This document shows, piece after piece, positions 1 to 64,000 of a stretch of 64,000 bases of DNA (positions are counted from its first letter, which is position 1; every line of letters starts with the position of its first letter). Position numbers and translations under genes: made by a program. A model generated the notes under the pieces. The model was not told where the DNA came from, ran no database searches, and worked only from the letters and a program-made list of their open reading frames with translations. Location: contig NZ_CP069247.1 of assembly GCF_021065005.1 (NCBI RefSeq), forward strand, positions 124,001-188,000. The letters are read 5' to 3'. The DNA is from Candidatus Gromoviella agglomerans. Its GTDB lineage: Bacteria > Pseudomonadota > Alphaproteobacteria > CAJXXZ01 > G021065005.

Positions 1-1092
1 TTCATCATTTATTAAGCAAAACATCAGAGCTGCATGAACTTTATTTTGCATAAAAATCTTAAAATCAATATCATACGCATTTTTATTAAAGGAGTTATTC
101 TTCCACTGTACAATGGATGAATAAAATTCCCATGTTAATTCTGAAAAATTTTGGTAAACATTTAATACGGAAATATTGCAATTTTCGCAATGTCTTGAAA
201 CAAAATTAATTATTTCATAAGAACGACAATTATAGTTTATTATCAGAAGATTTTTTGCAAATGTTGCAAATTTATTTCGAATTTCTTGAGCAATTTTCTC
301 ATAAATATTTAACTTTTCTTCGTAATTTATGGAGGTTTGATATTTTTCAATAAACTTCTGCTTGCCATGCGTGTTCACTGATTCTACAAAATTGATAGCT
401 CGCAATTCAGGACACATATAAACATAATCATGTATGTCCAGAATACACAAAGTAGAAGTAAAATCAAATAAACTATATTTTTCTTGTATAATGTTAGTCA
501 ATACACGAAAATATTCCATATGAACTGGCAATATACTAGTTATAATTGAAATGTGAGGCATCAATATTTCAGACAACTCAGCAATTTCACCCATATGATT
601 TGTTCCAACTTCAAAAATACCAACGTTACAATACTTTGGCATATTAATTATTGTCAAACAAACTCCGATGAAGTTGTTGTAGCTCTTAATCGAGTAATAA
701 ACGTCATTCCTATTCATTTTAAGGATTTTTGCAAGCAATTCCTTCGTCGTAGTTTTACCAGCACTACCAGTAATTGCCACAATCTTAGTATTTGTCATTC
801 TGAATCTCGCAAATTTTGCCATTTTCCCAAGAGCATCTTTACTTCTTTTAACATAAACAACATAATTACTGATAGAATCATCAGATTCCAATATCACCAA
901 ACATGCACCTTTTCTAAGTGCTTCAAGTCCATAATCATTTCCATCAAAATTATCTCCTTTAATGCCTATGAATATATTTCCAGGCAACAAAGTTCTGGTA
1001 TCAATTGAAACTCCAGTACACTCAGAAGCAAAATTCGGGCGTTTGTTCAAATTTAGAGCCAATTGAATCTCTTCTTCTGTCCAAAGGCTCAT
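1..1092 (-). CDS. murF: UDP-MurNAc-tripeptide:D-Ala-D-Ala ligase MurF, 3' end beyond the window
   Basis: Cytoplasmic Mur ligase that adds D-Ala-D-Ala to the UDP-MurNAc tripeptide, the last soluble step of peptidoglycan precursor synthesis. I translated it from the ATG at 1092; the frame stays open for 364 codons to base 1, so about 90 residues are missing against the usual ~450. An N-terminal substrate domain (SIDTRTLLPGNIFIGIKG) is followed by the ATP loop ITGSAGKTTTKE, the segment NNFIGVCLT and the MurF signature FEVGTNHMGE. The stretch after it, where MurF normally reads close to ITNIGPAHLE, is ITSILPVHMEYF, so the central domain is divergent. It lies 63 bp downstream of murE on the same strand, the usual murE-murF order, and is probably co-transcribed with it. 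Confidence 0.93.
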   Translation of the reverse strand, partial: MSLWTEEEIQLALNLNKRPNFASECTGVSIDTRTLLPGNIFIGIKGDNFDGNDYGLEALRKGACLVILESDDSISNYVVYVKRSKDALGKMAKFARFRMTNTKIVAITGSAGKTTTKELLAKILKMNRNDVYYSIKSYNNFIGVCLTIINMPKYCNVGIFEVGTNHMGEIAELSEILMPHISIITSILPVHMEYFRVLTNIIQEKYSLFDFTSTLCILDIHDYVYMCPELRAINFVESVNTHGKQKFIEKYQTSINYEEKLNIYEKIAQEIRNKFATFAKNLLIINYNCRSYEIINFVSRHCENCNISVLNVYQNFSELTWEFYSSIVQWKNNSFNKNAYDIDFKIFMQNKVHAALMFCLINDE

Positions 1093-1155
1093 GAGGGCTG
1101 TAAAGAATTTGCCAGATTATATCTGTATATAATAGAATTGCAAATAGTATATACA

Positions 1156-2868
1156 TCATACATTATTTAGTTCATTTAACGCATTTTTTACCGCATCAAA
1201 ATCACTAAATGGAATTCGATCTTCAAGAATAATTTGCTCTTTTTCATGACCTTTTCCAGCTATTAATACACAAAATTTGCCAGTATTTTTTATTAGCATT
1301 TTCTCCTTCAATAAAGGAGTTAAAAATGTAAAGTTATTTATCCATGCCATTAATTGAATAGCAAGTGATATTGCATATCGTCGGTTACTAACTTCAATAA
1401 ATGAAGATGAAGCTGATAATAATTCACTCCTAATTAAATGAGCAGGTTCATTTCTAGGATTATCATCTGTAACTATAACAAAATCTGCGTAAGTTTTTGC
1501 AATTTCTGCCATTCTTCTTCTTTTATGTTTGTCTCGATCTCCACCACAACCAAAAACCAATATAATCTTATCGTATGTCATTCTCAAGTCTCTCAATGTG
1601 GTTAACATAGCATTTGGAGTGTGACCGCTATCCACAAATACGTCGTGACCATCAATTTTAGATAATCTCCCATACACAGAATTGATATTTGGAATAATTT
1701 CTGCTATTTTTTTAACAAAATCAGCTAACGAAATACTATATTCATTCATTTGCAATTTTGCGATTGCGATACATATTACAGCACACAAATTTAGCATTTG
1801 AAATTGAGCAAATATCTTGCTTGTAGTGCATATTCTCATACCAAAAATATTGAATTCTACTTCCAAAATCTCTCCCCTACGCGTAGTTGATACTAACTGG
1901 ACATCTGAATCATCTCTTACTCCATATTTTATGATCTTTATATTTCTAGCGGAACAAACGTCTTTTATTTTTTCTAAATGAGGAATCGAATCGTTTATTA
2001 TTGCAACTCCATTAGAATTAATTAATTCCCCAAATAACCTTAGCTTTGCATTAAAATAGTTCTCATATGTTTTGTGTATATCAATATGATCTTCGTGAAA
2101 ATTAGAAAATACTCCAATTTGAATGTTAGCAAAATCTATTCTATGCTGATCCAATCCTATACTCGTAGCTTCAAAAAAACAGTTAGATAAGTAATGAAAC
2201 TCATTTAAAATTTCAAAAAATTCCTCACTATTTGGAGTTGTTAAAGCCGACTTTAACGGAAAACTGGATTCAGTTAGATTGCCTTTTACATAAGAAACAG
2301 TTTTCACACCCAAACTTCCTATGCATATAGATTCACCATTCCAAAAATCTGCCATCTCTCGAAAAACTTGCTGAGCAATGTTACATATAGACGTTTTTCC
2401 ATCAGTTCCAGTCACTGCAACCATAAAATTGGGCTGTTTAGAGTTATAATGCCTAGAAGCGAATGCAAGAAACTCCATCAAACACTCAGTTCTTATCAAG
2501 ATCGCTTTTGGATAAATATTATTTTCATAATTATCTAATATATTTCGAATTTCGTTAGCAAATGATTCTTGCAAGTTATTACATTTAGAATTTTTAATCT
2601 CAAAACTTACATCACTGCCTATTTTTTTTATAATTTCATAACTCTTATCAACAATATAATTTGATCTCAATTGCAAAACATTATTGTAGTTAGATGTATC
2701 GTATAAAACGATGATTGCGCCTCGAGAAATTGCATCTTCAATGTAATCAAACCCATTTCTTTGATAACCATTTATTGCTACAAATATTCCGCGGGGAAGA
2801 ATTTTACGCGAATCACAACTTACTCCTGAAAAATATTGAAAAGGGAATAACATAAGCCTTCGCTGCAT
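1156..2868 (-). CDS. murE: UDP-MurNAc-L-Ala-D-Glu:meso-diaminopimelate ligase MurE
   Basis: Cytoplasmic ligase adding meso-diaminopimelate to UDP-MurNAc-L-Ala-D-Glu. The N-terminal Mur domain begins at SCDSRKILPRGIFVAING (about residues 17-34), the ATP loop is TGTDGKTS at 153-160, the meso-DAP specificity motif DNPR is at about 469-472, and the C-terminal AGKGHEKEQ is near 535. Length is 570 residues against about 490 for the family; the excess is a roughly 60-residue Lys/Asn-rich insert between the N-terminal domain and the ATP loop (about 60-120). The loop has Asp where most MurE proteins have Asn (GTNGKT). The ATG at 2868 has no clear Shine-Dalgarno; an alternative ATG is at 2853. Together with murF it shows that the organism can make DAP-type peptidoglycan precursors. 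Confidence 0.96.
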   Translation of the reverse strand: MQRRLMLFPFQYFSGVSCDSRKILPRGIFVAINGYQRNGFDYIEDAISRGAIIVLYDTSNYNNVLQLRSNYIVDKSYEIIKKIGSDVSFEIKNSKCNNLQESFANEIRNILDNYENNIYPKAILIRTECLMEFLAFASRHYNSKQPNFMVAVTGTDGKTSICNIAQQVFREMADFWNGESICIGSLGVKTVSYVKGNLTESSFPLKSALTTPNSEEFFEILNEFHYLSNCFFEATSIGLDQHRIDFANIQIGVFSNFHEDHIDIHKTYENYFNAKLRLFGELINSNGVAIINDSIPHLEKIKDVCSARNIKIIKYGVRDDSDVQLVSTTRRGEILEVEFNIFGMRICTTSKIFAQFQMLNLCAVICIAIAKLQMNEYSISLADFVKKIAEIIPNINSVYGRLSKIDGHDVFVDSGHTPNAMLTTLRDLRMTYDKIILVFGCGGDRDKHKRRRMAEIAKTYADFVIVTDDNPRNEPAHLIRSELLSASSSFIEVSNRRYAISLAIQLMAWINNFTFLTPLLKEKMLIKNTGKFCVLIAGKGHEKEQIILEDRIPFSDFDAVKNALNELNNV

Positions 2869-3140
2869 AGCAAAATGCTAATCATACATGGATTGTATAT
2901 AAATACAAAATATTTTAAAAGTTATAAATAAAGAAAAAATCCAAATTTTCAATAATGCTACAGTGAATTTAAAATGAGAACCAAAAAGCTCTTATAAAAT
3001 ATACAGAGCAAAATATAATTTTTAAAAATATCAAGTAATCATTTTTTTTGTCATAATAATTGTCCATATATTAAAATAAATAGCTTAAAATTCAAATAAT
3101 ATGTCGATAATATAGCTTTATACCTTATGAATTTTAGAAT

Positions 3141-5771
3141 TTAATTACATGAGTCAATTACTTCATCATCTCCCACGTCATCGTTTTCTAGACAAGCGAC
3201 TGAAACGACTCTTTCTCCATCTATCATTCTGCAAATCGTAACACCATGAGTGTTTCTGCTAGATATTCTGATATCACTTACCTTACATCTAATTAATCGG
3301 CCGAGATTTGTACTTAAAATTATCTGATCATTTGTATTTACAGGAAATGTAGAAATCACAAATTCATCATTCTTAACTTTCATTGACATAACTCCCTGCC
3401 CTCGCCTTAAGCTCCTTCTATAAGCATTTTCAGATGTCATTTTCCCAAATCCATGATCACTTATACTCATAATCAATTGGTCACCCAATGTATGAGAAAT
3501 ATCAGACTCTACATCACCCTCTACATCAATTGATGATTTCAAAATACACATCGAAACAACTTCATCATTTCCAATGAGTTTTATTCCTTGTACTCCACTA
3601 GAATCTCTACCGACAAAAACTCTAATTTCATCAACAGAAAATCTTATACTTTTACCATTTTTAGTCGTTAACATAATATCGCTATGATCCGAACACTCCA
3701 AAACAGATACCAACCTATCATTTGCATCCAATTTCACTGCTATTTTACCAGTTATTCGAACATTTTCAAAATCTTCAATTTTATTTCTTCGTACAAATCC
3801 TTTTGCAGTTGCAAATACGAGATATTTACTTCCAAAATCTTGATTTGCCTCATCTTTAAATGCTACAGGTAAAATCGCAGATATAACCTCATTTTCTTCA
3901 AGAGGTAGCAAATTAATAATCGTTTTTCCTCTAGATTGAGCACTCACTAAAGGTAATTTATACACTTTTTCTTTATAGACCTTACCATTAGAAGAAAAGA
4001 ACAATATATGTGAGTGAGTATTTGCAATGAACATACGTGTGACAATATCTTCATCCTTTAATCCAACTCCTGTCTTGCCCTTTCCACCTCTTTTTTGCAG
4101 TCTGTATGTACTTAATGGAACTCTCTTAACGTATCCAGCAAGGCTTATTGTTACGACCATATCATCCTTTTGCACCCAAAAATCTTCATTTATTCCCAAT
4201 AAACAAGGAGAGATTTCAGTTTTTCTATCAACTCCAAACATCTTCTTAATATTGAGTAACTCTTCCTTCATCACAGACATCAATCGCTCAGGAATATTAA
4301 GTATCTTAATGTATTCATCAATTTCATCTAACAATCCCTTTATTTCATCCGAAAGGGCATTTTTTTCCAATTTAGTCAGTCGGTGTAGTTTTAAGTCAAG
4401 AATAGCACGAGCTTGCTTTTCGTCAAACTTATATACTAAACTAGACAAGCTCATAAATTTCATCAATTCATCAGAAAGAGTCCATTTTTCATTCATCAAA
4501 GCATTTAGAGCAATAGCGTAATCAGTAGAAGATCTTATAATACTGATGATTTTATCTATATTATCTATACACAGCATGAGAGCATACAAAATATGAATTC
4601 TCGCTTGACATTTCGATAAAAAGTATATTGTTCTACGCTGAATTACCTCTTTCCTAAACTCAATAAATGCACTGAGTATATCAATCAACCCCATCTGCTG
4701 AGGCTTGCCGTTATTTAGAGCAAGCATATTAAAACTAAAACTCACTTCCATCTGAGATGTAGCAAATAACTGAGAAACTATTCTTTCTGCATTAAAATCT
4801 TTCTTAATTTCTATCACAACTCGTATTCCATGCCTATCAGACTCATCTCTCATATCAGCTATGCCTTCAATTTCCTTTTTTTGAACCAAATCCAATATCT
4901 TTTCGAGCATTTTCGCTTTATTCACTTGATATGGAATTTCTGTGATGACTATAGCCTCTTTTTTGTCTGACACAGATTCAATATCATAACGAGCACGCAA
5001 AATAATTGATCCTCTACCAGTTCTATAAGTATTCTCTATATCGCGCAGAGATACTATTATTCCACCAGTTGGAAAATCTGGCCCAGGCAAAACTTGTAGC
5101 AAATCAAATAAGGTAGCTGAAGGATTGTCTATCAATAAACATGTTGCATCGATTACTTCTGATAAATTATGAGTTGGAATATTTGTTGCCATTCCAACTG
5201 CAATTCCATTTGCTCCATTAACCAGCAGATTTGGGAACATCGCTGGTAAAACTGAAGGAATTGTCAAAGTATTGTCATAATTTGACTCATAATCTACAGT
5301 GTAGTTGTCGTAATCTTTACACAACAGCTCTGCAATATATGTTAGCCGAGCTTCGGTGTACCTGCTAGCTGCTGCTTTATCTCCATCAATAGAACCCCAG
5401 TTACCTTGACCATCTACTAAAGTATGCATCATAGCAAATGGCTGAGCCATTCTCACCATTGCATCATATATAGATCCATCTCCATGAGGATGATATTTTC
5501 CAAGAACATCTCCAATTATACGAGCAGCTTTTTTATATGCTCTATTGTGCAAATACCCTCCCTCTTGCATTGCATATAAAATTCTTCTGTGAACTGGTTT
5601 GAGTCCATCTCGAACATCAGGAAGAGCTCGACTTACTATTACACTCATTGCATAGTCAAGATATGACGACGTCACTTCATTTTCAAATTCTACCAATCTT
5701 TCTTGGTTGTTTTCTTCATCTTCATATGAAGAGTGAACATCTATATTTTCAAAAAATTCATAAAAATTCAT
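3141..5771 (-). CDS. gyrA: DNA gyrase subunit A
   Basis: Breakage-reunion subunit of DNA gyrase, which introduces negative supercoils as an A2B2 complex. The winged-helix core starts at [20 protein letters not shown], the catalytic tyrosine lies in [10 protein letters not shown], and the C-terminal beta-pinwheel carries the gyrase-specific GyrA box [10 protein letters not shown], which argues against ParC. The quinolone-resistance region reads [19 protein letters not shown]: the residue matching E. coli Ser83 is Gly (codon GGA), while the residue matching Asp87 is kept. I prefer the ATG at 5771; an in-frame GTG at 5792 would add seven residues, and neither has a good Shine-Dalgarno. The protein ends in an acidic tail. 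It is followed on the same strand (to the left) by murE after a 272-bp gap in which I see nothing. Confidence 0.97.
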
Positions 5772-5902
5772 ATAATTCAAATAGATTTCCACAAATGCAT
5801 CAAATACTTTATCATCAATCTGACACCATTATTTAACAGAATTGTACAATTAATTTCCTAATCTGTAACTCTTTTTCCTCAATTTTTCATCATACAAATT
5901 TG

Positions 5903-6808
5903 TTATTTATCTATCTCATCAATTCCAAGCAAATGATAACAAAATTCATCTGCATTAAATTCAATCAAATCATCAATTTTTTCTCCAACTCCAACAAAAT
6001 AAATAGGCAATTTGAATTTTTCTACAATACTTAGCAAGGCTCCTCCTTTCGCGCTAGTATCTAATTTTGTAACTATCATTCCATCAATCTCAACGTACTT
6101 CAGAAATCTTTCCATCTGAGCTATCAGATTTTGCCCAACAGAGCCATCTAGCACAATTAACGAAATTATCTTCGTTTTACAATTCTTTTTTGCGACATTT
6201 TGCATTTTTTGTAACTCAATCATCAAGTTAGTATTTGTATGGAGTCTTCCAGCTGTATCTATTATGCAAAAATCTAAATTTTGAGACATATTGATTCCAT
6301 CAAAAACCAATCCCGACGGATCTTTCCCTTTATCAGAAAGAATTGAAATATTAATTCTTCTTGCCCATTCTGCTAACTGCTCAGTAGCCGCAGCTCGAAA
6401 AGTGTCAGCACAGACGATCATTCCAGATTTCTTTTGACTTTTCAATTTATAAGCTAATTTCCCAACCGTTGTCGTTTTTCCAGAACCATTTAATCCAAAA
6501 ATCATGATATTTGCAGGAAAATCAAACAAATAATTTGTGTCTTGAGTAAAAATTGGTCTAATTATTTCAAATACAAATTTCATAAGATGGTCAAAGCTTA
6601 TTTCTTGATCAAAATACTTGTCCTTTATTTTATCAATTATGTTTTGGCTAATTTTTGGGCCAACATCAGACTGTATCAAAATTGCAAATAACTTAATCAA
6701 ACTTTCTTCATCAATTCTTTTAGAGTAAAAAAATATTGACTGAATTGCATCTGTCAGTCTTTGAGATGATTTTTTAAGACTAGACTTGATGAATGATACC
6801 AATCCCAT
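5903..6808 (-). CDS. ftsY: Signal recognition particle receptor FtsY
   Basis: SRP receptor GTPase that docks SRP-ribosome complexes at the inner membrane for co-translational insertion. An NG domain is visible: N-domain helices (about 1-90), G1 loop GLNGSGKTTT at 105-114, DTFRAAATEQLAEWARR, DTAGRLHTN, the specificity motif TKLDTSAKGG and the closing GVGEKIDDL. At 301 residues it lacks the long acidic A domain of E. coli FtsY, as in other alphaproteobacteria; the N-terminus (MGLVSFIKSSLKKS) is a short basic amphipathic helix suited to membrane binding. The SRP GTPase Ffh is unlikely because there is no methionine-rich M domain. It lies 131 bp upstream of gyrA on the same strand and is divergent from ftsA. 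Confidence 0.96.
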   Translation of the reverse strand: MGLVSFIKSSLKKSSQRLTDAIQSIFFYSKRIDEESLIKLFAILIQSDVGPKISQNIIDKIKDKYFDQEISFDHLMKFVFEIIRPIFTQDTNYLFDFPANIMIFGLNGSGKTTTVGKLAYKLKSQKKSGMIVCADTFRAAATEQLAEWARRINISILSDKGKDPSGLVFDGINMSQNLDFCIIDTAGRLHTNTNLMIELQKMQNVAKKNCKTKIISLIVLDGSVGQNLIAQMERFLKYVEIDGMIVTKLDTSAKGGALLSIVEKFKLPIYFVGVGEKIDDLIEFNADEFCYHLLGIDEIDK

Positions 6809-6922
6809 GAAAAATATAATCGATCAGAGTACCATATCTTACTTCAATATCCCTTCTCAGCAAGAGTTTTTTATGATAAAGTGTTGCGAAATGTACTTTT
6901 CGCTCTTTGTTATATAATGGGA

Positions 6923-8131
6923 ATGTTTACAATACTAGATATAGGTAATAGTAAGACTCATTGTATCGTAGCTAATATCAATTTCGATTCATCTGAAATA
7001 TTGTCATCGATTATTCACAAAACCGTTGGATTTTCAAATGGATACGTCGTTGATATGAATTTATTTAAAGAATCAATGTATGACATAATTTTCAAAGCAG
7101 AACAAGAGTCAAAATCTGTAATAAACGAAGTTATAATAATACTAAATGGTCCATACATTTCTGAAGATCAAATCTCCGCAAAGATAATCTTAAAAGATAC
7201 ACCAATCAAACAAGAAGATTTAAGTAAAATACTAGAAAAATCCAGATTATCATCAAAAGATAGCATAATAATTCATTCTGATGTTATGCAATACCAGATC
7301 GATGATGGAATATCAATAAACAACCCAGTAGGAATGATTGGTCAAGAATTAAAGATACGAATTAGAAATATAAAATCAAAATTCACGCCTGTGCAGAATA
7401 TATCAATATGCTTTAATGATATTAATGTAGCAGTGAAGGATATATTATTTGGCAATTACATACTCGGGTATTCATATAAAACCTACTCAGAGAATGGGAA
7501 TTTCACAGCTATCGATATTGGTTCTCATTTGACAAAAATATCAATCTTCGAAAATGGAATTATGCAAAAGCACTTGACTTTACCATATGGCGGAGATTTC
7601 ATAACAAATGAAATTTCTCACTCCACAAAAATTCCAAAATCTCAAGCTGAGAGAATAAAAATAATGTACGGATCAGCAATAAATATAGGAGCTTATAGCG
7701 ATGACGATAATATATTGACCACATCATTGGAAAATGATTCGATTCAAGTATCAAAATCAAGAATAAACAACATAATATCATCACAAATTAATCAAATGAT
7801 CGAATTAATTCGAAATGAAATTGTTCCTCAAGGAGATTGCCTTATTCTATCAGGCGGTACTGCTTTATTACCTCATATTACAGATAAATTTCAAGAAAAT
7901 ATCGATATAAATGTGATTTTACCGAATTTTAAACAAACAAATAAAGACTTTTCTAGAAACAGACTTAGCAAAACAAGATTTGCAAATCTTAATGCTCAAA
8001 ATGCTATGATTATCGGCGCAATAAATTTCTTACAACTTAAATCTGGCATGAGTGGAGTAAAAAATAATTATGACAATAAAAAGAATTCTTTTATAAAGAA
8101 AATTTTATTGTGGGTCAATAAGAGAAAATAA
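6923..8131 (+). CDS. ftsA: Cell division protein FtsA
   Basis: Actin-like ATPase that tethers FtsZ to the inner membrane and recruits late divisome proteins. The nucleotide-binding segments of the actin fold are visible: FTILDIGNSKTHCIVANI at the start, FTAIDIGSHLTKISIFENG in the middle and LILSGGTALLPHI near the end. The C-terminus SFIKKILLWVNKRK is the expected basic amphipathic membrane-targeting helix. The ATG at 6923 puts the first phosphate loop at the very N-terminus, as in the family; an ATG at 6917 and a GTG at 6881 are possible upstream starts. FtsZ and FtsQ are not adjacent, so the division cluster is split. The next gene is tRNA-Leu(UAG). Confidence 0.9.
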   Translation: MFTILDIGNSKTHCIVANINFDSSEILSSIIHKTVGFSNGYVVDMNLFKESMYDIIFKAEQESKSVINEVIIILNGPYISEDQISAKIILKDTPIKQEDLSKILEKSRLSSKDSIIIHSDVMQYQIDDGISINNPVGMIGQELKIRIRNIKSKFTPVQNISICFNDINVAVKDILFGNYILGYSYKTYSENGNFTAIDIGSHLTKISIFENGIMQKHLTLPYGGDFITNEISHSTKIPKSQAERIKIMYGSAINIGAYSDDDNILTTSLENDSIQVSKSRINNIISSQINQMIELIRNEIVPQGDCLILSGGTALLPHITDKFQENIDINVILPNFKQTNKDFSRNRLSKTRFANLNAQNAMIIGAINFLQLKSGMSGVKNNYDNKKNSFIKKILLWVNKRK

Positions 8132-8242
8132 ATTTATACACCGATGCGTGAGTATACAAAAATCATTCATATCAGGGTTCTATAGCATAATTGCAAACCT
8201 AGAATCAAAATATCGCATAAATTTCATTACTCAACAAAAATA

Positions 8243-8271
8243 TAGACGAAATAGCTTAAAAATGATATGAT
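8243..8271 (+). promoter_or_regulatory. Predicted sigma-70-type promoter of tRNA-Leu(UAG)
   Basis: A -35-like TAGACG (8243-8248) and a -10-like TATGAT (8266-8271) are separated by exactly 17 bp. The expected start, about 7 bp downstream, falls one base before the tRNA 5' end at 8279. This is inferred from spacing and box similarity only. Confidence 0.5.
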
Positions 8272-8278
8272 TTGCAGT

Positions 8279-8359
8279 GCGGATGTGGCGGAATGGTAGA
8301 CGCGCTAGGTTTAGGTCCTAGTGGTGCAAACTGTGGGGGTTCAAGTCCCTCCATCCGTA
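8279..8359 (+). tRNA. tRNA-Leu (anticodon UAG)
   Basis: Cloverleaf folded by eye. The acceptor GCGGATG (8279-8285) pairs with CATCCGT (8352-8358), leaving a G1-U72 wobble at the end. The anticodon stem CTAGG/CCTAG encloses the loop TTTAGGT with anticodon TAG at 8312-8314. The variable arm is of leucine (class II) type, and the T arm contains GGTTCAAGTCC. The discriminator base is A at 8359. CCA is not encoded, so it must be added by the cca product found at 10.4 kb. Confidence 0.95.
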
Positions 8360-8395
8360 TTGATTGTCTGAAAATATCTTTTGATTGACTATCAA
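8360..8395 (+). terminator. Weak candidate terminator hairpin after tRNA-Leu(UAG)
   Basis: TTGATTGTC (8360-8368) can pair with GACTATCAA (8387-8395) with one mismatch and an 18-base loop, followed by only TTTC. The thymine tract is poor, so this could instead be a processing hairpin. Confidence 0.3.
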
Positions 8396-8942
8396 TTTCA
8401 TGAATTTTACTCCATAAATAAACGGTTAGTATTTATTTTATTATTATTAAACAATGAATTTATCAACATTCAACTGACGCTGCAATTACTGATTCAAGTT
8501 TTATTGCAAAACATTCTTTTACATTCAACTAAATACAAAAAAAATATGTGATAAGAATCAAGGATTAACACAAGAAAGAAGTTTTTATAAATTAGTTCCA
8601 AAAAAAGAAAATGATGAGATCAAAACAAAATGTGAAAAATTAAAAGAATATTTGAATAATTTTTCAAAAAAAATCCAATGAAATCTCTTTAATAGATTTA
8701 CTAAAAATGTTAATAATGCTAGATTCTTTTCAATGAAAATACTGTTCACTACCACACATACAAGCTAGAAAAAATAGTAAAAAATTAATATTATCAATAA
8801 ATGACAACTAAATCATTGCATAGAGCGTAAAAAGAAGACGTAGAACCTAAAAATATTCCAAAGATAGTTGCAATCCGTAAATATGTTATTGCTAAATAAT
8901 AAAATTCAAATTCACTTTACTTACAATAAATGACAAATTTAT
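8396..8942. other. Intergenic region with a possible short gene remnant
   Basis: No intact gene was found in these 547 bases. On the plus strand about 45 codons are open from roughly 8550 to 8680 without a start codon and read like coding sequence (Lys/Glu-rich, e.g. QERSFYKLVPKKENDE), followed by stops in all frames. It may be the remnant of a lost gene; I do not recognise the family. Confidence 0.35.
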
Positions 8943-9329
8943 TTACTCAGACTTTATCATCAAATTAATCTTAGTGTAACCGCAAGAAGTCATAATTCCC
9001 ATAATTCTAGCAACAAATCCGTACATCGATGATGTATCAGCATATATTCTGACCACACACCCTCTATCTAAAGAAGATATAGCCGACAAAAATTCAAACT
9101 CTGGAATCTTTTTGCCATTTAAAGACACATCACCATTCGCAGTCAACACAACATCTATCGTGTTAGATAAACTGGACTGATTAGATGAAGATTTAGCAGA
9201 AGGCAAATTGACCTCAAGATGAGAAATAGCACCAGCAGCAAAAATCATAAAAACCACCAAAAGCACCAACAAAACATCCATAAAAGGAGTCATGTTAATA
9301 CGGTGATCGATTGAAGGACGCTTCTTCAT
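8943..9329 (-). CDS. tolR: ExbD/TolR family energy-transduction protein
   Basis: Inner-membrane protein that with a TolQ/ExbB partner couples the proton gradient to the outer-membrane Tol-Pal or TonB system. The N-terminal cytosolic segment RINMTPFMDVLLVLLVVFMI holds the single membrane helix with the conserved proton-path Asp (MD at about residues 17-18), followed by a periplasmic domain to residue 128, normal for the family. TolR is preferred over ExbD only because reduced alphaproteobacteria usually keep Tol-Pal; no TolQ gene is adjacent. Its start overlaps the end of rplY by one base (TAATG), so the two are translationally linked. Confidence 0.88.
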   Translation of the reverse strand: MKKRPSIDHRINMTPFMDVLLVLLVVFMIFAAGAISHLEVNLPSAKSSSNQSSLSNTIDVVLTANGDVSLNGKKIPEFEFLSAISSLDRGCVVRIYADTSSMYGFVARIMGIMTSCGYTKINLMIKSE

Positions 9330-9919
9330 TATTCTCTTCTAGGCATTTTCATATAAGCCACTTTTTCACTGAGCGACTTTTGTACCAAGGAATCAGCCCC
9401 ACTTGGGAGAACAAAATCAGCACCACTTGGCAGAGCAATATCTCCCACAGTAATTGCTTCTGCAACATTCATCGCATGCAAATCAACATCTATATGCGAC
9501 ACTAAATTGTTTCCAAGAACCTTTAACTTCAAGACATTTTTGTGTATTTTTATCACTCCACCCTGCTTTATGCCTGGTGCTTTTTCCATATTCTTAAATA
9601 CAAGAGGCACTTCCAAAACAACCATCCTGTCTGGAAATAGTTTCACGAAATTAACATGTAAAGGATAACCCTGAATCGGGTGATATTGAACTTCTCTTGC
9701 TAACGCATCGCAAATTTTGCTTCCATTCTCGTCAATTAACTCAAAAGATCTATTGAAAAATCCTCTTTCCATCAATGCTCTGACCACGCTCTTAAAACAA
9801 ATAGAGTAACTAATACATTCACTCCCATTCTGCAAAGTACAAGGAACAAACCCATTATTACGCAAAGCTTTTACAAGCGACTTACCGTGCACGCGAGAAC
9901 TTACCACAAAAGAATTCAT
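9329..9919 (-). CDS. rplY: Large-subunit ribosomal protein bL25 (Ctc type)
   Basis: 5S rRNA-binding protein of the 50S subunit. The N-terminal L25 domain starts with a short beta-strand segment (VVSSRVHGKSLVKALRNNG) and contains QGYPLHVNFVKLFPDRMVVL near residues 82-101. The C-terminal TL5/Ctc beta domain has APGIKQGGVIKI and ends with a tail in which LPSGAD occurs twice. Length of 196 residues fits the long Ctc-type form rather than the 94-residue E. coli protein. The basic RNA-binding N-terminal region is weakly conserved here. The ATG at 9919 has no evident Shine-Dalgarno. tolR overlaps its 3' end. Confidence 0.88.
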   Translation of the reverse strand: MNSFVVSSRVHGKSLVKALRNNGFVPCTLQNGSECISYSICFKSVVRALMERGFFNRSFELIDENGSKICDALAREVQYHPIQGYPLHVNFVKLFPDRMVVLEVPLVFKNMEKAPGIKQGGVIKIHKNVLKLKVLGNNLVSHIDVDLHAMNVAEAITVGDIALPSGADFVLPSGADSLVQKSLSEKVAYMKMPRRE

Positions 9920-10002
9920 ATTTCAAATTCATAAAACATTCTCAGGATTCTATTAAGATTTTTAAATTATTGCAATATAAAATGTATACACTGATAGAAC
10001 AA

Positions 10003-10299
10003 TTATTGTTTAATGCGAAACATTTGTATCATTCTATGAGAAATTTTAAACCCTCCTCCTATATTCACAGATCCAAATAACAGTGACAAAAAGGACAATA
10101 TCAATTCAAAATGAGATGTTGCACACAAAATGCATTTCATGCTACCTATAACCACAATACTGGATATTGCATTTGTAATCGACATAAGCGGAGCATGCAA
10201 AGCATGAGTAACTCGATGAGTGATATAAAAACCAAGAAATACACACAACAAAGCAACAAGCATGAAATTGCAATAAAAGCAATTGAATGAAATTATCAT
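10003..10299 (-). CDS. pntAB: NAD(P) transhydrogenase alpha subunit, membrane part
   Basis: Membrane segment of the proton-pumping transhydrogenase that uses the proton gradient to make NADPH from NADH. The 98 residues match the C-terminal helices that form a separate small subunit in many alphaproteobacteria: FYITHRVTHALHAPLMSITN followed by AISSIVVIG, then a hydrophobic segment ending in FGSVNIGGGFKISHRM and the closing FRIKQ. The NAD-binding alpha-1 subunit and the beta subunit are not in the window, so the operon is split here. Met13 is an alternative start. The 83-bp gap to rplY (to the left) suggests possible co-transcription. Confidence 0.88.
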   Translation of the reverse strand: MIISFNCFYCNFMLVALLCVFLGFYITHRVTHALHAPLMSITNAISSIVVIGSMKCILCATSHFELILSFLSLLFGSVNIGGGFKISHRMIQMFRIKQ

Positions 10300-10447
10300 A
10301 CAAATTTATTTTGTTCAATAATATTGATTACAAAAATTGCATACAAATCAAATATTGATATGCATCAACAAAATAAAATAACAGAGTGTAGATAGCCTCA
10401 AGATATGTTATTATCACCCCAAATCAAAGATAAATCCCATTCATTAT

Positions 10448-11836
10448 ATGAAAAAAAGGAAATTGCTCATGAATAATTTTGCTTGGCTTGAAGAGCATAA
10501 ATTTATACTTGATATATTATCCGAAGACAACGAAGAGGCTAGATTTGTAGGAGGAGCAGTTAAAAATAGCTTGTTGAATCAAGATTTTCATGATTTTGAT
10601 ATCGCAGCAACTATGCTCCCTGAAAAAATCATGCAAACTTTGAAGAGAAATAAAATAAACGTCATTCCCACTGGATTACAACATGGCACGGTTACAGCTG
10701 TTATGCATGGTCATTCATACGAAATAACAACTCTAAGAACCGATGTACAAACATACGGCAGGCGCGCAGATGTAGAGTTTACAAAAAATTGGATTTACGA
10801 TGCTGAACGAAGAGATCTTACCATAAACGCAATCTATATGGATAAAAATGGGAAAATATTTGACTATTTTGAGGGAGTGAATGATTTATCATATGGTATA
10901 ATCAAATTTATTGGTGATCCTGAAACTCGAATTCAAGAAGATTATCTACGAATTTTGAGATTTTTTAGATTTTTTGCCGCTTATGGATTGAAAATAGATG
11001 AAAATGGCCTAGAAGCATGTAAAAAATACAGATATAAACTGCTTAGTATATCAATTGAGCGAATTACTAAAGAAATATTAACGATGTTAAAATACGAATC
11101 TCCTGAACTCGCAATATGCTTTATGCATGACATTGATTTGTTAAGTATAATTTTTGCAGAGCAAAGCTCTTTTCTAAAAAATTACTGTAGAATGTGTATA
11201 AATAAATTTTCAACTGGAGATAATATTTCACGAATCAGTGACAATGACTTTGAAAAAATTAAAAATGATATTCGCAAAGAAAATTCTGAGTTCAGACAAA
11301 ATCTGTTTACTTTCATAGAATTCTTACAATTTGAAAAAAAATCATTTTCTCTCATCAGTAATGCAGTTAGTCACAAGATTTCATCTTCGAATTTATTGAG
11401 ATTGTTTTTGTTAACAGATAATTTCTCAAAGCTTTGCTTATCAAATAAGCAACTAAAATATATTAACACATTAAAATCTATATATAATCAATCTTCTATC
11501 AATTTTTTGAACAAAATTCGTACATTTTTATATAAATTTAGAAAGATTTTTGACGAAGATTTAGTCAAATTCTTGATAAATGATACAATGCTTTTGATGG
11601 CATTTCGAGAAAATTCCAACAATGCAGAATTACTAAATATGCAAAATATATTATTCACAGAATTTCAAGCCCCTCCTGATGTATTTCCGATTAATGGAGA
11701 AATTTTATTAACACTTGGAATAAAAGAAGGGAAAAATATGGGAGATATTATGCAAAATACTATGAAATACTGGTTAAATTCAAATTGTTCAGCGTCTAAG
11801 GAAGATTGTTTGTCATATGTTAATAATTTGATTTAG
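10448..11836 (+). CDS. cca: CCA-adding tRNA nucleotidyltransferase / poly(A) polymerase family
   Basis: Class II nucleotidyltransferase that adds or repairs the 3' CCA of tRNAs. Motifs in order: RFVGGAVKNSLL (nucleotide-binding strand-helix), the metal-binding DFDIAAT, THGT-like QHGTVTAV, the RADVEFT segment, RRDLTINA and the neck RILRFFRFFA. After about residue 200 the helical tail diverges strongly. Length of 462 residues is somewhat long for alphaproteobacterial Cca. The ATG at 10448 is used; the second ATG at 10469 has an AAGGA eight bases upstream and may be the real start. The activity fits the window: all three tRNA genes lack an encoded CCA. Confidence 0.92.
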   Translation: MKKRKLLMNNFAWLEEHKFILDILSEDNEEARFVGGAVKNSLLNQDFHDFDIAATMLPEKIMQTLKRNKINVIPTGLQHGTVTAVMHGHSYEITTLRTDVQTYGRRADVEFTKNWIYDAERRDLTINAIYMDKNGKIFDYFEGVNDLSYGIIKFIGDPETRIQEDYLRILRFFRFFAAYGLKIDENGLEACKKYRYKLLSISIERITKEILTMLKYESPELAICFMHDIDLLSIIFAEQSSFLKNYCRMCINKFSTGDNISRISDNDFEKIKNDIRKENSEFRQNLFTFIEFLQFEKKSFSLISNAVSHKISSSNLLRLFLLTDNFSKLCLSNKQLKYINTLKSIYNQSSINFLNKIRTFLYKFRKIFDEDLVKFLINDTMLLMAFRENSNNAELLNMQNILFTEFQAPPDVFPINGEILLTLGIKEGKNMGDIMQNTMKYWLNSNCSASKEDCLSYVNNLI

Positions 11837-11993
11837 ATTGTACGAGAAAACACAGAATTATAATATTTTTGAGTCACTATCTGAAAAATCATCCACTATA
11901 AAATGTTATATAAACAGTTGAATTGAACACACTAAAACTAATAAAGATTTAAAATTAATCGTCTAAGTTATATAATTAAACAATTTTACTAGC

Positions 11994-12482
11994 ATGAATT
12001 TATACATGAGTATAGAATTTTATATATCTGAAGCAGCATTCACAAAGATATTATCACTTACAGTGTATGAAAATCCAGATGAAACAGAAGAATTGATGAA
12101 AAATTATAATCAAACAATTAATGATTTCGATGATGATTTTATCATAAATGATAATCAAATTGAAAATAAAAATAATGATCATCAAATACAAATTGATAAA
12201 GATAAAAAAACTCATTTCAGAATTCAAATTCAAGGAGGTGGGTGCTCAGGATTCGAATATAATTTTTCCATTACTCAAGAAAAAGATATAAATGATGCAG
12301 AATTAACAATTCAAAGCGATGAAGACCAAATATCTTTATTAATAGACAAAATGTCTCTAAATTTCTTATCTGGAGCCTACCTAGATTACAAAATAGAAGT
12401 AATCGGATCTCGATTCCTCATATCCAATCCAAATGCTTGCGGTACATGTAGCTGTGGATCATCATTTGAATGTAAAACATAA
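11994..12482 (+). CDS. A-type iron-sulfur carrier (IscA/ErpA/HesB) with acidic insertion
   Basis: Carrier that passes Fe-S clusters to apo-proteins. The three conserved cysteines are present: GGGCSGFEY and near the C-terminus CGTCSCGSSF. The usual N-terminal FYISEAAFTKILSL is followed not by the normal short linker but by about 50 Asp/Glu/Asn-rich residues before HFRIQIQGGGCSG, giving 162 residues against about 110. The family core is otherwise complete, including the strand FLISNPNA. Met5 (12006) is an alternative start. I cannot separate IscA from ErpA by eye, and no isc or suf genes are adjacent. Confidence 0.9.
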   Translation: MNLYMSIEFYISEAAFTKILSLTVYENPDETEELMKNYNQTINDFDDDFIINDNQIENKNNDHQIQIDKDKKTHFRIQIQGGGCSGFEYNFSITQEKDINDAELTIQSDEDQISLLIDKMSLNFLSGAYLDYKIEVIGSRFLISNPNACGTCSCGSSFECKT

Positions 12483-12832
12483 ACTTGATAGACATACATA
12501 ATTAGAAATTGATTTAAATATGAATCCACTAAATGGATTTTTCTATTAAATTCATACCATGATATGTGATTTGAGTCATTAATCAGATTCTGTTTTGTTT
12601 TTTCAATTATCCGTTAACTCACTCCATATTTTTTAACAAAAATCTTTTAATAACTTTGCTTGTTTTAATGATTATTTTAATGTTTGTTTTACGCAAAAAT
12701 CTCCATTTAAAGATTGTTTGTACCCATAATAGACAAAAGTATTTTTAAAGAAATACAATTATCCTCCTTCAACCAAAAGTTTATTTTTTGACAACTATTG
12801 AAAAAAAAATAATTTATAGTAGCATTGATCAT
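12483..12832. other. AT-rich intergenic region upstream of tRNA-Leu(CAA)
   Basis: No gene is visible in these 350 bases. Near the end a perfect -35 box TTGACA (12788-12793) is followed by a -10-like TATAGT (12815-12820). Their 21-bp spacing is longer than usual, so the tRNA promoter assignment is weak. Confidence 0.4.
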
Positions 12833-12914
12833 GCCCCTGTGGCGGAATGGTAGACGCGGCAGACTCAAAATCTGCTATCCATTGGATGTGGGAGTTCAAG
12901 TCTCCCTGGGGGTA
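12833..12914 (+). tRNA. tRNA-Leu (anticodon CAA)
   Basis: The acceptor GCCCCTG (12833-12839) pairs with TGGGGGT with G-U pairs at positions 1-72, 6-67 and 7-66. The anticodon stem GCAGA/TCTGC encloses CTCAAAA (anticodon CAA), followed by a long leucine-type variable arm (TATCCATTGGATG) and the T arm GGGAGTTCAAGTCTCCC. The discriminator is A at 12914 and CCA is not encoded. Three G-U pairs make the acceptor stem unusually weak. Confidence 0.94.
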
Positions 12915-13149
12915 TTTGTTTGCGAAGATATAAATATTCTTTCCTTTTATGAAGTAATTGACCAAAAATTTAAAGAGAAATTACACTTTACCTTTGAAAA
13001 AATATTACTGCTATCATTCAAAGTATGATAATAATTTTGAACAACAGTCCATCTTGATAAAGCTATCAACAAAAAAAATATTTTTATTTTAATGTAACAA
13101 ACTTATTAAAATTAACTTAATTATAAAAAATCTAATAATTATTGATTTA

Positions 13150-13491
13150 TTAACAATCGAACTTCACATACAGTTTTATCGCTAAACAAGCTGCATACGC
13201 AACTCGATTACCAGCAGCAGAATCATTATTTAAAACAGGAAGAGGATTTTTAACTTTTATTAGATCAGATCTGTGAGTAGATAAAACAAAAATCAAACCG
13301 TTACTTCTCTTATATGAACTTTCAGATAAAAAATCAACACGCTTGCCAAATAATTCAATATAACAATTATTACTCGTAGTATTTATTAATAAATCATAAG
13401 TCACAACACTTAATAAATAATGATTGCTTAGTTTAACTTTAAATTGAATTGTTTCAAATTTTTTGTCATAATTCTTGATTGAATAATACAC
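13150..13491 (-). CDS. Hypothetical protein, not recognised
   Basis: Open frame of 113 codons from a GTG at 13491 (a TTG at 13524 would extend it into the start of the divergent DUF4167 gene, which I think less likely). The product has alternating hydrophobic and polar segments resembling a beta-rich domain, with SNNCYIELFGKRVDFL in the middle and a small-residue helix DSAAGNRVAYAACLAIKL near the end. It has no clear signal peptide from the GTG start. I recognise no family. Composition looks like a real gene rather than noise, and it is read divergently from the gene at 13498. Confidence 0.45.
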   Translation of the reverse strand: MYYSIKNYDKKFETIQFKVKLSNHYLLSVVTYDLLINTTSNNCYIELFGKRVDFLSESSYKRSNGLIFVLSTHRSDLIKVKNPLPVLNNDSAAGNRVAYAACLAIKLYVKFDC

Positions 13492-13497
13492 AAAAAT

Positions 13498-13863
13498 ATG
13501 GAAAAAAACACCTACAATAAGCAAAATAACAGTAACAATTCACAATCTACCAGCAATAAAGTTGATCAACTTAGGAATATGTATAAAAAATATTCAAACC
13601 TTGCAAGTGAAGCTAAGAGTAATGGAGATTTGGTAGAATTTGAGCTTTATTCTCAGTATTTAGAACATTATCAGCGCATTTTGATTCAAAATAAAAACAC
13701 TCAAAGGAATAATGATATGCAGAAAAAAAACCGCTTGAATGATACTCCATTTAATAATACGAATCAAAAAAATAATCAGCAAATTCATGTAATTGATCAA
13801 AATAAAAACGATGATTTGAATAGGAATGCAAAAGAAATTGATACTGAAATCGACGCGAGGTGA
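13498..13863 (+). CDS. DUF4167 domain protein
   Basis: A 121-residue Asn/Gln-rich protein with the DUF4167 core at about residues 22-62: LRNMYKKYSNLASEAKSNGD followed by an E-x-Y-x-QYLEHYQRI segment. In alphaproteobacteria this domain has the pattern Y-x-K-Y-x-x-LA-x-(D/E)A-x-x-x-GD and an AEHY-x-R motif, with low-complexity Asn/Arg stretches before and after it, as here. Function is unknown; nucleic-acid binding has been suspected from composition. It is cytoplasmic by sequence. The ATG at 13498 lies 6 bp from the divergent GTG at 13491, so the two promoters would overlap the opposite coding regions. Confidence 0.8.
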   Translation: MEKNTYNKQNNSNNSQSTSNKVDQLRNMYKKYSNLASEAKSNGDLVEFELYSQYLEHYQRILIQNKNTQRNNDMQKKNRLNDTPFNNTNQKNNQQIHVIDQNKNDDLNRNAKEIDTEIDAR

Positions 13864-14098
13864 ACAATCTTAATAAAATTTACAAATCATATTGAGACAT
13901 TATTCTGCTTAAAAATTTTAATAATAAACGTCGCCAAATTGCATGATATAGAGTTCTTGATCAATGCAAAAACAGTACAAAATATGAAGACTAAAAACCG
14001 TTACTTTATACATATAATGTGGATTTTAAACTTCATTGCGCCGTAAAAAAATCAAAAACAAGAAATTTAGACTTTCATAACCAAATTTAACATAAAAA

Positions 14099-14542
14099 TC
14101 AAGCAACCCTCGATTGACTACCAGAGTAATTCTTTCTAGTCCCCAAACTAATCTTTTTCGCCAACACACTTCTTTTTTTTGCATAATTCGGAGCAACCAT
14201 CGGATAATCTGATGGCAATCCCCATCTTGATCTGTACTCATCAGGAGTAATATTGTAAGAACTTTTTAAATGCCTTTTAAGCATTTTCAACTTCTTGCCA
14301 TCCTCCAAACAAATCAAATAATCATCAGTAATCGAGTCTTCAATACTCACAGCTGGAGCTTGTCCAAACCCAGATGAAACTTGCTTATAAGGCAAAAAAA
14401 TCAAAGTGTTATAAACATTATTGATCAAATCAAGCAATTCAGATGAAGACATTTCATTTTTCGCAGCATAAGACGCAACAATGTTACCGACGGCAGAGTA
14501 TATAGAATCGTCTTTTGAAACACCTGAATTTACAGTACTCAT
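14099..14542 (-). CDS. MucR/Ros-family transcriptional regulator
   Basis: DNA-binding regulator of the Ros/MucR family, global regulators of envelope and symbiosis genes in alphaproteobacteria. The signature runs from about residue 70 to 130: DYLICLEDGKKLKMLKRHL, then YNITPDEYRSRWGLPSDYPM and VAPNYAKKRSVLAKKISLG, nearly matching the family consensus. The N-terminal 65 residues (IYSAVGNIVASYAAKNEMSS) fit the family's oligomerisation region. A second finger cysteine is absent (C-x2-D-x-G pattern), as in many MucR proteins. Upstream, TATAGTAAAAACTACA (14577-14592) resembles a palindrome found before two exported-protein genes at 39.9 and 41.7 kb, which may indicate autoregulation (inference). 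It lies at the edge of the surface-protein island. Confidence 0.92.
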   Translation of the reverse strand: MSTVNSGVSKDDSIYSAVGNIVASYAAKNEMSSSELLDLINNVYNTLIFLPYKQVSSGFGQAPAVSIEDSITDDYLICLEDGKKLKMLKRHLKSSYNITPDEYRSRWGLPSDYPMVAPNYAKKRSVLAKKISLGTRKNYSGSQSRVA

Positions 14543-14576
14543 TTAAAACACAAAACACGAAATTCAATGAAGATGT

Positions 14577-14592
14577 TATAGTAAAAACTACA
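14577..14592. promoter_or_regulatory. Imperfect TATAGT-N4-ACTATA-like operator upstream of the MucR-like gene
   Basis: TATAGT aaaa ACTAcA: the same half-sites and spacing as the perfect inverted repeats at 39905-39920 and 41709-41724, with one mismatch in the right arm. It sits 35 bp upstream of the regulator's start codon. Confidence 0.35.
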
Positions 14593-14654
14593 AAAATTCA
14601 ATAGAAACTTATAAAAACACTTATAAAAATCAATATTTATAAGTAATAATATGC

Positions 14655-16253
14655 TTAATTATCACAAAACTCATCCACTTCAAACGGCTGATTGCCAAAG
14701 TTGTGCTCATCACCACTAGTAGATGGTGTACTAGGAGATACAGCTTTTTTTGCAGTAAACGCATTACTATCTTGCATCAATTGAATATTCTTATCCCGCA
14801 ATTTAGAATTCTGATCCCATAATGTACTCTTCTCTTGCCGCAATTGAAGATTCTCACGGTATAATGCATTATTCTGATCCCATAATGCATTCTTCTCTTG
14901 CCTCAATTGAAGATTCTCATTCTGCAATTCCTTAATCATTGCATTCAATTCATGATTATTTTTAAATTCTAGAGCAATCCGTTCTTCTTCTCGAGCTTGC
15001 AAATATCTTATACATTCATCAATATCATCTGATAATGTACCAACAATACGGTTGTAATCATCAGCAAATTTATTAAATTCTGCAATCAATTTTTCATATT
15101 CTGCAATCAATCCAGGATTAATATTTAGATTCAACATACTTCTAGCTGCAAGAATAGTAGCATCTATTTTTTGTAATTGATGACTTAATTCTGGATTTTC
15201 TTGTACAGCACCAGGTGCGTTACTTTTGAGTCCCAGACATTTTTCATACAAATCATGCAAACTTTTTTGAGGAAAATTCTTGCTAATCTTGTCAAGATGA
15301 TCATGAATTTTTTGAGCAACAACTTGAGAACTATTATTCTGCTGTTGAAGTATAAATCTTTGAAATTTATCAAACTCATCAATCCTTTTACTAACATCTT
15401 CAATCCACTTTTTGATATCATCTAATTCATTATCCTTTTCAAGAAGCTGTCCTTCAAGGGAAGAGAGCTGCTTTTTAAGCTGAGCAATCTCATCATCTTT
15501 AGCACTCAACTGCTGATCTTTCTGAATCAGTTGCTTCCGCAAATCCTCTAACTCCCGATCTTTCTCAGCCACCTGCTGCTCGTGCTGCTGCCTCAGACCC
15601 ACCAACTGCTGCTCGTTATCGGCCAGACTGCGCTCGTACTCCTTCTGCAAAGCCTGCATCTCTCGCTCTTTCCGAACCAACTGCTGCCTCAACTGCTCAT
15701 TCTCATTCTGTCCGTTCTTGAGCTGAGAGTTCTCTTTCAGAACTTTTTGCAAATCTTTTAACAAGTTCACATTTTCACTAAACCGAGCATTAGACTCCTT
15801 TTGCAACCTAACATTTTCCTGATCCTTAATCAAAATTTGCTTTCTAAGCTCAGATTCAACACCTTTAACTCTATCAACCTCTCCTCGAAGGCGGCTTATC
15901 TGATCTAACCCTTCATCAGAATGAATCAGTGAATTCATTGATAAGAAGTATTTTTCATCGCAAATTCCAAGCTCAATTCTTTTAAGATACATCCAGACAG
16001 CATCAATCTTCACATCAACAGACTTATTATTTTTCAGACCATGAAAATACTTACGCAAAGTATTACAAATACCAATATGACTCATATCATCATGATACAT
16101 GTCTCTTTTAAATAGAGACTGAACTTTTACATTCACACCATACTCATGAATCATTTCACTTCCATAACGAGCATTTGATCCAACTGGATTGCAAAATACA
16201 AACTGAGATTGAAATAAATTCAATAAACACAAAAAAGTTAATTGTTTTTTCAC
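14655..16253 (-). CDS. Exported coiled-coil protein, 532 residues
   Basis: I do not recognise a named family. GTG start (16253), then a signal-peptide-like segment MKKQLTFLCLLNLFQSQFVF and a Cys (FCNPVG). Residues about 40-110 look globular; about 115-290 is a heptad-rich coiled coil with polar Gln/Glu/Lys positions (e.g. EKDRELEDLRKQLIQKDQQL). Residues 290-420 are mixed helical, and a second coiled coil (about 430-500) contains a 21-residue direct repeat (ENLQLRQEKNALWDQN type; 63-bp offset at 14811/14874). The promoter TTGCAT-17-TATAAA is the same type as in the large paralogues that follow, but the leader differs, so it is a relative by regulation more than by sequence. Location is predicted to be extracytoplasmic. 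Confidence 0.8.
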   Translation of the reverse strand: MKKQLTFLCLLNLFQSQFVFCNPVGSNARYGSEMIHEYGVNVKVQSLFKRDMYHDDMSHIGICNTLRKYFHGLKNNKSVDVKIDAVWMYLKRIELGICDEKYFLSMNSLIHSDEGLDQISRLRGEVDRVKGVESELRKQILIKDQENVRLQKESNARFSENVNLLKDLQKVLKENSQLKNGQNENEQLRQQLVRKEREMQALQKEYERSLADNEQQLVGLRQQHEQQVAEKDRELEDLRKQLIQKDQQLSAKDDEIAQLKKQLSSLEGQLLEKDNELDDIKKWIEDVSKRIDEFDKFQRFILQQQNNSSQVVAQKIHDHLDKISKNFPQKSLHDLYEKCLGLKSNAPGAVQENPELSHQLQKIDATILAARSMLNLNINPGLIAEYEKLIAEFNKFADDYNRIVGTLSDDIDECIRYLQAREEERIALEFKNNHELNAMIKELQNENLQLRQEKNALWDQNNALYRENLQLRQEKSTLWDQNSKLRDKNIQLMQDSNAFTAKKAVSPSTPSTSGDEHNFGNQPFEVDEFCDN

Positions 16254-16279
16254 TATAGAAAAAGCGATAACACAGGATA

Positions 16280-16308
16280 TTTATATCATTAATATATAGT
16301 TAATGCAA
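16280..16308 (-). promoter_or_regulatory. Predicted promoter of the 532-residue coiled-coil gene
   Basis: Read on the minus strand: TTGCAT (16308-16303), 17-bp spacer, TATAAA (16285-16280). The bases TTGCATTAACT are shared with the promoters of all the coiled-coil paralogues in the island. Confidence 0.55.
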
Positions 16309-16928
16309 TAGCAGATCTAAAATAAAAAAATAATAGCTCAACAAACTTATATCATTAACATATAATTAATTTAATAATACATATCAAATAAAAAATAATA
16401 AACATGAATTATTAGATAATTCAAAGAAATTATTACTATATACTGTATTCAACCAACAAGGTATAAAATCCATTTCTCAATCATATATTATCGAATAAAA
16501 AAACATATTCACTCACAATAAAAACATATCTCACATATGTCACATTATCATGAAACTCATTATTGTTTCTCAAGACGATATTATATAACATTTTTGTGAT
16601 TAATATCCAAAATCTTGAACACATAACAATTGCCTGATTCATCAATCAATTGATTCATTAAAGTATAAAGAAAATTTAATATATCTATTTATAAATAATT
16701 TCCTCATTAATTATAAGACATATTATTCAATAAGAGATACCATCAATTGGCAATTTTTGAATCTAATATTGCTAAATATATTTACTCTAAATAAGCACCC
16801 ATTAATTTTGAGATCGATAAGCGAATTCGTATTACATCTACGATTTAGATAATCGTCTATCCTCATACTGAGCTTTTCGGCCCTTTGCCGCTGATATTAC
16901 TGCTGATCATGGGAACATTACTGCTGAT
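16309..16928. other. AT-rich intergenic region
   Basis: No intact gene in 620 bases. From about 16860 the sequence becomes richer in CTGCTG-type triplets on the plus strand, which is the decayed 3' end of the adjacent coiled-coil pseudogene. The rest is AT-rich with no pattern I can support. Confidence 0.5.
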
Positions 16929-18424
16929 TTACTGCTGCTGGCTAATCTGCCTACTGAGGCTAATTTCCTTATTATTCATCCTTTTCTGTAAATTCTCAAA
17001 CTTCAGCTGAGACTCCTTAGAATTATCGTCCAAATGCTTCAAGAACTTCGAAAACCACTGAAACAGCTCATCCAAAATCGCAAATGCAGAACCATAAACA
17101 TTATATTGCTTCCCATCGCCCAAAATCACTAAATTCCGAAACTTATCCTCCAAAGCATCAAACTGCGGCTGATAATTTTCCTGAAATTTCTCCTTCATCT
17201 TTTGACAAAAATTATGATCTCCCTTCACATTCAAAAGATCAAGCACATGCTGAGATCGCTCATCCAACTCCTGCTTATACTTTCGAGCCAATGGATGATT
17301 TCTTAACAACTCTCCCCGCTCATCATGGAAATTAATAAAATCAATAAAATTAATAAAATTGATACCACCTCGTCAAAAAACTTTCTATTACTTTCTGCAA
17401 TCAACTTCGCATACTGTTGCCGCCACTCTTCATTTGTCTCCACAACCACTTTTTCTTGCAAATCTTGCCACTCCTTATTAATCTCTTTGTACAAAGTATG
17501 CAAATCCTTTCTATAAGCATCAATCAACAGTTCACGATACTCAATTTCATCAAGACTATTCCGCAATACCTCATGGGTCTTATCATTCAACGCTTGCTGC
17601 AAAACGAGCAATCTCCGCATCCTTCTCCTTCAATTGAGCCTCATGCTTCTCAGTTTGAGATTCCAAATTATGCAATAACATAATCTTCTTCTCATAATGC
17701 TTAAATTGCTCATCCTGCCATTTACGCCTTCCATACTGGTTAAATTGATTATCCTCCCGCATAGACCACATCTCTTGATCTTAATCTTAATTCGACAACT
17801 GCGGCCACAAATTACTAAGAATAGAACTAAATTTATTAATACAAGCAGAAAAAAAGCCATCTCGCTCAGACTAGCGCTTCGTTTGTAAATGCAAATTATC
17901 ATTATTTTGCAATTCATTCGAGTCTTCACTATCATTATTTTGCGATTTACTCGAGCATGGACTCAAAGTACGACTATGATTATTTCTCGCTTGATCCCAC
18001 AAATTTTTCAACTTCGACTCATAATCTTTCGCCAAACCATACTGAATTCGCCAGCATTTCCATCTGATGATCAGTCAAATTAAATTGACGAATATTACAT
18101 GAATTGGTCTCTACATTAGATAGTCCTTCATACCTCTTCAAAAATGCATCGGTCCACATATTCTGTAGTTCTTCATACTCATAAAACAATTTCTGCACAG
18201 AGTCGAAATAAGACAACAAAGCCACTGGACTCAAAATCTTGCATACTTTCTAGAACATGCCGAAAAGCCACCGACTGCGAAAATTGCCCCAATGCAACAT
18301 TCAGCTGCTGATTCTGCTGAAGTTGTTAATCTCTAGGTAACATTGCTTCCGTCGACGCATTCTTCAACGATAGATAAAACTGACAAGAAACCAAACACAA
18401 AAGCGAAATAAATATATTTTTCAT
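16929..18424 (-). pseudogene. Broken coiled-coil paralogue with intact leader
   Basis: The leader from the ATG at 18424 (MKNIFISLLCLVSCQFYLSL, then KNASTEAMLPRD) is close to that of the 271-residue paralogue at 34.9 kb, but the next codon is TAA where that paralogue has CAA. Downstream, coding-like helical fragments continue in changing frames: 18234-18019, 17771-17583, 17620-17303 and 17309-16929, for a lost protein of roughly 450-500 residues. Near 17325-17365 a short AT-rich tandem repeat (units like AATAAAATT) lies at a frame change and looks like a slippage insertion. The promoter region upstream is still present, with the TTGCATTAACTTTTTATTA element duplicated. At least one nonsense and several frameshift mutations make it a pseudogene. 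Confidence 0.82.
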
Positions 18425-18539
18425 AAACTAAATATAAATGCGTAAGTGTATAAATCTACCAGTAATAAAAAGTTAATGCAACAATAATTAATAAAAAGTT
18501 AATGCAATATCTAAATTGAATTGCCTGAGAAAGTGCATA

Positions 18540-19130
18540 TTAGAAACTCTTTCCACAACATCTCTGATACATTTGCTATTGTTGCTTATTTAGATACTAC
18601 TTCTGATTTAGGAGCCGCTGATCTTGCCACTCCATCTGATCTTGCTTTCCTATCAGCGTTCATTTTGCTACAACTTCAGTCCAGCTGAGCATTTAAAGTC
18701 TGTTCAGAGACTCTGTTCGACTTCCACCTTCTCCGCTTTCTCACTCTTAGGCAATTGCTCAAACAAATCATCCAGAATACCATTAAACATCTTCATATGA
18801 AAATCGACAAGACATCAATTGGCTCACAGCATCTCCATGAAAACGTTTATGTTTGCACACTTATATTCCAGAATTCCATTATCAACTTACTATTTAGATA
18901 CCATCTCGTAAAATCATACTAAAGAAGATGATTTTGACATTTGAAATCATTTCGATTATTCAATTCCTTAGTCTTAACCTTGAACTCTCTTTCATAGAAA
19001 GGAACTATACTCATCAGCTCAGTCAAATAACCATTTTGAGAGATCACCTTTATCCTAGGAAAGCTCATTATTCGATAAATGTCATTATTCGATAAATGAA
19101 CTAGAGTTTATTTAATCTGATAACAAAGCA
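18540..19130 (-). pseudogene. Highly decayed remnant of a further exported-protein gene
   Basis: Short coding-like pieces remain on the minus strand: about 35 open codons around 18800-18700 (containing GILDDLFEQLPKSEKAEK), a Lys/Ala-rich piece ending near 18590 (NADRKARSDGVARSAAPK), and another around 19060-18930 (GYLTELMSIVPFYEREFKV). All are interrupted by stops. An upstream-type block at about 18490-18545 resembles the conserved region before the intact paralogues. I read this as an older dead member of the island. Confidence 0.5.
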
Positions 19131-19158
19131 AATGTATTATTACTGCACGCGATTATTA

Positions 19159-22100
19159 TTACCTATTCTTAGGCTTCTGCGGCTGCTGATTCTTCTTCTG
19201 CTGCTGCTGCTCCTGCTGCTGCGTCATAGTCTTCTCCTGCCGCTGATTATGCTTCTTCTTAGCAAAATACGCATTATTCTGATTATCATCAAACTGATTC
19301 TGGACTTTGGCATTCTTCTCATTCAATAATTCAGCCACCCTATCCTGCAAAGCAGACACATTAGTCTTCAATTGTTTAAGTTTCGTATTATCATTAATGG
19401 GAATCACCTTCAACTGATCGAATATATCAAAATATTTAACTGTATCAAGCATCAATTCATCTATACGAGAATTCAATATGACATTTTCTTTCTCCAATTC
19501 AGACAACTTTGCTTCATCTAGATCTTGTGCTTGCTGCTTCAACTCAGCCAACTGCTTCTTCAATTGTGCATTCTGAGTATTCAAATCAACCAACTGCTTC
19601 TTCAATTGTGTATTCTGAGTATTCAAATCAACCAACTGCCGCTCAAATTCACCTTTTTCTTGCGCAGATTGATTAGTCAAATCACTCAACTGCTGCTGCA
19701 ATGCTGCATTCTGAGTATTCAAATCAGCCAACTGCTCATCAAATCTTCCTTTGTCTTGCGCAGATTGATTAGTCAACTCAGCCACCTGCTGCTGCAATTT
19801 TCCATTCTGAGTAGTCAAGTACTCCACCCGACTATTCAATTCTTCATTCTGAGCCATCACCCTATCAAGTGCATTTTTTTCTTTATCAAATCCCATACTC
19901 AAATCATTCACCTGCTGCTCAAGGTCGTCTTTTTCTTGCACATATTTCGCATTCAAATCAAATATCTTCTGCTGCAATTGTCCATTCTGATTAGTCAACT
20001 CAGCCAACTGCTTATTCAAATCAGTAATCCGTATAGCAAATCCATCTCTTTCTTGCAATTCCCCAGTCAAACTAGTCACCTGCTTATTCAAACTATCTAT
20101 TTGATCCAAAGATATTCCTTTTTCTTGGTTAGATTTCTGAGTCAAATCATCCAACTGCTTATTCAATGCTGCATTCCAATTTTGAAAATCAGCCAACTGC
20201 TTATTCAATCCTTCATTCTGACTAGTCAAATTATTCACCTGCTGCTCAAGTACTCCTTTTTCTTGCACAGATTGATCAGTCAACCTATCCAACTCATTAT
20301 TAAATCTTCCTTTTTCTTTCTCAAATTGAGTATTCAAATCAGCCAACTGCTCCTCAAGTTCATCTTTTTGCCGAGATGTCTCCTCCAACTCAGTCAACCG
20401 CCGCCTCAATTCTCCATTCTGAGTATTCAAACCATCCACACGCCGATTCAATGCTGCATTCTGACTAGTCAAATCACGCACCTGCTGGTCAAGTGCATCT
20501 TTTTGCTGAGCTCTGTCCTCCAACTCAGCCAACCGCTTCTTCAATGCTGCATTCTGAGTACTCAAATCACCCAACTGCTCCTCAAGTCTTTCTTTGTCTT
20601 GCTTAGATTTCTGAGTCAAATTACCCAAATCATTGTTAAGTCTTCGTGTTTGTTCACCAAATTCCTGAGTCGAATCCTCCAATTCCATTTTCAAAGATCG
20701 AATCACGCCCTCTAATTCTGTACTACATGTTTCTGCATTCCTTACTTTAAGTTTGAGACTATTCACTAATGCTGCTTGTTCTTCAAGTTCTTTAGATTTT
20801 TCTTTCAACTGTGTTTGCAAATGTTGTACTCGTTTTGTCAAACTTTCAACTTGAGCTTTCAAAGAAACATTTTCAAGCCCAAGATTACCAAGAGAGAATT
20901 GGGATTGTTGCGCAACCATCAACTGCTGATTCAATTGTCCATTGTGATTTTGAAAGTGAACCACCTGCTGCTTCAATTGTTCATTCTGACTAGTCAAATC
21001 ACGCACATTCTGGTCAAGTCCTCCTTTTTCTTTCTTAGATTGCTCAATCAAACTAGTCACCCGCTGATTCAATTGTCCATTCTGAGTAGTCAAAGCATCC
21101 ACCTGCTGCTGCAATTGTCCATTCTGATTAGTCAAATCAGCCAACTGCACATTCAAATCAGCCACCTTCTGCTCAAGTCCATCTTTTTCTTGCTTAGATT
21201 GATTAGTCAAACTAGTCACCCGCTGATTCAATTGTCCATTCTGAGTAGTCAAATCACTCACCTTCTGGTGAAGTCCATCTTTTTCTTGCTGAGATTGCTT
21301 AGTCAAGTCAGCCAACTGCACATTCAAATCAGCCACCTTCTGCTCAAGTCCATCTTTTTCTTGCTGAGATTGCTTAGTCAACCTATCCAACTCATTATTA
21401 AATCTTGCTTTATCTTGCTGAGATTGATTAGTCAACCTATCCAACTCATCATTAAATCTTCCTTTTTCTTTCTCAAATTGAGTATTCAAATCAGCCAACT
21501 GCTTCTTCAATTTTCCATTCTGAGTATTCAAATCATATATTTGATTATGCAAACCAACCATTTTCATATTATCTTGCTTTAGTTGATTTAGTTGTGTTTG
21601 TGCATACAAAAGATCATCCTTCAATCCATCACTATATAACTTTAAGTCAACATTGGCATCACTCAAACCTTTGAACTCAAGACCAAGCTTTGTATGTTCA
21701 CCTCTAAGTTTTTCATGTTCATCTTTAAGTACTTGAAGTTCAAAAAATCTTGGATCAAGCGCTAATTTCGCGTTAGCAGTCTCAAGTTGTACAAGTGTTG
21801 CAGCTTGTAATTCAATCTGATTACGCATACTGTGAATTTGTTGATCCTTTTGTATACTTTCCACACTTAAAGTATGAAATCGTGTACTCAAGTCATCATA
21901 CCACTCATGATAATCATTGAACTGTTTGAAATAATAACTAGCAGCACCAGAAAGACAAGTGTTATGTTCACAAAGTTCAGCCAATAACTGCTTAACAAAA
22001 CTAACAGTAACAGTTTTATCATTCTGTTTTGTCCGCACATCATCAGCTATAAATCTCGCCCCTTTTACTACATTTCTATATTTTTCAACAACATTCTTCG

Positions 22101-25100
22101 ACTCATTTATCTCACGCTCTAGCTCTTTAGGTTTTACAATAAAAGATAATGTTTTACTCCAAGACCAAACCTCAGGCTCCAACGACCACAACTGCTGATT
22201 TTTTGCATACAATTTTTTAATTTCAGACTTAATCTGATTCTCATCTTTTAGAGAAGCAAATGTAGAATTGCATAATCTTGACAGTTGATTATAATCAACG
22301 TCTTCACCTAATATTTGTTTAAAATTAGCATATCCTCGTAGTGGAAAATTTATCATATCAAGAATATTCATCGCACTATTCTTGAAAGTTTTCCAATTCA
22401 TCTTAGTAGTAATATCAGTAATATTAAACAATACGAAAAAAACATTCAGATCATCACATTGTTTACGCCATCCTTCTACCTTATCCTTATTTGAAAATAA
22501 TCTTTTTATGTCTTCATCAGAATCATTACGGGACAACTCATCCCCCGGCCATTCTCCCATTTCGTTCAGATATTTTTTTATATTAGCAGTAGAGTCATAA
22601 ATATATTTATAACACTGAAAGGTATCAATCAGCAAATCAACAAACAGGTCTCGCACAGCTGCCACAGAGGCAGTGTCCAAAATTCTCATACGAAAGCCAA
22701 AATCTTCATCTAGTTTACGAATCCTATCATTATATTGTCTAGTAAGATCAACCTGCGCTTGTTCCAGCTGTGTCTTTAAATCATTTAACTGATTCGTCGG
22801 CAACTTCTGAGGAGAACCTCCTGCTTGCTGGGGTTTCTGTACTATCTGAGTCGTAAATATAGTATCAGCATCATCAGAAATATCATTCATATTAGCAAAT
22901 TCAAGCAACTTACTCCTTGATTTACAAAACCGCAATCTTAATTGTATCATTTCAGAATTAAGATACGCAGTCTCTTGAGTTTTTGATGCCAAACTAATCT
23001 GCAACTGCGCGTTCTCATCCGCCGCCTTCTGCAACTGCTGCTTCAACTGCGCGTTCTCCTCCGCCGCCTTCTTCAACCCCGCGTTCTCATCCGCCGCCTC
23101 CTTCTGCTGAGCCTTCAACTGATCGATCTGCTGCTTCAACTGCTTGATCTCATTCCTCAACTTAGTGCTCTCGTGGCTCAACCCCGTGTTCTGCTGATGC
23201 GCCTGAGACAACCCATTGTTAGACTGCTCCAGACGCCCCTTCAACTGATCGATCTCATCCGCCGCATGCTGCAACTGCTGCTTCAACTGCGCGTTCTCCT
23301 CCGCCGCCTTCTTCAACTGCGCGTTCTCATCCGCCGCCTTCTTCAACCGCGCGTTCTCCTCCGCCGCCGCCTTCTGCAACCGCGCGTTCTCCGCCGCCAC
23401 CTTCTGCAACTGCTCGATCTGCTGCTTCAACTGCGCGTTCTCCGCCGCTGCCTTCTGCAACCGCTCGTTCTGCTGCTCCAACCGCTCGATCTGCTGCTCC
23501 AACTGCTCGATCTGCTGCTTCAACTGCGCGTTCTCCGCCGCCGCCTTCTGCAACCGCTCGTTCTGCTGCTGAGCCTCCTTCTGCAACCGCGCGTTCTCAT
23601 CCGCCGCCGCCTTCTGCAACCGCGCGTTCTCCTCCGCCGCCACCTTCTTCAACCCCGCGTTCTCATCCGCCGCCTTCTTCAACTGCTCGATCTGCTGCTC
23701 CAACCGCTCGATCTGCTGCTTCAACTGCGCGTTCTCCTCCGCCGCCTGCTGCTGAAGCTCCGTCAACTGCTTCTTCAACTGCTCGTTCTCCGCCTCCACC
23801 TTATTCAACGTACATCTCGTATCAAACCGCTCATTATTTTTCTGAAGCTCTTTTATCTTGGAGGAAAGCTCATTGACATCATTTTTAGCACGAGCAACAA
23901 CCAGACTCAACTCACTCTTCAAATGCAAGATCATATTATCCGCCTGCTGCTGATCCAGCTTCAACCGCTCATTCTCCTGCTGCAAAGACAATGTGTTCAC
24001 ATTAACACCCGAACTCTGGCCGTCCTTCGTATTAAGACTATCCAAAGTAGATTGCAGATTACTCAACTGTTTACTCAATAATTTGTTTTGCTCATTAAGC
24101 CCTTCATTATTCAAACAAACAATACCACACTCCCTCTCCAATCTCATGATCTCAGCGTCCGCCAGCAAATGATCTTCATTCAATTGAGCCTGCAACCGCG
24201 CGATGTTATCCAACGCCTCATATATACACTTTTGCTTGTAATCGCTCTCCTTCTTCAACTGCGCGTTCTGCTGCTGCAACCGCCCGATCTCCTCCGCCGC
24301 ATTCTGCAACTGCTCGATCTGCTGCTGCAACCGCACGATCTGCTCCGCCAACTGCTTATTCAACTGCTCCTTCTCAGCCGCCGCCGCATTCAACTGAGCC
24401 TCCAACCGCCCGATCTGGTGCTGAGCCCCGTTGTTCTCCGCCGCCGCATTCAACCGCTGCTGCAACACCACGATCTCCTCCGCCGCCGCATTCAACTGAG
24501 CCTCCAACCGCTCGATCTGCTGCTGAGCCTGCTGCTCCAACTCTCTGTTATGCCCCACCAACTGCCCGATCTGGTGCTGAGCCCCGTTGTTCTCGTCCTC
24601 CGCCGCATTCAACCGCTGCTGCAACCGCACGATCTCCTCCGCCGCCGCCTTCAACCGATCTTTATAAGAGTACACCAATCTCACAAAACTACCATCATCA
24701 TCAGAATCCAGAAGATTCAATTTCTGATGCACATCATACCAATCATCTTCAATCATACGCTTTTCCATCAATGTCTGAAGACAGCCCAGCCTCTTCTCCA
24801 ACTCAACTTTATCTGTGTTCAACTGCGCACGCAAAGCCTCAACCTTACGACTATTCTTATGCATAGCCTGTAACCGATTGATCTCAGCATCCTTCTCACG
24901 TAATAGACGATTTAACAGCTCGTTCTCATTGGACAACTGATTGGTAAATTTCTGTCTATCCGCACCAGCCTTCAACTGCACATTCTCTTTCTTCAACTGC
25001 GCATTTTCTCGATCTTTTTCAGCAAGTTGTTGCTGCAAATTACGAATAATATCCTCTGGATCATATCCACGCTGAGCATTCAAATACTTTTGCGTAGCAT

Positions 25101-25674
25101 CCAATTGCGATGGCTGAACCTTAACCAGATTTATATGGACCCCACCTGGAGCAGCCTTGTTTTGCAGATTATAACCCGGAGCTGCTCCATACGGCCCAAC
25201 CGGCTTCCCATAAGCGTAAGGAGCTGCTCCATTTACGGAGCCAACCTTCCCCACATAACCCGGAGCTGCTCCATTTACGGAGCCAACCGGCCCCCCATAG
25301 CCAGGAGCTGCTCCATTTACGGAGCCAACCGGCTTCCCATAAGCGTAAGGAGCTGCACCATTTACGGAGCCAACCTTCCCCACATAGCCAGGAGCTGCTC
25401 CATACGGCCCAACAGGCCCCCCATAGCCAGGAGCTGCTCCATTTACGGAGCCAACCGGCTTCCCATAAGCGTAAGGAGCTGCTCCATTTACGGAGCCAAC
25501 CTTCCCCACATAGCCAGGAGCTGCTCCATTTACGGAGCCAACCGGCTTCCATCCACCAAATGGCGGACTATAAACATTATTCACATACGGCACTGCTTCC
25601 GTCGACCCATTCTTCGACGAAAGATGAAACTGATAAGAAATCAAACATAATAGTGGAATAAATACCTTTTTCAC
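19159..25674 (-). CDS. Giant exported coiled-coil protein, 2171 residues
   Basis: Largest of four paralogues; family not recognised. GTG start. The leader MKKVFIPLLCLISYQFHLSS ends near STEA (possible signal-peptidase site). Residues about 40-170 form nine GAAP-containing repeats (GSVNGAAPGYVGKV, GSVNGAAPYAYGKPV and GPYGAAPGYGGPV types). An anchor segment GGVHINLVKVQPSQLDATQK to IIRNLQQQLAEKDR follows and is shared by the three large paralogues. Then comes coiled coil (about 210-930, GC-rich, Gln/Glu/Ala), a mixed globular region (about 950-1300, with Trp/Cys/Phe), and a second, compositionally different coiled coil rich in LADLNTQ/LTNQ repeats (1330-2100), ending in a Gln/Lys tail. Two coiled-coil styles around a globular centre suggest assembly from modules. 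Predicted to be secreted or on the surface; role unknown. Confidence 0.85.
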   Translation of the reverse strand: MKKVFIPLLCLISYQFHLSSKNGSTEAVPYVNNVYSPPFGGWKPVGSVNGAAPGYVGKVGSVNGAAPYAYGKPVGSVNGAAPGYGGPVGPYGAAPGYVGKVGSVNGAAPYAYGKPVGSVNGAAPGYGGPVGSVNGAAPGYVGKVGSVNGAAPYAYGKPVGPYGAAPGYNLQNKAAPGGVHINLVKVQPSQLDATQKYLNAQRGYDPEDIIRNLQQQLAEKDRENAQLKKENVQLKAGADRQKFTNQLSNENELLNRLLREKDAEINRLQAMHKNSRKVEALRAQLNTDKVELEKRLGCLQTLMEKRMIEDDWYDVHQKLNLLDSDDDGSFVRLVYSYKDRLKAAAEEIVRLQQRLNAAEDENNGAQHQIGQLVGHNRELEQQAQQQIERLEAQLNAAAEEIVVLQQRLNAAAENNGAQHQIGRLEAQLNAAAAEKEQLNKQLAEQIVRLQQQIEQLQNAAEEIGRLQQQNAQLKKESDYKQKCIYEALDNIARLQAQLNEDHLLADAEIMRLERECGIVCLNNEGLNEQNKLLSKQLSNLQSTLDSLNTKDGQSSGVNVNTLSLQQENERLKLDQQQADNMILHLKSELSLVVARAKNDVNELSSKIKELQKNNERFDTRCTLNKVEAENEQLKKQLTELQQQAAEENAQLKQQIERLEQQIEQLKKAADENAGLKKVAAEENARLQKAAADENARLQKEAQQQNERLQKAAAENAQLKQQIEQLEQQIERLEQQNERLQKAAAENAQLKQQIEQLQKVAAENARLQKAAAEENARLKKAADENAQLKKAAEENAQLKQQLQHAADEIDQLKGRLEQSNNGLSQAHQQNTGLSHESTKLRNEIKQLKQQIDQLKAQQKEAADENAGLKKAAEENAQLKQQLQKAADENAQLQISLASKTQETAYLNSEMIQLRLRFCKSRSKLLEFANMNDISDDADTIFTTQIVQKPQQAGGSPQKLPTNQLNDLKTQLEQAQVDLTRQYNDRIRKLDEDFGFRMRILDTASVAAVRDLFVDLLIDTFQCYKYIYDSTANIKKYLNEMGEWPGDELSRNDSDEDIKRLFSNKDKVEGWRKQCDDLNVFFVLFNITDITTKMNWKTFKNSAMNILDMINFPLRGYANFKQILGEDVDYNQLSRLCNSTFASLKDENQIKSEIKKLYAKNQQLWSLEPEVWSWSKTLSFIVKPKELEREINESKNVVEKYRNVVKGARFIADDVRTKQNDKTVTVSFVKQLLAELCEHNTCLSGAASYYFKQFNDYHEWYDDLSTRFHTLSVESIQKDQQIHSMRNQIELQAATLVQLETANAKLALDPRFFELQVLKDEHEKLRGEHTKLGLEFKGLSDANVDLKLYSDGLKDDLLYAQTQLNQLKQDNMKMVGLHNQIYDLNTQNGKLKKQLADLNTQFEKEKGRFNDELDRLTNQSQQDKARFNNELDRLTKQSQQEKDGLEQKVADLNVQLADLTKQSQQEKDGLHQKVSDLTTQNGQLNQRVTSLTNQSKQEKDGLEQKVADLNVQLADLTNQNGQLQQQVDALTTQNGQLNQRVTSLIEQSKKEKGGLDQNVRDLTSQNEQLKQQVVHFQNHNGQLNQQLMVAQQSQFSLGNLGLENVSLKAQVESLTKRVQHLQTQLKEKSKELEEQAALVNSLKLKVRNAETCSTELEGVIRSLKMELEDSTQEFGEQTRRLNNDLGNLTQKSKQDKERLEEQLGDLSTQNAALKKRLAELEDRAQQKDALDQQVRDLTSQNAALNRRVDGLNTQNGELRRRLTELEETSRQKDELEEQLADLNTQFEKEKGRFNNELDRLTDQSVQEKGVLEQQVNNLTSQNEGLNKQLADFQNWNAALNKQLDDLTQKSNQEKGISLDQIDSLNKQVTSLTGELQERDGFAIRITDLNKQLAELTNQNGQLQQKIFDLNAKYVQEKDDLEQQVNDLSMGFDKEKNALDRVMAQNEELNSRVEYLTTQNGKLQQQVAELTNQSAQDKGRFDEQLADLNTQNAALQQQLSDLTNQSAQEKGEFERQLVDLNTQNTQLKKQLVDLNTQNAQLKKQLAELKQQAQDLDEAKLSELEKENVILNSRIDELMLDTVKYFDIFDQLKVIPINDNTKLKQLKTNVSALQDRVAELLNEKNAKVQNQFDDNQNNAYFAKKKHNQRQEKTMTQQQEQQQQKKNQQPQKPKNR
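25179..25552 (-). repeat. N-terminal Gly/Ala/Pro/Tyr repeat array of the 2171-residue protein
   Basis: Nine repeats, each encoding G-x-x-x-GAAP-x-Y-x-G-(K/P)-V, with DNA units of about 39-45 bp containing GGAGCTGCTCCATTTACGG on the plus strand. The paralogues at 30.4 kb and 33.8 kb have five and two copies, so copy number varies within one genome. All unit lengths are multiples of three, so gain or loss keeps the frame. Confidence 0.9.
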
Positions 25675-25701
25675 AAACTAAATTAAATGTATGAGTGTAT
25701 G

Positions 25702-25730
25702 AATTTACCAGTAATAAAAAGTTAATGCAA
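25702..25730 (-). promoter_or_regulatory. Predicted promoter of the 2171-residue gene
   Basis: Minus strand: TTGCAT (25730-25725), 17-bp spacer, TAAATT (25707-25702), about 27 bp before the GTG start. No Shine-Dalgarno precedes the start (ATTTAGTTTGTG). The block 25675-25786 is repeated almost exactly at 30426-30537. Confidence 0.6.
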
Positions 25731-25928
25731 TATCTTATTGAATTCCCCTGAGAAAACTCATATTGAGCTAAACTCTAATCCTGTTAAAAAGATTGCACGA
25801 TAATAACTGAATTGTAAATTCACTTCATCTGACCAAATAAATAATCACTTTCCAAAGAAGAGCGGCTATAACTCATACATTCTTCAAGATATTCAGAAAT
25901 TTCAGAAGAATGTTCAACTCAATTAAAC

Positions 25929-28900
25929 TCATACCTCATCAACTTGAATCGTCCTTAGCTCATAGACATTCTGCTGCTTCCGCTGAGCAAGCTCAGCCTC
26001 CAAGTCATCAATATGACCCTTCAACTGAACATTCTCCTCCAGCAACCGAGCAATCCGAGCCTGCAGCGGATCATTCAACTGAACCTTCAAATAATCAAGC
26101 TGACGCTGCAACTGATCAATCTCACTCTCCTCATCCTCATCCTGCTGAACCTGCTGACCATCATCCTCATCCTGCTGACCCTGCTGACCCTCATCCTCAT
26201 GCTCCTGCTGACCCTGCTCCTGCTGAGCCCGCAACTCATCAATCCGAGCCTGCAAGCGATCAATCTCCTCCTGCACCGCCGCATTCAACTGAGCCTTCAA
26301 CTGCTCGATCTGCTCCAGATCCGGCAATTGCTGCTGAGCCAGCGTCAACTGCTGCTGCAACTGATCGTTCTCTGTCGTAAACGGCTCGATCTGCTGCTGA
26401 GCCACATTCTGCGACTGATCGATCTCCTCAAACAACTCCTCCTGAACCTCCTGAACCTCCGGCAACACCGCTTCGTGACGCTGCTCATGGTAACTATTTA
26501 ACTGACGCCTGAATGCAGTAATACCATGGTCCACATTCGTATTCAACTGAGCCAGCATCCGAACAATCCGACCATGCAGCGGATCATTCAACTGAACCTT
26601 CAAATAATCAATCTGATTCTGCAAATTACCAATCTGATTCACCAGACCCTGATCCAATTGATCATTCAATTCAATAACCTTACCCTGCAACTCATCAATC
26701 CGAGCCCGCACCGCCTGCTGCTCCTCCTGCTGCTCCTGCTGCTCCTGCTGACCCTGCTCCTCCTCCTGCTGACCCTGCTCCTGCTGATTCTGCTGACCCG
26801 TCAACTGGGAGTGCAAATCAGCAATCTCCTCCTGCAAACCAGCAATCTTATTCTGCACCTCCTGATTCAACTGAGCCTTCAAATGAGCCATGTGACGCCG
26901 CAAATCAAGAATCCGAGCCTGCACCGTCACATTCAACCGAGCCTCCAACCGAGCATTCTCAACCTCAACACCCAGCAACCGAACAATCCGATCCTCCACC
27001 GACTGATTCAACTGAGCCTGCAAATCAGGAATCTGATTCTGCTGCAAATTAGCAATCTGATCCACCAGATCCTGATCCAATTTACCATGCAATTTAAGAA
27101 TCTGAGCCTCCAACTCATCAATCCGAGCCTGGTGATTCAGCTGATTCTGCAACTGAACAATATCATGCTGCTCCTTCTGCAACCGAACAATCTCATTCCA
27201 CACCACCGGTTCCAACTGACCCTTCAAACTAGCAACCTCACCCTCCAACTCATCAATCCGAGCCTGCACCGCCGCATTCAACCGAGCCTCCAACCGCTCG
27301 ATCCGCTGCTTCAACCGATCCCTCTCAACCTCAACCTCCAGCAACCGAGCAATCCGATCCTGCAGCGGGGCATTCAACTGAGCATTCAAATGAGGAATCT
27401 GATCATGCTGCAAATCAGCAATCTTATTCACCAGCTTCGGATCCAATTGACCATGTAATTTAACAACCTCACCCTGCAACTTATCAATCCGAGCCTGCAC
27501 CGCCTGCACCGCCTGCTGATCCTGCTGACCCGTCAACTGGGAGTGCAAAATATCAATGTCATCCTGCAACCGAACAATCTCATACCGCACCGGCTGATTC
27601 AACTGAGCCTTCAAATTAGCAACCTCACCCTGCAAAACATCAATCCGAGCCTGCACCGCCTCATTCAACTGAGCCACCAACTGCTCGATCTCCTCCGCCG
27701 CGCGCTGCTCCAACTCTCTGTTATGCCCCATCAACCGCCCGATCTGGTGCTGAGCATTCAAATTAACAATCTGATCCTGCACCTCCTGACACTGCTCCTG
27801 CTGAAACTGGAAATAATCAATATCAGCCTCCAAAGGAGCAATCTTATCCCGCAACTGCGCGTTCTCTTGCTGCAACCGCTCGATCTGCTGCTGAGCCTGC
27901 TGCTGCAACTCTCTGTTATGCCCCATCAACTGCCCGATCTCCTCCTCCAACCGCTCGTTCTGCTCCGCCAACTGCTGCTGAGCCAGCGTCAACCGCGCCG
28001 GCAACGGCACGATCTGCTCCGCCAACTGCTGCTGAGCCAGCCTCAACTGCTCGATCTGCTGCTGAGCCCCGTTGTTCTCATCCGCCGCCGCGTGCTGCTT
28101 CAACTGCCCGATCTCCTCCGCCAACTGCTCGTTCTGCTCCACCAACTGCTGCTGAGCCAGCCTCAACTGCCCGATCTCCTCCGCCAACTGCTGCAATTGC
28201 TCGATCTGCTGCTGAACCAGCCTCAACTGCTGCTGCAACCGCCAGTTCTCATCCGCCGCCTCATTCAACTGCTCGTTCTGCTGCTGAGCCCCGTTGTTCT
28301 CATCCTCCGCCGCGTGCTGCTGCAACGGCACGTTATCATACGCCAGCGTCAACTGCTGCTGCAACTGCTCGATCTGCTCCGCCAACTGCTGCTGCAACCA
28401 CTTGTTCTGCTCCGCCAACTGCTGCAATTGCTCGATCTGCTGCTGAACCAGCCTCAACTGCTGCTGCAACCGCTCGTTCTGCCCCGCCACCTCATTCAAC
28501 TGCGCGTTCTGCTGCTCCGCCGCCAACTGCTTCTTCAACTGCTCGTTCTGCTCCGCCAACTGCTGCTGAGCCCCGTTGTTCTCCGCCGCCTTCTTCAACC
28601 CCGCGTTCTCCTCCTTCAACTGCTCGATCTGCTGCTTCAACCGCACGATCTCCTCCTCCGCATTCTTCAACTGCTCCTTCAACTCCGCGTTCTGCTGCCC
28701 CGCCGCATTCAACTGAGCCTCCAACCGCTCGTTCTGCTGCTGAGCCCCGTTGTTCTCGTCCTCCGCCGCCTTCCGCTGAGCCAGCGTCAACTGCTCGTTC
28801 TCCTTCGCCACCAACTGCTGCTGCAACCGCACGATCTCCTCCTCCGCCGCCTTCAACTGATCGATCTGCTGCTGCAACTGCTCGATCTGCTTCTTCAACT

Positions 28901-30425
28901 GCTCGTTCTGCTGCTTCAACTGCTCATTCAACCCATTGTTCTCTTGCTTCAACTGATCGATCTGCTGCCTCAACTGCCCGATCTGCTGCTGCAACCGCAC
29001 GTTCTGCTCCGCCACCAACTGCTGCTGAGCCTGCTGCTCCAACTCTCTGTTATGCCCCATCAACTGCCCGATCTGCTGCTGCAACCGCACGTTCTGCTGC
29101 TTCAACTGCCCGATCTCCTCCTCCGCCTCCTTCAACTGATCGATCTGCTGCTCCGCCGCCAACTGCTTCTTCAACTGCTCGTTCTGCTGCTGCAAGATAT
29201 CGTGCATAGACTTCAAGTCATCGACCACCATCTCCAACTGCCTGATCCGCTGCTGAGCTTCCTGCAACTGCTCGTTCTGCTGCTTCAACAGCCCGATCTC
29301 CTGCACCGCCGCATTCAACTGAGCCTCCAACTGCTCGTTCTGCTGCTGAGCCCCGTTGTTCTCGTCCTCCGCCGCCTTCAACTGATCGATCTGCTGCCTC
29401 AACTGCCCGATCTGCTGCTGCAACCGCACGTTCTGCTCCGCCACCAACTGCTGCTGAGCCTGCTGCTCCAACTCTCTGTTATGCCCCATCAACTGCCCGA
29501 TCTGCTGCTGCAACCGCACGTTCTGCTGCTTCAACTGCCCGATCTCCTCCTCCGCCTCCTTCAACTGATCGATCTGCTGCTCCGCCGCCAACTGCTTCTT
29601 CAACTGCTCGTTCTGCTGCTGCAAGATCTCGTGCATAGACTTCAAGTCATCGACCACCATCTCCAACTGCCCGATCTGCTGATGAGCTTCCTGCAACTGC
29701 TCGTTCTCAGCACCCAACCGATCACGCAATGCCGCATTCTGCCGAACATTCGAAGAAGTGCCATGAGACTTCAACTGCTCGCTCAACTCTGTCTGCAATC
29801 TTTCGTTCCGCAATGCAAGAGATTTGTTCTGTGCATCAATCTCCTTAAAGTTACGAATAACAAAATCGATATCCTTCAACTGCTCTTGCTGCTTATGATT
29901 CAACATCTGGTTCTGATTCTGCAACACGAGCATCTTTCGATCTTTTTCAGCAAGTTGTTGCTGCAAATTACGAATAATATCTTCTGGATCATATCCACGC
30001 TGACCATTCAAATACTTTTGCGTAGCATCCAATTGCCGATTCTGAACCTTAAGAAGATTTATATGGACCCCACCTGGAGCAGCCTGCTTCTGAGGATTAT
30101 AGCCAGGAGCTGCACCATTTACGGAGCCAACCTTCCCCACATAACCCGGAGCTGCTCCATACGGCCCAACCGCCCCCCCATAGCCAGGAGCTGCTCCATT
30201 TACGGAGCCAACCTTCCCCACATAACCCGGAGCTGCTCCATACGGCCCAACAGGCCCCCCATAGCCAGGAGCTGCTCCATTTACGGAGCCAACCGGCTTC
30301 CATCCACCAAATGGCGGACTATAAACATTATTCACATACGGCACTGCTTCCGTCGACCCATTCTTCGACGAAAGATGAAACTGATAAGAAATCAAACATA
30401 ATAGTGGAATAAATACCTTTTTCAC
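25929..30425 (-). CDS. Giant exported coiled-coil protein, 1498 residues
   Basis: Paralogue of the genes on both sides: same GTG start, leader, five GAAP repeats (about residues 45-115), and anchor HINLLKVQNRQLDATQKYL to NLQQQLAEKDRK. The body (about 150-1470) is almost continuous Gln/Glu/Leu coiled coil. Its first half is a mosaic of 10-15-residue blocks such as QIGQLMGHNRELEQQAQQQ and contains a 329-bp direct duplication. Its second half (about 950-1330) is built of longer repeats with ARIDELEGEVASLKGQL and IVRLQ motifs. Near the end an acidic Gln/Asp/Glu stretch (DEGQQGQQDEDDGQQ) precedes a final coil. The second-half repeats do not occur in the other paralogues. DNA is much GC-richer than the flanks. 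Function unknown; predicted to be extracytoplasmic. Confidence 0.85.
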   Translation of the reverse strand: MKKVFIPLLCLISYQFHLSSKNGSTEAVPYVNNVYSPPFGGWKPVGSVNGAAPGYGGPVGPYGAAPGYVGKVGSVNGAAPGYGGAVGPYGAAPGYVGKVGSVNGAAPGYNPQKQAAPGGVHINLLKVQNRQLDATQKYLNGQRGYDPEDIIRNLQQQLAEKDRKMLVLQNQNQMLNHKQQEQLKDIDFVIRNFKEIDAQNKSLALRNERLQTELSEQLKSHGTSSNVRQNAALRDRLGAENEQLQEAHQQIGQLEMVVDDLKSMHEILQQQNEQLKKQLAAEQQIDQLKEAEEEIGQLKQQNVRLQQQIGQLMGHNRELEQQAQQQLVAEQNVRLQQQIGQLRQQIDQLKAAEDENNGAQQQNEQLEAQLNAAVQEIGLLKQQNEQLQEAQQRIRQLEMVVDDLKSMHDILQQQNEQLKKQLAAEQQIDQLKEAEEEIGQLKQQNVRLQQQIGQLMGHNRELEQQAQQQLVAEQNVRLQQQIGQLRQQIDQLKQENNGLNEQLKQQNEQLKKQIEQLQQQIDQLKAAEEEIVRLQQQLVAKENEQLTLAQRKAAEDENNGAQQQNERLEAQLNAAGQQNAELKEQLKNAEEEIVRLKQQIEQLKEENAGLKKAAENNGAQQQLAEQNEQLKKQLAAEQQNAQLNEVAGQNERLQQQLRLVQQQIEQLQQLAEQNKWLQQQLAEQIEQLQQQLTLAYDNVPLQQHAAEDENNGAQQQNEQLNEAADENWRLQQQLRLVQQQIEQLQQLAEEIGQLRLAQQQLVEQNEQLAEEIGQLKQHAAADENNGAQQQIEQLRLAQQQLAEQIVPLPARLTLAQQQLAEQNERLEEEIGQLMGHNRELQQQAQQQIERLQQENAQLRDKIAPLEADIDYFQFQQEQCQEVQDQIVNLNAQHQIGRLMGHNRELEQRAAEEIEQLVAQLNEAVQARIDVLQGEVANLKAQLNQPVRYEIVRLQDDIDILHSQLTGQQDQQAVQAVQARIDKLQGEVVKLHGQLDPKLVNKIADLQHDQIPHLNAQLNAPLQDRIARLLEVEVERDRLKQRIERLEARLNAAVQARIDELEGEVASLKGQLEPVVWNEIVRLQKEQHDIVQLQNQLNHQARIDELEAQILKLHGKLDQDLVDQIANLQQNQIPDLQAQLNQSVEDRIVRLLGVEVENARLEARLNVTVQARILDLRRHMAHLKAQLNQEVQNKIAGLQEEIADLHSQLTGQQNQQEQGQQEEEQGQQEQQEQQEEQQAVRARIDELQGKVIELNDQLDQGLVNQIGNLQNQIDYLKVQLNDPLHGRIVRMLAQLNTNVDHGITAFRRQLNSYHEQRHEAVLPEVQEVQEELFEEIDQSQNVAQQQIEPFTTENDQLQQQLTLAQQQLPDLEQIEQLKAQLNAAVQEEIDRLQARIDELRAQQEQGQQEHEDEGQQGQQDEDDGQQVQQDEDEESEIDQLQRQLDYLKVQLNDPLQARIARLLEENVQLKGHIDDLEAELAQRKQQNVYELRTIQVDEV
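28950..29707 (-). repeat. 329-bp direct duplication inside the 1498-residue gene
   Basis: Bases 28950-29278 and 29379-29707 are nearly identical, offset by 429 bp (143 codons), with only a few differences (for example GATATCG versus GATCTCG near 29197/29626). Both copies encode the block from VVDDLKSMH through QIGQLMGHNRELEQQ to QQIDQLK. The low divergence implies a recent in-frame duplication. Confidence 0.88.
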
Positions 30426-30452
30426 AAACTAAATTAAATGTATGAGTGTATG

Positions 30453-30481
30453 AATTTACCAGTAATAAAAAGTTAATGCAA
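30453..30481 (-). promoter_or_regulatory. Predicted promoter of the 1498-residue gene
   Basis: Minus strand: TTGCAT (30481-30476), 17-bp spacer, TAAATT (30458-30453). The surrounding roughly 110 bp match the region upstream of the 2171-residue gene. Confidence 0.6.
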
Positions 30482-30550
30482 TATCTTATTGAATTCCCCT
30501 GAGAAAACTCATATTGAGCTAAACTCTAATCCTACTCAATATTCTGAACC

Positions 30551-33500
30551 TTATTTATTTGAGTCACGGTTTAATTGTGGTGTATAAAAAAATCTACTTT
30601 CTTCATGATCAATGAAATTCGGCTGCTTACCCATTGAACCTTCGAACGACTGCACAAGCTTTAAATTATCCAAACGAACAATAATATCATTTTTTCTCTT
30701 TAGCAACAGTTGAAACAACAATTGCCTATAATTATTCTTGGGAATGGACAACACAACCTCATTAATAATACTAAAAAAATCATTAAATGCATTACACAAC
30801 GCACGATAAAAATCATTATAAAAAGTATTATCTGTTCTAAAACAATGAATATAATTTGCATTAGATAACAGTTCATCACAGAAAAAGCAAAATTTTTGCA
30901 AAAACGGATATGGAGTATCAAATCGCAGACAAACCAGATTTATACGATCAGCGTCCATAGGATCTCCTTGCATATATTGTCCTAATTGTATACCCTTTCT
31001 GTCGAATTCTACTGTATATTGCGCCTTCTTGCTTGCCAATTCTGCTTCATATTGCGCCTTCTTTCTTTCCAATTGTGCTCTACATTCAGACGAAATAGAT
31101 GCAACATTCTCTGTAAAATAAGCAAGCAGATTATTCGAATTCGGATTCATAATAAGCCTCAATTCATTCTCTAATTTATCCTGTCTATTCAATTGACTAT
31201 CAAACAAAGCCTGCAAGTCCATCCTCTCCATATAATACAAAGCATTCTGCAAGTACATCATCTTGTTATACAAAGTAAGCATGGAATGATTCTGCAAATC
31301 AACCTGCTCCGAAGGATTTTTCTTCTGCAAACCTTGCCGCTTTTGCTGCAATTTCTGCTCGCAATCATTTATGTTTGTCTTCAAATAATATATCTGCTCA
31401 TACAAATTCTGCTGCTGCTCCCAAAACTCAAGATACTTTTTCAACTCACGACACAAATTACTCTGCTCCAAAAATTGTTGATCCCCCAAAGACTCTTCCT
31501 GATTCAACTTTTTCTGCTTCAAATTCTCATTATACTCCTTCTGCAAATCATATATCCGATCATTCACAGTTGTTATCTGACTAGTCAAAAAACGCACCTG
31601 ATTACCATGCAACTCACACATCTTCTGTTCTAAAATTTCTTTCTGGTGCTGCTGCAAAACCTGTTCCTGCTGCTGCTCCAAAGCCTGTTCCTGCTGCTGC
31701 AAAGCCTCTTTCTGCTTCTGCTGCAAAACCTGTTCCTGCTGCTGCAAAACCTGTTCCTGCTGCTGCAAAACCTGTTCCTGCTGCTGCTGCAAAACCTGTT
31801 CCTGCTTCTGCAAAGCCTCTTTCTGCTTCTGCTGCAAAACCTGTTCCTGCTGCTGCAAAACCTGTTCCTGCTGCTGCAAATCGTGCCATTCTTGCAAAGC
31901 CTCTTTCTGCTGCTCCAAAGCCTGTTCCTGCTGTTTCTGCAACTGCTCCAAAGCCTGTTCCTGCCGCTGCTGCAAAGCCTCTTTCTGCTTCTGCAAAACC
32001 TGTTCCTGCTGCTGCAAAACCTGTTCCTGCCGCTGCTGCAAAACCTGTTCCTGCCGCTGCAAAGCCTCTTTCTGCTTCTGCAAAACCTGTTCCTGCTGCT
32101 GCTCCAAATCACTCATCTGCTGCTGCAAAACCTCTTTCTGCTTCTGCAAATCATCCTCCAGCTGCTTAGACAAAGCAAATATCTGCTTGTGTAAAATATC
32201 GTTCTCATCCAAAACCTCTTTCTGCTGTTTCTGCAACTGCTCCAAAGCCTGTTCCTGCTGTTTCTGCAACTGCTCACGGAGATCTATAGAAGCAGCTTGC
32301 AATTTATTAAACAAAATAAGAGCCGGCCTCTTAAATTGATCATTCAACTGCTCGTTCTCCTGCTGCAACTGCTGCAACTGCTGTATCTGCTGCTGCAACT
32401 GCTGTATCTGCTGCTTCAACTGCTTGATCTCATCATACTTCTGAGATAATACACGACATAACAGAGCGTTCTCATTGGACAATTGATTGAAAAACTTCTG
32501 TCTATCCGCACCCGCCTTCAACTTATCGTTCTGAGTCTGTAATTGCGCGTTACTCGCATTCAATCGCGCGATCTCTTCATCCTTCGCCTTCAATTTCGCC
32601 TTCAACAAGCGGTTCTCCTGTGCCAACTCAGCGTTCACCGCATACATACTACTCTCATCTGTCTTTTTCATCTTCGCAGTCTTATGCATCGCAGCATTCA
32701 AATCATTGCTCGCTTGGATGTGAGCATACTTCAAAGGTTGAATCTCAGCTTTCTGGCGCTTCATGTTAGCATTCAACTTTTTCAACGCTTGGCTGTAACA
32801 CCACTCAAAATGTTCAATCCTACGTTGAGCGCGCTTCAGATAATCTATATCAGGGTCTTCAGTCCCATCATCATACACTACACGATTCCTTGCAATAGCA
32901 TTCTCAAGACGGGGCAAGGATCCTTTATCTTCATCCAAACGCGCCTTCAAGCACTCGATCTCCACCTTCAAAGGCTCGTTCTCAACATCATAGCGCCGCT
33001 GCGCTTCATACAAAGCCTGCCACGCAGCATGAGAAAGAGTCCTCAATTTCGCAATATTCTCTTCATCAGCATGCAAAGCATTAATCTTCTTCAACCTACA
33101 CTGCAACTCTGCATTCTCCACCATCAATGATATGACCTCGTGCTCACTCTCCTTTACCCTCTGCGCATCCCTCTCATAAGCCCTGTACTGACTAAGTAAC
33201 TTAGAGGCTTGCAATTCCTTCAAACTATCCATCCTATGACCCGACTTGAAGTACGCAACCTTTTGTTTTAACTCTTTCTGTATTTTAGACAAACTATCAT
33301 TATCAGCGACATCTCTTAACTCATCAATCGAAGTGATCAATGCCTTTAATTCAGATTGCAGATCCGTCAAGTTATCAGTGTTATTCAAATCTGCAATGTA
33401 CACAAGCAAATCTTTCAACAAAGGCCTCTGCACATTTCTCACACTGAACAAATGAGTAATATCTTTAATCTTTCGATCTTTTTCAGCAAGTTGTTGCTGC

Positions 33501-33841
33501 AAATTACGAATAATATCTTCTGGATCATATCCACGCTGAGCATTCAAATACTTTTGCGTAGCATCCAATTGCGATGGCTGAACCTTAACCAGATTTATAT
33601 GGACCCCACCTGGAGCAGCCTGCTTCTGAGGATTATAGCCAGGAGCTGCACCATTTACGGAGCCAACCGGCTTCCCATAAGAGTAAGCAGCTGCTCCATA
33701 CGGCCCAACCGGATTCCATCCACCAAATGGCGGACTATAAACATTATTCACATACGGCACTGCTTCCGTCGACCCATTCTTCGACGAAAGATGAAACTGA
33801 TAAGAAATCAAACATAATAGTGGAATAAATACCTTTTTCAC
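30551..33841 (-). CDS. Exported coiled-coil protein, 1096 residues
   Basis: Third large paralogue: GTG start, same leader, two GAA repeats (about residues 45-70) and the same anchor (HINLVKVQPSQLDATQKYL to QQQLAEKDRK), then its own body. Residues about 130-480 are mixed helical with several Cys. About 490-760 is a very regular heptad region built from QEQVLQQ, QKEALQK and similar units. About 780-950 is a second coil, and the last roughly 150 residues are globular, rich in Phe/Tyr/Cys (FLQKFCFFCDELL), and end at NRDSNK. The globular tail is unlike the ends of its paralogues and could be a functional domain, but I recognise no family. Predicted to be secreted or on the surface. Confidence 0.85.
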   Translation of the reverse strand: MKKVFIPLLCLISYQFHLSSKNGSTEAVPYVNNVYSPPFGGWNPVGPYGAAAYSYGKPVGSVNGAAPGYNPQKQAAPGGVHINLVKVQPSQLDATQKYLNAQRGYDPEDIIRNLQQQLAEKDRKIKDITHLFSVRNVQRPLLKDLLVYIADLNNTDNLTDLQSELKALITSIDELRDVADNDSLSKIQKELKQKVAYFKSGHRMDSLKELQASKLLSQYRAYERDAQRVKESEHEVISLMVENAELQCRLKKINALHADEENIAKLRTLSHAAWQALYEAQRRYDVENEPLKVEIECLKARLDEDKGSLPRLENAIARNRVVYDDGTEDPDIDYLKRAQRRIEHFEWCYSQALKKLNANMKRQKAEIQPLKYAHIQASNDLNAAMHKTAKMKKTDESSMYAVNAELAQENRLLKAKLKAKDEEIARLNASNAQLQTQNDKLKAGADRQKFFNQLSNENALLCRVLSQKYDEIKQLKQQIQQLQQQIQQLQQLQQENEQLNDQFKRPALILFNKLQAASIDLREQLQKQQEQALEQLQKQQKEVLDENDILHKQIFALSKQLEDDLQKQKEVLQQQMSDLEQQQEQVLQKQKEALQRQEQVLQQRQEQVLQQQEQVLQKQKEALQQRQEQALEQLQKQQEQALEQQKEALQEWHDLQQQEQVLQQQEQVLQQKQKEALQKQEQVLQQQQEQVLQQQEQVLQQQEQVLQQKQKEALQQQEQALEQQQEQVLQQHQKEILEQKMCELHGNQVRFLTSQITTVNDRIYDLQKEYNENLKQKKLNQEESLGDQQFLEQSNLCRELKKYLEFWEQQQNLYEQIYYLKTNINDCEQKLQQKRQGLQKKNPSEQVDLQNHSMLTLYNKMMYLQNALYYMERMDLQALFDSQLNRQDKLENELRLIMNPNSNNLLAYFTENVASISSECRAQLERKKAQYEAELASKKAQYTVEFDRKGIQLGQYMQGDPMDADRINLVCLRFDTPYPFLQKFCFFCDELLSNANYIHCFRTDNTFYNDFYRALCNAFNDFFSIINEVVLSIPKNNYRQLLFQLLLKRKNDIIVRLDNLKLVQSFEGSMGKQPNFIDHEESRFFYTPQLNRDSNK
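31640..32115 (-). repeat. QEQVLQQ/QKEAL heptad repeat tract
   Basis: About twenty short in-frame units of 21-30 bp, read on the plus strand as variations of CTGTTCCTGCTGCTGCAAAA. They encode seven- to ten-residue coiled-coil heptads and are prone to slippage. Divergence between units is low in the middle of the tract. Confidence 0.8.
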
Positions 33842-33868
33842 AAACTAAATTAAATGTATAAGTGTATA

Positions 33869-33897
33869 AATTTACCAGTAATAAAAAATTAATGCAA
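33869..33897 (-). promoter_or_regulatory. Predicted promoter of the 1096-residue gene
   Basis: Minus strand: TTGCAT (33897-33892), 17-bp spacer, TAAATT (33874-33869). Same arrangement and distance to the GTG start as in the other paralogues; similarity stops soon after the -35 box. Confidence 0.55.
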
Positions 33898-34097
33898 TAA
33901 GTAAAAAAACTAAAAAAATGTCTGAATTTATTACAAAATAGACACTATGTTTACGATTGACCAAATGATCATATTCGTTAACTGCAAATCCAAGAATTAC
34001 TTTTGCGATAAATATCTCTTATCGTGGGTTCAACATATTCTTCAACCCAACCATATAATCATTAGACTTTAGACTTTTTATCCAACGCCTGCTGATA

Positions 34098-34913
34098 CTA
34101 GGCATCTTTCTGAGCTTTCCAAGCAGAATATTGCTCAGCCATCGCCTTCAACCCAACCATATAATCATTAGACTTTTTATCCAACTCATGCTGATGCTCG
34201 GCCTCTTTCTGAGCTTTCCAATCGGAATATTTAGCAGCCATCGCCTTCAATTCACGGATATACCAAGCACACTTCTCATCAAATCGCTGCTGATAGTTAT
34301 CATTCAACTCCTTCAACTGGGCATCTTTCTGAACTTTCCAAGCGGAATAGTCCCCCTCCATCGCCTTCAACCCAACCATATAATCATTAGACTTTTTATC
34401 CAACTCATGCTGATGCTCGGCCTCTTTCTGAGCTTTCCAATCGGAATATTTAGCAGCCATCGCCTTCAACTCATCAATATACCAAGCACACTTCTCATCA
34501 AATCGCTGCTGATAGTTATCATTCAACTCCTTCAACTGGGCATCTTTCTGAACTTTCCAAGCGGAATAGTCCCCCTCCATCGCCTTCAACCCAACCATAT
34601 AATCATTAGACTTTTTATCCAACTCATGCTGATGCTCGGCCTCTTTCTGAGCTTTCCAATCGGAATATTGCTCATCCATCGCCTTCAACTCACCAATATA
34701 CCAAGCACACTTCTCATCAAATCGCTGCTGATAGGTATCATTCAACTCCTTCAACTTAGCGATATACAAAGTATCCTTCTCATCAAATTGCTGCTGCTGA
34801 TTCTGCTGAAGTTGTTGATCTATAGGTAACATTGCTTCCGTCGACGCATTCTTCGATGAGATATAAAACTGACAAGAAATCAAACATAAAAGTGGAACAA
34901 ATATCTTTTTCAC
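34098..34913 (-). CDS. Exported repeat protein, 271 residues, probably truncated
   Basis: GTG start, with a leader related to the large paralogues (MKKIFVPLLCLISCQFYISS, then KNASTEAMLP) but without the GAAP array or the anchor. Residues about 40-271 are a 73-residue tandem repeat (219 bp offset, compare 34351 and 34570). Each unit has LKELNDNYQQRFDEKCAWYI, LKAMAAKYSDWKAQKEAEHQ and HELDKKSNDYMVGLKAM segments and one Cys per unit, which could crosslink chains. Beyond the TAG at 34095-34097 the repeat continues (YQQALDKKSK, then out of frame SNDYMVGLK) to about 34015, so the gene appears cut short by a nonsense mutation followed by a small frameshift. It may still make a stable product; function unknown. 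Confidence 0.75.
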   Translation of the reverse strand: MKKIFVPLLCLISCQFYISSKNASTEAMLPIDQQLQQNQQQQFDEKDTLYIAKLKELNDTYQQRFDEKCAWYIGELKAMDEQYSDWKAQKEAEHQHELDKKSNDYMVGLKAMEGDYSAWKVQKDAQLKELNDNYQQRFDEKCAWYIDELKAMAAKYSDWKAQKEAEHQHELDKKSNDYMVGLKAMEGDYSAWKVQKDAQLKELNDNYQQRFDEKCAWYIRELKAMAAKYSDWKAQKEAEHQHELDKKSNDYMVGLKAMAEQYSAWKAQKDA

Positions 34914-34940
34914 AAACTAAATTAAATGTATAAGTGTATA

Positions 34941-34969
34941 AATTTACCAGTAACAAAAAATTAATGCAA
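34941..34969 (-). promoter_or_regulatory. Predicted promoter of the 271-residue gene
   Basis: Minus strand: TTGCAT (34969-34964), 17-bp spacer, TAAATT (34946-34941), the same layout as in the three large paralogues. Confidence 0.55.
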
Positions 34970-35188
34970 TATCTTAATTAAGATTTCTCAATTTTATTAC
35001 TCTAGATTCTGTTCCAATCAATCAAATCACATTCGTTATTGTTATCTTTTTATTCATCTGTTATATTTAGTCAATCTCATTTATATTTTCATTGTTTGCA
35101 TAATAAAGTTCAGTGCTATAATTTTTATATAAAAAATCAGTCGTCATTGGCACAAAACTCATGATATCATCATAAAAAACTACTCTCA

Positions 35189-36118
35189 ATGAAATTTTTA
35201 ATTCACAAATGCAATAATATTTCAAAAATACTAAGATGGATCAAAAGTCATTACAGTTTCATTCCACAGTCAGAAATATTTCGTGCAATTAGAGAAAAAG
35301 ATATTCTAATTAATGGAAAAAAATGCAAATTTAGTTCTATTGTAAATGAGAATGATGAAATATCGCTTTACTCAGGATTAGTTAATAAATTTTACGATTC
35401 AAATGAAAAAAAAACTGCGAATACAATCAAAAATACTCATAGATATTTTGATAAATTATATGAAAATGACAATATTATAGTTGTAAATAAAAAGTCAGGA
35501 ATTTCTACTCAAGGCGGTACAAATATCAAACTCTCACTTGTAGAAGTAATCTCACAATCTATAGGGAAAAGAGCATATATCACTCATCGACTGGATAAAG
35601 ATACGAGTGGAGTCATCATTTTTGCGAAAAATGCAGAATATGCATCGTTAATATCAAAAGAATTTAGAGAAAGAAGAGTATTCAAAAAATATCAAGCAAT
35701 AATTCACGGAAACGTAAGAAAAAACAGCATAACAATTCAAACAATAATGCAAAAAATATCAGGAAAATGGGGTGAACTCATGATATCAAGATCAATAGAT
35801 GATACAAATTTCACTCAAGATTTAGATTCACCTCTCACAGATGGGCAAATCGCAATCACCAAACTTGAAGTAATTGAACGATTAAACAAAGAAAAAGAAA
35901 CATACACACGAGTAAATTTATTTCCAATCACAGGAAGAAAACATCAACTCAGGAGCCACATGCTATTCATAAATCATCCAATATTAGGAGACAAAAAATA
36001 CTATGACGAGAAAAACACTTCACGAAATGAGCGAATGCTACTTCATTGCTGCGAAATTAGCTTCTCATCAATCTCATTTGATGAAATGTCAAGATTCACA
36101 GCTGAAGCAGAATTCTGA
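35189..36118 (+). CDS. rluC: 23S rRNA pseudouridine synthase, RluC/RluD family
   Basis: Converts specific uridines of 23S rRNA to pseudouridine. An S4-like RNA-binding domain occupies about residues 10-60 (SEIFRAIREKDILINGKKC). The synthase domain starts at YENDNIIVVNKKSGISTQGG, and the catalytic Asp lies in ITHRLDKDTSGVIIFAKN. The later motifs RVNLFPITGRKHQLRSHM and HPILGDKKYY are complete. Length of 309 residues is normal. RluC is favoured over RluD from the N-terminal arrangement, though not decisively. No Shine-Dalgarno precedes the ATG at 35189. It is a single housekeeping gene between two groups of exported-protein genes. Confidence 0.9.
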   Translation: MKFLIHKCNNISKILRWIKSHYSFIPQSEIFRAIREKDILINGKKCKFSSIVNENDEISLYSGLVNKFYDSNEKKTANTIKNTHRYFDKLYENDNIIVVNKKSGISTQGGTNIKLSLVEVISQSIGKRAYITHRLDKDTSGVIIFAKNAEYASLISKEFRERRVFKKYQAIIHGNVRKNSITIQTIMQKISGKWGELMISRSIDDTNFTQDLDSPLTDGQIAITKLEVIERLNKEKETYTRVNLFPITGRKHQLRSHMLFINHPILGDKKYYDEKNTSRNERMLLHCCEISFSSISFDEMSRFTAEAEF

Positions 36119-36209
36119 TGAAGATAATAATTATCACTGAATATTTATTTCCTTCACAATCATATTGATAAATCTACAGAAACTCACAAAACAAAAATGG
36201 TATAGTAGT

Positions 36210-36974
36210 TTAACTAAAAAAACTACACAATTTATTAAAAAAAGAAACAACTTTATCCTTTATCATGCCAAAGAAACTCTTGTTATAAGACTCAATTTTA
36301 CTAGAATTACTATCGCTATCAGTCAATAGCTGAGTATTGATATAATTATCTTCTTTATTTGACATATGATCAAAATTCGCAAGACTAACATTATCAGAAT
36401 TATAATCACTATCACAAAAAACATTAATCTCATCATCTGTCGAATCTTCAATACTATCTGTAATATTACTGCAATTAAAAGGCCTTGCCTGAGATAACAA
36501 ATTCCATTTCATTTGCATACGATAATAGTTAAATGCATCATAATCTTCAGATCGTCCACTGGCCCAAACTTTTTGCATCAAAATTTCAAGATTTTCAATA
36601 TCTGCAGAAGTAATAATTTGATCAACACCAAGATAACCTGACTTGATATTAATGTTAGAGAGAAAAATATAGTACTCCATCTTGGCTTCAATAGATATCG
36701 ATAAAGACCTTATATCAATTGCACTATAAGAAGCCTTAAGAGACTCAAGTGTTTTATTCAATTCAGAAAAAATATCAAAAGTAATTCTTTCACTCTTATA
36801 ATGTTCCATAATTTTATTATTCCAATGCTCAAAATATCTCAATCTCAGATTGTCTGAGGAATCATTAAAATCAACATTTTGAGACAATTCCGCATCTGAA
36901 TTAACAAATTGAAAAGGAACAAAACAAATAAAGCTAACAAGAATACATATAAATTTTGTATAATTATTATTCAT
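36210..36974 (-). CDS. Exported hypothetical protein
   Basis: 254 residues from the ATG at 36974; earlier in-frame ATGs up to 37013 would add residues before the signal peptide and are less likely. The signal-peptide-like start NNNYTKFICILVSFICFVPF is followed by an Asp/Ser-rich segment. A helical region of about 40-160 residues (LNKTLESLKASYSAIDIRSL; WASGRSEDYDAFNYYRMQMK) leads to an acidic tail rich in Asp, Ser and Asn, then a final hydrophobic-basic stretch (FGMIKDKVVSFFNKLCSFFS) that could be an amphipathic membrane-binding helix. No family recognised. Probably periplasmic or secreted. Confidence 0.65.
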   Translation of the reverse strand: MNNNYTKFICILVSFICFVPFQFVNSDAELSQNVDFNDSSDNLRLRYFEHWNNKIMEHYKSERITFDIFSELNKTLESLKASYSAIDIRSLSISIEAKMEYYIFLSNINIKSGYLGVDQIITSADIENLEILMQKVWASGRSEDYDAFNYYRMQMKWNLLSQARPFNCSNITDSIEDSTDDEINVFCDSDYNSDNVSLANFDHMSNKEDNYINTQLLTDSDSNSSKIESYNKSFFGMIKDKVVSFFNKLCSFFS

Positions 36975-37147
36975 AAATATTAAATAAGAATAAGCCATTA
37001 CCATTATCATCAAATAAATAATATCAATATTTTACTAACGAATGAACATTACTCTATGAGAACGGATAAAAATTCAAAAGACAAAAGTCAGCACTAACGT
37101 TGATTTAACCTCATAGGTTAATAACAAAAATATAATGTAAAGATTTA

Positions 37148-37777
37148 TCAAAATACAAGTTTTTTAACAAGAGAAGAGGTTTTATTTACAACTTTATTAC
37201 TATCAATAGTCCCTGTTTTATCTAATACCTTGCCACCAAATGCACTAGAAGGAGAGCAGCCCTTACCACCACCAAATGCACTAGAAGACAACTTTGTAAC
37301 AGATGGAATTTTATTTACAACTCCATATGATATAGGTTTAGAAAGTGCTATATTAGACTTATCGATAAGACATTGGGTTCTTATGTAAGCACAATTAACC
37401 TTCCAATTCAAGCTTTCAATATCAGTTTTACTAATCTCAGATAATAATTCATTAGACTTTTTAATAGCCTCATCACATCTCTTAAATAAACTACCAGTAT
37501 CAATATCAATACGTCTAGGAACATTACTTTGACGCTCAACACATACGTTCAAAAAATCAACTGGAGGTAATCTATAAGGCGAAATAGGCACACGAGGACG
37601 ACGAACATTCGAATTATATAACTCATTAAGAACAGTCCAATCATTATTTGCACGAAACTCATCATCTGTACTACAACTAGAACAAACACTTTCATTAAGT
37701 GCAGCATTAGATTCAATATTATTAGCAACAAAATGCAGACAAAAAATAACACCAAACAACAATTTATATGAACACAT
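37148..37777 (-). CDS. Exported hypothetical protein with SAFGG repeat
   Basis: 209 residues from the ATG at 37777. The signal peptide MCSYKLLFGVIFCLHFVANN is followed by a plausible cleavage site (ESNA-A). Next come a Cys pair (SVCSSCSTDDE), a Pro/Arg segment (RRPRVPISPYRLPPVDF) and a helical part with two further Cys. SSAFGG occurs twice within 13 residues (around 168-182) before a Lys/Thr/Ser-rich end. The paired cysteines suggest disulfides in an oxidising compartment. I recognise no family. It lies between another exported unknown and the two Gln-rich mosaic proteins, all on the same strand. Confidence 0.65.
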   Translation of the reverse strand: MCSYKLLFGVIFCLHFVANNIESNAALNESVCSSCSTDDEFRANNDWTVLNELYNSNVRRPRVPISPYRLPPVDFLNVCVERQSNVPRRIDIDTGSLFKRCDEAIKKSNELLSEISKTDIESLNWKVNCAYIRTQCLIDKSNIALSKPISYGVVNKIPSVTKLSSSAFGGGKGCSPSSAFGGKVLDKTGTIDSNKVVNKTSSLVKKLVF

Positions 37778-38225
37778 AAATCAAATATTAATAATTCATA
37801 AAAAATCTTACTATAAAATAAATATTTTGTAAATAAATATTTTAGATCAAGAACAAATCAAAATATCATGGCATAAAGAATTATATTAAATTTTGATCAA
37901 ACTCACATGAAAAATTCATAATATAATAATAGAACCTTAATCGAAGTCATTAATTAATCAATTAAACCAAGAAATATTTTATATATCAACAAAACTTTTT
38001 CTATTTACAAGTTTTTTTCACCATTTTTTTATTATACTACCATAAGATCTCATGCACCCATAGATCAGAATTCATACTACGCGAGAGATGGCTAAGATTA
38101 AATATACTACCAAATTTTCACTCCATGACTATAAAACTTGCATCCTCCTTCTTTGAGTTAATTTTCTCCGCATTATGAACCTTGAATCAAAGGAAATTTA
38201 TAGAGTTTATGCGAACATTTTACGA
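37778..38225. other. AT-rich intergenic region
   Basis: 448 bases with no open frame I can support. Bases near 38060-38200 are slightly more balanced in composition but have stops in all frames. No repeat or tRNA was seen. Confidence 0.4.
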
Positions 38226-39869
38226 TTACGAAATGCTCCAACGTCGTCGGATTTCTTGCATTTCATGACCATTTTCAGCGTTAAACTGCGGCGCACGTAC
38301 CTGATTTTTCTGATTTTGCCGCTGCGCACGTAGCTGATTTTGCCGATCTTGCTGCTGCTGTCCCGCCTGCTGACCCTGCTCAATATCTATCAGCAATTGT
38401 TTAATCCGTTCTTGAAATTTAACAGGAGCCACGTGGAAAACATAACCAATATCTCTCCCAATCCTACCTAAATTTTCATTTCGTTTCTTTAGATCCATTC
38501 GTTTACAATTTTTGAAATCTTTTTCCCATGATCCAAGACAGTCTACCAAGATCCGAATACATTCTGCTTCTTCTTTATTACTACTGACGTACTGCGCCTG
38601 ACCTGGCTGGACATACGAAGATTTCTGCTGATGCTCATACGACACATATGGCAACGATGATTGACGATTCTGCGACGACAATTGCTGCGCAGATGGCGAC
38701 GCAGGTGGATGACCCCTGTTTTGTTGTGAGTGTTGTTGAGTTTGTTGCACTTTATATCCTGAACTTCCATCATTTCCTGCCTGAGCATTGGCTTGAGTTT
38801 GATATTTAAATGGTTGTTTGATTTGCCTTTCATTAACATTGCCCAGCTCCTGTTTGGCAAAGAAATTTCGTATATTATTAACGATCTGTGGTTTTATAAT
38901 ACCACTCGAGTATTCTACTGTCGGCTGTTGTTGTTTCACCCCATAAGCTATCATAAAATAACAAGTAAGTGGCAGCGCCTCCAACTCATGCAATTTAAGA
39001 TGTCCAAATTGTTGCTCTGATGCATTTTGTATGTCTACCCATCTACTCAGCCACTCATAATACAAAGGCTCATCAGACTTATCCAAATACACATAAAAAC
39101 TATCATAACATGGCGAGCCATTAATATTATAACCAACATGTATATTTACAGGCATAATATATTTTCCTGCACAAACAAGAATAGATGGTGTAAGTAATGT
39201 CGTAGAATTTGCAAATGTCACCTGACCAAGATACGCACCCAAAAATCTCTTTCCATTTTTTAAGCCATTATAGTATGCGTTCATTTTTTCAAAAAACTGA
39301 ACATGATCCTTAGAATTTTGAGCGATTTTTAACAAATCAAAAGGATTCGTCTCAGCAACAGGCAGAGAATAAATACGAGGAGGAGTATATGAGGAAGGAC
39401 AACACATCATGCCATAACCATCAGAATCCACACAAGAATGGAAAGGACCACTTAACTCGATGTTTTGATTAGGCAACTGAACATCAACTGGCTGCACATA
39501 TCGTTTTTGCTGCTTATACTTACTAGCTTGTGGCTGCCACTCAAACTGCGCCCTCTGCTCAGGCTGCTGATAAACCTGCTCAGGCTGCACCGACCAATTA
39601 TTCGGCACATGACCCAGCTGCCGCAATATATCCACAAAACACAGAGGATCCCTATAATCATATGGAACTTTACCAGTCCTAGTGCCATCAGGAAAGTGCG
39701 CTTTATAATTCGTCACGGGCATATACCAAACAGGTTTCTCAATGATCGAACACAACTCCTGCGGCTGCGGCGGATTTGAACAAGGAATAGGAGGAGCAGC
39801 TAACACACTAACACTTCCAACACCAAAACACACACTCAAACATAAAAAATTTCTCAAAAAAACATTCAT
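38226..39869 (-). CDS. Exported Gln/Pro-rich mosaic protein A, 547 residues
   Basis: Signal peptide MNVFLRNFLCLSVCFGVGSV with a clear cleavage site after SVLA (about residue 24). Residues 25-100 are Pro/Cys-rich. From about 100 to 285 it shares a nearly identical core with the neighbour at 40.1 kb, containing ELSGPFHSCVDSDGYGMMCC, YTPPRIYSLPVAETNPFDLL, FLGAYLGQVTFANSTTLLTP and a globular beta-like part ending near LSRWVDIQNAS. Its own C-terminal half has a KPQIVNNIRNFFAKQELGN region, a Gln/Ser-rich linker, a helical stretch with LVDCLGSWEKDFKNCKRMD and a Gln/Arg tail. At least six Cys lie after the signal peptide, so it is probably disulfide-bonded in the periplasm or outside. No family recognised. 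Confidence 0.8.
   Translation of the reverse strand: MNVFLRNFLCLSVCFGVGSVSVLAAPPIPCSNPPQPQELCSIIEKPVWYMPVTNYKAHFPDGTRTGKVPYDYRDPLCFVDILRQLGHVPNNWSVQPEQVYQQPEQRAQFEWQPQASKYKQQKRYVQPVDVQLPNQNIELSGPFHSCVDSDGYGMMCCPSSYTPPRIYSLPVAETNPFDLLKIAQNSKDHVQFFEKMNAYYNGLKNGKRFLGAYLGQVTFANSTTLLTPSILVCAGKYIMPVNIHVGYNINGSPCYDSFYVYLDKSDEPLYYEWLSRWVDIQNASEQQFGHLKLHELEALPLTCYFMIAYGVKQQQPTVEYSSGIIKPQIVNNIRNFFAKQELGNVNERQIKQPFKYQTQANAQAGNDGSSGYKVQQTQQHSQQNRGHPPASPSAQQLSSQNRQSSLPYVSYEHQQKSSYVQPGQAQYVSSNKEEAECIRILVDCLGSWEKDFKNCKRMDLKKRNENLGRIGRDIGYVFHVAPVKFQERIKQLLIDIEQGQQAGQQQQDRQNQLRAQRQNQKNQVRAPQFNAENGHEMQEIRRRWSIS
39018..39573 (-). repeat. Shared core block, copy 1
   Basis: About 555 bp nearly identical to 40386-40941 with a constant offset of 1368 bp and no indels. 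One difference I noted is GGAAAGGACC (39437) versus GGAACGGACC (40805). Sequence on both sides of the block differs sharply between the two genes except for leader and upstream region. Confidence 0.9.
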
Positions 39870-39904
39870 ATACTGTATTCAAAAAAAAATCACTGAAAGT
39901 CTAA

Positions 39905-39920
39905 TATAGTAAACACTATA
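39905..39920. promoter_or_regulatory. Perfect TATAGT-AAAC-ACTATA inverted repeat upstream of gene A
   Basis: Six-base arms with a 4-bp gap, 36 bp before the start codon, where it would overlap the promoter. An identical 16-bp site at the same kind of position precedes the paralogue at 41709-41724. About 110 bp around both sites are also conserved, so conservation alone does not prove function. Confidence 0.45.
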
Positions 39921-40073
39921 AATCAATCATTTACAAAATTTAATCATTCACAATATTCTTTCTCACACATTCAGGTTTTAGCTATTATCATGTATTAAAC
40001 TTAGACCAGACAAAATATTTATTTGTAATAAAGTCATCTACATGCGTTCAAGTTGATGCAATCCACTTATCAC

Positions 40074-41672
40074 TCACGATTGCTGCGCAGATGGAGTGAT
40101 ATTCTGCTGCAATAGATACCCCTGAGACATGATAGTCTGACGCTGCTGCACATACGGTACCTGATACTGCGCATCTATAGTACCCGACTTAGGCGGCAGA
40201 GACGGCGACAGCGACGGCGGCACATACTGCAGCGAAAGTGTTCCATTAGGAATTTGCGCCAGCTGCTGCGTAGATGGCTGCTGCGCACAAATAAACGGAT
40301 AATGATACAAAATCACAAAACCAGTTGAACAAGTAAGTGGCAGCGCCTCCAACTCATCGAATTTAACCTGTCCAGGTTGTTGGATTGATGCATTTTGTAT
40401 GTCTACCCATCTACTCAGCCACTCATAATACAAAGGCTCATCAGACTTATCCAAATACACATAAAAACTATCATAACATGGCGAGCCATTAATATTATAA
40501 CCAACATGTATATTTACAGGCATAATATATTTTCCTGCACAAACAAGAATAGATGGTGTAAGTAATGTCGTAGAATTTGCAAATGTCACCTGACCAAGAT
40601 ACGCACCCAAAAATCTCTTTCCATTTTTTAAGCCATTATAGTATGCGTTCATTTTTTCAAAAAACTGAACATGATCCTTAGAATTTTGAGCGATTTTTAA
40701 CAAATCAAAAGGATTCGTCTCAGCAACAGGCAGAGAATAAATACGAGGAGGAGTATATGAGGAAGGACAACACATCATGCCATAACCATCAGAATCCACA
40801 CAAGAATGGAACGGACCACTTAACTCGATGTTTTGATTAGGCAACTGAACATCAACTGGCTGCACATATCGTTTTTGCTGCTTATACTTACTAGCTTGTG
40901 GCTGCCACTCAAACTGCGCCCTCTGCTCAGGCTGCTGATAACCCTGCGGAACCGGCTGCTGAGGCTGAGCAGGCTGCTGATAACCCTGCGGAGGCGTCTG
41001 CTGATAAACCTGCTGAGGCTGCTGCGGATAACCCTGCTGAGGCTGCTGATAAACCTGCTGATAACCCTGCTGAGGCTGCTGATAAACCTGCTGATAAACC
41101 TGCTGAGGCTGCTGATAAACCTGCTGATAAACCTGCTGAGGCTGCTGATAAACCTGCTGATAACCCTGCTGAGGCTGCTGATAAACCTGCTGATAAACCT
41201 GCTGAGGCTGCTGCTGATAAACCTGCTGATAACCCTGCTGAGGCTGTTGATAAACCTGCTGAGGCTGCAGACGCTCAACCTCTCCAGCACTATTCACTTG
41301 CGCCACAGGAGACATATCAGGCTTCTTATGAGTAAGCGATTGAAACGCCTCTGCAGATACAAGATGACCAAAAAAATAAGGACTAGGGTACAACAGAAGC
41401 GGAGGCTGTCCTTGCACCTGCCGCGCCTGCGATTGCTGCTGATAACCCTGCGGAGGCGTCTGCTGAGGCTGAGCAGGCTGCCGATAACCCTGCTGAGGCG
41501 TCTGCGGACGAGGATCATTAACATGCGAAATCGACTGCTGACAACCCGCCTGCTGCACCTGCGCTTCCGGACAAAACTGCCCCCCATCCGGTCGATTTGA
41601 AGCTAACACACTAACACTTCCAACACCAAAACACACACTCAAACATAAAAAATTTCTCAAAAAAATATTCAT
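40074..41672 (-). CDS. Exported Gln/Pro/Tyr-rich mosaic protein B, 532 residues
   Basis: Signal peptide almost identical to protein A, cleaved after SVLA. Residues about 25-145 are Gln/Pro-rich and about 145-245 is a low-complexity array of YQQPQQ and VYQQ units. Next is the shared core (about 250-430; HSCVDSDGYGMMCCPSSY to WVDIQNAS), then a short unique end (FVILYHYPFICAQQPSTQQL) and a Pro/Ser/Gln tail. The array takes the place of the short Pro/Cys-rich region in protein A, and the C-terminal half of A is absent, so the two share leader and core but exchange their ends. Tyr/Gln-rich arrays of this kind tend to self-associate (inference). No named family recognised. Confidence 0.8.
   Translation of the reverse strand: MNIFLRNFLCLSVCFGVGSVSVLASNRPDGGQFCPEAQVQQAGCQQSISHVNDPRPQTPQQGYRQPAQPQQTPPQGYQQQSQARQVQGQPPLLLYPSPYFFGHLVSAEAFQSLTHKKPDMSPVAQVNSAGEVERLQPQQVYQQPQQGYQQVYQQQPQQVYQQVYQQPQQGYQQVYQQPQQVYQQVYQQPQQVYQQVYQQPQQGYQQVYQQPQQGYPQQPQQVYQQTPPQGYQQPAQPQQPVPQGYQQPEQRAQFEWQPQASKYKQQKRYVQPVDVQLPNQNIELSGPFHSCVDSDGYGMMCCPSSYTPPRIYSLPVAETNPFDLLKIAQNSKDHVQFFEKMNAYYNGLKNGKRFLGAYLGQVTFANSTTLLTPSILVCAGKYIMPVNIHVGYNINGSPCYDSFYVYLDKSDEPLYYEWLSRWVDIQNASIQQPGQVKFDELEALPLTCSTGFVILYHYPFICAQQPSTQQLAQIPNGTLSLQYVPPSLSPSLPPKSGTIDAQYQVPYVQQRQTIMSQGYLLQQNITPSAQQS
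40386..40941 (-). repeat. Shared core block, copy 2
   Basis: Second copy of the 555-bp block described at 39018-39573. Divergence begins abruptly at both ends: at the ATNQN-equivalent side near 40385 and at the start of the QQ-rich array near 40941. Confidence 0.9.
40942..41270 (-). repeat. YQQPQQ/VYQQ tandem array in protein B
   Basis: About 330 bp of in-frame units, read on the plus strand as CTGCTGAGGCTGCTGATAAA and CTGCTGATAACC variants, encoding (V/G)YQQ and PQQ blocks. Unit sizes are multiples of three. Several adjacent units are identical, which indicates recent expansion. Confidence 0.9.
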
Positions 41673-41708
41673 ATACTGTATTCAAAAAAATCACCAGGAA
41701 AATTTTAA

Positions 41709-41724
41709 TATAGTAAACACTATA
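41709..41724. promoter_or_regulatory. Perfect TATAGT-AAAC-ACTATA inverted repeat upstream of gene B
   Basis: Identical 16-bp palindrome to 39905-39920, 37 bp before the start codon; see also the imperfect copy upstream of the MucR-like gene. Confidence 0.45.
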
Positions 41725-41876
41725 AATCAATCATTTACAAAATTTAATCATTCACAATATTCTTTCTCATACATTCAGGTTTTAGCTATTATCATGTTTA
41801 AAATTAACGGTTCAACATAAATAAAAAAACGCAGACACAATATCTGTAAAATCAGTCAAAATTCGTTTGCATTCCT

Positions 41877-44411
41877 TCAATTCAACACAAACTTCAACAC
41901 TTCTGATACATTGCTTACTCTGAGGATTTTTACATCTTTCATAATATCAAAATGACTTCTATAAATTTTATTGAGATCTTTTTCATTCTTATTGGGAATA
42001 ATAATCTCTTTAATACCTTCTCGCGCTGCTGCAAATATCTTCTCTTGTAATCCTCCTATAGGCAATACTAATCCATGCAATGTAACTTCTCCAGTCATTC
42101 CTACAGAAGATTTCACAGATCTATTAGTCAAAGAAGAAACCAATCCAACTACAATCGCAATTCCTGCTGAAGGACCATCTTTGGGAATAGCAGCTTCTGG
42201 CATATGAACATGAATATCAATTTCATAAAGATTACAACTTATTCCCAATTCCAATGCATTTGCAAACACAAAAGTCCTAGCCGCTTTTACTGACTCTTCC
42301 ATCACTTTACCAACATTACCAGTAATCTGCACATTGCCTTTACCTGCAAATGTCATCACCTCTATCTTGAGAATTTCTCCACCTACTTCAGTCCAAGCGA
42401 GACCATTTACCACACCGACGCTATCTTCATATTTATATCCCTCTCCGTATATCGGTTCGTCCAAAAATTTTGATAAATTCTTACTTGTTATCAATGACGA
42501 TTTTCGTAAAAGCAAGCTATTCTCATCAACTGTGCTATTTTTTTTGTTCGCAGACATCTCATTATATAGTAAGAATTTTCTACAAACTTGATCAATTTTT
42601 CTAGATAAATTCCGCACACCAGATTCTTTCGTATAACAGTCTATAATTTTCCATATGGCATCGTCTTTAAATTTCATCTCATTATCATTAATTCCATTTC
42701 GACGAAACGACTCTGTCACTAGATAATTCTTGGCAATTTGAAATTTTTCAGACCGAGCATAACTTGGTAGATGAATAACTTCCATTCTATCTAGTAATGG
42801 TCTCTTTATATCCATAGTATTTGCAGTACAAATGAACATAACCTTCGATAAATCATATGCAACAGACAAATAATGATCCTCAAATCTAAAATTTTGTTGC
42901 GGGTCAAGTGCCTCCAATAAGGCTGATTCAGGATCACCACCCCTTCCCCCTCCAAGCTTATCTATTTCATCAAAAAGACATACTGGATTATCTGTTCCGC
43001 ATTTTTTAATACCTTCAATAATTCTTCCATTCATAGCTCCAACATATGTCCTTCTATGCCCTCGTATTAAGGATTCTTCACTCACACCACCTAAGGCAAT
43101 TGTTATAAACTTCCTATTTAAAGCCTTAGCAATCGATGCACAAATAGATGTTTTACCAACTCCAGGAGGACCAACTAAACATAACACACTACTATTTGGA
43201 CTTTTTAATCTAGCTTGCACACATATATGTTCCAAAATTCTATTTTTTATATCTCTCAGACCATAATGGTGCTCATTAAGTATTTTCTGTGCATTTAATA
43301 TGTCATAATTATCTTCCGAGATAGTACCCCAAGGTAATGACAAAAGAACTTCTAAATAAGTCTTAGAAACCGTCACTTCACTTGACATTGCATTCATTTG
43401 CTTTAGCCTATTAAATTCAGATTGAGCAACCTTTCTCGCTTCATTTGAAAAATTACACTCCTTTATTCTTTTTTCTAGCAAATCATAATCATTAGTATGA
43501 TTATTTACACCTAATTGTTCTTGTATTGCTTTTAACTGTTCTTGCAAAATATAATTTGTTTGTGCTTCTTTTATATTTTTCTCAACTTTTTGATCTATTT
43601 TTCTTTTTTCTTGAAGAGAAAGGTACACTTTTTCCAAAAAAGCCTCTATGATTCTGGCTCTTTTAAGCAAATCACTTTCTCTCAATAAAGTTAATTTTTC
43701 CATAAAATTCATATTTGCCCTAAAAGAGACTAAATTCAAAATTTTCTCTGTTTCTGTGCTATTAGTACAATGAGATGTGCGTTCATTTATCAAAAGCATG
43801 AAATTTTTAGATATCATTCTTTCATCAAGCATGTGAATATCTCTTAAGTAAGATATAATCTTATCGAATGAACATCTGAGCTCCCCACCTTCTTCAAGAG
43901 TTTTAGGTACAACACTAGTCATTAAATGCACTCGCGCAAACAAACCGAAAGGTCTGGAATTTGTCAATTTATCAGAATTAAAACTTTTATCACTTGCTTC
44001 CTCATCTATTGATGATGCACTCATATCAGAATGAATAACATTCAGATCTTTTTCATCACCAACAATTTTTTTTTCAATTAGCTTAGCACGACACAAAGCA
44101 GAAAGCAAAACGACAACTACATCACCTTGAGAAACAAATTCCTTTATTTCACATACAACTCCCACAATATGCCTATCACAGATATTTTCCTTCGATAGCT
44201 TGCGTAATTCCTCATCATCACCAGCACAAACAAACACCTTGCTTGAAATATCAATTGCAGATTTTATAGTTGAAAGTTGAAAACTATCAAATTCAAAAAA
44301 AAACGGCACTGAAATATCAGGAAATAGAACAACATCTCTGCTAAATATCATAGGGTAAATAAAAGTATCTAAGAGCTCGTCATTCTTAGTATTGGTAAAG
44401 TCAATAGTCAT
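41877..44411 (-). CDS. lon: ATP-dependent protease Lon
   Basis: Cytosolic AAA+ serine protease that degrades misfolded and regulatory proteins. The N-terminal substrate domain starts with [20 protein letters not shown]. The AAA+ module has [20 protein letters not shown] and CLFDEIDKL, and the proteolytic domain has the Ser-Lys dyad region [15 protein letters not shown]. About 844 residues from the ATG at 44411 (which overlaps the clpX stop by 11 bp) against about 800 usually; the N-domain contains an Asp/Ser-rich insert ([20 protein letters not shown]) around residues 125-150. An in-frame start at 44456 would overlap clpX more. It is last in a clpP-clpX-lon series, the common proteobacterial order. 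Confidence 0.97.
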
Positions 44412-45666
44412 TATCAGGAATCCACTTATTAGAATTTTCAAGAACAGATCTGACAAATTCTTGCGTTATTTTAATATTTTGGCGTTCTACAACACTTGGC
44501 ATTTCATACATAAAATTCAGCAATAATTTTTCTAAAATAGCACGTAATCCTCTTGCACCTAACTTCAATCTCACCGCATACTTCGCAATTTCTTTTATAG
44601 CCCCTTCTTCAAAAGAAAGATTATGTCCATCAAGCTTAAATATAGTCTCATATTGCTTAGTTAAAGCATTCCGTGGTTGTTTTAAAACAGCAACTAGTGA
44701 ATCAACATCCAATTCAGATAAAGTTGCAACAATAGGCAATCGACCTATAAATTCTGGAATAAGACCAAATTTTTTCAAATCTTCTGATGTAATATCGTTC
44801 GCACTTAAGAAGCATTGAGATTTTTTATTACACTCTTCTTGTGTTTTTTGAGGATTAAATCCTATTAAAGATTTACCAGTTCTGGCATTAACGATTTTTT
44901 CCAAACCGCAAAATGCTCCTCCACATATAAACAATATATCAGTAGTATCAACTTTCAAAAACTCTTGCTGAGGATGCTTTCTACCTCCCTTTGGAGGAAC
45001 ATTCGCGCATGTACCTTCTATGATTTTGAGTAGAGCTTGTTGCACACCTTCACCAGAAACATCCCTTGTGATAGAAACATTTTCAGATTTTTTGTTAATT
45101 TTATCAATTTCATCTATATATACAATTCCCATTTGAGCTCGTTCAACAGATCCATCTGCATTTTCTATCAATTTATGCAAAATAGTCTCAACATCTTCTC
45201 CAACATAACCAGCTTCTGTAAGAGAAGTAGCATCTGCTATCGCAAAAGGCACATTTAGCATCTTAGCCAAAGTTTTCGCAAATAGAGTCTTACCTGAACC
45301 ACTTGGGCCAATAAGTAAAATATTTGATTTATCAAGTTCAACTGCATTGGAGTATACAGAACGATTTTGTTTTGAAAACACTCGCTTGTAATGATTATAA
45401 ACAGCTACAGATAACACAACTTTTGCTTCTTCTTGACCTATAACATATTCATCCAACGCCATTTTCAGTTCTTTTGGCTTAGGCAAGCCATTTATTGACG
45501 AAGAGTTAAAGTCTACATTTTCATCTTCCTCAAGAATCAAAACACAAGCATAAGCACAATTTTGACATATATACGACTTCATTCCAGAAACCATTCTATA
45601 ACTACCATCGGAAGATCTATTACAAAAAGAGCAGCGAAATTCTTCAGACAAATCATTTTTTTCCAT
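44401..45666 (-). CDS. clpX: ATP-dependent Clp protease ATPase subunit ClpX
   Basis: AAA+ unfoldase that feeds substrates to ClpP. The N-terminal zinc-binding domain has the C-x2-C pair FRCSFCNR and the second pair ICQNCAYAC. Walker A is [15 protein letters not shown], the pore loop region contains GYVGEDVE, Walker B is [11 protein letters not shown], and the sensor-2 region GARGLRAI is near the end. The ATG at 45666 is favoured because GGAGG lies 4 bp upstream (complement of 45671-45675), giving 421 residues; an earlier start at 45699 has no such site. This is one of the few host genes here with a full Shine-Dalgarno. Its end overlaps lon by 11 bp. Confidence 0.97.
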
Positions 45667-45917
45667 AAATCCTCCAATAAAAATACATCGAGTCCACATT
45701 AGATATTTACAGATAAGATTATTATGAAAGTGATCTTAAATCTATATTAAATATCATACAATTTCACTCAATCAACTTTAACTCCTGAAAAAATTGTAAA
45801 ATTAAAATTCATATAGCTAAAAATACTTTACAAATTTTCATAAAAAAAACACGCACAAGGATTAAACAAAATAAAAAATCATTGACTTCCAATACAATTA
45901 CTGTAATAAGCATGTGA

Positions 45918-46493
45918 CTACATATTGTTATTAACAACCACACTATCTATCAATCCATATTCTTTAGCAGTGCTTGCATCAATATAAGTATCCCTGTCAA
46001 GTAATGCACTAACTTTTTCTGCATTCATTCCAGTAGTCTCAACATATATTCGTTCAATCAGATTTTTCTGCTTATTAATGTGGTCAATTCTTATAGCAAG
46101 ATCTGTAGCTTGCCCTCCCAATCCATACGCGAGAGGCTGATGCACCATAATCGTAGAGTGAGGTAGAGAATATCTCTTACCTTTTTTACCAGCAGAAAGC
46201 AATAAAGAAGCAGCAGAAGCACATTGCCCTATACACACTGTCGATACATCACATTTAATGAACTGCATTACATCATATATAGCAAGAGCTGCACTCACAG
46301 ATCCGCCTGGAGAATTCATATAAAAAGATATGTCTTTTTCAGAGTCCTTAGATTCTAAAAACAGCATCTGAGCACAAATGGCACACGATTCGTCCATTCC
46401 GATCTCTCCACAAAGGAAAATTATTCTGTCTTCCAAAAGACGCGAATAAAGATCTGATCTAGATCCATTATCATTTACAAAAGGGACTATCAT
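45918..46493 (-). CDS. clpP: ATP-dependent Clp protease proteolytic subunit ClpP
   Basis: Tetradecameric serine protease working with ClpX. The triad is visible: Ser93 in GQCASAASLLL, His118 in IMVHQPL, and Asp in LDRDTYIDA near residue 168. The usual GQAASMG around the serine is changed to GQCASAAS. The handle region (ATDLAIRIDHINKQKNLIER) is normal. The ATG at 46493 gives 191 residues, typical of the family; a GTG at 46511 would add six. It lies 250 bp upstream of clpX, a longer gap than the overlapping clpX-lon pair, and its 5' end faces secA, so divergent promoters share the 160-bp gap. No tig gene is present upstream. Confidence 0.95.
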   Translation of the reverse strand: MIVPFVNDNGSRSDLYSRLLEDRIIFLCGEIGMDESCAICAQMLFLESKDSEKDISFYMNSPGGSVSAALAIYDVMQFIKCDVSTVCIGQCASAASLLLSAGKKGKRYSLPHSTIMVHQPLAYGLGGQATDLAIRIDHINKQKNLIERIYVETTGMNAEKVSALLDRDTYIDASTAKEYGLIDSVVVNNNM

Positions 46494-46653
46494 AATATAT
46501 ACAAAAAGCACGATAAATGTTATATCACCAACTTATTAATATCAAGCTAATAGCTTGAAACTACAAATTTGAAAAAACATCTTAAAATGATTACAAAAAT
46601 CTGTAATGATCAGGAATTTTAATGTATCATTGAGCAAAATCTGCGCATTATTA

Positions 46654-49600
46654 ATGTTTAAAAATTTAATTACTCAATTGTTTGGAACAAAAAGCTCAAG
46701 AAGATTGAAAAAACTTTCTCGCACAGTTAAAGAAATAAATTCATTAGAATCTAATTACGAAAAACTTCAAGATCATGAACTTCAAGCCAAAACATTTGAA
46801 TTTAGAGCAAGAATATCATCCGGAGAAAGTTTGGATAGCATATTAGTTGAAGCATTTGCAGTAGTGAGAGAAGCTACAAAAAGAGTCACAAAAAAAAGAC
46901 TTTTTGATGTCCAACTTTATGGAGGAATTATCCTACATCAAGGATCAATATCTGAGATGAAAACGGGAGAAGGTAAAACTTTAGTCGCAACTCTCCCATC
47001 TTATTTAAATGCCCTCGCAAATCAAGTGCATGTAGTCACTGCAAACGAATACTTGGCAAAAAGAGATTGTGAGAATATAGGACAAATTCATAAATTTCTG
47101 GGCTTAACTACATCATACATATCATCTTCTATTCTATCTGATGCGAAACATGAAGCATATTCATGCGATATAGTCTATGGTACAGCAAGTGAGTTTGGAT
47201 TTGATTACTTGAGAGATAACTTAAAAGAGGATTTATCAGAAGTATTCTGTAAAAAAACTAGAACATTTGCACTGATTGACGAAATTGACAATATCCTTAT
47301 AGATGAAGCAAGAACCCCACTGATAATATCTGGCCCAATGGACTTGAGCATAGATGGGCAGCAGATATCTTCAAAAGAATATATGAATATGGTTAACTCA
47401 TTTGTCAAAAATTTGAAAAATGAGCATTACACAGTAGACATAAAAGAAAGAACTGCTCTACTCACTGATCTAGGAATATCATTCCTTGAGGAATCTTTTA
47501 TAAAGTCAAATATAATCAAAGAAAATGAATCGATATATGATTCGCAGAACAAACATTTACAGCATTGTATTAACCAATTACTTAAAGCTTATCATATTTT
47601 TAAACGCGATGTGGATTATGTAGTAGAATATGACCAAATAATAATAATAGATGAATTTACTGGACGAAAAATGCTAGGACGTAGGTATTCTGATGGAATG
47701 CATCAAGCAATTGAAGCAAAAGAAAATGTAGAAATTCAAGAAGAATCTCAAACTCTGGCATCGATTACGATACAAAATTACTTTAGGCTATATGTTAAAA
47801 TATCAGGAATGACAGGAACTGCAATTACAGAAGAGAAAGAATTTTATGAAGTATATGGATTATCTGTCGTAGAAATACCTACTAACAAAAAAATGATAAG
47901 GCAAGACAAAAATGATCAAGTTTATCGGACTTTCAATGAAAAAACTCAAGCATTATTGAATCTCGTACGTGAGCGACACGCAAAAGGACAGCCTATTTTG
48001 ATAGGAACTCTTAATGTCGAAAAATCAGAAGTATTCTCTCATTTACTTCAAGTAAATAACATCCCTCATAAAATACTAAATGCAAAAAATCACGAAAAAG
48101 AAGCAGAAATAATATCAAACGCTGGCATGCCTGGAGCTATAACGATAGCAACTAATATGGCAGGAAGAGGAACGGATATTCAACTCGGAGGCAATGCAGA
48201 GACAATTCTTTCAGAAAGAGTAGGATTTAGAACACTATCGCAAAACGAACTAAATGAGTTAAAGACTTCCATAGAACAAGAAATTGCCGAAAATAGAAAG
48301 AAAGTTATAGATAACGGAGGATTACTCGTCATAGGAACAGAAAGAAACGAAAGCAGAAGAATCGATAACCAACTCAGAGGAAGAGCTGGAAGACAAGGAG
48401 ACAAAGGAGAATCAATATTCTTTCTATCACTAGAAGATGACCTAATGCGTATGTGTGGATCAGAAAGATTAGAAAATATGCTGCAAAAACTTGGAATGCA
48501 ATACGGAGAAGTAATAACTCATCCAATGGTTAGTCGATCAATACAAAAAGCTCAAGAAAGAATCGAAATGAGAAATTATAGCCATAGAAAGAGCGTATTA
48601 AGATACGATGATGTAAGAGATTTTGAGAGAAGGACCATATATTCTTTAAGAGATAGAATAATATCAAGAGGTAACTTAATAGAAGATGTTAGCAATATCA
48701 TAAAGTCTGCATTTGATAAAATAATTGAAATCCATATCTCAAATGATGTTTCTTTAAATGTTATTGATTTAACTCCACTCATCAAAAAAATTGAAGATAT
48801 ATGCCCTAATGCAATCAATTTTCACCAAATAAATCTCAACAATATGACTAAAGATTCATTCAGTGCCTACGTGAAAAATGTAGCAAATCAAAAGCTAAAA
48901 GATCTGGAGCAACAAGTTAATAATTACGAAATTTTGTCAAAAATGTATAAAAATGTGCTACTAAGAAACATAGATCAATCTTGGCGCCGACATTTGTTAG
49001 CTACAGATCATATAATGAGCGGGATTCATTTTAGAGCATACGGGCAAAAAGATCCTGTAATAGAATACAAAAATGAATCATTTACACTATTTCAGCAAAT
49101 GCTTGATGATTTTGATATTCAAAGCACAAAAGATATTTTTCATAGACTTACTGGTTATATAGAATTCTCTGCAGAAAATTCAGCTTTTGAAATAGAGCAA
49201 AATAACATGCCAACTCCTGAACAATTTATGGATTTGCTAAAAAAGATGAATATTGACTTTTCCAAATTTAAAGATATCAAAGAGAATGAATTTCAAAATC
49301 CTGAACTTACCATAAAATCTATGTCTATGAATTCTGAAATTGACAAATTCACTCTCGAAGAAATAAAAAGTGCGTTTCAAAGTGATTTCGATGAAAATTT
49401 TGATCAAATCGATGATCTTGTTGAACAAAATGAAGATAACAAAATCGAGGATATGAAAAATAAATTAGATAATATTAGGACATTATCAAATAATATCAAA
49501 AAAAATTCGATGAATTTTAAAGAGAACGTTGAGAAAAACTCAACAGGTAAAAATCAGACAAATGATATACATTCTGATGGACTTGATGCAACCGATCATA

Positions 49601-50286
49601 ATCCAATATATTCCAAGGAAATTACAAGAAAATCTTACGAACAACATAAGGATGGAGCAGGCAGATTTGGAGACGCCCCAAGAGAGCGCAGGCCAGCTGC
49701 AAGATTTGGAACATCAACTGGAGCAGGCAGATTTGGAGATTCTCCAAGAGAGCGCAGGCCAGCTGCAAGATTTGGAACATCAACTGGAGCAGGCAGATTT
49801 GGAGATTCTCCAAGAGAGCGCAGAACTCCTGATGGAGCTGCAAGATTTGGAACATCAACTGGAGCAGGCAGATTTGGAGACGCCCCAAGAGAGCGCAGAA
49901 CTCCTGATGGAGCTGCAAGATTTGGAACATCAACTGGAGCAGGCAGATTTGGAGATTCTCCAAGAGAGCGCAGAACTCCTGATGGAGCTGCAAGATTTGG
50001 AACATCAACTGGAGCAGGCAGATTTGGAGACGCCCCAAGAGAGCGCAGGCCGGCAACTGGGGCTGCAAGATTTGGAACATCAACTGGAGCAGGCAGATTT
50101 GGAGATTCTCCAAGAGAGCGCAGAACTCCTGATGGGGCTGGAAGATTTGGAACATCAACTGGAGCAGGCAGATTTGGAGACGCCCCAAGAGAGCGCAGGC
50201 CGGCAACTCCGGCTGGACGGTCATTTGATAAACGCAAAACATTCAATAAAAATTCTATGAGTAAGGATTTTGATAAGAAAAAATGA
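46654..50286 (+). CDS. secA: Protein translocase ATPase SecA with a repeat tail replacing the zinc domain
   Basis: ATPase motor that drives unfolded preproteins through SecYEG. With the ATG at 46654, MKTGEGKTLVATLPSYL begins at residue 102, where SecA has its Walker A, which supports this start over the in-frame ATG at 46606. Also present are the DEIDNILIDEARTPLI Walker B region, ATNMAGRGTDIQLGG and RGRAGRQGDKGESIFFLSLE, then helical wing and scaffold domains to about residue 850. The normal C-terminal linker and zinc finger (C-x-C-x8-C-H type) are missing: the end (about 1000-1190) consists of eight GAGRFGD-(A/S)PRERR-ARFGTST repeats and a basic tail. Total is 1210 residues against about 900. 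Partner binding through the zinc motif (SecB, ribosome) would be lost or replaced. Confidence 0.96.
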   Translation: MFKNLITQLFGTKSSRRLKKLSRTVKEINSLESNYEKLQDHELQAKTFEFRARISSGESLDSILVEAFAVVREATKRVTKKRLFDVQLYGGIILHQGSISEMKTGEGKTLVATLPSYLNALANQVHVVTANEYLAKRDCENIGQIHKFLGLTTSYISSSILSDAKHEAYSCDIVYGTASEFGFDYLRDNLKEDLSEVFCKKTRTFALIDEIDNILIDEARTPLIISGPMDLSIDGQQISSKEYMNMVNSFVKNLKNEHYTVDIKERTALLTDLGISFLEESFIKSNIIKENESIYDSQNKHLQHCINQLLKAYHIFKRDVDYVVEYDQIIIIDEFTGRKMLGRRYSDGMHQAIEAKENVEIQEESQTLASITIQNYFRLYVKISGMTGTAITEEKEFYEVYGLSVVEIPTNKKMIRQDKNDQVYRTFNEKTQALLNLVRERHAKGQPILIGTLNVEKSEVFSHLLQVNNIPHKILNAKNHEKEAEIISNAGMPGAITIATNMAGRGTDIQLGGNAETILSERVGFRTLSQNELNELKTSIEQEIAENRKKVIDNGGLLVIGTERNESRRIDNQLRGRAGRQGDKGESIFFLSLEDDLMRMCGSERLENMLQKLGMQYGEVITHPMVSRSIQKAQERIEMRNYSHRKSVLRYDDVRDFERRTIYSLRDRIISRGNLIEDVSNIIKSAFDKIIEIHISNDVSLNVIDLTPLIKKIEDICPNAINFHQINLNNMTKDSFSAYVKNVANQKLKDLEQQVNNYEILSKMYKNVLLRNIDQSWRRHLLATDHIMSGIHFRAYGQKDPVIEYKNESFTLFQQMLDDFDIQSTKDIFHRLTGYIEFSAENSAFEIEQNNMPTPEQFMDLLKKMNIDFSKFKDIKENEFQNPELTIKSMSMNSEIDKFTLEEIKSAFQSDFDENFDQIDDLVEQNEDNKIEDMKNKLDNIRTLSNNIKKNSMNFKENVEKNSTGKNQTNDIHSDGLDATDHNPIYSKEITRKSYEQHKDGAGRFGDAPRERRPAARFGTSTGAGRFGDSPRERRPAARFGTSTGAGRFGDSPRERRTPDGAARFGTSTGAGRFGDAPRERRTPDGAARFGTSTGAGRFGDSPRERRTPDGAARFGTSTGAGRFGDAPRERRPATGAARFGTSTGAGRFGDSPRERRTPDGAGRFGTSTGAGRFGDAPRERRPATPAGRSFDKRKTFNKNSMSKDFDKKK
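49654..50220 (+). repeat. Eight-copy GAGRFGD/PRERR/RFGTST repeat of SecA
   Basis: In-frame units of 66 or 75 bp. Two versions alternate at one position (GDAPRERR and GDSPRERR) and two linkers occur (PAARFG, TPDGAARFG), so the array grew by duplicating units of mixed type. The GDSP version contains the DNA inverted repeat TTGGAGA-T-TCTCCAA. The encoded peptide is strongly basic and Gly/Arg-rich, like RNA- or membrane-binding disordered tails. Confidence 0.93.
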
Positions 50287-50457
50287 TGAAATGAATAAAA
50301 ATCTACCGACTACAAAAAACATTGAAAATGCTATAACAAAACATATCTTATAAAAATCAACATGATTCAAAGAGATAACAAAAATTGTGCAATATAACGG
50401 AAACTCTACTAATAATGTAAAAAATATGCTACAATTAGTAAATTTTTGCACGGTAAA

Positions 50458-51582
50458 ATGATACTTGATGTTTGCATAGTAGGATCAGGTCCATCAGGGT
50501 TATTTGCAGCTTTTCAATGTGGAATGTTAGGCCTCTCATGCGTTGTACTCGAAACATTAACAATAATAGGAGGACAATGCTCAAATCTGTACCCGGAAAA
50601 ATATATTCATGATATCGGAGGTATAAAATCAATCTTAGGAGATGAACTGATCAAAAAGCTTATCGAACAAGCAATGCAATTCGAAAATATATATATATTG
50701 ACAAATGAACAAGTTGTTAGCATTAATAATGACTTTGACAATAAATCCAATTCCTTGAAACACGTGAATGAGAATTTTTTGAGAGAAAAAGGTGTCTATT
50801 CAAAAAATCATATGATAAACAATAGCAAGGAAAATCTTGACTATCAAGGAAAATTGATATCTGTAATAACAGCAAAAAATACGAGAATTTTGTGCCGATC
50901 AGTCATAATTGCATCAGGCATGGGCAGTTTTGAACCAAGAAAAATTCCTCTGCCAAATCTTTCGCAATATGAGAACATCTCTATATTTTATTCGATTACA
51001 AATAAGGATTTTTTTAAAAATAAGAATATTATCATTGTGGGAGGAGGAGATTCTGCATTAGATTGGGCAAATGATCTATCCAATATATGCAAAAATATTA
51101 CTTTAGTACATAGAAGAGACACATTCTCAGGAATGAGCTCTAATGTAAAGAAATTGCCAGATCTAGTAAAAGTTTTAAAGCCATATAACTTGTTATCAAT
51201 TGATAGCAAAGGTGATTTTGAAATTAGAGGGGCAATGTTCGTTAATATTGAATCTAAAGAGAAAATTTATGTAGAAGCAGATGCTATACTTGCATTTTTT
51301 GGCCTCAATACATCTATTGGTCATATGAAAAACTGGAAACTAAACATGGATGAAAAAAACAAAATCATCACTGACCCAATTACATGTGAAACATCAACAT
51401 CTATGGTCTTTGCAATAGGCGATTGCGCTTCATCAGGTAAAATTTGTAAGCTAATCGCAACTGGATTTGATGAAGCTGCTCAAGCTGTCCATCAAATATT
51501 CTATAGATTGCATCCAAATACACGCAGAATTGATTACTCTACAACAAAATTTGCAAATGAAACTACACACAAACTTAACTGA
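50458..51582 (+). CDS. Ferredoxin/flavodoxin-NADP reductase, thioredoxin-reductase-like type
   Basis: FAD flavoprotein of the TrxR-like FNR group that transfers electrons between NADPH and ferredoxin. The FAD-binding Rossmann motif CIVGSGPSGLFAAFQCGMLG is at the N-terminus, followed by GGQCSNLYPEKYIHDI. The NADPH-binding motif is IIVGGGDSALDWAN, and AIGDCASSGKICKLIATGFD is the C-terminal FAD site. The redox CxxC of true thioredoxin reductases is absent, which distinguishes it from TrxB. The ATG at 50458 is preferred over a TTG at 50446. The insert at about residues 90-125 (Asn/Lys-rich) is longer than in most relatives. It stands between secA and ftsK, same strand, with no clear functional link. 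Confidence 0.88.
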   Translation: MILDVCIVGSGPSGLFAAFQCGMLGLSCVVLETLTIIGGQCSNLYPEKYIHDIGGIKSILGDELIKKLIEQAMQFENIYILTNEQVVSINNDFDNKSNSLKHVNENFLREKGVYSKNHMINNSKENLDYQGKLISVITAKNTRILCRSVIIASGMGSFEPRKIPLPNLSQYENISIFYSITNKDFFKNKNIIIVGGGDSALDWANDLSNICKNITLVHRRDTFSGMSSNVKKLPDLVKVLKPYNLLSIDSKGDFEIRGAMFVNIESKEKIYVEADAILAFFGLNTSIGHMKNWKLNMDEKNKIITDPITCETSTSMVFAIGDCASSGKICKLIATGFDEAAQAVHQIFYRLHPNTRRIDYSTTKFANETTHKLN

Positions 51583-51767
51583 AAATTATGATGAAATATA
51601 GTCTGAAATCAAACATATTCAAATACATTATTTGCATAATTGAGTATTATATGTTTTCTAAACAATAAGCAAAATACTATGAGATATTAGTGAATAAACA
51701 GATAATTGATGTCTAGTAATAAAATTTCATAAAATGTATCATCTTGCCATGATAGAAAATTTAAAGA

Positions 51768-53822
51768 ATGAGTCGTGCAAAAGTCTCTTTTATCACTTCA
51801 GTATTTATTGCTGTAGTAACTTTGATTAGCCTATTATTGTTTAACGAAAACCAAAATTCCTTTTTGTGCGCATCGTCAGTGCAAAATAATATTCTAATGC
51901 TTATTTTATCCTATATTGCTAGCATACTGATAATAATGTTAGAAAATATTGCATATATATTGCCAATATTAATTATCTTTTTTCCAGCAATTCTATTGCA
52001 CTTCTGCTTGTTTCTATCAGTAATATCAAGCAAATTCGGTTCGAAAAATGCTATAATATACTTCATCATCAGTGATAAAATAGATACCTTACAAAAATAC
52101 TATATAGCAGAAGCGTTTTTTATAGCTTTTTTCTTAATAAATATAATTTTGTTACTCAGATTCTACTTTATGAAAATTCAAGATGAAAATTATAAGTGGG
52201 ATTGGTCGAGAAAAGCTGCATTGTACTTTTTTCTGATAGGAGTGTACAAAATAGCAGAATATTTCATATTCCAATCTACAAAAATTTATAAATTAACTCT
52301 CAAAAATACTAATCAGAACAAAAGCACTCAAACAGAAACTGTACAATCAAAAGTAAATCAAATCAATAATAATACAAAAAAAACTTCTATATATGATGCA
52401 TTTAATATACCTATAAATCTATTGGTCAGTCATAACAATACTGTAGACTATTCACGCAATTACCAACAAGAACAAAAATTAATAGAAGTATTAAACGAAT
52501 TCGGAATATCAGGTGAAATTTTCAGTATAAGCGTCGGACCAGTTATCACTCTTTATGAATTTAAACCAGTTGCAGGAACAAAATCATCTAGAGTAATAGG
52601 ATTGGCAGACGATATTGCAAGATCTCTAAGCGCTATATCAGTAAGAATAGCAATTATTCCAGGAAAAAACGCAATCGGTATCGAAATTCCTAACAAAATA
52701 AAACAAACTGTTTATATAAAGCCTTTAATCGAAAAATTTGATAGCAATACAAATATTCCTATCGCTCTTGGATCAGATATATCTGGCAATCCTGTCATCG
52801 CAGATCTCGCAAAAATGCCTCATTTATTAGTAGCAGGAACTACTGGATCAGGCAAATCTGTCGGCATTAACGCAATGATAATGTCCATACTGTTTAGATT
52901 TTCACCAGAAGAATGCAAATTAATACTGATTGATCCAAAAATGCTCGAATTATCAATCTATGAAGGTATCCCTCACCTTTTATCACCTGTAGTAACTGAA
53001 AATAAAAAGGCTATATCAGCACTAAAATGGACAATTCATGAAATGGAAAAACGATACAGATTGATGGCAAATTTTGGAGTCAGAAATTTGGAAGCATATA
53101 ACAAAATGATTATAAAAAAATCAGAAATTACTCGCGAAATTCATGTCGGATTTGATGATTCAGGAAAAGAAATTCTAGAAAAACAAACTATAAAAGGAGA
53201 AAAAATGCCGTTTATAGTACTAATAATAGATGAAATGGCAGACCTAATGATTACAGCAGGAAAAGAAGTTGAATCATCTATACAAAGATTGGCGCAAATG
53301 GCAAGAGCTGCAGGAATACACATTATAATGGCAACTCAAAGACCGTCCGTAGATGTCATCACTGGATTAATAAAAGCAAACTTCCCAACGAGAATCAGCT
53401 TTAGAATGCGATCTTCATTCGATAGCAAAACCATTTTAGGAGAAAGAGGAGCAGAACAGTTGCTAGGAGCTGGAGATATGTTATATATGAGCGGAAGCAC
53501 TCCACAAAGAATTCATGCACCGTTCGTTTCTGATTCAGAAGTAGAAGCAGTTGTCAATTATCTAAAAAGTCATTATAACGCAGATTATAAATTAGAATTC
53601 TCTGAAAATGATACATCAAGTAGTGAATCTCAACAATTAGATGAAGATCCACTATTCTCCCAAGCTGTAAATGTTATCAAATGTGAAGACAAAGTTTCAA
53701 TAAGCTATCTTCAGAGAAAATTTGGTATCGGATACAATAGATCAGCAAAAATTGTCGAAATGATGGAAGAAAAAGGAATAGTCTCAAAACCAGATAGCTT
53801 AGGTAGAAGAAAAATACTATGA
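51768..53822 (+). CDS. ftsK: DNA translocase FtsK
   Basis: Septal DNA pump that clears chromosome dimers during division. About four N-terminal membrane helices (within residues 5-135) are followed by a short linker (about 170-220) rather than the long Pro/Gln linker of E. coli FtsK, giving 684 residues. The motor has ISVGPVITLYEFKPVAGTKS (alpha), HLLVAGTTGSGKSVGINAMI (Walker A) and FIVLIIDEMADLM (Walker B), then the FtsK signature ATQRPSVDVITGLIKANFPT. The gamma winged helix that reads KOPS sites is intact at the end (ISYLQRKFGIGYNRSAKIVE). A weak AAAGA lies upstream of the ATG at 51768. Confidence 0.96.
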   Translation: MSRAKVSFITSVFIAVVTLISLLLFNENQNSFLCASSVQNNILMLILSYIASILIIMLENIAYILPILIIFFPAILLHFCLFLSVISSKFGSKNAIIYFIISDKIDTLQKYYIAEAFFIAFFLINIILLLRFYFMKIQDENYKWDWSRKAALYFFLIGVYKIAEYFIFQSTKIYKLTLKNTNQNKSTQTETVQSKVNQINNNTKKTSIYDAFNIPINLLVSHNNTVDYSRNYQQEQKLIEVLNEFGISGEIFSISVGPVITLYEFKPVAGTKSSRVIGLADDIARSLSAISVRIAIIPGKNAIGIEIPNKIKQTVYIKPLIEKFDSNTNIPIALGSDISGNPVIADLAKMPHLLVAGTTGSGKSVGINAMIMSILFRFSPEECKLILIDPKMLELSIYEGIPHLLSPVVTENKKAISALKWTIHEMEKRYRLMANFGVRNLEAYNKMIIKKSEITREIHVGFDDSGKEILEKQTIKGEKMPFIVLIIDEMADLMITAGKEVESSIQRLAQMARAAGIHIIMATQRPSVDVITGLIKANFPTRISFRMRSSFDSKTILGERGAEQLLGAGDMLYMSGSTPQRIHAPFVSDSEVEAVVNYLKSHYNADYKLEFSENDTSSSESQQLDEDPLFSQAVNVIKCEDKVSISYLQRKFGIGYNRSAKIVEMMEEKGIVSKPDSLGRRKIL

Positions 53823-54396
53823 AGCAAAAAACTAAATACTAATATTAAATCAATGCAATTTCACTGATATTAAGAATCATAGTAAAAAATCAAAACTTAA
53901 TACATCAAATTGAATTTATACATAAAAAAGAATAAAAAGTCCAAAGTCAAATGCTTATATGAAAATCCAATTCGAAAATTATATCACTACCCTCTGAAAG
54001 TAATTTTACTTAAATAAAAAATCAACAATATCATTGTAAAAGCATTCCAAATTTCCATTTATAAAATTTATTACTCCATATTCGACATATTTAACCATTT
54101 AACTGAAAATAAAAATGATTTTTGTAAATGAAAAATATATATTGTCATACAAAAAACTAAAAATAAGCATACAATGCTCAATTTGCATGAAAATTTGAAA
54201 TGAAAATTCAAAGAAAATTTCTCTCATATCTCATGAGATGATAAAAATAATATGAAAAATTAAAAATATTTATTGTAAAAATTTGCTTCATTTTTAATCA
54301 ATATGATATAAGAAATATAGGATCTCTTATTGCGCGATCCTCTGGTCTATTTGAGTACTGACCTTAAAAATTAAAATCAAAAAAGGTGAATAAAAT
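53823..54396 (+). promoter_or_regulatory. Noncoding region before the GTA-like operon, with a candidate promoter and leader hairpin
   Basis: No gene in 574 AT-rich bases. Near the 3' end TTGCTT (54283-54288) and TATAAG (54307-54312) with an 18-bp spacer form a candidate promoter 85 bp upstream of the portal gene. In the predicted leader AGGATC (54319-54324) pairs perfectly with GATCCT (54336-54341). The first gene has the strong Shine-Dalgarno AAAGGTGA. Confidence 0.45.
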
Positions 54397-55431
54397 ATGG
54401 AAAATATAATTCAAAAAATTTGGCATAACTTTATGCGTAAAAATTATCAATCAGTTAAATTTAATAATCTATCTACAATTCCAAAAATAAATAATACACA
54501 CTATGCTAATCATAATTATTTTGTTAATAACATTGTTAATAATAACCCAATCGTTAATAGATGTATCCAGTTGATATCAGAAAATTTAGCTTCTGTACCA
54601 ATTAAAATATGCAGACTATCAGATAATGTGGAAATTATTAATCACAAATCTATGAAACTTATAAATAAACCAAATGATTACCAAAATAGAATTAGCTTCC
54701 TTGAAGAAATTGCATGCCAACTTATAACCGGAAATGCAATTGTTGAAATTTCAAGAAGTGAAGATGATAACACTCCATGCGAATTGCATGTCATAGATGC
54801 AGATAATGTAAAAATCTCTTTCAATTATAGAAATTTCCCAGAAGAATATGAATATAAATTAGGAAATAAAATTCGTAAAATTGATAAAAAAAACGCATGC
54901 TATATATCTGGTGGGAATTTCTTTGAGAAAAATAAATCAAACTTTATGAACACAATACACCAAGCTGCTTGTATATATCACGAAGTTATAGAACATAACA
55001 CTCATACTTTGAAAAATAGTGTCAAATTATCAGGTGCTCTTATGGTCAAAAATACAAAACTTACTGAACAACAAAGACAAGAATTGAGAAATACTATCAA
55101 TACAATGTATAAGAAAAATCCAGGTGAAGTCATGATCCTTGAAGGAGATTTTGAATGGATTCCAATGCATTCTAAAGTAGACTTTAATTACGCAGAAGCA
55201 ATTAATACCTCATACAAATTGATAGCAATGGCATTTGGAGTGCCAGTGCAAATGCTCGGAGTTGAAGAATTAACATATGCGAATTATAGAGAAGCAAAAA
55301 TTAGCTTCTTTACAAATAAAATTATCCCAATGATGCAGAAAATACTCTGCGCATTCAATAACTCTATTATAGACGAAGAACATTATTTCAAAATTGATGA
55401 TGACTTTGTAAAAGATTCAATCGCAATCTGA
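54397..55431 (+). CDS. HK97-family phage/GTA portal protein
   Basis: Dodecameric ring at the head vertex through which DNA is packaged. The 344 residues contain the family start (VNRCIQLISENLASVPIKIC), a conserved NKPNDYQNRISFLEEIACQL followed by ITGNAIVE, the stem/crown region (VKLSGALMVKNTKLTEQQRQ) and the late GVPVQMLGVEELTYANYREA. It is the first gene of a block in the GTA gene order (portal, protease, capsid, connector, closure, terminator). A terminase gene, which would precede it in a phage, is not present. An AAAGGTGA Shine-Dalgarno is present. Composition is as AT-rich as the host genes, which suggests long residence. Confidence 0.92.
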   Translation: MENIIQKIWHNFMRKNYQSVKFNNLSTIPKINNTHYANHNYFVNNIVNNNPIVNRCIQLISENLASVPIKICRLSDNVEIINHKSMKLINKPNDYQNRISFLEEIACQLITGNAIVEISRSEDDNTPCELHVIDADNVKISFNYRNFPEEYEYKLGNKIRKIDKKNACYISGGNFFEKNKSNFMNTIHQAACIYHEVIEHNTHTLKNSVKLSGALMVKNTKLTEQQRQELRNTINTMYKKNPGEVMILEGDFEWIPMHSKVDFNYAEAINTSYKLIAMAFGVPVQMLGVEELTYANYREAKISFFTNKIIPMMQKILCAFNNSIIDEEHYFKIDDDFVKDSIAI

Positions 55432-55486
55432 ATAATATAAATATTTTATTAATTGTAATTTAATTAACAATCAAAAAAGGAGATAT

Positions 55487-55987
55487 ATGATTATCAAAAC
55501 CGTGAATTTTAAACCAGATATAGTGAAAAAATCCTCAAATACAATGGAAATTACTGGATGGGCATCTATCTATGAAATTGTAGATCTGCATAACTCCATC
55601 ATCAAAGATAAAGCTTTCGATAAATCAATTCAAGAAATAAATAGTAAAAAATATAAATTACCTATGCTGCTCGACCATAACGCAAAAACACCAATAGGAA
55701 TATGGACAGAACTTAAAAATCAACATTCAGGAGTCGAAGCAGGATTGAAAGTTAAAGGATTAATATACTCACACGCTGTTAGAGGTGAAGGACAAGAAGT
55801 AATACAAGCAATAATCGATGGCCGAATCTCTGGATTATCTATAGGTGCACGAATCGTAAAAGCTCGTAAAGAAAAAAGAGGTGATAAAATTATAGATATC
55901 TTAGAAGAATTGGAGTTGCTCGAAATATCAGTTGTTACAATACCAGCAAATCCTCAGGCTAGAATACAAGACTATAAAGAAAAATAA
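55487..55987 (+). CDS. HK97-family prohead protease
   Basis: Serine protease (peptidase family U35/S78) that cleaves the capsid delta domain during head maturation. The 166 residues contain MEITGWASIYEIVDLHNSII, the catalytic His in LLDHN, the catalytic Ser region ISGLSIGARI, and the closing LEISVVTIPANPQARI. The AAGGAG Shine-Dalgarno is well placed before the ATG. The last 21 codons lie within the first copy of a 92-bp tandem triplication that continues past the stop. It sits between portal and capsid genes, as in GTAs. Confidence 0.92.
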   Translation: MIIKTVNFKPDIVKKSSNTMEITGWASIYEIVDLHNSIIKDKAFDKSIQEINSKKYKLPMLLDHNAKTPIGIWTELKNQHSGVEAGLKVKGLIYSHAVRGEGQEVIQAIIDGRISGLSIGARIVKARKEKRGDKIIDILEELELLEISVVTIPANPQARIQDYKEK

Positions 55988-56200
55988 ATTGATGACCTAC
56001 ATACAATCTGTGCAAAATATCAGTTGTTACAATACCAGCAAATCCTCAGGCTAGAATACAAGACTATAAAGAAAAATAAATTGATGACCTACATACAATC
56101 TGTGCAAAATATCAGTTGTTACAATACCAGCAAATCCTCAGGCTAGAATACAAGACTATAAAGAAAAATAAATTGATGACCTACATACAATCTGTGCAAA
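55925..56200 (+). repeat. Perfect 92-bp tandem triplication at the 3' end of the protease gene
   Basis: Three copies, 55925-56016, 56017-56108 and 56109-56200, appear identical base for base. Copy 1 includes the last codons and stop of the protease gene plus 30 bp downstream; copies 2 and 3 lie in the gap before the capsid gene. The length is not a multiple of three, but the copies are downstream of the stop, so the protease is intact. Confidence 0.95.
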
Positions 56201-56255
56201 TTAAAAAAAATAATTAATTTTTAAAAAATAATAAATAAATCTAATAAGGAGAAAT

Positions 56256-57395
56256 ATGAAATATATATCGAAAAATGATAAAAATACAACATTACTAACA
56301 AATGCTAAATCCGAAAATGTATATAAAACTATGAATAATGATGTGCTGAAAAATACAACAAGTAATTTTAATGATGATAAAAATGAAAAATTTCAAGAAA
56401 ATAATGATGAAATTGGTGAATTAAAAACTAATCTAACTAAGATAAAGTCTAGATTACAAAATATCGAAACATTAACTTATGGAACTAATACATCAATGCA
56501 AGAGGAAAATTTCGATGTCATAAAAAGTGAAATGAACTCATTTGTTAGAACTGGGAAAATTGGAAATATACTCGGAAAAGCCATAGCAATAGACGGAAAT
56601 TCTATATTTATTCCAGATTCATACTCTGTGTTTATAAGTAAAAATAAAAATAAAAATAATAGAATCATAGATTACACCAATAACGTCTTAACCTCAGGTT
56701 CTTGCTCTGTGATTGTTAAAGATGAACAACAAAATAAACAGCAAAATGCAAAAAATACAACAAAATTAGTCCAAATTCAACAGTGCCCACTCGTTAATCA
56801 ATACTTGTTTGACATGGATTCGCTTCAAGCACAAAATGCAGTAGATTCAATCATTGAATTGATGATGGCAGAAATAGAAAAATTACAAAATACATACGTT
56901 TTATATGGCAATAAAGAAATTGTAGGAGCAGAAGATGAACCTCAAAAAAATGGATTGGTAAATGCAAAAGAATTGCCAACAATGAACGTCAAAGAAACAG
57001 ATCTATCAGATAAAGGAAGGAGTACTCTTCTCAATCTGATTGATAAAGTATCAGAACAGGCAATTAACATGTCATCAAAGTTTATGATGTCATACAAGAG
57101 ATTGAATCTAATCAGAAGTATCTATGATAAAAATCTTCAAGGATTTATTGTCACAGAATCACAAAATGGAAAATTCCATATACTTGGATACGAAGTAATA
57201 GTAATAAATGAATTAAAAAATGATTGCATTCTATTCGGAGATTTCTCCTCTATACATACAACAACTGCTCAAACAAGATTAATGGTCTCAAATGATCAAA
57301 TGCCATACCAAAAACTCTACGCAATAAGCGGAATTGGAATGCAAAATACGAACGATTTGAAATCATATATATCAAAATTAAATATAACTCAATAA
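56256..57395 (+). CDS. HK97-family major capsid protein
   Basis: Main shell subunit. Residues 1-100 form a Lys/Asn-rich helical delta-like domain (IGELKTNLTKIKSRLQNIET) that the neighbouring protease should remove. The HK97-fold part then contains PLVNQYLFDMDSLQAQNAVD, a region with SSKFMMSYKRLNLIRSIYDK, and a C-terminal part with FGDFSSIHTTTAQTRLMVSN. Length of 379 residues is typical of GTA and HK97 capsids. A consensus Shine-Dalgarno (TAAGGAG) lies 6 bp before the ATG. The central Asn/Gln-rich loop (EQQNKQQNAKN) is unusual. Family identity rests on position, delta-domain layout and patchy similarity. Confidence 0.82.
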   Translation: MKYISKNDKNTTLLTNAKSENVYKTMNNDVLKNTTSNFNDDKNEKFQENNDEIGELKTNLTKIKSRLQNIETLTYGTNTSMQEENFDVIKSEMNSFVRTGKIGNILGKAIAIDGNSIFIPDSYSVFISKNKNKNNRIIDYTNNVLTSGSCSVIVKDEQQNKQQNAKNTTKLVQIQQCPLVNQYLFDMDSLQAQNAVDSIIELMMAEIEKLQNTYVLYGNKEIVGAEDEPQKNGLVNAKELPTMNVKETDLSDKGRSTLLNLIDKVSEQAINMSSKFMMSYKRLNLIRSIYDKNLQGFIVTESQNGKFHILGYEVIVINELKNDCILFGDFSSIHTTTAQTRLMVSNDQMPYQKLYAISGIGMQNTNDLKSYISKLNITQ

Positions 57396-57422
57396 AAACA
57401 TTTCAAATTATTTAACTTTTTT

Positions 57423-57468
57423 ATGCCTGGTGTCATTAGCTCAAAAGACTAATAAATCTCTCAGGCAT
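57423..57468 (+). other. Nested stem-loop between capsid and connector genes
   Basis: The outer arms ATGCCTG (57423-57429) and CAGGCAT (57462-57468) are perfectly complementary over 7 bp, and inside them ATTAG (about 57436-57440) pairs with CTAAT. The element is followed by GGAG and the next start codon at 57492. It has no thymine tract, so a terminator is unlikely; RNA processing or translational control between high- and low-copy proteins is possible (inference). Confidence 0.45.
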
Positions 57469-57491
57469 GCCATAGATAACTGGAGTAATTC

Positions 57492-58025
57492 ATGAATAAT
57501 ATAAAAATATTAAAACGACAGTACAATAATATTATTGACTATAAACAAGTTCAATCTCTAATTAAATCTTCTGAAGTAGAAGCAAATTATGTGAAATGCC
57601 TCATGACTATGGCAATACAATTTGCAGAAGTTGAACTAAATCGAATTCTAGGACAAATGACAATAGAATTTAAACACTCTAATAGTACAATTTTTTTCCC
57701 TTATACTCCAATAATCAAAATCATCTCAGTCAAGTACAAAGATCAAAAACTTACCCTTAGTGATGAACCATCCAATAATACTTATCAGTACATTGTAAAG
57801 AATTCAGAAATATGTGGAATATATACTACATTCCCTTCTAATAAAGATAAGGAAATTACTGTTCATTATAATGCAGGATATGAATCAACCGATGATATAC
57901 CACAAACTATAAAAAATTCAATCATTCGATTAATTACATTCTTTTACGCCAATCCAGAAAAAATTCACGATAATTTGACTGTATCCAACATCTTTCAAGA
58001 GTATCGTTCCTATAATATCGCATAA
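57492..58025 (+). CDS. Head-tail connector protein (GTA g6 / phage gp6-like)
   Basis: Adaptor ring beneath the portal. The 177 residues are mostly helical at the start (LMTMAIQFAEVELNRILGQM). A middle beta part follows (FFPYTPIIKIISVKYKDQKL). The pattern EITVHYNAGYESTDDIPQTI, then NSIIRLITFFYAN, is characteristic of phage head-tail connectors of the phiE125 gp8/HK97 gp6 type (V-x-Y-x-AGY-x(4)-D-(I/V)-P-x-x-(I/L)). It is third after the capsid in GTA order. The Shine-Dalgarno is GGAG. Confidence 0.85.
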   Translation: MNNIKILKRQYNNIIDYKQVQSLIKSSEVEANYVKCLMTMAIQFAEVELNRILGQMTIEFKHSNSTIFFPYTPIIKIISVKYKDQKLTLSDEPSNNTYQYIVKNSEICGIYTTFPSNKDKEITVHYNAGYESTDDIPQTIKNSIIRLITFFYANPEKIHDNLTVSNIFQEYRSYNIA

Positions 58026-58035
58026 GTGAGTCTAT

Positions 58036-58419
58036 ATGAAAACAAAAGTATCAAATCTTAAACACCAAATATTTTTAGCTAAAAATAAAAATCAAGATAA
58101 ATCTACATTTGAAATTCTATATCCAGTCTGGGCACATGTGACTCCTTATGATTGTAGAAATAATATGCCTATGTTTCTATCAAAAAATATTCATAACCAA
58201 ATCAAAAATCTACATAAAGTTGTCATAAAAATAAAATCAATCAATGAAGCAGATGTGAGCAAAATCGATGCTATCATTTGGGAAAATAAAATGTTCTACC
58301 TAATATATAAATTATCTATCGAACAAGAATTCTTAACACTAATAGTATCAAATGTTAATATTGTTAATCTGAATGTAAATGAAATAATAAAAGAATATGA
58401 AGAAAAGGAGATAAAATGA
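58036..58419 (+). CDS. Head closure / head-tail joining protein (GTA g7-like)
   Basis: The 127 residues include a family-like HQIFLAKNKNQDKSTFEILY, a PVWAHVTPYD segment at about 37-46, the position of the conserved VWA-x-V/I in head-closure proteins, and a beta-rich end (FLTLIVSNVNIVNLNVN). It starts 10 bp after the connector gene, and the next gene overlaps its stop by 4 bp (ATGA). Assignment depends on position plus this motif; sequence is strongly diverged. Confidence 0.7.
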   Translation: MKTKVSNLKHQIFLAKNKNQDKSTFEILYPVWAHVTPYDCRNNMPMFLSKNIHNQIKNLHKVVIKIKSINEADVSKIDAIIWENKMFYLIYKLSIEQEFLTLIVSNVNIVNLNVNEIIKEYEEKEIK

Positions 58420-58781
58420 TAGAAAAAGTTATGCAGTACTTTGATTCCAAAAATTGGATGATCAATAATAAAAAATTAAATATCGTTATGTCACATTCTG
58501 ATCCATACCCTTATGTCCTCGTGAAATTAGTAGAAATGAGTGAAGTTTGGAATCAAAATATCATTGTTTGCTCACTCGAAGGATATACAATACATGACTC
58601 TTTACAAATAATTAAAATTGCGCACTTGATAGAAAGCGCTTTACCACATTATTCAAATGAAACAGAAATATACAAAATACAAGATTTGAAATTTGATGAA
58701 AAAAACTCCTGTAAAATAGTTTATACTGTCATTGTAGCTAAATTTATGAAAAATTTAAAAAAAATAAATGAATTGTACTAA
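58416..58781 (+). CDS. Putative tail terminator (GTA g8-like, DUF3168 type)
   Basis: The 121 residues match the usual size of tail terminators. The middle contains DPYPYVLVKLVEMSEVWNQN, comparable to the P-x-V-x(4) strand of DUF3168 proteins, and a helix IHDSLQIIKIAHLIESALPH that resembles the conserved A-x-x-I-x-x-AL helix. It overlaps the previous gene by 4 bp and has a strong GGAG Shine-Dalgarno. Genomic position is the main support. Confidence 0.6.
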   Translation: MIEKVMQYFDSKNWMINNKKLNIVMSHSDPYPYVLVKLVEMSEVWNQNIIVCSLEGYTIHDSLQIIKIAHLIESALPHYSNETEIYKIQDLKFDEKNSCKIVYTVIVAKFMKNLKKINELY

Positions 58782-58792
58782 TAAGGAATCTT

Positions 58793-59323
58793 ATGAATCA
58801 TGCTCTAAATAACATCGCTATATATAAAGCAAAATCAAATGAATCTATAATATTGCCAGAAACTGCAAAATTTTGTACCCAAGAAATAAGCTATACCGCA
58901 GATTTATTCTTCTCTATAGAAAAAAAACTGTCCATAATAGAAAAAAATAGTAGGAAATTTAAAATGATAATACATTGCTCAAATGATCCATCCTTTACTG
59001 CTCATGCTATTCATATCAAAGATGAACTCAAAATAAAATCAAATTTCTTTGTCTGTGAAAAAATTAAAGGAAATGCCATTAATACAACTTATGTCCCAAT
59101 GGATAATATTGTATTTCTTGAAACACAAAATGGAGAAAATCTTGAAATCAATCTAAAGAATCAATACTCGTCTCTTCAAATAGATGGAAGTATTATACGA
59201 TATATACCAATATTCATTGTCAATGTTCTTAATTTTAAAATTGAATCCACGTCAAATGTCATCAAATGGACAATGGAATGTATAGAAAGTGATAAAAATA
59301 TACCAAAATTTATAAAAAATTAA
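58793..59323 (+). CDS. Probable tail protein, not recognised (position of the major tail protein)
   Basis: 176 residues, beta-rich, without signal peptide or membrane helix. Segments visible: MIIHCSNDPSFTAHAIHIKD, NLKNQYSSLQIDGSIIRYIP and ESTSNVIKWTMECIESD. The place immediately after the tail terminator is where GTAs encode the major tail-tube protein (g9), but the sequence shows no signature I can confirm. A Shine-Dalgarno (AAGGAA) is present. Its last bases overlap the 3' end of the opposite-strand transporter by 4 bp, and there is no tape-measure gene after it, so the tail module is interrupted here. Confidence 0.6.
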   Translation: MNHALNNIAIYKAKSNESIILPETAKFCTQEISYTADLFFSIEKKLSIIEKNSRKFKMIIHCSNDPSFTAHAIHIKDELKIKSNFFVCEKIKGNAINTTYVPMDNIVFLETQNGENLEINLKNQYSSLQIDGSIIRYIPIFIVNVLNFKIESTSNVIKWTMECIESDKNIPKFIKN

Positions 59324-60174
59324 ACAGAACGTTTAATCATCCTTGCTGAATACGCATAATATGCTGAACTTGACGATATTATTACTAAACAACTTAGTGT
59401 CGACATTATATCAGGAACATCAGCAAAAAAGAAATAACTCAAAATACATGAAATTGGAAATTCTAAATACCTTATATATTGAATAGATGAAAGTGAATTT
59501 AATGAAAATGACCTCAAAATACATAGCAAAATTAAATTGCCGCTTATAGACAAAATAATTAATATTCCTATCTCCAAAGTAGAAGGTATCAAAAGTGAAT
59601 TCCAAACAAATGGAAAAGTCAGCAATGATGAGAACAAATTAGATAAAAATAACATATTTATTATCGGTTCCTTACGATCAGTAAGAATTTTATTTGTCAA
59701 ATCAAGTAAGGAAAAAAGTAAATCAGCAATTATTAATAATACTAAACCGAATATGTCAATTTTGCTGAAAGTTGTAGTCAGTATTATTCCTAAAAATGCA
59801 ATGAATATTAGTAATATATTGATAAAATCTATATTCTCTCCAAGGAAAAATCTCGCTAAAATTATATTGAAAATTGGAATCAAAAAAGATACGATGGTCA
59901 ATATGTAAATTGGAACGTAATTTGCTCCCTTTGCCCATAAAAAAATGCCAATTACCCACATGAGTGCTCTCAAAATGTGAAAATATAGGCAACACGATTT
60001 TAAAGATCTTATGTCTAATAAAGGAATTAATGCAATGCAACCAAATGTAAATCTAAAGAATATTACGACCTCAGTAGGTAAAGATAAACCCGAAATCTTA
60101 GTTAGTAAATCATTCAAAGCACTGAAAAAACATCCGCAAAAAGACCATAAAAATGATTTTAAATTCTTCATCAA
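59320..60174 (-). CDS. EamA/DMT-family membrane transporter
   Basis: Ten predicted membrane helices in two EamA repeats across 284 residues (SFLWSFCGCFFSALNDLLTK as the first, followed by VVIFFRFTFGCIALIPLL; the second starts near FGLVLLIIADLLFSLLDLTN). The short loop of charged and small residues between helices fits the drug/metabolite transporter superfamily. In Rickettsiales one such protein imports S-adenosylmethionine, but the substrate here cannot be told from sequence. It is read opposite to the GTA-like genes and splits them, the only gene in 54.4-63.6 kb on the minus strand, so it is likely an insertion or a rearrangement. No Shine-Dalgarno is evident. Confidence 0.85.
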   Translation of the reverse strand: MMKNLKSFLWSFCGCFFSALNDLLTKISGLSLPTEVVIFFRFTFGCIALIPLLDIRSLKSCCLYFHILRALMWVIGIFLWAKGANYVPIYILTIVSFLIPIFNIILARFFLGENIDFINILLIFIAFLGIILTTTFSKIDIFGLVLLIIADLLFSLLDLTNKILTDRKEPIINMLFLSNLFSSLLTFPFVWNSLLIPSTLEIGILIILSISGNLILLCILRSFSLNSLSSIQYIRYLEFPISCILSYFFFADVPDIMSTLSCLVIISSSSAYYAYSARMIKRSV

Positions 60175-60250
60175 TATAATAACAATGCAGATGCTTATTG
60201 TATCACTATAAATACATCTTCAAATACATCTTCAAACTTTAGGAGAAAAA

Positions 60251-62113
60251 ATGATTAAATTTATATTAATAAAAAACACAAAAAACAAGAATCAAAAATT
60301 TTTTCAATTGGATTTTATTCAAAACATAATTGTGGTGCATAATTATGGAAAAATTGCATATGCTAAAATTATTATCATAAATGATATAGAAAATACTCCA
60401 TTCGCTGATTATAGACTTCAATTGAATAAAAGAGAGCCATCTACCTATCAATTAGTAATTAACAGTGAAATTACTCAACATGAAAATCTTATCTTAATTA
60501 ATGGAATTATTTCAGATGTTAGTAAAAAAGATGAATTTATTACAATTTATATTAAAAATCTAGACTTAACAACTGAAGAAAATGATAAAATAGATTTTCA
60601 ATATATGAAAAATGTTTATAAAAAATTATCCTGTACTAAACAGTTCCCAAGATATATATATACTGGAAACAAAGGAAGCCTCGTCAATGCCATTGATTCC
60701 ATAAAACCAATAGAATTAATGTGCACAAAAACAAGTAAAAAGTTCATGAAAAATCTCTGCGTTAGAATTACAGCACAATGGGATCAACGAAATGTAATTG
60801 TCTCCGACGTATATAAAAGCATACTAAATGCTTGCCCAGATAATTCATTGATAACATTTACTCCAAATATAGTGCAGAAAATGTGGCCTCAAAAAGGAAT
60901 GATTATCGCTAAAAAACATCTGGTAATTGAAAGTAAAATAAATGCTAATAAAATCGACTCTACAATCGCAAATCATTATTCTGCAAGAAAAACTGACCAA
61001 ATATACTGTAATAAATATGCTTTAAATGGCAGCTTGAAGACAATCACAGTATGTACTAGACCAAGAAAAGAAATATTGTTAATAAATATTAGAAGTAGTA
61101 AAGAAATTTATAGTGAAATAGATGGATATAAAAAAATTATAGATATAAAACTCAATAATCTTGACCTTAAATATGACCCTTGGACTGAAAATGTGAAATA
61201 TATCGTAAATAGCCATGTTGTAATGCTACAAAAAGTATATAAAGCCAATAAAAAACACATATCTACAAATTTTGAAGAACAAAGAGATATGTGGGATCCA
61301 CAAATATGGCAAGAAGATGTGCTCTACAATTTAAATGATGTAGTTGAATACGAAAATAATAGATATATATGTATAGCAAATAATACAGAATTGCAAAATG
61401 ATCTACAAAATGAAAGAGTATGGAGAGTCCTTTCTCCAGATGAAAACAACATATCTGCAATTACACAAAATGCAAATACTTTCTTCATGGATAAAACAGA
61501 TGTAATAGAAGAAATAATTGAACTAGCTAATAGATACTTCTTATTGCAAGATAAATGTACATTAATCCATTTGAAAATTGATTTAAATAATCCTAAAAAT
61601 ATACATATATTCAAGCTAAATCCAGGAAATTATGTTGAATTAAATAATAAAAATAAAAAAACATACGGATTTATTATCAATATTAAATATGAAATATCTT
61701 CTGAAGGTTCATACGCATATATATCTATGACTCGATCAACTCTCCTGAATGAAAGAGAAAATGATGAAAATATAGACGAAACAAAAAAAGTAACTACCTA
61801 TGAAGAATTAGATAGCAAAATGTCCATGACAAACAATCATATAAAATATCACCTCTCTATGAATGAATCTGAATCAATACCTCAAATTGTACAGGTAATA
61901 GCTAAAGTCCAAAATCACGCAAAAGAACAAAATGCATGGATAAATCAAAAAAAAGAAAAAATACTTCCTAATAATATTGGAACAAAAATAAAAATATCAT
62001 TCATTGAACCGCATTCCCAAAGTATAAATAACACTATTAATATAGAATGTGAACCACAAGGAGAAAAAATTATATACCCAAAATGTGAAAATGTCGGAGG
62101 TCAAAATGAATAA
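60251..62113 (+). CDS. Probable tail hub/baseplate protein with two carbohydrate-binding-like repeats
   Basis: 620 residues, no family signature I can name with certainty. The N-terminus (about 1-110) looks beta-rich like phage hub proteins, and the region around residues 470-500 (FKLNPGNYVELNNKNKKTYG followed by FIINIKYEISSEGSYAYISM) resembles the second hub barrel. Between them, residues 311-348 and 353-391 are two copies of a W-x(5)-Y-x(4)-V-V-x-(Y/L)-x(3)-V/Y-Y-x-A pattern that ends in Trp (PWTENVKYIVNSHVVMLQKV; WQEDVLYNLNDVVEYENNRY), as in CBM5/12-type modules. Strong Shine-Dalgarno (AGGAG). It is followed by, and overlaps by 8 bp, the next gene. Best guess: tail or adhesion component of the GTA-like particle. 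Confidence 0.55.
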   Translation: MIKFILIKNTKNKNQKFFQLDFIQNIIVVHNYGKIAYAKIIIINDIENTPFADYRLQLNKREPSTYQLVINSEITQHENLILINGIISDVSKKDEFITIYIKNLDLTTEENDKIDFQYMKNVYKKLSCTKQFPRYIYTGNKGSLVNAIDSIKPIELMCTKTSKKFMKNLCVRITAQWDQRNVIVSDVYKSILNACPDNSLITFTPNIVQKMWPQKGMIIAKKHLVIESKINANKIDSTIANHYSARKTDQIYCNKYALNGSLKTITVCTRPRKEILLINIRSSKEIYSEIDGYKKIIDIKLNNLDLKYDPWTENVKYIVNSHVVMLQKVYKANKKHISTNFEEQRDMWDPQIWQEDVLYNLNDVVEYENNRYICIANNTELQNDLQNERVWRVLSPDENNISAITQNANTFFMDKTDVIEEIIELANRYFLLQDKCTLIHLKIDLNNPKNIHIFKLNPGNYVELNNKNKKTYGFIINIKYEISSEGSYAYISMTRSTLLNERENDENIDETKKVTTYEELDSKMSMTNNHIKYHLSMNESESIPQIVQVIAKVQNHAKEQNAWINQKKEKILPNNIGTKIKISFIEPHSQSINNTINIECEPQGEKIIYPKCENVGGQNE

Positions 62114-62939
62114 CTACGAGAATATACATTATATAGGAAATGAAAATGCTCATATAAAAACTCACTCAGGAATGAATGAAGCCCCAAAAATAATACGCAT
62201 ACAAGTGAAAATACGTAAAATTCCATTCACTCCTAATAATGTGTCCTTTGCTTTTACTAATAATCAAAATCAACAGAAATTTGTAGGAATATATGATGAA
62301 ATAAAACCTAATGTATGCCAAGGCATTACCTTTGAATATATATCAGCTGAATTTTCTCATAAAGGATGTATGTATACACTAGATCAATACGGAAAGAGCG
62401 AAATAATTACTATCAATAGCAACTGTATAAAAAATGGATTTGAAATAATATTTAAAAAGTTAGAAGAAAACATAAGAGTAGGACTGATAAGAGAAACTCA
62501 ATCTGTTAGATATAATTATGCGAATCTAATACACAATGCGTGCCCTTATTTCTACTATGGTGGATTTTTTAATGGACACGTCAATTCTGCAGAACAAGCC
62601 TATTTTAATTGCGATGGATTGAATTTTGGATATACTCTCTATACCCTCAAGGATGTAATGAACAAAACAACTATCAATAATCAAAATTTAGTAAGTTATG
62701 TCGATATAAATGCAAAAAAATATAACTTACTCTCTTTTCTAAAACATGGAGGATTTTCAATAAACGTCAGTATAAATGAATATGAAAACTGCTCCTCACC
62801 ATGTAATATAAAATACACTTCAGCGAGTATTGATCAATTTACAGTACAAGAAACTGGAACAGCAGAAATACTCTTTCAAAGACATGAAATAAATTTCGAA
62901 AAAGAGAAAGAAAAACAACAAAATTTGGAGGAAATATGA
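62106..62939 (+). CDS. Cys-rich probable tail-tip protein
   Basis: 277 residues from the ATG at 62106, chosen because GGAGG lies 5 bp upstream (62096-62100) and it gives an 8-bp overlap with the preceding gene; an upstream ATG at 62049 lacks this. The middle contains NLIHNACPYFYYGGFFNGHV and YFNCDGLNFGYTLYTL, then a late YENCSSPCNIKYTSASIDQF, so four Cys fall in two groups in the second half. A C-P-Y-x-Y-x-GG arrangement with later cysteines recalls minor tail proteins of the lambda L/DUF2163 kind, which bind an Fe-S cluster or zinc, but I cannot confirm this. No membrane segment. The end overlaps the holin gene by 4 bp. Confidence 0.55.
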   Translation: MNNYENIHYIGNENAHIKTHSGMNEAPKIIRIQVKIRKIPFTPNNVSFAFTNNQNQQKFVGIYDEIKPNVCQGITFEYISAEFSHKGCMYTLDQYGKSEIITINSNCIKNGFEIIFKKLEENIRVGLIRETQSVRYNYANLIHNACPYFYYGGFFNGHVNSAEQAYFNCDGLNFGYTLYTLKDVMNKTTINNQNLVSYVDINAKKYNLLSFLKHGGFSINVSINEYENCSSPCNIKYTSASIDQFTVQETGTAEILFQRHEINFEKEKEKQQNLEEI

Positions 62940-63559
62940 AATATGACAATATCATATACTTTATATTAGAATTGGTGAAATTATCTCCAAGTATATTAAG
63001 TCTATTTAATATGCAAATACATAACACAAAAAATAATAATATAATAAAATTTATGCAAAAATTAATAGAAATAGCCCGCGTGTTGACAAATGAAAAAGAT
63101 ACAAATAAAGTCGTACAAAAATTTAAAACTGATGAAAATTTGTTAATAGAATTTCAATCTTTGGCTATCAAAGCTAAAAAAGAAATACTCGATATAGAAA
63201 TGTTAGATCGTCAAAACGCAAGAAATAGAAATATAATTCTTCATAATAATGGATATAAAAGCTATATGCCACATATTATGCTGTTTTTATCAGCAATAGG
63301 AACTATAATGTGCCCTTTGACCATTGTATGGTATATAAATATTTATGATAATATCCCAGGAGAAGTTGTTGCAATTGTATCAACCGCTACAACAATATTC
63401 GGATCATGCTTGAAAAGCATATATACATTTGAATTCGGAGAGTCAAGTAAAAATTATCAATATAAAGAAATTAAAAAAAATGGAATTATACGAAAAATTC
63501 ATATGAATACAAAAAAGTTTATTACCACAATTATTAGAGGAATTAAAAAAAATCTTTGA
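62936..63559 (+). CDS. Holin-like protein, GTA_holin_3TM type candidate
   Basis: 207 residues. A cytoplasmic-type N-terminal helical region (to about 115) is followed by two clear membrane helices, HIMLFLSAIGTIMCPLTIVW (about 118-137) and VVAIVSTATTIFGSCLKSIY (about 150-169), and a basic tail (IRKIHMNTKKFITTIIRGIK). Size, position at the end of a GTA-like cluster and helix pairing fit the three-helix holin family associated with GTA release; a third helix could be the hydrophobic stretch IIYFILELVKLSPSILSLFN at the N-terminus. The GGAGG Shine-Dalgarno overlaps the end of the previous gene. It would permeabilise the host membrane to release particles (inference). Confidence 0.65.
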   Translation: MKYDNIIYFILELVKLSPSILSLFNMQIHNTKNNNIIKFMQKLIEIARVLTNEKDTNKVVQKFKTDENLLIEFQSLAIKAKKEILDIEMLDRQNARNRNIILHNNGYKSYMPHIMLFLSAIGTIMCPLTIVWYINIYDNIPGEVVAIVSTATTIFGSCLKSIYTFEFGESSKNYQYKEIKKNGIIRKIHMNTKKFITTIIRGIKKNL

Positions 63560-63581
63560 TTTTTTAAAATGTATAACAATA

Positions 63582-63610
63582 TTGTAAAAATTCAATTATC
63601 ACAATATAAT
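63582..63610 (+). promoter_or_regulatory. Predicted promoter of tRNA-Arg(ACG)
   Basis: TTGTAA (63582-63587), 17-bp spacer, consensus TATAAT (63605-63610). The expected start lies 1-2 bases before the tRNA at 63619, the same tight layout as for tRNA-Leu(UAG). Confidence 0.7.
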
Positions 63611-63618
63611 TTACTCCT

Positions 63619-63692
63619 GCGCCTGTAGCTCAATTGGATAGAGCGTTAGACTACGGATCTAAAGGTTGTGGGTTCAACCCCTGCCAGGCGTG
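63619..63692 (+). tRNA. tRNA-Arg (anticodon ACG)
   Basis: The acceptor GCGCCTG (63619-63625) pairs with CAGGCGT (63685-63691), with G1-U72 at the end. D stem GCTC/GAGC; anticodon stem TTAGA/TCTAA with loop CTACGGA (anticodon ACG, expected to be edited to ICG); a five-base variable loop; T loop TTCAACC. The discriminator is G at 63692. CCA is not encoded. Confidence 0.95.
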
Positions 63693-63851
63693 TTACTACA
63701 AATATTGTATGAATGGGCCACATACATTGTATGATACAAGATGAAAAAATACATAACGCCTAGTCTTCAATTCCGTAAAATGATAATCATACGAAATAGC
63801 ATTAACTATAAACTTTTCAATAATAATTGAAAAACTTAAATAATAAAAATA

Positions 63852-64000
63852 TTACTTATTTAACTCTTCAAAAACAATACGGTTCAATAACTCAGGATTT
63901 GCCTTCCCATTCAGTTGTTTCATACACTGACCAACGAAAAATCCCAACAACCTATCTTTCCCATTTTTATAATCATTCACTTCATTCTGATTATTACTAA
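63852..64000 (-). CDS. gatB: Asp/Glu-tRNA amidotransferase subunit B, C-terminal end only
   Basis: GatCAB converts Glu-tRNA(Gln) and, where needed, Asp-tRNA(Asn) to the amidated forms; GatB binds the tRNA and holds the kinase-like active site. Only the last 49 residues are in the window (the 5' part lies beyond base 64000), ending at TAA 63854-63852. They match the GatB YqeY-type tail: NDYKNGKDRLLGFFVGQCMK then QLNGKANPELLNRIVFEEL. Its presence implies the indirect Gln-tRNA pathway, common in alphaproteobacteria. Confidence 0.88.
   Translation of the reverse strand, partial: SNNQNEVNDYKNGKDRLLGFFVGQCMKQLNGKANPELLNRIVFEELNK

Follow-up and report, generated by a model that had tools for sequence, protein, structure and literature searches.

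Two neighbouring genes of the obligate symbiont Candidatus Gromoviella agglomerans, here called A and B, are read as tandem paralogues encoding fast-evolving Sec-exported host-interface proteins, in which a promoter and leader block and an internal core would have been homogenised by gene conversion while the remainder diverged; this reading is given about an even chance. The pattern looks like local copy-correction between neighbours, not like a switching system. From the comparison of the two genes we infer the order of events, conversion instead of one recent duplication, and action of the proteins at or beyond the cell surface.

Ca. Gromoviella agglomerans belongs to the Holosporaceae and is a symbiont of Paramecium polycaryum, with a genome of 590 kbp in one contig (PMC11909080). 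The window, that is, the whole stretch of DNA analysed, is 64,000 bp long and comprises bases 124001-188000 of the single 589,967-bp contig. The comparison of A and B rests on two copies from one strain. Both genes are intact:

40074..41672, minus strand: gene B, 532 aa exported orphan with a Q/P/Y-rich repeat region, a predicted Sec-type signal peptide and no family match
38226..39869, minus strand: gene A, 547 aa exported orphan with a Q/R/K-rich tail, a predicted Sec-type signal peptide and no family match

B is followed head-to-tail by A, with an intergenic distance of 204 bp, and clpP, clpX and lon lie upstream of the pair; clpP and clpX were identified, and the signal peptides of A and B called, by eye. 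Between the pair and a pseudouridine-synthase-like gene, the same strand carries two more small orphan ORFs (36210-37777) that may encode signal peptides.

Shared and unshared blocks of A and B

Alignment of the two genes divides them into the following segments:

41601..41806, minus strand: upstream region and signal-peptide codons of B
39798..40003, minus strand: upstream region and signal-peptide codons of A
40386..40937, minus strand: core of B, 184 codons including GYGMMCC
39018..39569, minus strand: core of A, 184 codons including GYGMMCC
40328..40385, minus strand: 3' border of B, a 28-bp variable stretch and 30 bp identical to A (ends LPLTC)
38960..39017, minus strand: 3' border of A, counterpart of the 28-bp variable and 30-bp identical stretch
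40074..40327, minus strand: 3' region of B not shared with A (similarity not significant), without a second genome copy
38226..38959, minus strand: 3' region of A not shared with B (similarity not significant), without a second genome copy
41022..41262, minus strand: tandem repeat array in the unshared part of B, 33-bp unit, 7.2 copies, 94% match (Tandem Repeats Finder)

The common leader and upstream region described in the earlier note were confirmed, with 94% identity over 209 aligned columns. Only one difference occurs in the first 72 nt of the genes, after which similarity is lost abruptly; nucleotide 72 immediately precedes the predicted cleavage site (SVSVLA). Upstream, the identity extends about 130 bp 5' of the ATG, apart from a single messy patch of about 20 bp. 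Both genes are preceded by a copy of the upstream region, and both point the same way. A promoter scan returned many matches on both strands and is uninformative there, the DNA being AT-rich.

The core likewise proved to be nearly identical and free of indels, as had been claimed: 552 bp contain one difference, a synonymous change in a proline codon, so that about 113 synonymous sites carry a single change. This indicates recent common descent or copying, not selection alone. That the pair is ancient and that strong purifying selection, with no recombination, has kept promoter, leader and core alike is accordingly highly improbable. The shared blocks do match functional units (the upstream region, the signal peptide and the Cys-containing domain), but about 112 of 113 core synonymous sites are unchanged while adjacent codons are unrelated.

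At the 5' border, the identity continues for 4 nt beyond the core into a Q/P repeat unit (YQQPEQ) that is common to both genes, amplified in B into the array listed above and present in A as a remnant. The 3' border is ragged: a stretch of 28 bp has nine differences, all non-synonymous and altering six residues, and is followed by 30 identical bp and then by unalignable sequence. Nine differences in the 33 columns after the core, versus one in 552, is a strong excess (Fisher p about 2e-11), and this succession of a variable and an identical stretch reads as a patchy tract end. Including the border stretches, the whole shared core block spans 620 bp with 98.2% identity.

The remaining segments, which the earlier note had called unrelated, gave local alignment scores within the range of shuffled sequences. 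Between leader and core (75 aa in A versus 220 aa in B) the real score was reached by 202 of 500 shuffles; for the parts beyond the shared block (about 245 residues in A versus 85 in B), 137 of 500 did so. Gradual divergence along the full length, named in the earlier note together with a lack of further copies as speaking against a mosaic, was not seen; the lack of further copies was borne out. Searches of the genome with the 3.5-kb DNA, the upstream and leader DNA and both proteins as queries found only A and B.

Origin of the shared blocks

A near-identical synonymous tract beside unrelated flanks is a hallmark of gene conversion, and it is found here. Under this reading, the promoter and signal-peptide block and the 184-codon core would be kept alike through ectopic homologous recombination between the neighbours, while segments outside the shared blocks would be altered by repeat slippage (the Q/P repeats), illegitimate joining and rearrangement. 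Homologous recombination is available to this bacterium, as recA, recR and mutS were found in its genome. MutS normally damps recombination between diverged copies, and the presence of its gene counts against the conversion reading. Either the unrelated ends of A and B are old or they have been replaced, and the genome searches revealed no source for them.

The main competitor is one recent event, either a tandem duplication or the copying of leader and core into the neighbour, with the middle and the tail replaced afterwards or at the same time and no ongoing conversion; it is a serious possibility, held with clearly less than even confidence. The two readings disagree on whether upstream region and core are of different age. 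Upstream divergence (5-7 differences of 113, counted by eye from the alignment) does not significantly exceed the synonymous divergence of the core (p 0.07-0.21), and separate homogenisation events are therefore not proven; an age difference on these neutral-like sites is suggestive only. The low divergence of leader, upstream region and core is thus compatible with one age, as a single event would have it. Such an event would, however, require that two separate segments were replaced at the borders of functional modules, all within the time of one synonymous change, in a genome without a source for the new segments. The succession of nine changes in 28 bp and 30 identical bp is also hard to obtain through point mutation. 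The proposal of the earlier note, gene conversion or a recent duplication followed by end replacement, is thus partly supported, by the near-identical synonymous sites and the abrupt borders.

Active antigenic or phase variation, in which ends are swapped with silent cassettes, is very unlikely. Its attraction is that the architecture, in which the genes have 5' region and signal peptide in common, the mature parts combine unique with shared blocks, and repeats occur, resembles the mycoplasma Vpma/Vsp families (PMC2268961). However, leader, core and ends have no further copies in a single-contig genome, A and B are both intact and co-oriented, each with its own upstream region, and inspection of the ORFs from 34 to 46 kb revealed no local recombinase gene. 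As the assembly holds no further copy or silent cassette, donor-cassette antigenic variation is not supported, and the likening of the pair to antigen-variation systems in the earlier note could not be upheld: there is no donor repertoire, and A and B are both complete and have separate upstream regions.

An assembly chimera or mis-joined repeat is scarcely credible, since a wrong join across the 552-bp core, which exceeds short-read length and could be crossed wrongly, may swap ends but cannot make two copies, and both ORFs are intact across every border within the single contig.

Known systems and relatives

The mode of evolution of A and B is of a familiar kind, while the proteins are orphans. 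In the concertedly evolving bacterial pair tufA/tufB, gene conversion homogenises the whole gene; A and B would be similarly homogenised paralogues, but in selected blocks only.

The Vpma/Vsp genes of Mycoplasma agalactiae and M. bovis also encode tandem exported proteins with a conserved 5' untranslated region and signal peptide, and with mature parts composed of unique and shared blocks and tandem repeats (PMC2268961). A conserved 5' region and signal peptide with differing mature parts are found both in A and B and in the coiled-coil family described below. Unlike A and B, the mycoplasma proteins are lipoproteins, and a Xer-type recombinase inverts DNA around one promoter (PMC2268961); here the pair is co-oriented with two copies of the upstream region, and the ORFs at 34-46 kb include no recombinase.

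The msp2/p44 expression site and functional pseudogenes of Anaplasma, like A and B, combine conserved blocks with unlike segments, and they come from a comparable setting for exported proteins, an obligate intracellular alphaproteobacterium (PMC4534519). In msp2, however, a variable centre lies between conserved ends, whereas in A and B a conserved core lies between unlike segments, and for the latter pair no donor pseudogenes and no Pfam match were found. A repertoire of silent or partial copies, as in donor-cassette systems of the msp2, pilE/pilS and vlsE type, was absent from whole-genome DNA and protein searches. The omp-1/p28 and map1 clusters of Ehrlichia are, like A and B, tandem full-length exported paralogues of a reduced intracellular bacterium (PMC4534519), but they form a surface antigen family with curated profiles, while A and B have no Pfam family.

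No match to A or B was found in Pfam up to E = 1, including the pfam01617 surface antigens, or in NCBIfam up to E = 0.1. Among 60 related genomes there was no credible relative; the weak matches all had E >0.005 and low identity, and were taken as noise. Searches of genome_contigs (one genome per species), viral_contigs, plasmids, PHROGs and PDB were equally negative. In members of the same order, other genes follow lon, with no A/B-like protein at this place. On present evidence, A and B thus appear to be orphans of their own lineage.

Other exported proteins and possible role

A second tandem family, of exported coiled-coil (CC) proteins, lies in the same window:

18341..34976, minus strand: tandem family with a common upstream region and leader (5' ends 86-100% alike across about 140-200 bp) and mostly different bodies
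25674-19159, minus strand: CC1
30425-25929, minus strand: CC2
33841-30551, minus strand: CC3
34913-34098, minus strand: CC4
18341-18481 (leader 18424-18341), minus strand: decayed copy

The family includes one short copy besides the decayed one, shares the leader MKKVFIPLLCLIS and has a 2171-aa protein as its largest product. Within 198 bp of upstream and 5' coding DNA, CC1 and CC2 show no difference; over about 145 bp of 5' sequence, CC3 is 98% alike and CC4 91%. From about 0.4-0.6 kb onward, only short repeat-like pieces are common to the bodies. To judge from these alignments, the family is an independent example of the A/B design, a common upstream region and leader joined to unlike bodies.

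A further coiled-coil gene (14655-16253) contains repeat modules (about 15515-15692) that match, with up to 96% identity over 58-69 bp, repeat modules (L054:7088-8269) in the gene of a 1624-aa protein of exported type located about 100 kb away, suggesting that repeats may be exchanged across the genome between separate exported coiled-coil genes. Together with the CC family, these matches indicate that recycling export cassettes and repeat modules is a local theme, not peculiar to A and B, and both speak for the conversion reading. Adjoining the gene of the 1624-aa protein is a tyrosine-recombinase-like ORF (L054:10891-11832), probably a housekeeping Xer protein.

The GYGMMCC core had been put forward as a possible functional domain. 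The motif is indeed present and the core contains five cysteines; support for a function from a family or fold was not obtained, and the AlphaFold prediction from the single sequence gave a pLDDT of 31. The core may be a conserved working domain, with the Q/P-rich and Q/R-rich ends as variable low-complexity contact surfaces, and both proteins probably face the host or the bacterial surface. Disulfide bonds between the core cysteines were considered and are not assumed, because no DsbB family match was found.

Strongly reduced symbiont genomes usually shed duplicated and repetitive DNA. It is conceivable, although improbable, that this 590-kb symbiont repeatedly reuses a fixed export cassette and a core domain and replaces the other parts, thereby generating new host-directed proteins without an archive of silent cassettes. 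Within a 25-kb stretch, this genome has two tandem families whose large orphan exported products are both built on a reused export cassette; they point to genes for contact with Paramecium and to recombination as a generator of new host-contact genes. If strain data showed exchange of blocks, A and B would represent a simple two-gene system for the concerted evolution of protein modules. Ca. Gromoviella aggregates inside its host (PMC11909080), and a tie between these aggregates and the A and B proteins is pure speculation.

Repeats also occur elsewhere in the window. In secA (46606-50286), 75-bp tandem repeats (AGRFGDSPRERR, ARFGTSTG) occur in a long C-terminal extension, which is unusual for SecA. 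A phage-like gene block (54397-62939) encodes an HK97-type portal protein (NCBIfam), with neighbours resembling protease, capsid and tail genes, and carries a 92-bp exact tandem repeat at 55923-56200.
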